Below, piece by piece: positions 1 to 43,282 of a DNA stretch of 43,282 bases. Position numbers and translations under genes: made by a program. The stretch lies in contig NZ_BLZO01000125.1 in NCBI RefSeq assembly GCF_014132355.1, positions 1 through 43,282 of the forward strand. The letters run 5' to 3'. The DNA comes from Okeania sp. KiyG1 (GTDB lineage: Bacteria > Cyanobacteriota > Cyanobacteriia > Cyanobacteriales > Microcoleaceae). Under the pieces are notes generated by a model. The model was given only the letters and a program-made list of their open reading frames with translations. It ran no database searches and had not been told where the DNA came from. How positions within the stretch are numbered: position 1 is the stretch's first letter; each line of letters starts with the position of its first letter.

Positions 1-1637
1 GGAACCTGGAAACAGGGAAAGAAATAGCAACCTTAACTGGTCACAGAGGGAGAATTAGAGCTATAGCATTACTAGATGAAAAATTGGTAATTTCTGGTTC
101 CGATGATTTCAGCATCAAAATTTGGAACCTGGAAACAACTAAAGAATTTCTCACCCTCACTGGTCATACAAGAGGAGTAAGAGCAGTGGCAGTATTACCA
201 GATGGTAGATTAATTTCTGGTTCTTCAGATAATACGATTAAAGTCTGGAATTTGGAAACACAAAAAGAAGAATTAACCCTCACTGGTCATAAGGTTGGGT
301 AAATTCGTTAGCGGTATTATCCGACCGAGAAATTATTTCAGGTTCATCGGATCGCACTCTCAAAATTTGGGATATCCAGACAGGAGAAGAATTATTAACA
401 CTGAGTGGTCATACGGGTGGCGTGAGAACTGTGGCGAAACTTCCAGAAGGACAAGTAGTTTCCGGTTCTTCTGACAACACAATCAAAGTTTGGAATTTGC
501 ACAGCCAAAAACTACTTTGACATTCAAAGGTCACGCCAAAGGGATAAATGCAGTAGCAGTATCTCCAGATAGTAAGGGAATTATTTCTGCTGCTTCCGAC
601 AATACTCTCAAAGTTTGGAGTCTCCAGACAGGAGAAGAGTTATTTGCTCTCAAAGGTCATGCTGACTCTGTATATGCAGTTGCAGTTTTACCAGATGGAC
701 GCATAATTTCTGGTTCTGATGATTTTACTCTCAAAGTTTGGAGTCTTGATACTTCTGTAGAATTACCACCTCCTATCGGACATACTAATAGGGTGAATGC
801 AGCAGTAGCACTGCCAGATAGACAAGCAGCATCAGCATCTTGGGATAATACAATTAAGGTCTGAATTTAAACACAACAAAATCAGTTTGTACTCTTAAAG
901 GTCACACCGATAGAGTTAATTCAGTAGCAGCATTACCAGACAAACGTATTATATCATGTTCGGATGATAATACTCTTAAAATTTGGAGCTGGGAAACAGC
1001 ACAGGAGTTGTTGAGTCTAAAAGGTAACACTAGATGTATTTTTGCTGTGGCAGTTACACCAGATGGTAAACGAGCGATCGCCTGTTTATCTGACCAAACT
1101 CTAAAAGTCTGGAGTTTAGAAACTTTAAAGGAGGTTGCTACTCTGATAGGACATACTGACTGGGTAAGTTCAGTGACAGTAACGCCAGATGGTAAGCGAG
1201 TAATTTCTGGGTCTTTTGATAAAACTATTAAAGTTTGGAGCTTGGAAACTGGAGAAGCAGTTTCTACTTTAGTCGGTCATAATGGGTGGGTGAAAGCTTT
1301 GGCAGTAACACCAGATGGTAAGCGACTAATTTCTGGGTCTTTTGACAAGACTATTAAAGTTTGGAGCTTGGAAACTGCGGAGGAACTATTTAGTTTGAGC
1401 GGTCATACTGACTGGGTAAGTTCAGTTGCAGTCACACCAAATGGTGAGCAAGTGATTTCTGCATCTGACGATCATACTCTCAAAGTTTGGGACTTAGAAC
1501 AGCGACAGGCGATCGCTCATTTTACAGGAGAGAGTTCTTTGGAATGTTGCGCTGTGGCAGAAGATGGAGTAAAAATTATTGTTGGTGAAGCTTCTGGAAG
1601 GGTACATTTTTTAACATTAGAAAGTTATAGGGAATAG
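1..1637 (+). pseudogene. WD40-repeat protein, C-terminal part, with three frameshifts
   Basis: The 5' end lies outside the window. Read across three frames, the region gives about twelve WD40 blades, each with a GH near the start and an IKVW or LKVW strand end, for example at 111-126 and 1222-1236. This is a beta-propeller interaction platform, usually C-terminal to NB-ARC, TIR or kinase domains in cyanobacteria; the N-terminal part is not visible. Frame changes occur near 291-296 (two A where three are expected), 507-513 (five A where six are expected) and 861-864 (one G where two are expected, turning GTC-TGG into GTC-TGA). Blade spacing is exactly restored if each missing base is put back, so the lesions are recent or are sequencing errors. 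The reading frame after 864 is open to the stop at 1635-1637. HIP1 sites lie within the coding region. Confidence 0.85.
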
Positions 1638-1722
1638 AGGGAGTGGAGAGTGAGGGAGTGGGGGAGTGGGGGAGTAGGGAGTAGGGGAGTAGGGAGTAGG
1701 GGAGTAGGGGAGTAGGGGAGTA
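1630..1722. repeat. GGGAGTA/GGGAGTG heptamer array
   Basis: Tandem, slightly degenerate copies of GGGAGTA and GGGAGTG begin at the stop codon of the WD40 gene. This is a short tandemly repeated repetitive (STRR) heptamer array of the kind known from cyanobacteria. A related GGGAGTA run occurs at 3248-3270. Confidence 0.85.
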
Positions 1723-1947
1723 GAGGAGATTGAAGTAATTATAGAATTATTAAAGATACATTGTATAATTGGGTTCTATATAAGACGAAAGAAGGATAGA
1801 AGAGAAAGTTTGTCTTGGGTGATATTTAAGTGGACATAATATTAAAGAGCGATCGCTCAATCATCTAAGAACAAATTGCTTTTGAGCAAAAATTACTGCG
1901 ATCGCCCGATAGAAATCAATATATCAATGTCATTATTGTTGTAATAG

Positions 1948-2055
1948 TTATTGTTTTAGTAATTGCAATGCTTGAATTGCCAGGAATAAAAAACCCACCG
2001 ATCCAAGTACAGTGAGAATTTGGGCTACTAAATTAGGTGTTAATATTTCACTCAT
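1948..2055 (-). CDS. Putative 35-residue single-pass membrane microprotein
   Basis: The minus strand carries a 35-codon frame beginning MSEILTPNLVAQ and ending ALQLLKQ. The ATG at 2055 is preceded by AAGGA with 7-8 nt spacing, a good Shine-Dalgarno in a region where many genes lack one. The centre, about residues 10-30, is an uninterrupted hydrophobic helix rich in Leu, Val, Ile and Phe, so one transmembrane segment is predicted. Length and composition resemble the small subunits of photosynthetic complexes (Psb, Pet, Psa or Ndh microproteins), but I do not recognise a specific family. It stands between two repeat-rich stretches with no partner gene nearby. The strand 1736-1947 otherwise holds only two HIP1 sites. 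Confidence 0.5.
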   Translation of the reverse strand: MSEILTPNLVAQILTVLGSVGFLFLAIQALQLLKQ

Positions 2056-2123
2056 AATTGTATCCTTAGGAAAATAATCAACTTATAGTTTATTTTATCT
2101 CAAACTTCAAAAATTGATATATA

Positions 2124-2306
2124 GCAGAAGGAAGAAGGAAGAAGAAAGAAGGAAGAAGGAAGAAGAAAGAAGCAAGAAGCAAGAAGCAAGAAGCAAGAAG
2201 CAAGAAGCAAGAAGCAAGAAGCAAGAAGCAAGAAGCAAGAAGCAAGAAGCAAGAAGCAAGAAGCAAGAAGCAAGAAGCAAGAAGCAAGAAGCAAGAAGCA
2301 AGAAGG
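2124..2306. repeat. AGAAGCA heptamer array, preceded by AGAAGGA variant units
   Basis: About 180 bp of purine-rich heptamers. AGAAGGA and GAAGAAA variants occupy the left part, followed by roughly 18 uniform AGAAGCA units. Because the unit is 7 bp, all three frames of both strands stay open (Ser-Lys-Gln-Glu-Ala-Arg type peptides), which creates spurious ORFs. The related AGAAGGA unit recurs at 21362-21400, 24190-24230, 26150-26205 and 41563-41595. Confidence 0.9.
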
Positions 2307-2471
2307 AAAAATCTTACTTTGTCTGAGCTTTAAGCTTTTGATCTGTCCACGCCTTTTCCTTCGACTTCTATACTAGGGATTACTTTTGACTTTTAATTTT
2401 TGACTTTTAATTTTTGACTTTTGACTTGGGTATAGCGCTATAGTTTCTAGTAAAGCTTTTGGAGAAAAATA

Positions 2472-2915
2472 ATGAAATTTGAGACAAATGTACAAGAAGC
2501 TTGTTACAACAAAGTATCTCTCTGGATGAGAGAATTATTTGATAAATTTCCCTGCGTGAGACAAGACTTACCAGGTATTACTTTGTTTATGGGTTCTGCC
2601 TTAGTTGAAGTATCTGTTTTTGCTTGGGGGGATAATGAAGCAATAATAAATACTCGCTCCTATGTTGTGACCAATGTAGATTTAAAAACAGATTTGATGA
2701 AATTTTTACTGCAAGAAAATAGTAAAATGCGGTTTGGTGCTTTTGGTATAGATGAAAATAATAGCATTATATTTGAACATACAATAGTCGGTTCTACTTG
2801 CGATAAACCAGAATTAGAAGCATCAGTAAGAGCAGTTTTAGCAATTTCTGATGAATACGACGATAAAATTGTTGAACAGTGGGGTGGACATAGGGCCATG
2901 GACAGAATATATTAG
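2472..2915 (+). CDS. YbjN/type III secretion chaperone-like small protein
   Basis: 147 residues, starting at an ATG with GGAGA about 7 nt upstream. The protein has the alternating layout of the YbjN/CesT-like fold: an N-terminal helix with CYNKVSLWMRELF, strands such as GITLFMGSALVEVSVFAWGD, and a C-terminal helix containing AVLAISDEYDDKI. There are no membrane segments and no catalytic motif. In cyanobacteria such proteins are annotated as YbjN domain or Tir-chaperone family and presumably bind protein partners; that role is known for distant relatives and only inferred here. It is monocistronic: an STRR array lies upstream and GC-rich repeats downstream. Assignment rests on overall pattern, not on a diagnostic motif. 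Confidence 0.6.
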   Translation: MKFETNVQEACYNKVSLWMRELFDKFPCVRQDLPGITLFMGSALVEVSVFAWGDNEAIINTRSYVVTNVDLKTDLMKFLLQENSKMRFGAFGIDENNSIIFEHTIVGSTCDKPELEASVRAVLAISDEYDDKIVEQWGGHRAMDRIY

Positions 2916-2947
2916 GGTCTGCGGAAAAAATTGGTTGGTGGGGCTAG

Positions 2948-2990
2948 GACGTGGAGACGCGGGGACGCGGAGACGCGGGGACGCGGAGAA
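2948..2990. repeat. GGACGCGGAGACGCGG tandem repeat
   Basis: Alternating GGAGACGCGG and GGGGACGCGG units make a short GC-rich array just after the YbjN-like gene. It contrasts strongly with its AT-rich surroundings. Confidence 0.75.
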
Positions 2991-3187
2991 TGGGGGAAAA
3001 CGCAACGGTTTTGGCCATTTTATGTAAAGAAATTTTCTTGAATTTCAGCAGAAAATTTCGGTATTTTGAGGCAAATAAGAGCAAATAACTAGGAGATAAA
3101 CTGAATCTAAAAAGCTCCATTACCGTAAGCTTTCCTGACTTTTAGCTTTATGAGCACAAGCCCTATATTAGACCTCTCTAGAAAAGA

Positions 3188-3322
3188 GGGAGTAGGCGAG
3201 AAGAATTAGTAATTTCTGTACAATAATTAATTTTATTTTTTATTATTAGGGAGTAGGGAGTAGGGAGTAGGCGAGAAGAATTAGTAATTTCTGTACAATA
3301 ATTAATTTTATTTTTTATTATT
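3188..3322. repeat. Two direct 60-bp repeats, 75-bp period
   Basis: Identical 60-bp copies at 3188-3247 and 3263-3322 begin GGGAGTAGGCGAGAAGAA and end in TTTTTTATTATT, separated by a GGGAGTA heptamer run. A 13-bp duplication (GGAGATGTCTATT) follows at 3323-3348. The rest of 2916-3654 contains TTCTGAC/TTTTGAC heptamers at 3400 and 3520-3548 and no credible gene. Confidence 0.85.
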
Positions 3323-3654
3323 GGAGATGTCTATTGGAGATGTCTATTAGACCTCTCTCTACTCTAATAGTTAGGAAAAAACTCCTTTTCAACTCCTAAC
3401 TTCTGACTTCTAACTTATGTAATATCATACATTTATCAAAATAATTGGGTTTTAAACCCTGCCTTGATTGGCGAAATGTTTTTGGAGGGTTGTTCAAATC
3501 CCCGTTACAAAAACAACTTCTGACTTTTGACTTCTGACTTCTGACTTTATTAACTAGCAACGCCTAAATTCTGAACAGCTTAATAATTTTAATTGCCTTA
3601 TTTTAGAATTAATATTGGTTAGGCCGAATATTCAATAATCTAAATTTTTTATAT

Positions 3655-4347
3655 ATGCTAAAAACAGAGCCTACTTACACATTTCCTGAATCTAATCACC
3701 CTATAGTTAAGTCACTATTCCATCATAGTGACCAGGAACTATTGACCTTATTTCAAAACTATCCAGACCAAGGAAAATACTTCGTAACAATTTTTTGTCG
3801 CTATGGTATGATAGTCCAAACTTTAATTCAACATTCCGTGCGGTCCCCGGTTCAAGCAGATTATCTATTTGCCCAAACTTGGCAACATATATTTTATGAA
3901 CTGCGTGGCCTAGATTTACGAGAGGGGGCAGATCCAAGCAACGAAAATACTACTCTCCAGAATTGGTTAATAAATGTTACTGCTGTTAGTCTTAACCAAG
4001 CAGAAATTCCTCCTGTGGAATCAATTCGTTATTCTTTACAGATAGCTCCACCGCCTTTATGGTGTTATGTTAGACAAGTATTAGAACAGTTAGATGCACT
4101 CCTCCGTTTGATTCTGTTAATGTCTGAGACTTTCCACTGGAGTGAAACAAGAATTGCGGCATATCTCCAAGCTGAGGGAGAAACTATTTCATCTGAGCAG
4201 GTAAAGTCTTTGTTGCAGCAGGGATACCATAATCTAGATAATAATTTACCAGAGGATATTAAAGCTATCTATTTTAATGATGATATGGAACAGGTTAGTA
4301 CGAATATAAATCAATTTCTCCAAGTTTCAAAAGAACCAAAATCCTGA
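3655..4347 (+). CDS. Sigma-70-like (ECF-type) regulatory protein
   Basis: 230 residues. Residues about 28-80 read like a sigma region 2 helix set: LLTLFQNYPDQGKYF, then a pair of helices with ADYLFAQTWQHIFYEL. Residues about 135-195 read like region 4, with a leucine-rich helix (LDALLRLILLMSE) and a possible helix-turn-helix in WSETRIAAYLQAEGETISSEQ. The usual region 2.4 and 4.2 basic DNA contacts are weak, so this may be a divergent sigma-like protein rather than a functional sigma factor. The ATG at 3655 has no clear Shine-Dalgarno. A convergent Pro-rich membrane or secreted protein follows on the other strand at 4718-5403; in many genomes such neighbours are regulatory partners, but that is inference. 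Confidence 0.55.
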   Translation: MLKTEPTYTFPESNHPIVKSLFHHSDQELLTLFQNYPDQGKYFVTIFCRYGMIVQTLIQHSVRSPVQADYLFAQTWQHIFYELRGLDLREGADPSNENTTLQNWLINVTAVSLNQAEIPPVESIRYSLQIAPPPLWCYVRQVLEQLDALLRLILLMSETFHWSETRIAAYLQAEGETISSEQVKSLLQQGYHNLDNNLPEDIKAIYFNDDMEQVSTNINQFLQVSKEPKS

Positions 4348-4717
4348 CATAATTTTAGTTATCAGTTATCAGTTATCAGTTATCAGTTATCAGTTGTCAG
4401 TTGTCAATACTCTAGCAAATAGGTAACAGTTCATCTGTGGGAAAAAAATTTGTCTGTCTGAGATATATCGTCAATTTATCTACTAAGCAAGTCTTTTTTT
4501 GCTATAAAACAAAATGGTTCGGCATTAATGCTCTTTGCATTTCCATAGAATTAATGAGGAAAGCTTTGCATTAGCAAAACGTCCCCATAAGAAGTAGGTC
4601 TTTTACCGAAAACAATTACAAATCAAAAATGATTGACTTTTGACTTTTGACTTTTGACTTTTACAAATCAATACTTCTGACTTCTGACTTCTGACTTTTA
4701 ACTTCCACATCGCGGCG
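4348..4717. repeat. Gene-free stretch with CAGTTAT, TTTTGAC and TTCTGAC heptamer arrays
   Basis: No gene is seen. Heptamer arrays lie at 4359-4405 (CAGTTAT), 4633-4660 (TTTTGAC) and 4673-4700 (TTCTGAC). The remainder is AT-rich and unstructured apart from a weak dyad around 4545-4575. Confidence 0.75.
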
Positions 4718-5403
4718 CTAGTTCAAAAATACTCCTCCTCCCCCAGTAATATTTAATGACTTAGTATCTAAATCAAAATTTTCTGTGGAATTGAACCTCA
4801 CCTCTAATACTCTAGGAGAAATACCCCGAGGACTTACTAATAATAACCCTCCATCAGGACGTTGGTAGGTTAACGTTAATGGGACTGGCAATTCATATAT
4901 TTCTACTACTGACCTTTCTCCTAGAGTCCTATGTCGGCCACCAATTACTTGATATTTAATTACGGCATCCGTTTGATTAATCAATCTTAGAGTAATGAGA
5001 CCTTCAACAGGCGTAACTCTACCCGCAGGTTCAGGAAATTGTGGTGGTGTTTGATTAATCTCTTGCTGCTGGCCACCAGGGTTTCCTACATTAGGAGGTT
5101 GACGACGACGAGGTTCAGTATTCTCTGGTTGGGCCTCTACTGGTTTTCCTTGACCGCCAGATGGCTGACTACCAGGAGGTTGACGACGACGAGGTTGAGT
5201 ATTCTCTTCTACTTCCGCAGGTTCTTGTCTTGAAGGTTGAGTAGGTGGTTTAGTAGTACCAGGGGGGTGGCCCTCCAGCTATAGCAACTGTAATTAGTCC
5301 CATGATTAAACTGCTACAAATGGTACTAACGATCGGGGTTTTTTTCCACAAGTTTAGAAAGGTATTGAGTCATCATATCCTGAGATTTTGAATCAGAGGT
5401 CAT
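4718..5403 (-). pseudogene. Pro-rich secreted or membrane protein with two homopolymer frameshifts
   Basis: Reading from the ATG at 5403, the protein starts MTSDSKSQDMMTQYLSKL and runs into a stop after a run of seven A. Removing one A continues as a hydrophobic segment (IVSTICSSLIMGLITVAIAG, a signal anchor). Removing one C from a run of six further on joins the main frame. The body has two copies of an ENTxPRRRQPP motif in a Pro/Gln/Arg-rich linker, followed by a C-terminal domain ending in NITGGGGVFLN. With the two repairs the protein is about 227 residues. I do not recognise a family; it looks like a cyanobacterial exported protein. The start abuts a CAGTTAT heptamer array and lacks a Shine-Dalgarno. 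It could be intact if both +1 changes are sequencing errors. Confidence 0.7.
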
Positions 5404-5605
5404 TTCAGTTATCAGTTATCAGTTATCAGTCAATACAGTTTCCTAGGTCATGCTGCGCAAACAGATAAGACCAACACTCATAAGGTATGAAACTATTAGA
5501 TGAGGTTTTCAGATGACAGAACTGCCAAAAAAATCCTTAAATAATACTACACTAGATAAGTTAACCGTTCTTTTGATATTCCCCTGGCTGAAGCACAGGG
5601 GATTC

Positions 5606-6904
5606 TTAAGCAATCCAAAACAGGATTCTCAAAGGCATGATCAAACTGCCTCTACTGACTTCTTTAAGGGAAAACCTTAAAGTTGCCGCTACTTTTTTGA
5701 GGATATTAGCCGCGCCATTGCAATCAGCATTAACTAACAAACCCTTTTGAGTTTGATAGAGTCCTCGTTGTCTTGATGCAGTCGCTCATGGGGGAAACCC
5801 CCTTTGGCGGCGCTGCATCGCTTAATTCGCTTGCCTGATGGCTTCCAACTTCTGGGTTTTTCACGCCCTGTTTGGCAAGAAGTCATCATCTAAAAAGCTA
5901 GCTTGCGAGGTATACGACTCTTCAGTTTCAATAAACTCTATGCCGTATAATTCGCATAACTGAATAATTCTTTCTTTGAGTTTAGCCGTGGGGATTTGTA
6001 CAAACTTTTGGTTGTTTTTTGCACCGATATCAATACCATCTTTTTGTCGTTTATTCCAACCAAAAACTATTCGACCAATTCCATGTTTAAGACAATGATT
6101 AATCAGCAATCTGGCTGCTTTGTTAACAGCATCACGCATCTGCCTATTGCGTTTTTCAGTTATGTGCGCTAATTTATTTGACCAAAATCCTTGGGGTTTA
6201 TTGTCTTTAATTGTAGCTATCTGTTTGTTGTACCATTGATTTTTTGACTTCAGGTGTTTACCATCAATAATAAAACTTGTCCCTACATTATAAACACAAC
6301 TTAACCAATTATCAACTCCGTGGTCTATGCCTATAACTTTGGCTTTATCTAGCTGAGGTCGATCGGCTTTTAGCTCATAAACCCATTCGACATAAAAACA
6401 GAAGTTACGAGGTAAAATTCTAATTTCTCTGATTTCTTTAAACTTAAGATTACTAGGGAAATATAAGAGAAAACTATCAACTTTAAATGCTGCTTTAACC
6501 CTTCTTCCCAGAGGTACTTTAACTTGACCATTTTCCAGCTTTAAAGCTTGTCTAGGATAAGTTATTACCCCCATTCCTCCCTTTTTGCGATATTTTGGCA
6601 GTTGAGGTTTATCAGTTAATTCTCCTTTGAGATACTTCTGAGAAAGTGCTTGATAAGACTTAAATGCTTCTGCTACTCCTCTAAGAGTTTGTTGTGCTGC
6701 TTGAGAATACAAAAACTGATAATTACTATTGGACTTTAACTTCTTTTCTAAGTTGTATTTGCCCGGAATCTTACCTAACTTAAAATACCACTGCCTAGCC
6801 AAATAAATCCCACAATTAATGAGTTTATTTGCTGTGGTACATAAGTATTCTAAAAACGGAATAATTTCGGGAATTTTAATTAACTCTTGCTGACATCCAT
6901 ACAT
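5606..6904 (-). pseudogene. tnpB: TnpB RNA-guided nuclease, disrupted C-terminus
   Basis: The start is the ATG at 6904, with AAAGGAGG 8 nt upstream. The protein has the N-terminal helical region, a beta-barrel portion (KPQLPKYRKKGG), and the RuvC parts GIDHGVDNWLSCV (first catalytic Asp) and ETEESYTSQASF (catalytic Glu). The frame then ends early at NRA-stop (5861). One extra A in CCAAA near 5874 accounts for this. In the next frame WKPSGKRIKR follows, then a 46-bp palindromic repeat (5775-5820) interrupts, then GLYQTQKGLLVNADCNGAAN with the last catalytic Asp and a zinc-less tail up to a stop at 5606. So the gene carries a point frameshift and a repeat insertion and should be inactive as a nuclease. 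Confidence 0.85.
5775..5820. repeat. 46-bp interspersed palindromic repeat inside tnpB
   Basis: The element begins GATGCAGTCGCTCATGGGGG and ends GGCGCTGCATCG. Outer arms GATGCAG/CTGCATC and inner arms GGGGG/CCCCC form a cruciform. It is bordered by CTT on both sides (5772-5774 and 5821-5823), consistent with a 3-bp target duplication. Similar GATGCAG...CTGCATC repeats are common in cyanobacteria. Confidence 0.8.
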
Positions 6905-7083
6905 CTTTATTACCTCCTTTAATAGGATAACATTAAAGAAGAAAAATGACAAATTTTAAGGCGATTAAAATCCCCCGTTCGTTTTTCATCCACGCTTTAA
7001 AAAGACGTGGCTTTCAAACTATCGTCCATCTTTCGTAAATCAAATATTAATCTGATATAGAATCCGGTTATATAATATATGTT

Positions 7084-7213
7084 TACCGAAAAATTGCGGT
7101 TGAAAACCTTCTCTTTTAAGAGGATAAAAAGAAAAATTTTCCTCTGAGTCGATCCTCTTCTTTATAAGGTAGAGGTAATTCTAAATTATAAATTCGCGCA
7201 TTCTAAATTCTTG
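7084..7213 (-). repeat. Element R, copy 1 (reverse)
   Basis: Read on the minus strand it contains TTCAAGAATTTAGAAT, a degenerate heptamer region, AATTACCTCT, a first hairpin, CTCAGAGGAAAATTTTTC, a second hairpin (TCCTCTTAAAAGAGAAGG) and the end CGCAATTTTTCGGTAA. The same order is found in copies at 13619, 20862 and 36085. Confidence 0.75.
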
Positions 7214-7307
7214 AAAATTCTAGAATTACTTCAATCTCTCCTACTCCCGGGGGAATGCCATTCGCCCCTACTACCCTGCTCCTCACCCTAAAATATATGA
7301 TAAGTAT

Positions 7308-8963
7308 TCAACCGGATTTGATTTGGCTCCGATCTATAGGTAAAGTGACTGTGGCCATAGTACCAACTTGAGGATGACTTTCTATGGATATCTGGCCATG
7401 ATGATTTTCTATAATAGCTAGGGCGATCGCTAACCCTAAACCTGACCCAACTGTACCATGATGTGAACGAGCAGGGTCTACTCGATAAAAGCGATCGAAT
7501 AATCGTGATAATGTATCAAGAGGAATACCAATACCATTATCTTTGACTGTTATTTGAAGGCAGTCATATTTATATTTAAGGTTTTGACAACCTCTGAAAA
7601 TTACTCCACTACTTTCAGAGCTATTGTTTAGTTCCCTTTTCTGAGTCCTTAAAGTTGCTTTTTTGACTTTGGGAAGATGCTGCAACTCTACTACTATCTG
7701 ACCACCAGATGGGGTATACTGAATTGCATTACTAATCAGATTTGTAAATAACCTGGCTAGTTGGTCCCAATCTCCTGTGAGTGTAATATCTTCCTCAGAT
7801 GTAAGATTTTTGATGGTTGAAAATTTGTCTTGATTTTTATCTTTTTTTTGCGGGTTTAATACCCCACCGTCTACACGGTGTTCAAAATTGTTTGAGGTGA
7901 GATACCCCATGCAATTTTCCCTCCTGACTCCTGACTCCCCCTCCTGGGAGGGGTTAGGGGTGGGTTGACTCCTGACTCCTTCTTCAACTGCCTTTTCAAT
8001 AATATCGGGTAGGGAAATTTTTAATTCTAGATTTATATTTTGGGCAGTAGCGATCGCCTGTTGTTCTTCTACTACTTCTATCAATAAAGCATCTAATGGC
8101 ACTGATGAAAATTGCGACTGTACTATTCCACTATCTTGACGTGCCAAAAATAGTAAATCATCTACCAGTTTTCCTAACCGACGAGTCAAACGTTCGATAA
8201 CTTGTAGTTGTTGTTGATGTTCGGATGATGCTAACTCCTGGTCTGCTAAAGCAACTTGTACATTAGTTTGAATCATTGCTATGGGGTTGCGAAGTTCGTG
8301 GGAAGCATCAGCAGTAAATTTTTTCAGATGTTGATAAGACTCCCGTACTGGTTGTATTGCTAACCCAGAAAGTAACCAACCTATTGCTCCTACTGAAATT
8401 ATTACTAAACAGGTAATGATACTTAAGTCTAGCATTAATTGGCGAATTGGCTTTGTTACTTCAAACCAAGGATGACTGACTCGCAAATATCCTAAGACTT
8501 GGCGATGGACTTCTACTCTATCTGTTATCTGTCGTAGTAGTAAATTATTATCTATGGGTTGTTGTAATGTTTCAATTTTTTCCAAGTGAGGAGTTATTCG
8601 TACTGTTTCTCCAGTGCGGTTGGAATGTATGGGAATATTTAGGGGAGCGGAAAAGGTTGACCAAATTAGTTCTCCTGTGGAGCTAAACCATTCAAGGTCG
8701 ATATGGTCATCTTCTACTGTATTGGCATTATCTCGAAAGCTAGCTTCGAGGTTAACACGAAAATTTTTACTATTTTTAGTGGGAAAAGATTCGATGACTA
8801 GCGATCGCTCTACTACTTCTACGACATGAAGTAAGGTATCGTCGATGCGTTCGATTAAGGTATTTCGGAAATAGATATAAAATCCTGTGACAAATATTAG
8901 TAATAAAATAGCTGTTACTGTGGTGTACCAAATTGCTAAACGACGACGACTTTTTTGAAACAT
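7308..8963 (-). CDS. Membrane sensor histidine kinase
   Basis: The ATG at 8963 is preferred because AGGTGAT lies 6 nt upstream; a GTG at 8972 is also in frame. Numbering from the GTG, TM1 is at about 12-35 and TM2 at 179-203, enclosing an extracytoplasmic sensor of about 140 residues. The HisKA motif FTADASHELRNP has the phospho-accepting His at about 225. The HATPase has an N-box NLISNAIQYT (411-420), DNGIGI (478-483) and GSGLGLAIA (509-517). Residues about 331-395 and 436-468 are not typical of the family: the first is the translation of CTGACTCC heptamers and a CCCTCCTGGGAGGG palindrome (DNA 7912-7985), inserted in frame between HisKA and HATPase. No response regulator gene lies within the window, so the partner is unknown. 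Confidence 0.85.
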   Translation of the reverse strand: MFQKSRRRLAIWYTTVTAILLLIFVTGFYIYFRNTLIERIDDTLLHVVEVVERSLVIESFPTKNSKNFRVNLEASFRDNANTVEDDHIDLEWFSSTGELIWSTFSAPLNIPIHSNRTGETVRITPHLEKIETLQQPIDNNLLLRQITDRVEVHRQVLGYLRVSHPWFEVTKPIRQLMLDLSIITCLVIISVGAIGWLLSGLAIQPVRESYQHLKKFTADASHELRNPIAMIQTNVQVALADQELASSEHQQQLQVIERLTRRLGKLVDDLLFLARQDSGIVQSQFSSVPLDALLIEVVEEQQAIATAQNINLELKISLPDIIEKAVEEGVRSQPTPNPSQEGESGVRRENCMGYLTSNNFEHRVDGGVLNPQKKDKNQDKFSTIKNLTSEEDITLTGDWDQLARLFTNLISNAIQYTPSGGQIVVELQHLPKVKKATLRTQKRELNNSSESSGVIFRGCQNLKYKYDCLQITVKDNGIGIPLDTLSRLFDRFYRVDPARSHHGTVGSGLGLAIALAIIENHHGQISIESHPQVGTMATVTLPIDRSQIKSG

Positions 8964-9660
8964 ATTTATCACCTACATTTCGCAGTTCAAAACATAGTAT
9001 AAAGGATAAGTAGTCAGTAAGTAGGTAGGTCTAATTAAACGTTCAAAAAATTTTAGGGGCAGGTTTAACCGAAAGCTTTGAATTAAGCGTGATGAGTTCT
9101 AAAAATCAGCCCTCTCTAATATTTAATTTATTTATGTTCACCTACTTAGTAGTCAGTATTGAGAGGTGAATATTTATTGCTAATTGCCAGAATAAATTAA
9201 GTGTTTATTCTTGATTTATTATCATGATTTGCAGATTATAAATATTTGGTAATTCACCGATTTTTATACTTTTTTTGTATGGAACCCATTTAATATCTAT
9301 ATAATTATGGTAGTCAAGTCTTTTCGCGCATCAATTTTGAGGAAAAATCTGAAGAAGGAGTGTTTTTTGTATTGTTTATCCCCACATCTTCCCTCTTTCC
9401 TCTTACCTCCCCCTCCTGGGAGGGATTAGGGTGGGTTGTCTCCTGTCTCCTGACTCCTAACTCCTAGCTAAAAAAACGCGCATATTTATGAAGATATAAT
9501 CGGGGGTTCTATATGGCAAATTGATATGGGGAATGTGATTTATCAGGCAGGAAGCAGAAATAAATCTGGGAGTATAAATACCATCTCCTGAATCAAAAAA
9601 ATCATAATTTTAATTTTGCTGTAAAAAGGTCAGTGTATCTAGGGAATATAGCAATTATTA

Positions 9661-9883
9661 TGTAAGCATTCAGCTAGCTCGCATTTCCTACGGAATGTTC
9701 CACAAAAAGCTATCAGCTTTTTAAAGAATCAAGTAAATACTAAGGTTAGCTGACAGAAATATTTCATTTCCTGCGGAATGCTGCGCAAATATATTTCACT
9801 CCTTGACTACTCATTCCTTCTTCCAAGATAATAAGTTAATAACTCATGGCTGATAGCTGATAGCTGACGGCTGAATGCTTACA
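9661..9883. repeat. MITE-like element T, copy 1 (TIR TGTAAGCATTCAGC)
   Basis: 223 bp with perfect 14-bp terminal inverted repeats TGTAAGCATTCAGC and GCTGAATGCTTACA. Inside are GCTGATA/GCTATCA heptamers and a TTTCCT(A/G)CGGAATG motif repeated twice. No coding frame is present. A second copy lies at 10048. The rest of 8964-10362 has no convincing gene; it holds the palindrome CCCTCCTGGGAGGG at 9409-9425 and TGACTCC heptamers. Confidence 0.75.
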
Positions 9884-10047
9884 TATAATCTATGAAATTA
9901 AATAATATTTTAGGTTTGATTTTTAGGAGATTAAAACAGAAATAATTAGGATTTGTTGATTAAATCTAAAAGCACTGACATATAAAAGTTTTAGCCTTTT
10001 TGGAGGGAAAAAAAAGTGCCAACTTTTCAGCTTTAGTGACCAAAAAG

Positions 10048-10233
10048 TGTAAGCATTCAGCAGTCAGCCATCAGCTATCAGCTATTGCTTTTAGTTTAGG
10101 ATAAAAGCAATATTTAATGGTATTACTACAAAAGTTGCTTCCCTTGCCCTTAAAGTCTATATTAATTTAAACACTTTCCCATAAGAAAGAATCTTTTTGC
10201 TGATAGCTGACAGCTAATAGCTGAATGCTTACA
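10048..10233. repeat. MITE-like element T, copy 2
   Basis: 186 bp, with the same 14-bp terminal inverted repeats as the copy at 9661 but a different interior. Heptamers related to GCTATCA occupy both subterminal parts. No obvious target-site duplication is visible. Confidence 0.75.
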
Positions 10234-10362
10234 TTATTATATTTGTGAGGTACAAAGTTATGGGTTTTAGGGAAAACCTTAACTGGGAATATTTTAACTG
10301 GGAACAGGAAAGAGAAAAGAAGAAAAACAAGTGTAACTCATGAATCTGAGAAGCACTATATT

Positions 10363-11130
10363 TTAATTCTTGACTTTGCTGCTACTTCTTTTGCGTGTTC
10401 TTCTGCTGCGTGAATAGTTTGTATTTTCCAGTTGTTTTTTTGTTATTGTACTTTGGTTCGCTTTGGTATCTTGACATTTTAGATTGACTTGTTTTTTCTT
10501 TGGTAAATCTTGATTAGTAGGTGTTTCAACTACTTCTCCCCTTTTATTAATATATCCCCTCTTTTTTCCTTGCTTAAAAAATGTAAGTTCTCCATTAAAT
10601 CTTCCTAATTCGTCATAACAAATTGGAATAACTTCCTCTCCACAATTATTGATATAACCATATTTTTTGTCTAGCCTTACCCTTGCTATTCCTTGACTAA
10701 AACTATCGGCAAAATCATAGATAAAATCAATAACAATTTTTTCCTTATAGTTTATATAACCCCACTTTTGGTCTTGTTTTACAAGTGCTAAACCTTCAGA
10801 AAATTGCCAAGCTGCTACATAAGTAGGAGGTATTATCTCTTTTCCTTCTCTATTTTTATAACCATGCATATCGTTGACTTTAAATCGTATTAATTCTTCA
10901 GTATTATCGGTTACTTCATCATGATAATTTTTTAATTCTTGTGGTTGATTAACATCCAAAAATTTTCCATTAGAGTCAATATATTGAATTTGATTATTAA
11001 TCTTGACTTTTGCTACTCCTAAAGAAAACTCACTTGCTGTTTCTAATTTTGGCGGAATTACAACCTTTCCAGCTCGATCTTTATACCCCCATTTCCCATC
11101 ACTCTGAAAAGGGATTAAAAACTTAGTCAT
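10363..11130 (-). CDS. WG-repeat (KWG) protein
   Basis: About 255 residues from the ATG at 11130; an in-frame TTG at 11148 is less likely. It contains five to six WG-type repeats, each with a (K/R)(W/Y)GY(K/I)(D/N) signature followed by a (K/E)-(V/I)-I-P-(P/I) strand: GKWGYKDRAGKVVIPP, MHGYKNREGKEIIPP, QKWGYINYKEKIVIDF, KKYGYINNCGEEVIP and KRGYINKRGEVVETP. Such repeats form a beta-structured scaffold of uncertain function, often surface-associated or interacting with other proteins. A basic, Ser/Arg-rich tail (SRSRRTRKRSSSK) ends the protein. No signal peptide is seen, so a cytoplasmic location is likely. It is monocistronic. Confidence 0.8.
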   Translation of the reverse strand: MTKFLIPFQSDGKWGYKDRAGKVVIPPKLETASEFSLGVAKVKINNQIQYIDSNGKFLDVNQPQELKNYHDEVTDNTEELIRFKVNDMHGYKNREGKEIIPPTYVAAWQFSEGLALVKQDQKWGYINYKEKIVIDFIYDFADSFSQGIARVRLDKKYGYINNCGEEVIPICYDELGRFNGELTFFKQGKKRGYINKRGEVVETPTNQDLPKKKQVNLKCQDTKANQSTITKKQLENTNYSRSRRTRKRSSSKVKN

Positions 11131-11581
11131 TGATGATAATTTATGCAAAATTTGGCGAGAATTTATAATATTTTATTATACTTCAATTCAAACTACAGTT
11201 GATGCTTTTAAAGAGACTCAATTTCAAATCGTAAATATTGCAAAAATTCCCAAAAATCAGCAATACATAGAGATAATCAAAATAAATTTCATACTTTTGA
11301 TATGAATTGTCTTATTGTGGGCCATGACTCTACGAAAAAGTGATGTTTAAGCCTACATTCCGCACGACAAAATGTAGCAACCGAAGAAGGAGTCAGGAGA
11401 CAACCCACCCCTAGCCCCTCCCCTCCCAACCCACCCCTAGCCCTCCCAGGAGGGGAGGGGAACTAAGGAGACAGAATTTTAGAACAAAATCATAGCTGCC
11501 GCGATTGAGTAATCATGTATAGCAAGTATTTATACTTAATTATTTACTCGGAATTTGATCGACGAAAAAAGTAAAAAAGTC

Positions 11582-11670
11582 AGGACTTACGCAAAGACAC
11601 TGTGTATAGAGTCCAGTAACTATTGGACAATAGTTATGAGTACTATATATAGTGTATCTGCGTAAGTTCT
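11582..11670. repeat. 89-bp MITE-like element D, copy 1
   Basis: Terminal inverted repeats AGGACTTACGCA and TGCGTAAGTTCT bound an 89-bp element containing ACTATTGGACAATAGT, a near-perfect internal dyad. Copies of exactly the same length lie at 11823-11911 and 14487-14575, and a copy begins at 43215. The wider stretch 11131-12224 has no gene. It also holds two copies of TTTTTGTTGTGGCGATCGCTAT (near 11675 and 11771) and two of AATTTCATACTTTTGATAT (11285, 11801). Confidence 0.85.
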
Positions 11671-11822
11671 ATTGGTTTTTGTTGTGGCGATCGCTATAGA
11701 TATAGATAGTGTGAATCTATAGATTGATGTTTTTTCAACTATAGCGCCTGGGTTTTTAGATTTTAGATTAGTTTTTGTTGTGGCGATCGCTATAACTTGA
11801 ATTTCATACTTTTGATATAAAT

Positions 11823-11911
11823 AGGATTTACGCAGATACGCTATATATAGCGCTCAAAACTATTGTCCAATAGTCTTTATACTCTATAAATAGTGCCTTT
11901 ACGTAAGTCCT
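11823..11911. repeat. 89-bp MITE-like element D, copy 2
   Basis: AGGATTTACGCA at the left and ACGTAAGTCCT at the right, with the dyad ACTATTGTCCAATAGT inside. The internal sequence differs from copy 1 while pairing is largely kept. Confidence 0.85.
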
Positions 11912-12224
11912 GATAAATTGTCCTGTTATTGGCGAAAAATCTACGAAAAAGTAGCATTTAAAAGCCTTTCCTAACGAAATACTGCGCAAACAGGTGTCTA
12001 AATATATGCACAAATTTTTCGGCTGATATAGCAATGAGCGCTGGTATATTTACAAATTACAGGAAAGGCCAAATAGCTAAAAGTCTTGTATGATAGGCAA
12101 TTTATTCCCCCAGATGAGCTGTTGCTTTCCGGAGCTGTTGCCTGCGCACAGCGCTATAACTGATAGCTGATGGCTAGTTAAGATATGATTATATTGGTTA
12201 AAAAATGTTAATAAGCGTTAACTG

Positions 12225-13643
12225 ATGTTTATATCTTCTCAAGGCATAATCAAGCTCAAAAAATCCCTCAAACAGAGAGTATTTTTTGGCAATGAACCGA
12301 CACCGGAACTCATAGCTATATTGCTTGTTTACTTCGTCCAAGGAATTTTAGGATTGGGACGTCTGGCTGTCAGTTTCTTTCTCAAAGATGAATTGGCCAT
12401 GAGTCCCGCTGAAGTATCGGCAATGTTGGGCGTTGTGGTCATACCGTGGATGATTAAACCTGTTTTTGGGTTCATTTCAGATGGAGTGCCAATATTAGGC
12501 TATCGACGACGACCTTATATGATTTTTTCTGGCATACTGGGGGCGTTTTCTTGGGTAGCATTGGCAAAATGGGTACATACTCCACTAGCAGCTACAGGAG
12601 CGATCGCTCTTAGTTCTTTATCGGTGGCTATTAGTGATGTAATTGTTGATTCTTTAGTTGTACAAAGGGTGCAAAAAGAATCTGTTAGTAGTACGGGTTC
12701 TCTACAATCTTTATGTTGGGCTGCTTCAGCATTAGGAGGACTAATAACTGCTTATTTGAGTGGTTATTTACTGGAGCATTTTAGCAATCAAACTGTGTTT
12801 TTAATGACAGCTATTTTTCCTTTGATTGTTTCTGCTGTAGCCTGGTTAATTAATGAAGAAAAAGTTACTATTGGGATTAATTTTGACAATGTAAAACAGC
12901 AAATTAAGCAGGTAAAAATAGCTGTTACAAAAAAATCAATTTTATTACCAACTGCTTTCCTTTTTCTTTGGCAGGCAACTCCTAATTCTGAGTCAGCTTT
13001 CTTTTTCTTTTCCACAAATGAATTAGGATTTCAACCAGAATTTTTAGGCAGAATACGGTTAGTAACAAGTATTGCTGCTTTTATAGGTGTTTGGCTATTT
13101 CAACGCTTTTTTAAATCTGTTCCTTTTCGGAAAATTTTCGGATGGTCTATAGTTATTTCTGCTGTTTTAGGAATGACTACCTTACTGCTAGTTACTCATG
13201 CTAACCGCAGTTTAGGTATCGATGACCATTGGTTTAGTTTAGGAGATAGTTTAGTGCTAACAGTAATGGGAGAAATTGCTTTCATGCCCGTATTAGTTTT
13301 AGCTGCTAGACTTTGCCCACCGGGAGTAGAAGCAACCCTATTTGCTTTATTAATGTCTATCTATAATTTAGCTGGACTTATATCCCATGAAGGAGGTGCA
13401 TTGTTAATGCATTGGTTAGAAGTTACAGAGACAAATTTTGATAATTTGTGGTTGTTAATAGTTATCACTAACCTATCTACCTTATTGCCATTACTTTTAC
13501 TAAATTGGTTGCCCGCAGCTAATGCTCAAACAGGGGATAAAGAGGAGGAAAATATGTTAACTTTGACTCCCAAGACTGGAAAATTAATAGGAGAGAAAAT
13601 AGAGCATGAAGAAGAGTTCAAGAATTTAGAATTAAGAATTTAG
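12225..13643 (+). CDS. BT1-family (folate/biopterin-type) major facilitator transporter
   Basis: 472 residues with about twelve hydrophobic segments. The N-terminal signature EPTPELIAILLVYFVQGILG, then GRLAVSFFLKDEL, WMIKPVFGFISD and GYRRRPYM, match the BT1/FBT branch of the MFS, whose cyanobacterial members (Synechocystis slr0642 type) transport folates. It would act in the inner membrane. The last ten residues (FKNLELRI) are encoded by repeat element R at 13619: comparison with the related module at 13968 shows the frame originally continued as VINTSTIL. The segment MLTLTPKTGKLIGEKIEH near the C-terminus is duplicated downstream at 13968 and 14240. No Shine-Dalgarno precedes the ATG. Confidence 0.85.
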   Translation: MFISSQGIIKLKKSLKQRVFFGNEPTPELIAILLVYFVQGILGLGRLAVSFFLKDELAMSPAEVSAMLGVVVIPWMIKPVFGFISDGVPILGYRRRPYMIFSGILGAFSWVALAKWVHTPLAATGAIALSSLSVAISDVIVDSLVVQRVQKESVSSTGSLQSLCWAASALGGLITAYLSGYLLEHFSNQTVFLMTAIFPLIVSAVAWLINEEKVTIGINFDNVKQQIKQVKIAVTKKSILLPTAFLFLWQATPNSESAFFFFSTNELGFQPEFLGRIRLVTSIAAFIGVWLFQRFFKSVPFRKIFGWSIVISAVLGMTTLLLVTHANRSLGIDDHWFSLGDSLVLTVMGEIAFMPVLVLAARLCPPGVEATLFALLMSIYNLAGLISHEGGALLMHWLEVTETNFDNLWLLIVITNLSTLLPLLLLNWLPAANAQTGDKEEENMLTLTPKTGKLIGEKIEHEEEFKNLELRI

Positions 13644-13746
13644 AATTTAGAATTACCTCTTCTTTTTAAGGAGAGGATTGACTCAAAGGAAAATTTTGAT
13701 TTATTATCCCCTTAAGATGGGAGGCTTTAAACCACAATATTTCGGC
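13619..13746 (+). repeat. Element R, copy 2, forming the 3' end of the transporter gene
   Basis: It starts CAAGAATTTAG with AATTTAG heptamers, then ATTACCTCTTCTTTTTAAGG (hairpin), GACTCAAAGGAAAATTTTG, a CCCCTTAAGATGGG hairpin and the end CACAATATTTCGGC. The sequence on its right (AATAAATACATCTACTATC) directly continues the sequence on its left when compared with the empty site at 14020-14050. This defines both ends to within a few bases. Confidence 0.85.
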
Positions 13747-13900
13747 AATAAATACATCTACTATCTTGATTTAAACTACTATAAATTAACCAAGTTTATA
13801 GGTGGTTGAAGAAGGAATAATAAATACAGCGTATTTTATATTAGTAAGGTACATCAGTCGCGGGCAAGATGCCCGCACTTGCATTCACTTTACTACTCAT

Positions 13901-14444
13901 TTCCTGTTTACTGTTCCCTAAAAGCATAAAAATTTGTACTTTCATCAACTCAATAACTGAGGAAAATATGTTAACCTAGACTCCAAATAATCCCAAATTA
14001 ATAGGATATAAAATAGAGCATAAAAAAGAGGTAATAAATACATCTACTATCTTGACTTCAACTACTATAAATTAATCAAATGTAGAAATGTAGTGCGGGC
14101 ATCTTGCCCGCGACGGGTGTACCTCTATAAAATAGAATCTGCTGTAATTTTTATTCATTGTTTTATCTCTATTTCCTGTTTCCTGTTCCCTAAAAGCATA
14201 AAAATTTGTAGTTTCATTAACTCGATAACTGAGGAAAATATGTTAAATTTGAATCCAAAAAATCCCAAATTAATAGGATATAAAATAGACAATGAAAAAG
14301 AGGCAATAAATATATCTACTATCTTGACTTCAACTACTATAAATTAATCAAATGTAGAAATGTAGTGCGGGCATCTTGCCCGCGATGGGTGTACCTCAAT
14401 GGAATTTGCTGTAATTTTTATTCATTGTTTTATCCCTGTTCCCT
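13901..14444. repeat. Tandem duplication, 272-bp period
   Basis: Two copies (about 13901-14172 and 14173-14444) share a leader ending ACTGAGGAAAATATG, a short coding module, CTACTATCTTGACTTCAACT, and the hairpin GCGGGCATCTTGCCCGC. In the left copy the module stops after three codons (ATG TTA ACC TAG at 13968). A more distant third copy is the 3' end of the transporter gene. The same leader precedes the oxygenase gene at 14761. Confidence 0.85.
14240..14347 (+). CDS. Possible 35-residue peptide, copy of the transporter C-terminal module
   Basis: ATG at 14240 with GAGGAAA 5 nt upstream; the peptide begins MLNLNPKNPKLIGYKI and ends ILTSTTIN. It is homologous to the last 30 residues of the transporter and to the stopped copy at 13968. 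There is no membrane segment or known domain. It has a better ribosome-binding site than its full-length neighbours, so translation is possible, but it may simply be a duplicated gene fragment. Confidence 0.35.
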   Translation: MLNLNPKNPKLIGYKIDNEKEAINISTILTSTTIN

Positions 14445-14486
14445 GTTCCCTGTTCTACCAATTTGAAAAAAGAATGTTACAAATAC

Positions 14487-14575
14487 AGGATTTACGCAAA
14501 GGCAATATATATAGGGTCTCGCTCAGTTACGCTGTCGCTAACACACCCTACCAATAGCGTTCATGCGTAAGTCCT
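14487..14575. repeat. 89-bp MITE-like element D, copy 3
   Basis: Ends AGGATTTACGCA and TGCGTAAGTCCT. The interior differs and contains CGCTGTCGCTAACACACCCT. Confidence 0.85.
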
Positions 14576-14760
14576 AAAATAGTTTAAAACTTTAGATGTA
14601 GAATAATTTGCTGAAATTACTGAAGCATCAAATTTTTGAGCTATAAAATCATAATGCATGACTTTTGACTTTTGACTTTTGAATTCCGTGAAACGGTATT
14701 CCCTATTCCCTAAAAACATAAAACTTTGTACTTTCATCAACTCGATAACTGATAACTAAA

Positions 14761-16230
14761 ATGGCAAATTTACAAATTGAAAAATCTACATCTTATACTC
14801 GTGAAGATTGGCAAAAAGGATATGAATCTCAACCCAATGAATATAGTTATTGGATTGATGATATAGAAGGTGAAATACCAACAGATTTGAATGGTACTTT
14901 TTTCCGCAACGGACCCGGTTTATTAGATATTAACGGTCAGGCGATCGCTCATCCTTTTGATGGGGATGGAATGGTTTGTGCTATTGGTTTTAAAAATGGT
15001 CGTGCCTACTTCCGAAATAGCTTTGTTAAAACGGAAGGTTATGTGGCAGAAAAGGCAGCAGGAAAAATTCTCTATCGAGGGGTTTTTGGCACTCAAAAAC
15101 CTGGTGGTTGGTTAGCTAATATTTTCGATTTGAACAATAAAAATATTGCTAATACTGGTATTCTTTATTGGGGCGATAAACTTTTGGCATTGTGGGAAGG
15201 AGCAGGACCTCATCGTTTAAATCCAAATAATTTAGAAACTATTGGAATTGATGATTTAGATGGAATTTTACAACCTGGTCAAGCTTTTTCTGCTCACCCC
15301 AGAATTGAGAAAGGAAAGGATGGCAAAGGAGATGTTTTAGTTAATTTTTCTGTAAAGCCTGGTTTATCGAGTACTATCACTATTTTTGAGTTTAATAGTC
15401 AGGGAAAGTTATTAAAACGTTATTCTCATTCGATTCCTGGTTTTGCCTTTTTACACGATATGGTAATTACTCCAAATTATTGTATCTTTTTCCAAAATCC
15501 TGTTACTTTGAATCCTATTCCTTTCTTATTAGGACTGCGAGGTGCTGGTCAATGTTTGGAATTTTCACCTAATCAACCGACGCAGGTTATTGTAATTCCT
15601 CGTGATGGTAGTAAAGACATGAAAATTTTGGAAACTGAGCCTTGTTTTGTGTTTCATCATGCCAATGCTTGGGAAGAGGATGGGGAAATTTATGTAGATT
15701 CTATTTGTTATGATTCTTTCCCACAAGTTGACCCCGATATTAATTTTAAAGATGTAGATTTTGACTCAGTTCCTGAAGGTCAGTTATGGAGATTTAAGAT
15801 TAATCTTGCTCAGGAAAATGTGGAAAGTAAAGTAGTAGAAAGTCGTTGTTGTGAGTTTCCAACTTTACATCCGAATAATGTGGGAAAAGCTTATCGATAT
15901 TTGTTTATTGGCGCTACGGATATTCCCACAGGAAATGCTCCTTTACAAGCAATATTAAAGATTGATTGGCAAACAGGAGAACGTCAAATTTTTAGTGTTG
16001 CACCGCGAGGTTTTGCGGGAGAACCTTTATTTGTTCCTTTTCCGAATGGGGTGAATGAGGATGATGGTTGGTTATTAATGTTGATGTATGATGCGGCGGA
16101 ACATCGGTCGGATGTTGTGATTTTGGATGCTAGAGATTTGAGTAAGGAACCTGTGGCGAGGTTGCATTTAAAGCATCATGTTCCTTATGGTTTACATGGG
16201 AGTTTTACACCTCATTATTTTGGGGAATAG
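14761..16230 (+). CDS. Apocarotenoid/carotenoid cleavage oxygenase (RPE65 family)
   Basis: 489 residues, the length of Synechocystis apocarotenal-15,15'-oxygenase. The four iron-ligand histidines of the family fall at expected spacing: H179 (SAHPRIEK), H232 (FLHDMVIT), H299 or H300 (FVFHHANAWEEDG) and H479 (GLHGSFTPHYFGE). Other family motifs are LNGTFFRNGPG and HPFDGDGM near the N-terminus. It should oxidatively cleave a carotenoid or apocarotenoid double bond to aldehydes, in the cytoplasm or at the membrane surface. The start follows ACTGATAACTAAA with no Shine-Dalgarno; related leaders at 13968 and 14240 have GAGGAAA at this place. The final 48 codons are duplicated downstream. The BT1-family transporter upstream is not evidently related in function. 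Confidence 0.92.
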   Translation: MANLQIEKSTSYTREDWQKGYESQPNEYSYWIDDIEGEIPTDLNGTFFRNGPGLLDINGQAIAHPFDGDGMVCAIGFKNGRAYFRNSFVKTEGYVAEKAAGKILYRGVFGTQKPGGWLANIFDLNNKNIANTGILYWGDKLLALWEGAGPHRLNPNNLETIGIDDLDGILQPGQAFSAHPRIEKGKDGKGDVLVNFSVKPGLSSTITIFEFNSQGKLLKRYSHSIPGFAFLHDMVITPNYCIFFQNPVTLNPIPFLLGLRGAGQCLEFSPNQPTQVIVIPRDGSKDMKILETEPCFVFHHANAWEEDGEIYVDSICYDSFPQVDPDINFKDVDFDSVPEGQLWRFKINLAQENVESKVVESRCCEFPTLHPNNVGKAYRYLFIGATDIPTGNAPLQAILKIDWQTGERQIFSVAPRGFAGEPLFVPFPNGVNEDDGWLLMLMYDAAEHRSDVVILDARDLSKEPVARLHLKHHVPYGLHGSFTPHYFGE

Positions 16231-16275
16231 GTGATAGGTGGTATAGCATTTCTGATAAAGATGAAGTAAATTTAC

Positions 16276-16348
16276 GATCCCCCTAAATCCCCCTTAAAAA
16301 GGGGGACTTTGAAAGTTCCCCCCTTATTAAGGGGGGTTAGGGGGGATC
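16276..16348. repeat. Palindromic element P, copy 1
   Basis: 73 bp. GATCCCCCTAAATCCCCC at the left pairs with GGGGGGTTAGGGGGGATC at the right, with an inner CCCCTT/AAGGGG pair. It should fold into a long cruciform or RNA hairpin and could act as a transcription stop after the oxygenase gene. Other copies: 16585-16657, 17301-17370, 17581-17641 and, reversed, 21500-21569. Confidence 0.85.
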
Positions 16349-16584
16349 TAAAACTGTATCTCATAAATTAGAGAAGTGCTATAGGTAGTAGGTATTATGA
16401 CGCGGCGGAACATCGGTCAGATGTTGTGATTTTGGATGCTAGAGATTTGAATAAAAAACCTGTGGCAAGATTGCATTTAAAGCATCATATTCCTTATGGT
16501 TTACATGGGAGTTTTACACCTCATTATTTTGGGGAATAGGTGATAGGTGGTATAGCATTTCTGATAAAGATGAAGTAAATTTAC

Positions 16585-16657
16585 GATCCCCCTAAATCCC
16601 CCTTGAAAAGGGGGACTTTGAAAGTTCCCCCCTTACTAAGGGGGGTTAGGGGGGATC
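16585..16657. repeat. Palindromic element P, copy 2
   Basis: Part of the 309-bp duplication; differs from copy 1 at two positions. Confidence 0.85.
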
Positions 16658-16886
16658 TAAAACTGTATCTCATAAATTAGAGAAGTGCTATGGGTGGTAG
16701 GTATTAGGTGTTAGGTAAAAGAAAAGAATAAAGCAAAATTTATTTTTTATTTCCTCCCCATCTTATCTACTTCCTACTGCCTAAAACCATCAATATATGT
16801 ACTTCATCAAGTAGGAAGCTGCTGTATATAAAATTGATTTGTTAAGCTAAAGGCAATTCAAACTAACTTATCTAAAAATTAAAAAT

Positions 16887-17261
16887 ATGAGTAACAACAA
16901 GTCTAGAGCCGAAATATCGAGAAATACTATTAACGGCAATTTAAATAATGCCAATACTATCAAAGACCACGGCAAAATAGAAGCACATCAAAATAACTAT
17001 TATTCTGAAGATAAAAAATATTTAGCAGAGGCAGCAGCAGAAATTCAGGAATTGTTAGACCAACTTTCTCAAACTTATTCTAATCCTGAAGAAGCAAAAC
17101 AAAAAACAGCAGAAGAAATTGCTACAAAAGCTCAAGAAAATCCTTCATTTAAGGAAAGTCTGAAAAATCTGGGTAAATCTTTAGGAAGCAAAGCGGGTGA
17201 AACAGCAGTTACTGAGGGTGTTAAGCAATTAATACCTATGGCACTTGCACTACTTTTGTAG
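16887..17261 (+). CDS. Short member of a modular signalling family: N-module plus helical/TM C-module
   Basis: 124 residues. Residues 1-38 form a polar module with NTINGNLNNANTIKDHGKIE; related modules open both downstream paralogs and recur inside one. Residues about 43-124 begin KKYLAEAAAEIQELLDQLSQ, then NPEEAKQKTAEEIATKAQ, an amphipathic helix, and end in a hydrophobic VKQLIPMALALLL tail. The C-module is known to me from cyanobacterial pentapeptide-repeat proteins and has no established function. A helical, membrane-touching oligomer is plausible. The start ATG lies after AATTAAAAAT, so ribosome binding is weak. The gene is followed by palindrome P. I do not recognise a catalytic site. 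Confidence 0.75.
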   Translation: MSNNKSRAEISRNTINGNLNNANTIKDHGKIEAHQNNYYSEDKKYLAEAAAEIQELLDQLSQTYSNPEEAKQKTAEEIATKAQENPSFKESLKNLGKSLGSKAGETAVTEGVKQLIPMALALLL

Positions 17262-17300
17262 AATAATACGGCAATTAATAAAAATCAGATAAAAGGTAAA

Positions 17301-17370
17301 GATCCCCTAAATCCCCCTTAAAAAGGGGGACTTCCGGTCCCCCCCTTGTCAAGGGGGGTTAGGGGGGATC
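17301..17370. repeat. Palindromic element P, copy 3
   Basis: GATCCCCTAAATCCCCCTT... paired with ...AAGGGGGGTTAGGGGGGATC; inner loop ACTTCCGGTC. It lies 40 bp after the stop of the 124-residue protein and may terminate its transcript. Confidence 0.85.
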
Positions 17371-17404
17371 TCCAGCACTCTATCTAATACTTACTGAGAA
17401 ATGA

Positions 17405-17579
17405 AATAATAATTTTTGATGAGATTACAAGCCAAATATTAGTAGATGAAAAATGACAAAGGTGTCATCAGGATTGAAAATTTGAAGAGAAATAGTTGAG
17501 AGGAATAATTGACTTTCTTCTGGGTTATGTTGAACCAATATAGAAAAACAAAAGTTATGTCAACTAACAAGTCTAAAAA
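17405..17579 (+). pseudogene. Truncated copy of the leader and first codons of the paralog family
   Basis: The 5' leader (GATGAGATTACAAGCCAAAT through GACTTTCTTCTGGGTTATG) and the first codons (ATGTCAACTAACAAGTCTAAA at 17557) match those of the genes at 17829 and 19265. The copy is cut off abruptly by palindrome P at 17581. This is a remnant of a further paralog. Confidence 0.8.
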
Positions 17580-17580
17580 A

Positions 17581-17641
17581 GATCCCCCTAAATCTCCCTT
17601 AAAAAGGGGGACTTCCTTGTAAAGGGGGGTTAGGAGGGATC
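17581..17641. repeat. Palindromic element P, copy 4 (truncating a paralog copy)
   Basis: A shorter variant, GATCCCCCTAAATCTCCC to GGGGTTAGGAGGGATC, fused directly to the seventh codon of the truncated leader copy. Confidence 0.85.
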
Positions 17642-17828
17642 TCCAGCACTGTAATTCACACTTACTGAGAAATGTAATAATAATTTTTTGATGATATTAC
17701 AAGCCAAATATTAGTAGATGAAAAATGACAAAGTTGCCATTAGGATTGAAAATTTGAAGAGAAATAGTTTAGAGGAATAATTGACTTTCTTCTAGGTTAT
17801 GTTGAACCAATATAGAAATACAAAAGTT

Positions 17829-19007
17829 ATGTCAACCAACAAGTCTAAATCTGAAATTTCTGACAATACTATTGATGGAGCTTTGAGTCATGCAAATGTG
17901 ATTAAGGATAATGGCAAAATAGAATCTCAACAAAATAATAATACAGTTAGCGATAAGGAAAATAATAATCAAATTATTCAGGGTAACAGTAATAACATAT
18001 ATCAAATCAATGAAACTCCTCCTCAAGAAAATATTAGCGTAGAAATTAAAGTTTCTAAAATATATCAAGCCAGTAATTTATTAGATTCATCTGTAGATAA
18101 ATCTGAAAAAATTGAGAATCTAAAAGAAGAGACAGATATAGAATTTATTATCACTGGCAGTATCAAAAATACTAGACACAAGCGAAAAGTAAAAGCAATT
18201 GAAAAACTTCTACAAGAATTAGGTTGTGACCCAACATTAGTAATTGATGATGTTGATGAAGGAAGTTTAAAGTTTGTGTTAAAAGGTTCTCCAGAAGGTC
18301 TAGAAAGAATTGAAAGATTATTTAACTCTGGGGAATTAACAGAAATATTTGATGTGCCAATAGAAAGTGTTGAATTTATCGGGCCTGAGAAGGAAAAATT
18401 AGCATTTACAATTGCTGGAGATATTTCTTACACTGATGTGGCAAAGCTCAAAACTGCAGTTACTGGAGTTGATGAAAAAGAACTATTAATTCAGAAAACT
18501 AGAACTTATCAAGGGAACGAAAAATTAAATCTTAGAGGAGCAAACCTCAGTGAAGCTAACCTCAGAAGAGCTGACTTCAGTGGAGCCGACGTCAGTAGAT
18601 CTAACCTCAATAGAGCTAACCTTATGATTAACGACGAGTCTAAATCTGAAATATCAGGAAATACTGTTAGAGGACTTGAAGAACCTGTAGTTAATACCAA
18701 TATTATCAAAGACCACGGCAAAGTAGAAGTACATCAATACAACTATTCTTCTGAGGAGAAAAAATTTTTAGCAGAAGCTGCAGCAGAAATTCAGGAATTG
18801 TTAGACCAACTTTCTATAACTTACTCTAACCCTGAAGAAGCTAAACAAAAAGCAGCAGAAGAAATTGCTACAAAAGCTAAACAAAATCCTTCATTTAAGG
18901 AAAGTCTCAAAAGTCTGGGAAAATTTCTATTAACTAAAGCAGATGAAGCAGCAGTTACTGAGAGTGTGAAGCAATTAATATTTATGGCACTTACACTACT
19001 TGTATAG
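17829..19007 (+). CDS. Multidomain paralog A: N-module, TRADD-N-like domain, pentapeptide repeats, second N-module and helical C-module
   Basis: 392 residues from the ATG at 17829, chosen to match the start of the 124-residue paralog (an upstream in-frame ATG at 17799 exists). Residues 1-35 are the N-module. Residues 46-61 (NNQIIQGNSNNIYQI) resemble RHIM-like amyloid cores. Residues about 100-185 form an alpha/beta domain (IEFIITGSI, KAIEKLLQELG, GSLKFVLKGSPEGLERI, FNSGELTEIF) that resembles the bacterial TRADD-N-like family. Residues 232-265 are six to seven A(N/D)LxX pentapeptide units. From M266 onward (18624) the protein is a complete homolog of the 124-residue neighbour, including its start Met, so this gene is an in-frame fusion. 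The first ~220 residues are almost identical in DNA to the next gene. Confidence 0.8.
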   Translation: MSTNKSKSEISDNTIDGALSHANVIKDNGKIESQQNNNTVSDKENNNQIIQGNSNNIYQINETPPQENISVEIKVSKIYQASNLLDSSVDKSEKIENLKEETDIEFIITGSIKNTRHKRKVKAIEKLLQELGCDPTLVIDDVDEGSLKFVLKGSPEGLERIERLFNSGELTEIFDVPIESVEFIGPEKEKLAFTIAGDISYTDVAKLKTAVTGVDEKELLIQKTRTYQGNEKLNLRGANLSEANLRRADFSGADVSRSNLNRANLMINDESKSEISGNTVRGLEEPVVNTNIIKDHGKVEVHQYNYSSEEKKFLAEAAAEIQELLDQLSITYSNPEEAKQKAAEEIATKAKQNPSFKESLKSLGKFLLTKADEAAVTESVKQLIFMALTLLV

Positions 19008-19264
19008 AATAATACTGATAACTGAAGTGACCCGCTTTACTACTGAATAATAAGTCATTGCGAATGAAATAAAGGAATTCTCAAACTTAAGAAGTTATTT
19101 ACTACCCTGGCAATAATAATTTTTTGATGAAACTACAAGCCAAATATTAGTAGATGAAAAATGACAAAAGTGCCATCAGGATTGAAAATCTGAAGAGAAA
19201 TAGTTGAGAGGAATAATTGACTTTCTTCTGGGTTATGTTGAACCAATATAGAAATACAAAAGTT

Positions 19265-20494
19265 ATGTCAACCAACAAGTCTAAATCTGAAATTTCTGAC
19301 AATACTATTGATGGAGCTTTGAGTCATGCAAATGTGATTAAGGATAATGGCAAAATAGAATCTCAACAAAATAATAATACAGTTAGCGATAAGGAAAATA
19401 ATAATCAAATTATTCAGGGTAACAGTAATAACATATATCAAATCAATGAAACTCCTCCTCAAGAAAATATTAGCGTAGAAATTAAAGTTTCTAAAATATA
19501 TCAAGCCAGTAATTTATTAGATTCATCTGTAGATAAATCTGAAAAAATTGAGAATCTAAAAGAAGAGACAGATATAGAATTTATTATCACTGGCAGTATC
19601 AAAAATACTAGACACAAACGGAAAGTAAAAGCAATTGAAAAACTTCTACAAGAATTAGGTTGTGACCCAACATTAGTAATTGATGATGTTGATGAAGGAA
19701 GTTTAAAGTTTGTGTTAAAAGGTTCTCCAGAAGGTCTAGAAAGAATTGAAAGATTATTTAACTCTGGGGAATTAACAGAAATATTTGATGTGCCAATAGA
19801 AAGTGTTGAATTTATCGGGCCTGAGAAGGAAAAATTAGCATTTACAATTGCTGGAGATATTTCTTACACTGATGTGGCAAAGCTCAAAACTGCAGTTACT
19901 GGAGTTGATGAAACAGAACTATTAATTCAGAAAATTAGACCTAATAAGGGAGACAAAAAATTAAACTTCAGTAGATCCGACCTCAACAAAATCAAAATGA
20001 GTATATTAAATGTAACTAACAATACTATTACTTTGAACAACGAAATTTACCAAGTTAGAAATATTACTGCTGTTGGAAAGTACCGAATTAAACCAAACTA
20101 TTTTTTCAAGTTAAATTTTATTATTATTTGTGTAATCCTCAGTTTGATTGGAATTGAATTGATGAAAAGTAACCCAGATGTGAAGTGGTTTACATTTAGC
20201 GTAATTTTTTTGGCTGCATGTGGGATTATAGAGCGATTTACTAAGTCTAAAAGATATGGCATCGCCATAGAAACAAACGCCGGAATGAGCAAATTGCTCA
20301 TATCTAAAGATAAAAGTCTCATCAACAGAATTCTTAACACAATTGCTGAAATTATGAACAACCAGGATAAACCTGCTAACTATACTTTCAAGGTGTCTAA
20401 TGAAGACGTAGTAAACCAAAATTCTTCCTTTGCTATTGGATTTGATACCAAATATTCAAGACTTACAGATGAGGTACGAAAAACTAGGGTTTGA
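19265..20494 (+). CDS. Multidomain paralog B: N-module, TRADD-N-like domain and two-TM DUF6232-like C-module
   Basis: 409 residues from the ATG at 19265. Residues 1-217 repeat paralog A nearly base for base, including the leader upstream to about 19120. After a short residual pentapeptide-like stretch (LNFSRSDLNKI) the sequence diverges completely. MSILNVTNNTITLNNEIYQV begins a new module with RNITAVGKYRI, two membrane helices at about 278-297 and 307-325, and a C-terminal cytoplasmic part (SKDKSLINRILNTIAEI). This matches the layout of DUF6232 membrane proteins. That module also begins with a Met, again suggesting fusion of an independent gene. Its role is unknown; in the TRADD-N-like setting a membrane effector is an attractive inference. 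Confidence 0.8.
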   Translation: MSTNKSKSEISDNTIDGALSHANVIKDNGKIESQQNNNTVSDKENNNQIIQGNSNNIYQINETPPQENISVEIKVSKIYQASNLLDSSVDKSEKIENLKEETDIEFIITGSIKNTRHKRKVKAIEKLLQELGCDPTLVIDDVDEGSLKFVLKGSPEGLERIERLFNSGELTEIFDVPIESVEFIGPEKEKLAFTIAGDISYTDVAKLKTAVTGVDETELLIQKIRPNKGDKKLNFSRSDLNKIKMSILNVTNNTITLNNEIYQVRNITAVGKYRIKPNYFFKLNFIIICVILSLIGIELMKSNPDVKWFTFSVIFLAACGIIERFTKSKRYGIAIETNAGMSKLLISKDKSLINRILNTIAEIMNNQDKPANYTFKVSNEDVVNQNSSFAIGFDTKYSRLTDEVRKTRV

Positions 20495-20515
20495 TATGAT
20501 TATTTTTCATCCGAA

Positions 20516-20743
20516 TTATATATAATTTATTATTACTTGCCCCTTTCCTTGAACAATTTGTTGTTTAGCAAGTCTGGCTACTTCTACTAATTTATTTTGT
20601 GTTCTCTGAAAAGATTTATCCCACTGTAATTCATCTTCTAAATCAGCAATATATTCCCGTAAATGCTCAATAATTTGCTCTTGTTGTGCATCAGAAAGAG
20701 ATTCTAAAATTTTAACAACCGTTGCTATATTTTCCCGTGACAT
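20516..20743 (-). CDS. Small antitoxin-like protein
   Basis: 75 residues: MSRENIATVVKILESLSDAQ, then REYIADLEDELQWDKSFQRT and a Lys/Gln-rich tail. The pattern (short helix, LSDAQQEQIIEHLREYI, WDKSF) is common in small cyanobacterial proteins annotated as antitoxin-like, and the homologs I recall usually end in a short acidic tail that seems altered here (QVIINYI). No toxin gene is adjacent. It is convergent with paralog B, 21 bp away. The start ATG at 20743 lacks a strong Shine-Dalgarno. Confidence 0.6.
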   Translation of the reverse strand: MSRENIATVVKILESLSDAQQEQIIEHLREYIADLEDELQWDKSFQRTQNKLVEVARLAKQQIVQGKGQVIINYI

Positions 20744-20861
20744 TTTTGCTATAAGTGGTACAACTTAAATAAATATAGTTGAATCATAGCACTTTGTCCT
20801 GAAAGACCAAATGCCCATATCTGGTAAATCTTCTCTCAACCAACTACCTAACGCCTAAGAC

Positions 20862-20989
20862 TTACTAAAAAATTGTGGTTTAAAGCTTTCCCTTTTAAGG
20901 GGATAATAAGTAAAAATTTTCTTTTGAGTCAGTCCTCTTCTTTTCAAGGAAAGGTAATTATTAATAATTAATAATTAATAATTAATTGT
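20862..20989 (-). repeat. Element R, copy 5 (reverse) with an AATTAAT heptamer tail
   Basis: On the plus strand it reads TTACTAAAAAATTGTGGTTTAAAGC, hairpin (CCCTTTTAAGGGG), TTTTGAGTCAG, second hairpin (TCCTCTTCTTTTCAAGGAAAGG) and GGTAATT, followed by (ATTAATA)n. The heptamer differs from that of copies at 13619 and 36085. It sits just upstream of the gene at 21008. Confidence 0.8.
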
Positions 20990-21007
20990 TGAAACCTAAT
21001 TATTAAA

Positions 21008-21361
21008 ATGAATTACGAAACTGCCCGTCAATTTCTCATCGATCAAGGAACAGCTTTAGAAACTAAAATTAATCCAGATGCTTTCCTCATGCGTCTCGAA
21101 CAAGGAAAACCTCCTATTCCTGGTCAAGCAACTAATATTTTGTTAGCCCTAAAAATCTCTTTTGAAATGTTACAAGGAGACCCCCTTCTAGACCGAGAAT
21201 TAGTTGCCGGATTATATTTATTAGCAATGGAAAGCCTCAAATTATTTGAAGCTGGTAGACGAAAAGGAGTAATGTGGCCGCCACTTTTAAAAGAAGATAT
21301 TGAACGAATTTCAATTGCAGTGAAAAATATCTTTTCTGGTGTTTGGCCTGAAGGTAATTGA
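21008..21361 (+). CDS. Conserved cyanobacterial hypothetical protein
   Basis: 117 residues, all-helical in appearance: MNYETARQFLIDQGTAL, then PDAFLMRLEQGKPPIPGQAT, LLALKISFEMLQG, DRELVAGLYLLAMES and RRKGVMWPPLLKEDIERI. I recognise the pattern from cyanobacterial genomes, where it is sometimes mislabelled dethiobiotin synthetase; no nucleotide-binding motif supports that name. Soluble, no signal peptide. The start lies 18 bp after the heptamer tail of element R copy 5 and lacks a clear Shine-Dalgarno. A GAAGGAA heptamer array begins at the stop codon. Confidence 0.75.
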   Translation: MNYETARQFLIDQGTALETKINPDAFLMRLEQGKPPIPGQATNILLALKISFEMLQGDPLLDRELVAGLYLLAMESLKLFEAGRRKGVMWPPLLKEDIERISIAVKNIFSGVWPEGN

Positions 21362-21499
21362 AGAAGGAAGAAGGAAGAAGGAAGAAGGAAGAAGGAAGAA
21401 GTGGATGGGGACTTAAACGATCGCCCAGCAAACCCTAATTAAAAACTCAAAATTAAGTAATTATAGCATTATTCAGTAAGTTTTAGCTACGATGCTGGA

Positions 21500-21569
21500 G
21501 ATCCCCCCTAACCCCCCTTGAGAAGGGGGGAACCGGAAGTCCCCCTTTTTAAGGGGGATTTAGGGGATC
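21500..21569. repeat. Palindromic element P, copy 5 (reverse orientation)
   Basis: GATCCCCCCTAACCCCCCTT to TTTAGGGGATC: the reverse complement of the copies at 16276-17641. It lies between the convergent genes at 21008 and 21607 and may terminate transcription in both directions. An AGAAGGA array fills 21362-21400. Confidence 0.85.
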
Positions 21570-21606
21570 GTTGATGTACCTCACGCCTTCTAAAGATCGC
21601 TATATT

Positions 21607-22521
21607 TCACCTTACCAAACCAATAACTGTGCGATGACGATAAGTATTACATATTATTTTGGGAGTCATAAAACCAGCATCTATCAATTCTTTTTCTATA
21701 TCTAAAGTGAAATATTCATCCATATAAGGTTCCGTACTCTTCAACAAGGTAAAAACATAAGGTTTCATTGTGGCATAAACTTCTGATTTAGGGTTCATAT
21801 CCATAATTGCAATACTGCCGTTTGGACGTAATAACCGCCTTGCCTCCCGAAATATTTTTCTAGTAGCAGTTTGTGGTAGTTCATGACAGACTAAAGAAAT
21901 AGAAACTAAATCAAAAGAAGCATCAGGCAAACCAGTTTCTTCCGCAGCAGCATGAACCCAATTAATATCTAAATTTTGTTGTTGGGAACGATACAAACCA
22001 ACTGCTAAAAAATAAGGTGATAAATCTACCCCTGTCAACTTAGCTTCTGGGTAAACTTTTTGTAGAGGAAAAGTATTTAATCCCACGCTACATCCCAAGT
22101 CTAAAATATCATTTGGTGTAGGAATTTCTGCTTTGAGAATATCAGAATAACTCTGACGAAATTTAGCATCTCCAGCAATACCTAATTCCGGCCAAATACT
22201 TGCATGAACTGCTAGAGATGCTGCTTCTACTTCTGTTGCAGCTTCCCAACTCATATTACCTTTTTCATAAGCATGAAATGAAGTAAAGTAATATTCTGGA
22301 TAAATCAAATTAGGATTATTTACTATTTCCCATTCTTTATTCCAATTACGTTCAGAAAGTTCCTTTGCTTGTTTGCGCCAAGGTACACCAATTTTTTCTG
22401 CACGTTTAATAATCATCTTTCGTGCTTGAGTTTTTGCCAAATTTGACAGAGGTTTAATAGAGAGAATTCCATTTACTAATTGTGTCGCTATATCAGACTT
22501 AGGTTTTAAAGTAGTAGTCAT
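21607..22521 (-). CDS. Class I SAM-dependent methyltransferase
   Basis: 304 residues. Motif I is NDILDLGCSVGLNTFP at about 137-152, the acidic ribose contact is D166 in LTGVDLSPY, and motif IV region DASFDLVSISLVCHELPQ and motif VI RRLLRPNGSIAIMDMNP follow. This is the Rossmann-like core of UbiE/COQ5-type methyltransferases. The N-terminal 130 residues (NWNKEWEIVNNPNLIYPEYY) are typical of a cyanobacterial family with unknown substrate. The start is directly preceded by (ATAACTG)n heptamers, ending ATAACTGAAATG, and has no Shine-Dalgarno. Confidence 0.85.
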   Translation of the reverse strand: MTTTLKPKSDIATQLVNGILSIKPLSNLAKTQARKMIIKRAEKIGVPWRKQAKELSERNWNKEWEIVNNPNLIYPEYYFTSFHAYEKGNMSWEAATEVEAASLAVHASIWPELGIAGDAKFRQSYSDILKAEIPTPNDILDLGCSVGLNTFPLQKVYPEAKLTGVDLSPYFLAVGLYRSQQQNLDINWVHAAAEETGLPDASFDLVSISLVCHELPQTATRKIFREARRLLRPNGSIAIMDMNPKSEVYATMKPYVFTLLKSTEPYMDEYFTLDIEKELIDAGFMTPKIICNTYRHRTVIGLVR

Positions 22522-22573
22522 TTCAGTTATCAGTTATCAGTTATCAGTTAGTAAATACCATAATGTTGCAATC

Positions 22574-22774
22574 GTAGGGGCGGGTTCGGCATTAAATTAA
22601 TTGCTTAACATTAAATTTAGATAAACCCGCCCCATCCCCTGTAGGGGCGGGTTCCGCATTAAATTAATTGCTTAACATTAAATTTAGATAAACCCGCCCC
22701 ATCCCCTGTAGGGGCGGGTTCCGCATTAAATTAATTGCTTAACATTAAATTTAGATAAACCCGCCCCATCCCCT
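22574..22774. repeat. Three 67-bp units with GGGGCGGGTT/AACCCGCCCC arms
   Basis: Units at 22574-22640, 22641-22707 and 22708-22774. Each has 10-bp inverted arms around an AT-rich centre (TTAAATTAATTGCTTAACAT), so each can form its own hairpin. Related single units occur near 22885-23102 and 25960-26120. Confidence 0.9.
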
Positions 22775-22884
22775 AGTAGTGGACAGACACAGCTAGAATG
22801 GTGCGTTGCGATGGATTGTTAAATGCCTTTCACAATCTAGATTTTAGCCGTCTAACGCACCCTACCAGATCATTAGATTATTGG
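22775..22884. repeat. Intervening palindromic unit with GGTGCGTT/AACGCACC arms
   Basis: Between the two GC-rich blocks lies a 110-bp sequence with inverted ATGGTGCGTTGC / TAACGCACCCTA arms. No coding frame is present. Confidence 0.6.
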
Positions 22885-23102
22885 GGCGGGGGCGGGTTTA
22901 CCCAGTTGTGGGTGAGACCATTAACTTAACGCGGAACCCGCCCCTACGAGCTCTCTGACTGGCGGGGGCGGGTTTACTCAGTCGTGGGTGAGACCATTAA
23001 CTTAACGCGGAACCCGCCCCTACGAGCTCTCTGACTGTTGGGGGGCGGGTTTACCCAGTCCTGGATGAGACCCATTAACTTAACGTGGAACCCGCCCCTA
23101 CT
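22885..23102. repeat. Three ~73-bp units, inverse-type GC-rich palindromic repeats
   Basis: Units begin at about 22885, 22961 and 23035. Each has GGGCGGGTTTA(C/T)(C/T)CA(G), then CATTAACTTAACG(C/T)GGAACCCGCCCC and a GAGCTCTCTGACT spacer. Arms are GGCGGGTT and AACCCGCC. The outermost ends are followed directly by the permease gene. Confidence 0.85.
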
Positions 23103-23118
23103 ATCTCTGTGACAACAA

Positions 23119-24186
23119 TTACCGTTGTAAATTTCTTGGATCTAGAGCATCTCGCAACCCATCTCCTAATAAATTAAAGGCTAATACTGTCAAAATAATC
23201 AATAGTGCTGGTGGCCATACTAACCATGGTTGTAATACTAAGATTGAAGCGTTCGTGGCTAGAGATAGCATATTTCCCCAAGATGGGTCTGGTTGTTGAA
23301 TGCCTAAACCAATCAAACTTAAAACTGATTCTGAGATAATAAAGCTAGGAATAGCTAAGGTGGCTGAGATAATTATGTATGTTGCAGTTTGAGGCAATAC
23401 ATGACGGATGATGATGTAAAAAGAATTTGCTCCCATGGCCCTCACAGCTTGGACAAATTCTTGTTCTTTTATGGATAGTACTTGTCCACGAATTACCCTT
23501 GCTAAACCTGCCCAACTAATAAATGAAGTAATAACTACAATTAATAGAAATCTTTGAGTGCTAGTTAAACCAGGTGGTAATACAGCAGCTAATGCTACTA
23601 ACAAATAGATACCTGGAATTGTCATTAGTACTTCGGCAAAGCGCATCAAAATACTATCTACTAAACCACCAAAATAACCAGAAATTCCTCCAATAATCAT
23701 CCCTAGAGGAAAGTAAATCATAATACCTACTAAACCAATAAATAGACTAATACGACCGCCAAAAATTAGGCGACTAAATTGGTCTCTTGCTTGTTCATCA
23801 GTGCCTAATAAGTTAAATTTTGCTTCACCTGTACTGCCAAATAAATGTCGATCTAGCGACAAGATGCCAAACAGTTTATAGGGTGTTCCTTTAACAAATA
23901 AACTGAGAGGGGATGGTTTACCTAAGTCTACGTTTAATTTGCGCAGTCCAGTTTCTAAGTCTACTGGTCCTTGAGTTGTGGGGTAAATGTGGGGTCCAAT
24001 AAAATCACCTGTTTTGTTTTGCCAATAAATTGTAGTGGGTGGTAATAGGGAACCATTAGTTTGAGATGTGTAGGGGTCATAAGGGGCAACAAAATCAGCA
24101 GCAATTACTACTATGTAAAAAACTAATAGTAATAATGCACCAAATCTTGCTAGAGGATTTTTTTTAAGATTTTTCCACCATTTCAT
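23119..24186 (-). CDS. ABC transporter permease, DppC/OppC type
   Basis: 355 residues with six membrane segments: one near 13-30 and five after residue about 145. The EAA loop EFVQAVRAMGANSFYIIIRHVLPQ is at about 242-265. The long segment between TM1 and TM2 (residues 31-135, with DLGKPSPLSLFVKG and LLGTDEQARDQFSR) is the form seen in cyanobacterial DppC homologs, which import oligopeptides or related solutes together with a second permease, two ATPases and a binding protein. None of these partners is in the window, so the gene is solitary here. The start adjoins a GAAGGAA heptamer array at 24188-24230 and has no Shine-Dalgarno. Confidence 0.9.
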   Translation of the reverse strand: MKWWKNLKKNPLARFGALLLLVFYIVVIAADFVAPYDPYTSQTNGSLLPPTTIYWQNKTGDFIGPHIYPTTQGPVDLETGLRKLNVDLGKPSPLSLFVKGTPYKLFGILSLDRHLFGSTGEAKFNLLGTDEQARDQFSRLIFGGRISLFIGLVGIMIYFPLGMIIGGISGYFGGLVDSILMRFAEVLMTIPGIYLLVALAAVLPPGLTSTQRFLLIVVITSFISWAGLARVIRGQVLSIKEQEFVQAVRAMGANSFYIIIRHVLPQTATYIIISATLAIPSFIISESVLSLIGLGIQQPDPSWGNMLSLATNASILVLQPWLVWPPALLIILTVLAFNLLGDGLRDALDPRNLQR

Positions 24187-24371
24187 ATTTAAGAAGGAAG
24201 AAGTAAGAGGGAAGAAGGAAGAAGGAAGAAATTTAATAAATTATATCAAGTTGCACTGATTAACCACAATATAAAAAGATGGCATACTTCTCAATAGTCA
24301 TCTTAAGATGACTTAAACTATTAGCCAAGGATTGAAATCCTTGGCGAACTTGGCTTTGCAACTACATCTAA

Positions 24372-24590
24372 GCCCCCGTGCATCCCCCAAAATTGGGGGA
24401 CTTAAAGATAGCAAATTGACTCTTATTCCCCCCAAAGTTGGGGGGTTAGGGGGGCAAAATTCAATCTTTGGCAAACTTGCCTTGGCAACTACATCCAAGC
24501 CCCCGTGCATCCCCCAAAATTGGGGGACTTAAAGATAGCAAATTGACTCTTGTTCCCCCCAAAGTTGGGGGGTTAGGGGGGCAAAATTTA
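24372..24590. repeat. Two ~90-bp palindromic units, 127-bp period
   Basis: Units at about 24372-24460 and 24499-24590. Each has CATCCCCCAAAATTGGGGGA and CCCCCCAAAGTTGGGG hairpins flanking ACTTAAAGATAGCAAATTGA, then GGTTAGGGGGGCAAAATT. The spacer (CTTGGCAACTACATC(C/T)AAG) is also repeated. The stretch 24187-24719 has no gene otherwise. Confidence 0.85.
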
Positions 24591-24719
24591 GTATCAAAAA
24601 ACTTTTCAGATATCCTCTAATAGATGACTAAAGATAGCTAATTTCTTATGGCTAATTAATGAGACTTGATATTAGACAGAAGCTAGGAGATAAAAAGGAA
24701 AAATTTAAGAATAAATTTG

Positions 24720-25829
24720 TTAATTTAATTGTTTTATTTCTATTTCTGAGAATCCATTTTCTTCATCCATAGGATTATAAAAGAAAGAGCCTGTTTGGGG
24801 TGGTAATTTTGGATTTAGCACAACTTCTACAATACTTTTTAAAACTCCAGTGAGTGGAATTGCTAATATTACTCCCAAAAGTCCTCCTATTTTACCACCT
24901 AATAGTAATGCTGCAAAAATAATTACTGGACTAAGTCCGGTTAATTTACCCATGACTCTCGGGGCAACTATATTATCTTTAATTTGTTGGAGAGCGATCG
25001 CTACGATTAATACTTTTAAAGCTAACCACCAATTAATAAATGTTACTATGCTGCCTACAGTCCCAATGCCCAAAGTTGCCCCAATAAATGGAATTAATTC
25101 CATGACACCTATAAATACTGCAAATAGTAGAAAATAGGGAACACCAAGAAGCCAAAAAGCAAAAGATAAAGTAGTTGCCATAAATAAACCTAATAACAAC
25201 TGTCCAGAGACAAAACTTTGCAGATTAACTTCTAGGGATTTTGTAAATACATCCCGTACTTTTGGAACAATAATACTTGTAAGATTATCCCAAACTCTTT
25301 CTCCATCCAAGAGCATATAAAAAGAGATTACTAAGATTAAGATTAAGTCGAAAAACCAGTTAACTGTTCCTAAGACCAAACCAAAACTGGTAGTGGCGAT
25401 CGCCTGTATTTGTTCTTGGGTTTCTGCTAGTAATTGTTGTTGCCAAATACCGACATCGAAGGGTAAGTTATTATTTTCACTCCAGGTTTGAAATTCTGTT
25501 AATTGCCATCTGGCAGATTCTAATAAGTCGGGAAATTTCAACCACAATTGTCGAGCTTGATTAAGAACTGGTGGAACAATAGTTAGGACGATAACTAATA
25601 TTATTAAAGCAGCGGTTAAATATACTAAACCTGCTGCCAAAGTTCGGGGCAAAATTTTTTGTAGTTTAGACACTGGATAGTTTAACAAAAATGCCACTAA
25701 TCCTGCTGTAATTAGAATACTAACTATTTCACCTACATAACTAATTGCTTCGATTGTTAACCATCCTGCTACTAATAACAATAACCATGTAATTAGAAAC
25801 TGTTGAATAGGTGAAAATTTGACATTCAT
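24720..25829 (-). CDS. AI-2E family (PerM/TqsA-like) membrane permease
   Basis: 369 residues with about eight membrane segments: a hydrophobic N-terminus (FLITWLLLLVAGWLTI), a soluble helical segment around 85-150, FDLILILVISFYMLLDGERVW, then PYFLLFAVFIGVMELIPFIG and a long C-terminal hydrophobic block with a VAPRVMGKLTGLSPVIIFAA motif. The order matches the AI-2E transporter family; substrates differ between members and are unknown here. A TTACTAA heptamer run is directly upstream of the ATG. It is monocistronic. Confidence 0.9.
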   Translation of the reverse strand: MNVKFSPIQQFLITWLLLLVAGWLTIEAISYVGEIVSILITAGLVAFLLNYPVSKLQKILPRTLAAGLVYLTAALIILVIVLTIVPPVLNQARQLWLKFPDLLESARWQLTEFQTWSENNNLPFDVGIWQQQLLAETQEQIQAIATTSFGLVLGTVNWFFDLILILVISFYMLLDGERVWDNLTSIIVPKVRDVFTKSLEVNLQSFVSGQLLLGLFMATTLSFAFWLLGVPYFLLFAVFIGVMELIPFIGATLGIGTVGSIVTFINWWLALKVLIVAIALQQIKDNIVAPRVMGKLTGLSPVIIFAALLLGGKIGGLLGVILAIPLTGVLKSIVEVVLNPKLPPQTGSFFYNPMDEENGFSEIEIKQLN

Positions 25830-25959
25830 AAAGTCGGTAATTGGTAATTAGTAATTAGTAATAGCTTAGACAGCTTCAACATTTATAAAATCTCAGTTTT
25901 ACATAATTTTAGTAAAATAAATATTAAATCGCGTAGTGGCGTGACACGCTTAAAATGGT

Positions 25960-26130
25960 GCAATAGTAGGGGCGGGTTCCACGTTAAGTTAATGGTGTAA
26001 CCCACGACTGAGTAAACCCGCCCCCGCCCCAATAATCTAATGCACTCACCATCCCATAGTAGGAGCGGGTTCCGCATTAAATTTCTTGCTCAACATTAAA
26101 TTTAGATGGACCCGCCCCATCCCACAAATT
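25960..26130. repeat. GC-rich palindromic units related to those at 22574-23102
   Basis: GTAGGGGCGGGTTCCACGTT...AACCCGCCCCCGCCCC at 25966-26031 and GTAGGAGCGGGTTCCGCATT...GACCCGCCCC at about 26057-26116. Together with the 22.5-23.1 kb block they flank the permease genes. A CTTCCTT heptamer run fills 26145-26205. Confidence 0.85.
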
Positions 26131-26209
26131 GTCTAGATAACTAAACGCCTTCTTCCTCCTTCCTCCTTCCTCTTCCCTTCTTCCTCCTTCCTTCTTCCTT
26201 CTTCCTTCT

Positions 26210-27058
26210 CTAAACAGCAACCTTATTAGATAAAGGGTCATGCTCTATGACAAATACATTAGAGTAAAGATTAGCAATAATTTGCTTACCTTGCTGTGTT
26301 AGAGACAAATATTTCAGAGCATTTTTGACATAAGGATGAACTCCTTGCCAGAAAAATTGCGGATAATTATCACGCAGATCGCTAGGATTTTTATACCCTA
26401 CTTTTTCATTAAAACCTGTTTCTTCAAATTCATAATATAAAGAACAAATTTTATTGAGATAGCGGGGGTCACTTAACTGGCCAATTAAATCTGCCGCTCG
26501 TACTAAACCAGGATAATTAACAGTATCTTGATGATCTGATTCTGTAGGAACAGGAAAACGCGTTAGCTCAATATTGTACTTAATTATTTCCACATCAATT
26601 AATTTATGACCGCCAAATCGTTCATTAATAAATAATTTTGCCCGGTCCACATGATAAGGAGTTAAACTAGCATCCGTACAACCTAATGGCAAATTAACCA
26701 TTTCATCTCCCTTACCCGTAGCGTACCACCCTTTTTTGTCTTTCTGACAAACTCCTTTTACATATCCAATGTCATGGCAAACTAAGGAAATAATATAATG
26801 TAACCAATCTTCACAGGCAACTCCTCCTTCTCGAATATGTTTTCCTCGTAGAATTTCTTGGCCTACAAGAGTCACCAGAATAGTATGTTCTACATTATGG
26901 TAAAGGGCATCGCTATTGGCAATATTTTCTAGTGCCATATTTCCTGCCCAACCAATAATTTCTTCGTAGTTAGACTTATAACCGCCGTAAGTACGACGGT
27001 AGCCATCTTTAATTTTTTCGACAAATGAATTAATTAATACTTCAGTGGCATTAAACAT
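26210..27058 (-). CDS. HD-domain metalloprotein (Npun_R2479 type)
   Basis: 282 residues, soluble. Metal-binding motif: H54 and H58 in LYHNVEHTILV, then the HD pair H95-D96 in SLVCHDIGYVKG, and a distal Asp in LVRAADLIGQLSD. These are the hallmarks of HD-superfamily phosphohydrolases. The order and surroundings fit a cyanobacterial group of HD metalloproteins of unknown substrate. GDEMVNLPLGCTDASLTPYH is also typical. It has its own start, with AAGAAAAA upstream; the next gene is divergent. Confidence 0.8.
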   Translation of the reverse strand: MFNATEVLINSFVEKIKDGYRRTYGGYKSNYEEIIGWAGNMALENIANSDALYHNVEHTILVTLVGQEILRGKHIREGGVACEDWLHYIISLVCHDIGYVKGVCQKDKKGWYATGKGDEMVNLPLGCTDASLTPYHVDRAKLFINERFGGHKLIDVEIIKYNIELTRFPVPTESDHQDTVNYPGLVRAADLIGQLSDPRYLNKICSLYYEFEETGFNEKVGYKNPSDLRDNYPQFFWQGVHPYVKNALKYLSLTQQGKQIIANLYSNVFVIEHDPLSNKVAV

Positions 27059-27135
27059 ATTTTTTCTTAAATTTGTTTTGATTGTTTAGACTTTTTTAAT
27101 ATTGTAGTTGTTTGAGTTATTTTTGGTTTCTGAAG

Positions 27136-27207
27136 TCATTTATTCTTACTTAATATTATAAATAGTGCTAAAGGTAATGATACACAGAAACCAACATTCA
27201 GAGTCAT
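27136..27207 (-). CDS. Putative 23-residue hydrophobic microprotein
   Basis: The minus strand has ATG at 27207 preceded by CAGGAG at ideal spacing (7 nt). The peptide begins MTLNVGFCVSLPLALF and ends in SKNK: a very short hydrophobic helix with a basic end. It could be a tiny membrane subunit or a regulatory peptide. The evidence is only the ribosome-binding site and composition; no family is recognised. It lies in the divergent spacer between the HD gene and the efflux adaptor. Confidence 0.35.
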   Translation of the reverse strand: MTLNVGFCVSLPLALFIILSKNK

Positions 27208-27291
27208 TTTTATCTCCTGTTACTTTATGGTTTAAAGAAATCTAACAAAACTATAATTTTTCTTTACAATATAAATAAGTGTTGAGTGGTT

Positions 27292-29283
27292 ATGGAAATG
27301 GGTGAAAGTAAATTGAAAAGTAACATTATACCAGAAAATATACTAAAAAAGCAAGATAGCGATCGTCTAGACGATTGTCATCAAGGCGAGACCTACAATA
27401 TAGATACTCTGAGTATCTATGCTCAAAAAGAGGAAGGCGAAGAAATCATTAGTGACAATGGCGCATTTCCTCCCCAGAAAAATAGAGTTAGATGGCAAGG
27501 ATTAATAATTGGTATTGGCATCGGTGTAGTTGCTAGTGTGGCAAGTATGCAGTTAGTTTCTGGACAAAAGGACAACCCTGGGAGCGAAACTATTCCGGGA
27601 AATTCTCTCACACAAACTGTTACAGATGCGGCCGAAAATAACTTGGCTCCTAGTATGAGTGTCACAGTAGCGACCGTAGAATTAGCAACAGTAGAACGTA
27701 CCTTTGATGCCACAGGTGATGTTGTTGCCTTTGATTTGTTGCCAGTATTGCCACAGGCGACTGGGTTGCAAATTCAACAAGTATTGATAGAAGAAGGAGA
27801 CAAAGTTACTCTAGGCCAAGTAATGGCAATTTTAGATGACTCCGTTTTGAAATCGCAAATTAACCAGGCCAAATCTCAAGTAGAATCTGCTGACAGTCAA
27901 GTTAAACAAAGAAGAGCTACTTACAGCAAGGCTAAGGTAGGGGTAGAGCAAGCAATTGCTGCCCGCGAACAAGCTGAGGCCGACCGGGACCAAATTAAAG
28001 CTGCTATTACTCAGGCCAAAGCAGGTACAGATGAGGCGATCGCTGGCCTGAAACAAACAAAAGCAAGTCGCGATGATGCTGTTGCTGCACTGAAACAAGC
28101 ACAAGCAAGTCGTAATGATGCTGTTGCTGCACTGAAACAAGCACAAGCGAGTCGTAATGAAGCTCTGGCATCTGTCGCTCAAACTGAAGCTAAGTTAGCA
28201 GAAGCTAAAGCTAACAAAGAACAAGCTCTGAGAGAGTTTGAGCGATATCAAACTCTGGAGTCAGAGGGAGTTATTAGTGCTCAAGAATTAGAAACTCGTA
28301 GTACTGCTGTGAAGACTGCTAGGGAAGGAGTGCGAGTTGCTGAGGCTAATATTGATAGTGCTAAAGCTAGAGTTGAAATTGCTGATGCTAACCTCAGTAG
28401 TGCTGAAGCCAAAATTGAAATTGCCGATGCCAACGTTAGTAGTGCTAAAGCCAAAGTTGATATTGCTAGCTCAAATGTTAGCAGTGCAGAAGCTAGAGTT
28501 GAAAGTGCAGAAGCAAATGTCAGTAGTGTTATGGCTCAACTACGCAGTGCAGAAGCAAAAGTTAGTAGTGCAAGTGCTAATGTAAATAGTGCTCAGGCAG
28601 AAGTTGATAGCGCTTTATCAAATATTGACAGTGCTATCGCAAATGTTAACAGTGACAAAGCTCGTGTAGAAGAGAGACAAACTCAGTTAGCACAGACTTT
28701 AGTCCGGGCACCAGCAAATGGCATAGTGGCGGAACGGATAGCTAGGGTTGGTGATGTTACTTCTGGTAGTAAAATGTTGTTTTCTATTATTAAAGATAAT
28801 CAATTAGAACTACAATTAAAAGTACCAGAAACTCAATTAGCGCAAGTAAAAGTTGGCAAGAAAGTTCAGATAAGTTCTGATGCTGATAGTCGGATAAAAA
28901 TGTTAGGAACAGTTAGAGAAATAGCGCCATTAGTTGACCAAGAAAGTCGCGAAGCTACAATCAAAATTGACCTGCCTAAAAGCGATTTATTACGACCAGG
29001 AATGTTTTTGCGAGCAACAATTACAACAGCAACTAATCAAGGGTTGAAAGTTCCGACAAAAGCAGTATTACCTCAAGCAGATGGAACATCTATTGTTTAT
29101 GTTTTGGCAGAAAATAATCAAGTTAAAGCCGTGCCTATAGAAGTAGGAAAAATCCTGAGTAAAAATAGCGATTTAGCTAATGCTAAAATTGAAATAAAAG
29201 AAGGTTTAAAATTAGGCGATCGTGTAGTTGTTGCAGGTGCAGGTTATCTCAAAGATGGAGATGTTGTAAAAGTAATTGAATAA
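27292..29283 (+). CDS. RND efflux periplasmic adaptor (HlyD/AcrA family) with extended coiled coil
   Basis: About 663 residues, against roughly 400 for typical adaptors. A cytoplasmic stretch of about 65 residues precedes one TM helix (LIIGIGIGVVASVASMQL). The lipoyl half (LQIQQVLIEEGDKVTLGQVM) is followed by a coiled-coil hairpin of about 280 residues made of near-repeats such as ALKQAQASRNDAVA and SSAEAKIEIADANVSSA. The second lipoyl half (RAPANGIVAERIARVGDVTS) and the beta-barrel domain (LELQLKVPETQLAQV) follow, then the membrane-proximal domain (IKEGLKLGDRVVVAGAGYL). It would link the RND pump at 30235 to an outer-membrane channel. An in-frame GTG at 27286 is an alternative start. Confidence 0.9.
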   Translation: MEMGESKLKSNIIPENILKKQDSDRLDDCHQGETYNIDTLSIYAQKEEGEEIISDNGAFPPQKNRVRWQGLIIGIGIGVVASVASMQLVSGQKDNPGSETIPGNSLTQTVTDAAENNLAPSMSVTVATVELATVERTFDATGDVVAFDLLPVLPQATGLQIQQVLIEEGDKVTLGQVMAILDDSVLKSQINQAKSQVESADSQVKQRRATYSKAKVGVEQAIAAREQAEADRDQIKAAITQAKAGTDEAIAGLKQTKASRDDAVAALKQAQASRNDAVAALKQAQASRNEALASVAQTEAKLAEAKANKEQALREFERYQTLESEGVISAQELETRSTAVKTAREGVRVAEANIDSAKARVEIADANLSSAEAKIEIADANVSSAKAKVDIASSNVSSAEARVESAEANVSSVMAQLRSAEAKVSSASANVNSAQAEVDSALSNIDSAIANVNSDKARVEERQTQLAQTLVRAPANGIVAERIARVGDVTSGSKMLFSIIKDNQLELQLKVPETQLAQVKVGKKVQISSDADSRIKMLGTVREIAPLVDQESREATIKIDLPKSDLLRPGMFLRATITTATNQGLKVPTKAVLPQADGTSIVYVLAENNQVKAVPIEVGKILSKNSDLANAKIEIKEGLKLGDRVVVAGAGYLKDGDVVKVIE

Positions 29284-29509
29284 AATTAGTAAATTTTGGA
29301 TTTTGGATGAAATTTCATAACAATAAAAAAATGTACTTTATAGATTAGTTGATTTCCATATTTCCACCTTTTATAAATAACTAGCATTCAACTAACATAA
29401 CGGTGTTGCTGAATCTAGGAATGAATTTTTGCTGAACAGCTAAAACACATCTTTAGAATAGTATATAAACGAACTTTGCTTGCTTAAACATACTCAAATT
29501 AACTCCCTA

Positions 29510-30234
29510 TTACTTCTTACTTTTGAATTAATTAGTTCTTACTTTTGACTTTTGACTTTTAAATTTTGAATTAATTAGTTCTTACTTTTGACTTTTGACT
29601 TTTGAATTAATTAATTCTTACTTTTGACTTTTGACTTTTAAATTTTGAATTAATTAGTTCTTACTTTTGACTTTTGACTTTTGAATTAATTAATTCTTAC
29701 TTTTGACTTTTGACTTTTGAATTAATTAGTTATTAGTTTTGACTTTTAACTTTTGAATTAATTAGTTTTGACTTTTGACTTTTGACTTTTAACTTTTGAA
29801 TTAATTAGTTTTGACTTTTGAATTAATTAGTTATTAGTTTTGACTTTTAACTTTTGAATTAATTAGTTTTGACTTTTGACTTTTAAATTTTGACTTTTGA
29901 CTTTTGAATTAATTAGTTTTGACTTTTAACTTTTGAATTAATTAGTTTTGACTTTTGACTTTTGACTTTTAACTTTTGAATTAATTAGTTTTGACTTTTG
30001 AATTAATTAGTTCTTACTTTTGACTTTTGACTTTTAACTTTTGAATTAATTAATTCTTACTTTTGACTTTTAAATTTTGAATTAATTAGTTTTGACTTTT
30101 GACTTTTAAATTTTGAATTAATTAATTCTTACTTTTGACTTTTGACTTTTAACTTTTGAATTAATTAGTTTTAACTTTTGAATTAATTACTTCTTACTTT
30201 TGACTTTTGACTTTTGACTTTTGAATTAATAACT
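29510..30234. repeat. ~0.7-kb TTTTGAC heptamer array punctuated by TTGAATTAATTAGTT
   Basis: Runs of one to four TTTTGAC (or TTTTAAC, TTTTAAA) heptamers alternate with a TTGAATTAATTAGTTCTTAC-type spacer that includes the palindrome GAATTAATTAATTC. The pattern repeats about twenty times and reaches the ATG of the RND gene. The preceding 29284-29510 is AT-rich without a gene. Confidence 0.95.
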
Positions 30235-33200
30235 ATGTCATTTCATATCTCAGCTTTATCAATCAAAAAACCAGTTCCTACCATTGTGATGTTTTTAATC
30301 TTAACAATAGTAGGATTAATGTCATTTTTCCAACTAGGAATAGACAACACTCCTAATGTCGATGTTCCAGCAGTATCAGTCACAGTAACTCAACGAGGAG
30401 CAGGCCCAACAGAACTAGAAACTCAGGTAACAAAAAAAATAGAAGACTCTGTGGCGGGTTTGGGAAATATCGATAAATTAACCTCAACAGTAACTGATGG
30501 AGTTTCTACAACCACCATCACTTTTGACTTGGGAGTAGATAGCGACCGCGCCACCAACGACGTTCGTAATGCCGTTACCGAAATTCGCGAGGACCTACCT
30601 TCAGATATCAACGACCCTGTTGTGAAAAGATTAGAATTTGCTGGAGGCGGTCCGATCATTACATACGCTGTCACCTCAGACAAACGTTCAGTCGAAGAAC
30701 TAAGTGAACTCGTTGACAAAGAAATTAGTCGTGCTATTCTTAGCGTTTCCGGTGTTGCCGAAATCAACCGTATTGGCGGAGTAGACCGAGAAATTCTGAT
30801 CGAACTCAACCCAGACAGACTCGAAAGTCTTGGCATTACTGCTACTCAAGTCAATGACCAAATTCGCGCCCTCAACACTAATATACCCGGTGGACGTTCT
30901 CAAGGTGGAGGCACAGAAAAAAGTATTCGTACCCTTGGTAGTGCTAACACAGTAGCAGCTTTGAAAGAATATCGAATCATCCTTCCCTCTGGTGGAGCAA
31001 TACCACTTTCCAGTGTAGGTGAAGTTATTGATGGTTTTGGCGAAACTAGACAAACAGCTTGGTTAGTAGAAAAAAATAGTGAAGATGAAACTCAGGGTTT
31101 TGCACAAGACTCATCAATAAAAACCACTACCCAGTCAAATAAAATTGGTAAACCAGTTGTTGCTTTTAGCGTACTCCGTAGCACAGGTACTACCCTGGTG
31201 AGTGTAGAAAAAGGTGTGCGGGCAAAAGTTGCCGAACTAGAACAAACATTACCAGAAGATGTAGATTTAGAACTAATTTTTACCCGGGCAACAGATATAG
31301 AAGAATCCTATCAAGCATCTGTAGACGCTCTAATTATTGGTTCTATTCTCACTGTTGTAGTGGTCGGTGTATTTTTGCGAGATTGGCGGCCGACTCTAGT
31401 CACGGCAGTAGCATTGCCATTATCCATTATTCCCACCTTTTTTAGTAATGCAAATTTTAGACTACACCCTCAATAATATGAGCTTGTTAGCACTAGCATT
31501 AGCAATGGGAAACTTAGTGGATGATGCCATCTGTATGATCGAGAATATTGACCAACATACTCAGATGGGTAAAAAGCCATTCCAGGCAGCTCTAGATGCG
31601 TCAGCAGAAATTGGTTTGGCTGTGGTAGCAACAACCGCAACTATTGTGGCAGTGTTTTTACCTGTGGCGTTTATGGGGGGGAGTCCCCGGTCAATTCTTC
31701 CAGCCTTTTGGGGTAACGGTAGCAGTTTCTACCATGTTTTCCACATTGGTTGCTTGTACTATGACACCAATGTTAGGAGCGCGGTTGTTGAAGTCGAAAC
31801 AGTCTCAAAGTTCTTCATTTTTCAATGGTAAAGTGGGAGTAAAACATCACAAACAAAGCAAAAATCGTCCCTATAATAGCTTATTAACTTGGGCACTGCG
31901 CCATAAAATTACTACTTTAATTATTGCAGTAGCTTTCTTTATTGGTAGCTTGCAACTGGTTCCACTAATTCCTAAAGGGTTCATAAGTGGTGGGGACGAT
32001 GTTGTGAGTATAGTTTCCCTAGAATTGCCTCCTGGATCGACTTTGTCTGAAACTGAACAAGTAGCTCAACAGGCAATGCAATTATTAGAGCAAAATTCGA
32101 TTGTTAACAGTGTGTTTGCTGAAGTTGGTACTAGGGGCAATAGTGAAGCCGTAAATGAAGGCAAGTTGTATGTGAATATATTGCCTAGGCAAGAGCGGGA
32201 GATTTCCCAAAAGGAGTTTGAACAACAGATGCGACCTCTATTTCAGAATATTCCAGGGGCGCGGCTGAGTTTTGCTGGTGGGGGTGCAGGAGGTAGTGAT
32301 AAAGACTTAGCTCTTGTTCTTAAAAGTGAAAATGCAACTGCTCTGAAGCAGACTGCAGATGCTTTAGAACGGCAAATGCGAGAAGTTCCTGGTTTGGTGG
32401 ATGTGACTTCCAGTGCCAGCTTGGTGAAACCGGAGATTTTGATTAAACCATTACCTGCTAGGGCTGGAGATCTAGGCATTTCTGTACAGACGATCGCTCG
32501 TACAGCTTCATTGGCGACTTTGGGAGATAATGAGTCAAATTTAGCTAAGTTTGATTTACCAGACCGTCAAATTCCGATTAGAGTACAGTTGGCAGGGGAA
32601 TTTAGAAATGACTTGGATGCAATTAAAAATTTACGCATTCCTAGTCAAAATGGTGGGTTAGTGCCATTGTCTGCAGTAGCTGAAATTACTATAGGTAGTG
32701 GGCCTGCTGAAATTAATCGTTTTGACCGCTATCGTCAAGTTTCCTTGGAGGCCAATTTACAGGGAATTTCTCTAGGAGATGCAGTAGCAGAGGTGCAAGC
32801 ATTACCAGCAATGAACCCACTACCTGAGGATGTTATGGAACAGTCTGATGGTGATGCCGAGATTATGATTGAGGTGTTTAGTCGGTTTTTGAGCGCTCTG
32901 GGCTTTGCAGTGTTATGTATTTATGCAATTTTGGTATTGCTATACAATAACTTTCTTTATCCAATGGCAATTTTGGTGGCATTGCCGTTATCTATTGGTG
33001 GAGCGTTGTTAGGGTTATTAGTGATGCAGAAAGAGTTGGGTTTATATGCTTTAATTGGTATTGTATTGTTGATGGGTTTGGTAACTAAGAATGCAATTTT
33101 GTTAGTAGACTGTTCGTTGGCAAATGAAAAAGAAGGAATGTCTCAGTTTCATGCAGTGCGAGAGGCAGGTATTTCCCGGTTGCGACCAATTTTAATGACC

Positions 33201-33497
33201 ACCCTTTCTACTATTGCTGGAATGTTACCCATCGCATTAGAATTAGGAGCAGGAGGAGCAGAAAGAAGTCCCATGGCGATCGCTGTTATTGGTGGATTTT
33301 CGACTGCAACATTGTTGACGTTGTTGGTAGTACCTGTGTGGTTTACCTATATTGATAATTTTATACATTGGTTACAGAAATTATTCCGGGGTAAGGAAAT
33401 TCGCCCGCAGTTAGATGTTTCTGTTAATGGTAATGGTAATGGTAATGGTAATGGGAAAAGTCCGAGTGTATTGAAAAAGGATTCTATTATTAACTAA
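30235..33497 (+). pseudogene. RND efflux pump (HAE1 type), two homopolymer frameshifts
   Basis: The start ATG at 30235 gives MSFHISALSIKKPVPTIV. Repaired, the protein has 1086 residues with twelve TM helices and two large periplasmic loops. It breaks at 31437-31443 (six T where five fit, FF-stop region) and at 31674-31680 (seven G where six fit, VAFMGG). The proton-relay pair in TM4 is present ([14 protein letters not shown]), as is the TM10 Lys (GLVTKNAILLVD). Transport of hydrophobic compounds with the adaptor at 27292 is the expected role. Apart from the two indels the sequence is well conserved in all segments, so it is either very recently inactivated or mis-sequenced. The C-terminus ends in a VNGNGNGNGNGK run. 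Confidence 0.88.
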
Positions 33498-33515
33498 TTA
33501 GTTACAATACTGTAG

Positions 33516-33551
33516 GTTGGGTTAAGCGGTAGCGAAACCCAACATTTTTTT
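33516..33551 (+). terminator. Intrinsic terminator after the RND gene
   Basis: GTTGGGTT and AACCCAAC form an 8-bp stem around AAGCGGTAGCGA, followed by CA and seven T. It lies 19 bp after the stop. The stem sequence is also a common interspersed repeat in cyanobacteria. Confidence 0.75.
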
Positions 33552-33652
33552 ATGCTTTCATACTCATAAGTTCTCGATCTATAAATTCAATTATCTTTAA
33601 GAAAAGAGCGGGTAGACAAAAATCACAATATTTACCATTGAGATAGATAACT

Positions 33653-33877
33653 AGGGCTTGCTGAATAAAGTCTTTTGGTGGGGGTAGGAGACAGGAGATA
33701 GGAGAAATGGGAATTATAGAAGAGGTAGTCGGAAAATTTTCCCAAAATTGTTCTGCCATAATCATCCCAAAATAGCAGCTTTTTGAGCTTTTTCCACCGA
33801 AAAGCTGACACTTTTTTAGACCAAAAAATGCTAAAACCAATATCAGTCAATGCTTTGATATTTAATCAGCAAGCCCT
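33653..33877. mobile_element. 225-bp MITE with AGGGCTTGCTGA terminal inverted repeats
   Basis: AGGGCTTGCTGAATAAA at the left and TTTAATCAGCAAGCCCT at the right, flanked by AACT on both sides (33649-33652 and 33878-33881), a 4-bp target duplication. The interior encodes only fragments without a transposase core. A parent IS with the same ends should exist elsewhere in the genome. Confidence 0.8.
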
Positions 33878-33988
33878 AACTAAATATTTGCCTACCTTCC
33901 TACTATTCTTGATTTTTCTGTGGATATTTTTAGCAAGCTGAAAATATCCTAGCCACAACTTCAACAAATAGAAAATAACTTCATCAAA

Positions 33989-34389
33989 TTACCCATTAAA
34001 CCTCTCCAATAATTCCTCACGAGAACCATTTAACAACAAAGGAGCTAATATCAAATCCGGTAGCATCGGTGTAATTAGATGGGGAGATGGGGGATGGGGA
34101 GATGGGGGATGGGGAGATGGAGAAATATTTGGTAATCGTTGAAGATGGAACATTTTTTTATACCGAATTAAACGGATTTGATATAACTCCTCTGGAGACA
34201 ACTGCAACATCGGCTCGATAATGGGCAATAGTTCTGGGTCGAGGGAACCAAACCGAGCATTGAGTAAATGTTCAATTATTTGCTTTATTTTCTATTGGCC
34301 TTCTTGGCGAGCTTCTTGGCGACCTTGCTCCAAGGTATCCTCGCGCCATCGTAAATAAACAGGCGATCGCTTCATCAGTAACTCCTATC
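33989..34389 (-). pseudogene. Truncated duplicate of the Rpn-like nuclease C-terminus
   Basis: Read on the minus strand: KRSPVYLRWREDTLEQGRQE, a stop, then EHLLNARFGSLDPELLPIIE, PMLQLSPEEL, an insertion, and APLLLNGSREELLERF. It matches residues of the neighbouring gene at 34395-34715. The insertion at about 34080-34125 is a GGGGGAT heptamer run (translated as Pro-His-Pro-Pro-Ser), plus a short unrelated piece. No start region exists. Confidence 0.8.
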
Positions 34390-34394
34390 AGTAA

Positions 34395-35350
34395 CTACTC
34401 ACCAAACCTCTCCAATAATTCCTCCCGCGAAGCACTCAATAATAAAGGAGTCAACTCCTCTGGAGACAACTGCAACATCGGCTCGATAATGGCCAATAGT
34501 TCTGGGTCGAGGGAGCCAAACCGGACATTGAGGAAATTTTCAATCATTTGTTGCTTTATCCTTTGTTCGCCTTGTTGGACACCTCGCTGGATACCTTGTT
34601 GGACACCTTGTTGGATACCTTGCTGGATACCTTGCTGGATACCTCGCTGGATACCTTCCTCCAAGGTCTCTTCGCGCCAACGCAAATAAACAGGTGATAG
34701 TTTCATTAGTAACTCCTGGTCATCTTCATTTATATTGTCTCTTACTTGAATTGTGATGTGCCAGCTTGCCAAAAGCTCGGTTAGATTTTCCCTAAGTGGG
34801 TTTCCTGGTGGTAAAGCTTCTAATTCTAAAATGGCTTGCTCTTGTGTCTGACCTTTTCCCAATACCCTTAACCAGAGAGTATCCTGGTTAATTGGTAATT
34901 GATTAATGGCTACTATTGCTGTGTTTTGAAACTTTGGTAAAAAATAAACACCTGTAGGCCATTGACCGCTTGAGTCTAGTTTAGCGCCAAAACCATCAAT
35001 GATTCTGGCCGAACAAGAGGGGGACAAAATCCACAATAGAGGCCATTCAGCTTCAGTATAAGGAGTGTTTTCTCGTCTAGCTTTACGTTTTTGTTGGTTA
35101 ATAACAAAGTTAAGTTTGGCTTGACAGTCGAGTATTTCTAGTCGTTGTGGTTGATTGCGAAATGGCTCTTCAAGAATTTAGAATTTAGAATTTAGAATTT
35201 AGAATTACCTCTTTTTGAAAATAAGATGAAATATACGTCTATTTCTCGGACTTCGCTGGCAACATCGCGACTGGTTTCTACTTTGCCTAATAGAGTTAGT
35301 AATTCTTCTAAATATTGTTTGGCAAATTGGTCGTGGGGAGTTCGCGTCAT
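34395..35350 (-). pseudogene. Rpn/PD-(D/E)XK-like nuclease-family protein split by a repeat
   Basis: The N-terminus at 35350 reads MTRTPHDQFAKQYLEELL and EIDVYF, then meets AATTCTA heptamers of element R copy 3 and stops. The frame resumes at EEPFRNQPQRLEIL and continues to LLWILSPSCSARIIDGFGA, GVYFLPKFQNTAIVAINQLP, the LSPVYLRWREETLEEG helix, a GIQQ(G)-repeat coiled stretch and ARFGSLDPELLAIIEP. In the family about 25-30 residues separate DVYF from EPFRN; here they have been replaced by the repeat. The C-terminal LSPEE(L/F)TPLLL and SREELLERF are typical. The gene start abuts a CAGTTAT heptamer array. Function of the family is not settled; a mobile nuclease relation is inferred. Confidence 0.8.
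35171..35219 (+). repeat. Element R, copy 3 (partial)
   Basis: TTCAAGAATTTAG heptamers followed by AATTACCTCTTTTTGAAAAT; the hairpins and right end are missing. It replaces part of the Rpn-like gene. Confidence 0.8.
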
Positions 35351-35500
35351 TTCAGTTATCAGTTATCAGTTTTTTACAGGAAGTTTTATGGGTAATCATA
35401 GAGTATAATTGAGGATATCAAATTATTTATAATTTATGGAAAAATTACAGCATATTCCAAGTATCTGAAGTACAGATATTAATAATTTAATTTTCCCAGT

Positions 35501-35517
35501 GCGAGCATCTTGCTCGC
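35501..35517. repeat. Small hairpin GCGAGCATCTTGCTCGC
   Basis: A 7-bp stem with a TCT loop, related to GCGGGCATCTTGCCCGC (14095, 14367; reverse 13860) and GGGAGCATCTTGCTCCC (41734). Stem positions change together while the loop stays TCT. Confidence 0.85.
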
Positions 35518-36084
35518 GTGGGTGCAACTCTTCAGTTATCAGTTTTTTACAGGAAGTTTTATGGGTAATTAAGAGTATAGTTGAGGATATAAAATTCTTT
35601 GTAATTAATCGGAAAATTCTGATTGAGGAAATCAGGAATAGGTAAAATGTCATATAGTGATTTTGATTTAAAAAAAGTCAAAGCTGAGTTTAATTTAAAA
35701 ATTATAGAAACAGAAGATTTATTTTCTCAAGTTGAACCTGTAGAGATTAGTAATCTTTTAGCTGAAATGTTAAAGCAAAATGTTCCTATTGCTTTAGCGA
35801 TCGCTACAGAAAAGGCAAGTTCTGAACTAATAATTATTAATATTTTGTTGGAGATTAAAAGGCAACTTCAAATTAGTTTTTTTTCGGGTATAGATTTCTC
35901 AGTGGATCGAGATAAGGGATTGAATGGATTTTGTGATTTTATTATTAGTCAATCTCCGGAACAACTATATTTGGATACTCCTGTCATTGTTCTTGTAGAG
36001 GCTAAAAATGAAAGGATAGTTGGTGGTTTAGGACAATGTATTGCAGAAATGGTGGCGGCGGAAATATATAATAAACAAGATGTT

Positions 36085-36214
36085 CAAGAATTTAGAATTT
36101 AGAATTTAGAATTTAGAATTACCTCTCCTTTAAAACGGATAAGATTGACTAATTATGAAAATTTTTCTTTTTATCCTCTTAAAAGAGGAGGCTTTCAACC
36201 ACAATTTTTCGGTA
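36085..36214 (+). repeat. Element R, copy 4, with 8-bp flanking duplication
   Basis: 130 bp starting CAAGAATTTAG (four heptamers), AATTACCTCTCC, TTGACTAATTATGAAAATTT, a CCTCTTAAAAGAGG hairpin and the end CACAATTTTTCGGTA. AAGATGTT flanks both sides (36077-36084 and 36215-36222), consistent with target-site duplication inside the nuclease-like gene. If TT belongs to the element the duplication is 6 bp. Confidence 0.85.
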
Positions 36215-36245
36215 AAGATGTTCCTTTTATTTATTTATGGTGTAG

Positions 36246-36400
36246 TTACCGAATAATTAATAATTAATAATTAAATAATTCTGGTTTAAAGCTTCCCCTT
36301 GATCGGGGAAAAAAAAGAAATAATATTTCCTTATATTCAATTCCGTAACGGTTAAAACCCGAGGTAATTATCAATTATCCATTATCAATTATCAATTAAT
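36246..36400 (-). repeat. Element R, copy 6 (reverse, degenerate) with heptamers at both ends
   Basis: TTACCGAA, (AATTAATA)n, TTCTGGTTTAAAGC, a CCCCTTGATCGGGG hairpin, a degenerate middle, and GAGGTAATTATCAATTATCC with (ATTATCA)n. It interrupts the nuclease-like gene at GVVT / GHVWKF. Confidence 0.7.
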
Positions 36401-36629
36401 GAAGACAGGTCATGTCTGGAAATTTTTGAAATTGGAAAAGAATGAAGTGTTTATTGATGTGGAGAATTACTATATTAAAGATTCGAGGAAAATTATAAGA
36501 ATTTTGGTGGAAATGATTAGATCGGTTAAGTCTTTGTAATTAGGTATTAAAGTAATAAGTAGGGTAGGCAAATATCAAAAATTTTACTGTGGATATAAAT
36601 TCGTCAACATTTGCCCACCATAAATAAAT

Positions 36630-37298
36630 CTAGCGAAAAACTATCTGATTTTTCTCAGGAGAAACCCTATAAAACCTGACAAAGTATGTACCTTCAGGTA
36701 AGGTAGATTCTTGATAAGCATTATAACCAGGACAAATTCTGGTTCCTATTTTTTGATAATTTCTAGAAGATAAATTAAAAGCCTTATTCGTTACACAAAA
36801 TTCTGGTTTTCTAGAGTTACCTCCCTGAGAATTTTTATAACTTGTTATGTCTTGTCGAGGAAATTTTTTATTGTCAGAACTCTCTAGATATATCCAGTCT
36901 TCTGTGCGGTCATACCGTCCTTGTGGAGCATCAATATCTAATTTTAAAATGGGAAAACTTTTACATTCGTTAGGAGGAACTGAACCCCATCCCCTCAGTT
37001 TTGATGCTTCTACTGTTACACCGTATGGACTACCATAATTGCGAGCTCCTGCTACCGTATAAATTCGTTGTTTTGCCCTAGCTACAAATATTTTCTTTTT
37101 ATACTCGTTGCAGACTTTAACATTGTAAAATATTTCAGTAATAATATTTACTTGTGAATTTGTTTTTTCCTCTATCAAAAAAGTTAAACTTAGAGCTGTT
37201 AAAAACGCAGTAGGATACAACAATAAGTTTTTGAGCCACTTTCTTTTACTGACTATTGGAAATGCTGTGGTTAGATTCAATAATTTTTGTGGATTCAT
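36630..37298 (-). CDS. Exported DUF1036-like protein, copy 2
   Basis: 222 residues. The ATG at 37298 follows AGGAATAAAAATT. An N-terminal hydrophobic segment (NLLLYPTAFLTALSLTFLI) acts as signal or anchor. The core VCNEYKKKIFVARAKQRIY, then LRGWGSVPPNECKSFPI, matches the DUF1036 pattern (VCN...I.VA...GW..v.p.EC). C-terminal motifs RKPEFCVTNKAFNLSSRN and GTYFVRFYRVSPEKNQIVFR are shared with the next gene. Four conserved Cys suggest disulfides in the periplasm. Function of DUF1036 is not established. It is a tandem duplicate of the gene at 37518, with the upstream 115 bp also duplicated. Confidence 0.75.
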   Translation of the reverse strand: MNPQKLLNLTTAFPIVSKRKWLKNLLLYPTAFLTALSLTFLIEEKTNSQVNIITEIFYNVKVCNEYKKKIFVARAKQRIYTVAGARNYGSPYGVTVEASKLRGWGSVPPNECKSFPILKLDIDAPQGRYDRTEDWIYLESSDNKKFPRQDITSYKNSQGGNSRKPEFCVTNKAFNLSSRNYQKIGTRICPGYNAYQESTLPEGTYFVRFYRVSPEKNQIVFR

Positions 37299-37517
37299 AA
37301 TTTTTATTCCTATTAAAAATTTACTTTACGTCAAATTAATAAATTGAATATTGTCAAATAATTTCAATTTCAAGAAACAGTTATCTTTCCCTTTATAAAG
37401 TTATTATCTATTTCTTATTGCTCGTGGTTTACAGCGATCGCTAGGAGCAGGATAGGCAAATATAAAAAATTTTACTGTTCATATAGATTTATCAAAATTT
37501 GCCCACGAGAACTAAAT

Positions 37518-38198
37518 CTAGCGAAAAACTATCTCATTGTTTTTGGAGGTAACATAATAAAATCTGACAAAGTATGCACCTTCAGGTAAGGTAGATTTTT
37601 GATACCCATCATGATAACCAGGACAAATTCTGTTTCCTATTCTTTGAGAGTCTTGATAGTTTCTCGAAGAAAAATTAAAACCCTTATTAGTTACACAAAA
37701 TTCTGGTTTTGTATAGTTACGCCCCTGCTTTTTATAACTGGTTATATTTTGCGGAGGAAACTTTTTATTGTCAGAACTCTCTATATATATCCAGTTTTCC
37801 TGACCCCAACTTTTTAAATTTTTTGGATGAGCAGCATCTAATGCTAGAGTGTAAAAATTTTTACATTGGTTAGGAAGAACCGAAATCCATCCCGTAACTT
37901 TTGATGCTTGTAGTGTTGTACTGTATCGAGTACCAATTCCAGTTCTTCCTCCTCCTATATAAACTCGCCGTCTTGCCCTAGCTACATATATTTTATTTTT
38001 ATATTCGTTGCAGACTTGAATAGGGGCACGTATTTCAACATTTTCAATATCAATGGAGTTGGTTTTTTCCTGTATCAAAAAAGTTGAACTTAAAGCTGTT
38101 AAAAGCGCAGTAGGATACAACAATAAGTTTTTGAACAACTTTCTTTTTCTGACGATTGGAAATGTTGTGGCTAGATTCAATAATTTTCGTGATTTCAT
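37518..38198 (-). CDS. Exported DUF1036-like protein, copy 1
   Basis: 226 residues, paralog of the gene at 36630. The signal/anchor NLLLYPTALLTALSSTFLI and the DUF1036 core VCNEYKNKIYVARARRRVY and VTGWISVLPNQCKNF are conserved. Both proteins end in (N)(E/Q)IVFR. Differences concentrate in residues about 50-60 and 85-130, the presumed variable surface. The gene's leader (AGGAATAAAAATTATG, and TTATTTGACAATATTC farther up) is almost identical to that of copy 2, so the two are probably controlled alike. The order in the cluster suggests one transcription direction, but spacers over 200 bp make a single operon uncertain. Confidence 0.75.
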   Translation of the reverse strand: MKSRKLLNLATTFPIVRKRKLFKNLLLYPTALLTALSSTFLIQEKTNSIDIENVEIRAPIQVCNEYKNKIYVARARRRVYIGGGRTGIGTRYSTTLQASKVTGWISVLPNQCKNFYTLALDAAHPKNLKSWGQENWIYIESSDNKKFPPQNITSYKKQGRNYTKPEFCVTNKGFNFSSRNYQDSQRIGNRICPGYHDGYQKSTLPEGAYFVRFYYVTSKNNEIVFR

Positions 38199-38303
38199 AA
38201 TTTTTATTCCTATTAAAAATTTACTTTACGTCAAATTAATAGATGGAATATTGTCAAATAATTAAATTTTCAAGAAATAGTTATCTTTCCCTTTCTAAAG
38301 TTA

Positions 38304-38888
38304 TTATCTATTTCTTACTGTAAATCTTAAATTTTGGTCTTTCCAACCAGTATCATCTCCTAAATAAATGGTTGCCATATCATACTCACAGGCACATTTC
38401 CAACCAGTATTAATTACTTTTCCTGAACTACCACTTCTTCTTCTATGTTGTAAACACATTTCGTAATTCTCTTTAGGAGTATAAATAGTAAAAGTCAATT
38501 TTTGATCTTTCCAACCAGTATCGTCTCCTAAACCTACTGACTGAATATCATTATAAGATTTGCTACATTTGCTACTTCTAAGTAATCCGCTAGCGGGGCT
38601 AATTCTAGTATGCTCCAAACAAATTTTTGCGCCACCAATTGCTCTAAAAGCTAATTCTTGATCCTTCCAACCAGTATCATCTCCTAATCCAATCCATTGA
38701 CTAAAATCACCTGCTCTTGAACATATCCAATTAGTATCTATCACATTTCCAGATGAACCACTTATTCTTGTATGTCTCAGACATAAACCGGGAGCAGTAT
38801 TTTGACTATTTGTTTTTGAACTAATACCAAGTATCAATAGTGTTGTTGCTACAAAACAATAGCCTATTTTTTTGAAGTTTTTAGGCAT
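38304..38888 (-). CDS. Secreted three-repeat protein (LGDDTGWKDQ repeats)
   Basis: 194 residues. A signal peptide is likely (FKKIGYCFVATTLLILGISS...NSQ). The mature part consists of three repeats of 52-56 residues. Each starts with CLxH(T/R)RxSxxSG, has a second Cys, and closes with LGDDTGWKDQ(E/K/N)LxFxx. The threefold internal symmetry and ~50-residue unit suggest a beta-trefoil or three-bladed lectin-like fold with paired Cys; that is inference. No known family is recognised. A good AGGAT Shine-Dalgarno precedes the ATG. It lies between a lipoprotein and the DUF1036-like pair. Confidence 0.75.
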   Translation of the reverse strand: MPKNFKKIGYCFVATTLLILGISSKTNSQNTAPGLCLRHTRISGSSGNVIDTNWICSRAGDFSQWIGLGDDTGWKDQELAFRAIGGAKICLEHTRISPASGLLRSSKCSKSYNDIQSVGLGDDTGWKDQKLTFTIYTPKENYEMCLQHRRRSGSSGKVINTGWKCACEYDMATIYLGDDTGWKDQNLRFTVRNR

Positions 38889-38979
38889 AATATTTATCCT
38901 AAATCTGGATGACTTAATTAATAGATAGATTCATCAATAATGACAATAATAGATTGAAGATTATCAAATAATTCAAATC

Positions 38980-39396
38980 TTAATAACCAGTTACAGTTAT
39001 TCCGTTTTCTTCGAGGTCTTTTTCTACTTCTTCTTCTACCTCTTCTTCTATTTGTTGTTTTTGTGTCCTATTCAAGGTTCGCTTCATTCTTTTCATTTCT
39101 CGTTCAATCTCGTCGGCAATATGTTTTTCTACCTTCTGCTTGGAAATTTTATTCCCATTATTAATTGCTTCTTGTGTAATATTGAAAGATGCTGCTTGTC
39201 TAATTGACTTTTTCAACTGAGAAACTTGGCTTTGGTCTAGGGTTTTTAACGCTCTTCCCCCTTGTCTTACAGCATCTGATGCTGGTTCAATTACTTCAGG
39301 CCCAATTTTAATAAGCTGTTTTGCTACTCTACATCCCAATAATGAAGGAAAGGTAATTAACAAAACAGCCGTTAATTTTAAATATTGATTTTTCAT
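38980..39396 (-). CDS. Small lipoprotein with a charged coiled-coil C-terminus
   Basis: 138 residues. The signal peptide ends in the lipobox SLLGC (Cys22), so the mature protein should be lipid-anchored. The middle (VIEPASDAVRQGGRALKTL, SQLKKSIRQAAS) is helical, followed by a strongly charged helix (EREMKRMKRTLNRTQKQQIE, then EEEVEEEVEKDLEE). AAAGGAT lies upstream of the ATG at 39396. No known family is recognised. It appears to belong to the same minus-strand group of exported proteins. Confidence 0.7.
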   Translation of the reverse strand: MKNQYLKLTAVLLITFPSLLGCRVAKQLIKIGPEVIEPASDAVRQGGRALKTLDQSQVSQLKKSIRQAASFNITQEAINNGNKISKQKVEKHIADEIEREMKRMKRTLNRTQKQQIEEEVEEEVEKDLEENGITVTGY

Positions 39397-39478
39397 ACTT
39401 ATCCTTTATTAGTAAATAACTTAGTGTTCATAAACAGCTAATGAAATATGTCTTAATACCCGATCAATTTTGAATTTT

Positions 39479-39925
39479 TCATAAGTTTCTTAATACCAAT
39501 TCAATGTTACACCTAGCAGACTGTAATTCATCTAAAGTTAAATCGCTAACATCAATATATTCAACGTTAAGATATAATTCATCAAAATCTAGCTCGTTTA
39601 AACTGTCTAATATATCAGTAAAACTATCTAGAACTGTCGGATCAATTTCATTAATGTCTATGTCATCTCCATCCCAATCAAGATCCTCAAAAACGTCTGC
39701 TATTGCTGGTTCTGCCCATCCAATTATTGGTCCAAAAATTAGAGCTAACCTAACAGCTACCCAAAGGGCTTTCGGTATTTTAAATGATGGATTGTGTTGA
39801 TTTTTTCTAACTGTTGATGTTTTGTTATTTAGTTGAGAAAGTAATTTAATTACCTTCTTAAGTTCTTCTTGTTTTTTGCGTTTTTTTCTATTGAAAAACA
39901 TAGATGTAACTTTTGTGGCTTTCAT
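39479..39925 (-). CDS. Membrane-anchored acidic protein of unknown function
   Basis: 148 residues. A basic N-terminus (FFNRKKRKKQEELKKVIKLL) precedes a hydrophobic segment ALWVAVRLALIFGPIIGWA with a possible signal-peptidase site after AIA. The rest is strikingly acidic (DLDWDGDDIDINEIDPTVLD and repeated LDFDEL-like units). A calcium- or polycation-binding extracytoplasmic tail is conceivable but unsupported. The start is divergent from the NB-ARC gene, 218 bp away. A second possible ATG lies at 39901. Confidence 0.65.
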   Translation of the reverse strand: MKATKVTSMFFNRKKRKKQEELKKVIKLLSQLNNKTSTVRKNQHNPSFKIPKALWVAVRLALIFGPIIGWAEPAIADVFEDLDWDGDDIDINEIDPTVLDSFTDILDSLNELDFDELYLNVEYIDVSDLTLDELQSARCNIELVLRNL

Positions 39926-40061
39926 AGATTAGATATTCTCCAGCGATAAAAATTGTTATAGTTTTACCAAGTAATCTAATACCTAATAATTTACTACAAC
40001 AGATAATCAGACCTACTACTTATAAAACCTCACAAAAAATAATGTATGACTAAACATAATC

Positions 40062-40129
40062 ATCAGAAAATATCAGATTTTTTTCCCGAAATATCAGAAA
40101 ACATCAGATATAATAGGAATAAATTCCTA
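40062..40129 (+). promoter_or_regulatory. Promoter/operator region of the NB-ARC gene
   Basis: Two direct repeats ATCAGAAAA(T/C)ATCAGAT at 40062-40078 and 40093-40109 are 31 bp apart, about three helical turns. The second overlaps TATAAT (40109-40114), a perfect -10 box. A perfect palindrome TAGGAAT-AA-ATTCCTA (40114-40129) follows. No clear -35 is visible, which fits activator or repressor control. Confidence 0.6.
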
Positions 40130-40143
40130 ACTAAATTTGACTA

Positions 40144-41559
40144 ATGACTCTTAATGAAGTTTTAAGGTTTGTTGATGATGTGGTTTTTGACAAAACTGGC
40201 AAACACCTTGATAGTCTGCAAGAAGCTATTTTACGCGCTACTTGGCAAGGGGAAAAATACTCAAAGGTTGCTCAACAATATCACTGCACTAAATTTCATG
40301 TGGGCAATGTCGCTTCCAATTTATGGCAACTTATTTCTCAGGAATTAAAAGAAAAAATTCATAAGTCAAATTTCCGCGCTGCGATGGAAAGATATCAAGT
40401 TTCTAATGTTTCAAGTATATTTAATTTCGGACAAAGTAATTATGTAAAAGGTAATATTAATCTCTGTACAGATAACACTCATTCCCCAGAAACCAAACAA
40501 AAATTACCCACTACACAAACAGCAAACAAAAATAACACCCCACTGCCAAAACTCGACCTCAGAGACGCACCAGATATCAAAAAAACATTCTACGATCGCT
40601 CCACCGAACTCACAACTCTCAAAACCTGGATAGTCAAACATCGCTGTCGTCTTATCGCCGTCTCAGGAATAAGCGGTATCGGTAAAAGCACTATTATTCG
40701 TCACCTCATCCCAGAAATAGAATCTAATTTCGACTACATCATCTGGCGCACCCTCCGCACATCTCCACCCCTAAACGTAACCCTCAAAAATTTAATTGAA
40801 ATTATCTCCAACGTAACAGAAATAAACCTCTCCAATAACACCGATGGTCAACTGTCATTGCTCGTTGAAAAATTACGAGATATGCGTTGTCTAATTATTC
40901 TAGATGACCTACAACAAATACTCAGTAGTGGGCAACTTATTGGTAACTATAAACCAGCATACGAAAACTATGGCAACCTATTTAAAATTATCGGCGAACT
41001 TCCTCACAATAGTTGTTTGATTCTGAATAGTTGGGAGCCACCTTTAGAAGTTTTCAGTTTTACAGATAATGACTCAGCAGTACATTTATTTCAGTTAACT
41101 GGTTTAACGGAAAAGGTGGCGCGTGAGATGCTGAAAAATCAAGGATTATCGGATGAGGAAAAATGGCAAGAATTGATAAACTTCTATCAAAGTAATCCTC
41201 AATGGTTAAAATTAGTAGGGCAGACAATTAAAAATTTATTGGGTGGGAGTGTCGCTCAATATTTGAGTTATCAACCATTATTTTTGTGCAGAGAATTAAC
41301 CAATATTTTCCAGCAACATTTTCAACGTTTGTCTGAATTAGAAAAACAAATTATTTTTCTACTCAGCGAACAACCAAAATCTGTTTCAGTTTCCCAAATA
41401 TTAGAAAAATCCCAATTATCATCACCAGAATTATTTCAAACATTACTATCTCTAGAAAGACGAAGTTTGATAGATAAAATTACAGAGGAAAAAGAGATTT
41501 CATTTGGCGTTAAAGCTATATTTAAGCATTACATAAAAAATTATCGGGTAAGGACATAG
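40144..41559 (+). CDS. NB-ARC STAND ATPase with vMAP-like N-terminal domain, no sensor repeats
   Basis: 471 residues. Residues 1-85 (MTLNEVLRFVDDVVFDKTGK; YSKVAQQYHCTKFHVGN) form the helical, HTH-like N-terminal domain common in cyanobacterial vMAP/NB-ARC proteins. NB-ARC follows: Walker A SGISGIGKST (K181), Walker B RCLIILDD (249-256), and a winged-helix-like end near 400-465. At the usual sensor position where such proteins have (T)SRE, this one reads LILNSWEPP (292-300), so the conserved Arg is missing. The GxP-like motif is NPQWLKLVG. No WD40, TPR or other sensor repeats follow the stop. STAND ATPases act as switches in defence or signalling; the ligand and partner here are unknown. The start has no Shine-Dalgarno. 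Confidence 0.85.
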   Translation: MTLNEVLRFVDDVVFDKTGKHLDSLQEAILRATWQGEKYSKVAQQYHCTKFHVGNVASNLWQLISQELKEKIHKSNFRAAMERYQVSNVSSIFNFGQSNYVKGNINLCTDNTHSPETKQKLPTTQTANKNNTPLPKLDLRDAPDIKKTFYDRSTELTTLKTWIVKHRCRLIAVSGISGIGKSTIIRHLIPEIESNFDYIIWRTLRTSPPLNVTLKNLIEIISNVTEINLSNNTDGQLSLLVEKLRDMRCLIILDDLQQILSSGQLIGNYKPAYENYGNLFKIIGELPHNSCLILNSWEPPLEVFSFTDNDSAVHLFQLTGLTEKVAREMLKNQGLSDEEKWQELINFYQSNPQWLKLVGQTIKNLLGGSVAQYLSYQPLFLCRELTNIFQQHFQRLSELEKQIIFLLSEQPKSVSVSQILEKSQLSSPELFQTLLSLERRSLIDKITEEKEISFGVKAIFKHYIKNYRVRT

Positions 41560-42273
41560 GTAAGAAGGAAGAAGGAAGAGGGAAGAGGGAAGAAGTAGGG
41601 GCGGATGGCCATTTGCTAACGTAGAGCTGCTGCTTTATATGTTGCGGAGCAAAACGCCCCTACACGATTTTTGTTGTGACGATGTGGTTCATCAATTTGA
41701 AAAGTAATTATTTTGCTCAAGGACAAAAACAGTGGGAGCATCTTGCTCCCTTCCCTTATATCATGTCCGGATAATTAGTTATAAAAAAAAACTTTCTCCT
41801 TCAACTCCAGTTCTTCTTCTTTCTTCCCTCTTTCCTCCTGACTCCTGACTTCCCCTCCCAGGAGGGGTTAGGGGGTGGGTTGACTCCTGACTCCTCCGTA
41901 GTTATTTATTTATCACTGTTCAACCGGACATCATATTACTCGTATTTTGCTCCCATGAAGCGTCGCTGTTCATCCCCATCTACCATTACGCGAGCAGGAC
42001 TATCCAAGAAGTTATATCATGTCCGGATAATTAGTGATGAAAAAAACTTTCTCCTGCTCTTCCCTCTTTTTCCATCCTGACTCCTAATATCATGTCCGGA
42101 TAATTAGTTATAAAAAAACTTTCTTCTTCTTCTCCTATTCTTCCTCTTCCTTTGGACAGAAAAATCAAGGAACAATTCTTACTCCTAACTCCTCGCTCAT
42201 TCCCATTTCTCCTGTCTCCTGACTCCTGACTCCTGACTCCTACTCTCACCCATAAGACTTCCATAAGCAAACC
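41560..42273. repeat. Gene-free stretch with three TATCATGTCCGGATAATTAG repeats and heptamers
   Basis: Copies of TATCATGTCCGGATAATTAG followed by T(G/T)AT(A/G)AAAAAA(A)CTTTCT at 41759-41795, 42015-42052 and 42089-42125; the tail appears inverted at 43190-43214. AGAAGGA, TGACTCC and CTTCTTC heptamers fill most of the rest. At 41934-42008 (minus strand) a fragment begins FLDSPARVMVDGDEQRRFMG and ends at a stop; it may be the end of a lost gene. Hairpin GGGAGCATCTTGCTCCC is at 41734-41750. Confidence 0.7.
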
Positions 42274-43023
42274 CTAAATATAATTTCCGATCCAAGAGAC
42301 GGCACTTTCTACATCAGTTACCTGTTTTCCATCAGGAAGAGGAGGTCGTTGGATCATTACCACTGGAATACCTAATTCCCGCGCCGCAATAATTTTTGGA
42401 TATGTAGCATCGCCACCACTATTTTTACTAACGATCGCCTCTATATTGTATTTTTGTAAAAGCGACCGCTCTTCTAATAAGGAAAAAGGTCCACGTTTAG
42501 TCAATAGTTTTCCTGGGGGTATTAAGCTATTCAGTTGAGGTTGGTCTATGGTCCGCATTAAAAACCAGAGGTTGTGGAGATGAGCATAACTTGCTAACTC
42601 TTGACGACCGATGCTCAGAAATACTCGTTGAGCGAATTTTGGTAAAATTTCGATAACAGTTTCGTTATTTGCTACTTCCACCCAGCGGTCGCCTTCTGTT
42701 TTTTCCCATGCAGGGGAGATGAGCATCAAATGAGGAATATTCAATTCTGAAGTAGCGATCGCTGCATTCCAAGAAATTTGAACGGCAAAAGGATGAGTTG
42801 CATCAATTAGCAAATTTATTTGTTGCGATCGTAGATATTCTGTTAACCCTGGTACACCACCAAAATTCCCTATTCTTGTATGGGTAGATTTTATCGAAGG
42901 TTGACGAGTGCGACCAGCTAGGGAATTGATTACCTCTAACCCTGGTATTTTAGTAGCTAAAGCTGCCAGTTTCCATCCATTTCCAGTGCCTCCCAAAATC
43001 AGCACTCGTTTTTGTTTTGTCAT
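42274..43023 (-). CDS. cobK: Precorrin-6A reductase
   Basis: 249 residues. The N-terminal Rossmann motif RVLILGGTGNGWKLAALA, then AGRTRQPSIKSTHTRIGNFG, IDATHPFAVQISWNAA, VFLSIGRQELASY and a C-terminal SKNSGGDATYPKIIAARELG with PVVMIQRPPLP are characteristic of CobK/CbiJ. It reduces precorrin-6A to dihydro-precorrin-6x (NADPH-dependent) in cobalamin ring synthesis, in the cytoplasm. No other cobalamin gene is in the window; the set is scattered in many cyanobacteria. The minus-strand start at 43023 follows TTGATATAAA. Confidence 0.93.
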   Translation of the reverse strand: MTKQKRVLILGGTGNGWKLAALATKIPGLEVINSLAGRTRQPSIKSTHTRIGNFGGVPGLTEYLRSQQINLLIDATHPFAVQISWNAAIATSELNIPHLMLISPAWEKTEGDRWVEVANNETVIEILPKFAQRVFLSIGRQELASYAHLHNLWFLMRTIDQPQLNSLIPPGKLLTKRGPFSLLEERSLLQKYNIEAIVSKNSGGDATYPKIIAARELGIPVVMIQRPPLPDGKQVTDVESAVSWIGNYI

Positions 43024-43214
43024 TTTATATCAAATTGATAAGTTTTTGCTACAAATAGCTAGGATATTTCTTAGGAGTCAACCCACCCCTAACCCCGACC
43101 GTGGAGGGGAAGTCAGGTAGGGGAACCGTCGGATTGGCGACGTACAGGAGTCAGGAGGAAATAAAGAAGAACAAAGAGGAGGAGAAGGAGAAAGTTTTTT
43201 TATCACTAATTATC

Positions 43215-43282
43215 AGGACTTACGCAAAGGAAGTACATATAGTAGATAATAACTATAGCACTATGGTACATATAGTGTTTTG
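43215..43282. repeat. 89-bp MITE-like element D, copy 4 (cut by the window end)
   Basis: Begins AGGACTTACGCAAAGG and contains ATAACTATAGCACTATGGTA. It has inserted next to an inverted copy of the TATCATGTCCGG-repeat tail (43190-43214). Confidence 0.75.

Follow-up and report, generated by a model that had tools for sequence, protein, structure and literature searches.

A TRADD-N gene cluster of Okeania sp. KiyG1 with motifs shared between neighbouring genes: a candidate motif-coded signalling module

Three neighbouring genes of Okeania sp. KiyG1, designated S, A and B, begin with a common motif of about 44 residues, which in A and B is followed by a TRADD-N domain and then by unrelated C-terminal parts. 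Comparable motifs are shared by adjacent genes in other TRADD-N loci and in cassettes built around DUF6232 proteins, where the proteins on average match their own neighbour better than the neighbours of others. The cluster may represent a motif-coded signalling module of TRADD-N relays, of an immune or cell-death type and probably working by amyloid-like assembly, a reading to which we give about an even chance. The window analysed is the whole 43,282-nt stretch of contig NZ_BLZO01000125.1 (assembly GCF_014132355.1, forward strand, 1-43,282).

Gene content and domain composition

The open reading frames bear out the positions of the three genes given by the initial annotation (Table 1); for A, an in-frame ATG upstream at 17799 is also possible. 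Residues 100-185, proposed earlier to resemble TRADD-N, contain a match to PF20694 in both A and B (60.1 and 60.3 bits; Pfam cut-off 23.7). In each protein the motif at residues 1-44 precedes TRADD-N at 120-183, which is followed by pentapeptide repeats in A or DUF6232 in B. The two ends are as originally described: A carries pentapeptide repeats, recognized by Pfam, and a helical, hydrophobic module, and B a two-TM DUF6232-like module above the Pfam cut-off (PF19744, 44.2 bits, E 3e-11; cut-off 27.4). The end of S is moderately hydrophobic (KD 1.35). The second short motif of A, QIIQGNSNNIYQI, is of a type resembling that of other TRADD-N loci, as judged by eye and by weak tblastn matches. 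An EGS stretch is visible in the putative region of the TRADD-N beta2-beta3 turn, where bacterial TRADD-N domains are described as having a conserved Ser (PMC8195603, in excerpt).

Table 1. Features of the S, A and B genes and their surroundings in the window
Feature	Position	Strand	Description
Gene S, 124 aa	16887..17261	+	N-motif, helical 'LAEAAAEIQ' module, hydrophobic C-terminal helix
N-motif of S, residues 1-44	16887..17018	+	matches N-motifs of A and B
Relic	17404..17583	+	third copy of leader and first codons, interrupted by repeat element
Leader of A	17695..17828	+	common to B; 8 differences/134 nt
Gene A, 392 aa	17829..19007	+	N-motif, second short motif, TRADD-N, short pentapeptide stretch, complete in-frame S copy
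N-motif of A, residues 1-44	17829..17960	+	
Second short motif of A, residues 48-60	17970..18008	+	QIIQGNSNNIYQI
TRADD-like_N of A, residues 120-183	18186..18377	+	PF20694, E 1.9e-16
Short pentapeptide stretch of A, residues 234-265	18528..18623	+	PF00805, E 5.7e-9
S copy within A	18624..19007	+	joined at S start Met; 74% protein identity to S
Leader of B	19131..19264	+	
Gene B, 409 aa	19265..20494	+	N-motif, second short motif, TRADD-N, DUF6232, degenerate C-terminal motif
N-motif of B, residues 1-44	19265..19396	+	
Second short motif of B, residues 48-60	19406..19444	+	
TRADD-like_N of B, residues 120-183	19622..19813	+	PF20694, E 1.6e-16
DUF6232 of B, residues 249-361	20009..20347	+	Pfam PF19744
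Two hydrophobic segments of B	20099..20230	+	residues 279-297, KD 2.29; residues 304-322, KD 1.49
C-terminal motif of B, residues 364-394	20354..20446	+	matches small gene beside stand-alone DUF6232 gene (score 76; next 40)

S had been read as an N-module plus a helical module. The motif and the helix are present but the TRADD-N part is not: S and B have only the first ~44 residues in common (26/44 identical after Met1; score 134). Since S lacks TRADD-N, the supposed N-module is two things, a motif found in all three proteins and a domain found in A and B.

Motif matching between neighbouring genes

Eight loci were picked by eye on the ground that a small helical gene adjoins a TRADD-N gene (L119 and L120 are not among them), and the two genes had a motif in common in 8/8, with scores of 76-141. 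Matching in this set refers to these pair scores; the permutation tests below concern DUF6232 cassettes. In composition the motifs are G-, N- and S-rich, and they fall into two clearly different types. Against strict matching, the S motif of G432 scores 86-92 with TRADD-N proteins of the Okeania group versus 77 with its own, and the TRADD-N genes of G430 and G389 carry motif traces without an S gene. In the same genome as the window, a caspase-domain protein ends in a motif and an S-type helical tail. The window motif matched none of five patterns tested.

DUF6232 proteins end in a motif of ~30 residues that is echoed at the N-terminus of the next small gene. Of 70 DUF6232 ORF records (not genes), 14 were dropped because they had no small gene within 200 nt, were fusions, or failed on E-value or length; the dropped rows include window B three times, as separate cuts, and a broken G389 gene in two parts. 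Removal of 26 of the remaining 56 as redundant at 60% identity left 30 loci, in which tails scored 66.9 against their own partner and 32.5 against other partners (0/100,000 permutations). The matching is imperfect, with the own partner ranked first in 16/30 loci, among the top three in 25 and 10th or worse in four. The difference persisted in the 11 loci whose DUF bodies are <40% identical (62.2 own versus 28.7 other; 0/100,000), and shuffled tails scored 25.4 versus 66.9 for the real ones. Control comparisons were near chance for the tail against the C-terminus of the small protein (2137/20,000 permutations), DUF residues -90 to -50 against the small N-terminus (18,746/20,000) and the tail against the N-terminus of the upstream gene (10,742/20,000); an unexpected weak signal linked the tail to the C-terminus of the upstream gene (208/20,000). 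Upstream ORFs matched NB-ARC at E up to 0.001 in 12 of the 23 scanned. A motif in the linker of these upstream genes was considered, and the signal was weak or absent (142/20,000 against the tail; 17,424/20,000 against the small N-terminus). Outside the 30 loci, a plasmid-borne pair from Trichormus variabilis gave an own score of 118; its tail scored a mean of 40 (maximum 81) against the 30 small genes, and the 30 tails a mean of 44 (maximum 102) against its small gene.

NLRs enter the pattern on a plasmid of Nostoc sp. C057. There, a TRADD-N/pentapeptide protein contains a motif of ~30 residues that also stands at the C-terminus of a pentapeptide protein; two NACHT proteins and a protein of 248 aa carry it close to their N-termini, and in all it recurs in 5 or 6 genes of the locus. 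Six seed peptides went into the motif profile (three from this plasmid, the others from G376, G191 and G101), so that the matches in G191 and G101 include the seeds themselves. The arrangement in which an NLR bears the motif at its N-terminus and its neighbours bear it in their C-terminal region is present on the Nostoc plasmid, absent from the window and not clear in the DUF6232 cassettes. In the window, no NLR adjoins S, A or B, and the one found lies at 40144, 20 kb off.

The matching tags probably tell proteins which partner to assemble with. The form of contact could be conventional: the motif may be a pairing peptide, acting by strand exchange or coiled contact, that holds DUF6232 or TRADD-N together with the small protein in a stable inactive complex of antitoxin-like or inhibitor type, with no amyloid trigger. 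Matched partners are encoded side by side and so are probably co-produced, and the data describe matching rather than fibre formation, both of which suit such a complex. Recurrence of one motif across the Nostoc locus, NLR N-termini included, nevertheless fits a nucleation code better than a one-to-one complex, and the chain-end position and N/G-rich composition resemble amyloid signalling motifs (PMC7889193, PMC12261475 and PMC7885112, as excerpted). We regard the pairing peptide as unlikely, but as deserving real weight.

Duplication, fusion and exchange of C-terminal parts

Residues 1-216 of A and B are identical. Between 17795 and 18477 the genes differ at only two silent positions (18182 and 18185), and similarity is lost beyond ~18500; the near-identical coding stretch, first put at ~840 bp, is thus ~675 bp long, while the ~130-bp leader and the divergence that follows were correctly described. 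The two 50-nt leader windows preceding the starts are 92% and 96% identical. An assembly artefact was considered as the source of the repeat, but a false join is unlikely because the leaders differ, the coding part contains two silent changes and the tails are different. The repeats are too long and too exact for chance. Of nine syntenic loci, the window alone showed the pair, which is a recent duplication or homogenisation.

Both C-terminal parts have relatives that begin at or near a start codon. The last ~127 residues of A are an entire second copy of S, with DNA homology of 84% over 393 nt that starts no more than 1 nt from the ATG at 18624 and extends 8 nt beyond the stop codon. The tail of B is homologous to a stand-alone DUF6232 gene on another contig of the same genome (C154; 83% over 443 nt), from 19990, 7 nt upstream of an in-frame ATG at 19997. 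The C-terminal motif of B finds its best match among the 30 loci in the small gene beside that stand-alone gene (76; next 40). The DUF6232 fusion looks older than the A/B pair, since the same junction, identified by eye, occurs in another genus (G389). Read from these alignments, the DNA pattern is accounted for by duplication and gene fusion.

The motifs themselves could be by-products of these events, that is, linkers or oligomerisation tags without signalling that spread with a duplicated or fused motif-plus-helix unit. The recent or homogenised A/B pair, the copying of S whole into A and the G-, N- and S-rich, linker-like composition all fit this explanation. In L094, moreover, the codon too is shared at 17/22 identical residues, and recent copying may have occurred in some single loci. 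Across 27 own pairs, the codon was the same at 180/392 identical residues (45.9%), compared with 42.2% across loci and 38.5% expected from codon usage; the extremes were L094 and L136 (1/14), and without L094 the count was 163/370. Recent gene conversion was on this basis rejected as the general cause. The match appears to lie mostly at the protein rather than the codon level, with scant indication of recent DNA copying as its cause. Because matching is stronger within than between the 30 diverged cassettes and codon agreement is barely above expectation, neither one old duplication nor recent copying offers a ready explanation; the drop in score on shuffling also runs counter to the by-product explanation, which we consider distinctly unlikely.

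Exchange of the C-terminal part recurs in relatives: among 15 tabulated TRADD-N genes, 11 have pentapeptide repeats only, one has pentapeptide repeats plus the S copy, two have DUF6232 (one of these broken by stops) and one has a hydrophobic tail. The initial annotation had proposed a common sensor/adaptor half joined to alternative effectors and diversified by recombination. Neither of the two outcomes that would have spoken against it arose, residues 100-185 being related to TRADD-N and the C-termini of close homologs being variable. A sensor role found no support, the half consisting of the motif shared with S and a TRADD-N bridge, and diversification by recombination holds in part, the A/B pair itself being the window-only duplicate described above and the DUF6232 fusion looking older. 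An RPE65-family oxygenase gene is syntenic in nine tabulated loci (by Pfam in the window and by likeness in the other eight), which could hint that A and B are pentapeptide or membrane regulators of ordinary physiology such as carotenoid or stress regulation, but this is very improbable given the different neighbours in L118, L119 and L122, the NACHT NLRs close by in Nostoc and the predicted conflict systems in which TRADD-N is described (PMC8195603, in excerpt).

Proposed mechanism and relation to known systems

An N-module of EAD or known effector type was not found among the Pfam, NCBIfam and PADLOC matches of S, A and B; EAD families were absent from the Pfam matches of the three proteins and from the 15 families listed for the 30 small proteins of the DUF6232 cassettes, on which Pfam gave nothing informative. 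S matches a candidate PADLOC model (PDC-M14B, 1.1e-7, residues 5-118), and A and B match none. NCBIfam returned only pentapeptide matches to A, and sequence searches for relatives of solved structure found none that were significant (best E-values 0.11, 0.088 and 0.76). Identity with RHIM was rejected: the core (I,V)-Q-(I,V,L)-G does not occur in residues 1-62 of B and is rare overall (3/30 DUF6232 tails and 2/30 small N-termini; 0.2 expected in each). A phage or plasmid origin was likewise set aside, B being unmatched in phage records, with partial TRADD-N matches in three plasmid records; DUF6232 matched two plasmid records and no confirmed viral contig, one peptide pattern being scanned. 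A promoter scan was uninformative (22 sites versus 16.4 in shuffles).

In the proposed signalling module, S would be a small effector-side or adaptor protein combining a homotypic assembly motif of ~44 residues, a helical module and a hydrophobic end. A TRADD-N protein such as A or B, once triggered, would nucleate S through templated, probably amyloid-like contact between like motifs, and its C-terminal part would fix the site of action, on a pentapeptide scaffold in most relatives. A may be a scaffold with a built-in S, uniting relay and partner in one chain; B may take the relay to the membrane through its two-TM DUF6232 and carry a second motif of different specificity. The DUF6232 cassettes could follow the same logic, often with an NB-ARC neighbour, a DUF6232 protein with a C-terminal motif and a small gene with a matching N-terminal motif, as could the Nostoc loci, in which the motif lies near the N-terminus of NACHT NLRs. 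The likely outcome, we infer, would be a membrane response of immune or cell-death type, possibly by membrane damage. Domain content, start-codon fusions, matched motifs in neighbouring genes and the NLR link in Nostoc are direct observations; physical assembly, its amyloid character, membrane damage, sensing and the trigger belong to the model.

More tentatively, and at somewhat below even confidence, these loci may belong to an unrecorded cyanobacterial network in which DUF6232 membrane proteins, TRADD-N relays and NLRs are addressed to partners, often small and helical, by private, co-evolving lock-and-key motifs of ~30-44 residues. B and the Nostoc plasmid TRADD-N protein, each with two motifs, would bridge specificities, and the window would capture rewiring through the fusion of entire partner genes at start codons. 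If true, this would provide an inexpensive and testable code by which to read which bacterial immune and cell-death proteins signal to which. Dozens of matched pairs from nature, their motifs diverged, would be suited to cross-seeding matrices and would offer a test of how specificity evolves in amyloid-type signalling. Bacterial TRADD-N, so far a predicted bridge, would gain a concrete partner and interaction site, and DUF6232 a possible role, with A and B as natural Rosetta-stone fusions in evidence.

The initial annotation knew of no such arrangement. In its general form the arrangement is published, as is motif sharing between NLRs and effectors, to go by the excerpted sources; the motif wiring (TRADD-N/S and DUF6232/small gene) and the name DUF6232 were not found in the literature searched. 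Excerpts of Kaur et al. 2021 (eLife, PMC8195603) place TRADD-N between a variable N-terminal part, usually but not strictly a known effector or EAD, and pentapeptide repeats, and describe cyanobacterial cases and neighbouring STAND NTPase genes in predicted conflict systems. A and B likewise have a single TRADD-like_N between N- and C-terminal parts with a constant/variable junction, A has a pentapeptide tail, and STAND NTPase neighbours occur here in Nostoc. They differ in their N-terminal part, which is neither a listed effector nor an EAD but a short motif that a small helical gene also carries; DUF6232, which in B is fused to TRADD-N, and a fused S copy were not found as C-terminal parts in the excerpted text.

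The BASS/Bell NLR amyloid pairs (Dyrka et al. 2020, as summarized in excerpts of PMC7889193, PMC8086366, PMC12261475 and PMC7885112) share motifs of 20-40 residues between adjacent genes, at chain ends and in many families, in filamentous bacteria including cyanobacteria. The Nostoc motif has a similar placement, close to the N-termini of NLRs and, in the proteins beside them, within the C-terminal region, and neighbours in DUF6232 cassettes share a short motif beyond chance in permutations. Unlike BASS, however, the window and cassette pairs are TRADD-N/S or DUF6232/small protein, in which an NLR is not clearly motif-bearing, and the small partner is at most a putative Bell-domain protein. 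In the EAD principle, as excerpted from Kaur et al. 2020 (eLife, PMC7159879), small repeated modules join effectors to a core system, like with like. In the present loci the matching is done by a short motif rather than by a known folded domain, but the two systems would be alike in having small modules that recur across many proteins of one genome and make like-with-like contact.

Composition of the cluster and its surroundings

The contig (C125, 43,282 bases) belongs to a 10.98-Mb genome and carries the genes S, A, and B arranged head to tail. The initial annotation had recognized a TRADD-N-like domain in A and B by pattern, and Pfam identified TRADD-like_N in both (E 1.9e-16 and 1.6e-16, respectively). 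The differing C-terminal modules were also borne out by Pfam and sequence comparison, with pentapeptide repeats (5.7e-9) followed by an S-type helical copy in A, and DUF6232 (3.1e-11) in B. S gave no Pfam match above cut-off; the PADLOC candidate model PDC-M14B matched its residues 5–118 (1.1e-7). The reported near-identity of A and B holds for their starts, with only two differences, both silent, in 17795–18477 and leaders that are 92% and 96% identical in two 50-nt windows before the start, but the genes are unrelated past ~18500, short of the ~840 bp of coding DNA originally proposed. Likewise, an N-module said to be shared by all three genes reduces in S and B to the first ~44 residues (the N-motif; 26/44 identical), with nothing in common beyond them. 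A complete copy of S forms the end of A, joined in frame at the start Met of the copy (18624). The end of B has a homolog in a DUF6232 gene that stands alone on another contig of the same genome (C154), and the junction is again at the start Met (19997).

Short C/G-run repeats, MITE-like by eye, flank the cluster in both orientations, and this family may aid recombination there. Elsewhere in the window, a large transporter gene is read as three overlapping ORFs and is therefore considered frame-broken or misassembled.

Features of the window and of other loci (S, A, and B on the forward strand)
Location	Coordinates	Description
Window	16887-17261	S, 124 aa
Window	17829-19007	A, 392 aa
Window	19265-20494	B, 409 aa
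Window	17404-17583	Decayed third copy of A/B leader and first codons, interrupted by CCCCCTAAATCCCCC-type repeat
Window	16280-16349, 16589-16658, 17298-17415, 17585-17686, 21455-21572	C/G-run repeats
Window	30214-33497	Transporter gene (RND type by eye)
Window	36630-38198	Tandem gene pair (222 aa and 226 aa), paralogs by eye
Window	40144-41559	NB-ARC gene (7.9e-8), HTH-type N-terminus by eye
L245 (this genome, C145)	4679-7216	Caspase-domain protein (PF00656, 3.4e-11), C-terminal motif and S-type helical tail
L245	3439-4341	Adjoining gene, similar motif (by eye) and tail
L244 (this genome)	2154-4040, 4071-4628	Neighboring genes
L233 (this genome)	2014-3579, 3622-4023	Neighboring genes
L253 (Nostoc plasmid p057_H)	1796-14698	Five neighboring genes with one motif
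L116	5948-6478	Short gene adjoining Okeania DUF6232 cassette
L114	5535-6065	Short gene adjoining Okeania DUF6232 cassette
L115	4195-4713	Short gene adjoining Okeania DUF6232 cassette

Relatives of the TRADD-N genes and of S

Relatives were collected from 62 genomes of the family and from fetched regions, and 15 closely related TRADD-N genes, including A and B, were tabulated; more distant TRADD-N matches were left out. As the modular reading anticipated, their C-termini varied: 11 of the 15 have pentapeptides only (two of these reach a contig end and one has a stop ahead of the repeats) and four have something else. A alone combines pentapeptides with an S copy, one gene (G431 C518) has a hydrophobic tail, and DUF6232 is found in B and in G389, a genome of another genus where the fusion is interrupted by stops and has, by eye, the same junction as B. 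An RPE65-family gene (assigned by Pfam in the window and by resemblance at the other loci) adjoins 10 of the 15 genes, in nine loci. S and the N-motif accompany it in five of these (the window, G421, G422, G431, and G432), motif traces only are left in two (G430 and G389), and neither is present in G418 and G419, where the absence probably reflects one shared deletion. The remaining 5/15 genes are of a second type; three of them (C108 of this genome, G431 C62, and G432 C692) are immediately preceded by another kind of small helical gene, and a different motif is common to the two.

Across 386 genomes of the phylum, a sample in which the window's genome is the sole member of its genus, the shared half of A and B had any match at 1e-4 in 12 and a whole-length match only in its own genome. 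S was matched at 1e-3 in 41/386, so its helical module is common. A profile of the module gave 23 matches in this genome, including S and the copy in A; three were short or weak. In the frames inspected the module is mostly C-terminal, behind a G/N-rich stretch. Among its carriers in this genome are proteins of the pentapeptide/multi-TM, HEAT, and caspase kinds, as well as one that is weakly EcsC-like, below cut-off. The end of S is moderately hydrophobic (KD 1.35). Neighboring genes at two loci of this genome, L244 and L233, have a common motif by eye, in convergent orientation too.

Motif matching in DUF6232 cassettes

Cyanobacterial DUF6232 proteins end in a ~30-residue motif that has a counterpart at the N-terminus of the small protein encoded next. 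Of 70 distinct DUF6232 ORF records, 56 lay no more than 200 nt from a small gene, and 30 were kept after dropping those >60% alike. Alignment scores averaged 66.9 for own pairs and 32.5 for other pairs, a result reached in 0/100,000 permutations; the own partner ranked first in 16/30 loci, in the top three in 25/30, and 10th or worse in 4/30. The result was kept in the 11 loci with DUF bodies <40% identical (62.2 vs. 28.7). Controls using the C-terminus of the small protein (2137/20,000 permutations), the DUF stretch ahead of the motif (18,746/20,000), or the N-terminus of the upstream gene (10,742/20,000) were near chance, and weak signals linked the DUF6232 tail to the linker (142/20,000) and C-terminus (208/20,000) of the upstream gene. 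A Trichormus variabilis plasmid pair outside the set also fits, with an own score of 118; its tail scored a mean of 40 (maximum 81) against the 30 small genes, and the 30 tails a mean of 44 (maximum 102) against its small gene.

Identical residues of matched motifs use the same codon in 180/392 cases (45.9%); the cross-locus figure is 42.2%, and codon usage predicts 38.5%. This modest excess indicates that matching is maintained mainly in the protein sequence; the share by locus runs from 1/14 to 17/22, and some recent copying is possible. An ORF of 85–215 aa follows DUF6232 within 250 nt in all 23 named loci, although at L161 it lacks the N-terminal motif, and 12 of 23 scanned upstream ORFs matched NB-ARC. 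Short genes adjoining three Okeania cassettes look, by eye, like the N-terminal portion of other cassettes' NB-ARC genes and lack the ATPase part.

Link to NLR proteins and proposed mechanism

A connection between TRADD-N and NLRs, here NACHT proteins, comes from the Nostoc sp. C057 conjugative plasmid p057_H. In its protein WP_256874731.1, TRADD-N (6e-14) and then pentapeptides are followed by a motif of ~30 residues and the S-type helical module. The same motif forms the C-terminal end of the following gene and lies near the N-termini of WP_179076469.1 and of two NACHT proteins, WP_179076590.1 (7.5e-13) and WP_179076591.1 (4.8e-14). A second, QGNNN-type motif at the N-terminus of WP_256874731.1 was also seen, by eye, near the end of the preceding gene. 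Given these two motifs and motif-bearing neighbors, the TRADD-N protein sits between the NLRs and a multi-TM neighbor. A profile of the p057_H motif, built partly from G191 and G101 sequences, matched 5/358 genomes, one weakly; in the fetched stretch of G191, 6 of 11 ORFs of at least 100 aa carry the motif.

Judged by sequence, the outline of B is that of the Nostoc two-motif protein. Its N-motif scores 134 against S, and its C-terminal motif is matched best, among the 30 loci, by the small gene from the C154 cassette of this genome (76, next 40), a match for which common descent of the B tail with the C154 gene suffices. The window's own NB-ARC gene is, by eye, like those flanking DUF6232 cassettes elsewhere, and no DUF6232-like ORF was seen beside it.

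In the model we propose, the motif would be an address for like-with-like assembly, the C-terminal part would provide localization or sensing, and the hydrophobic helical module of S would likely be a membrane-acting or adaptor end. The motif match could also represent a stable pairing peptide, an alternative that carries appreciable weight. In the literature searched, no account of motif matching was found for DUF6232, S-like genes, or TRADD-N, and motif families of Dyrka et al. 2020 could include some of the present motifs. TRADD-N with C-terminal pentapeptides is already published, as is the proposal that TRADD-N is a bridge (PMC8195603), the role it would have under like-with-like assembly. 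Motif sharing between NLRs and their neighbors is also published (PMC7889193, PMC12261475), and by analogy with those NLR amyloid pairs we infer that the present motifs may have amyloid character, with a comparable trigger and death as the outcome.
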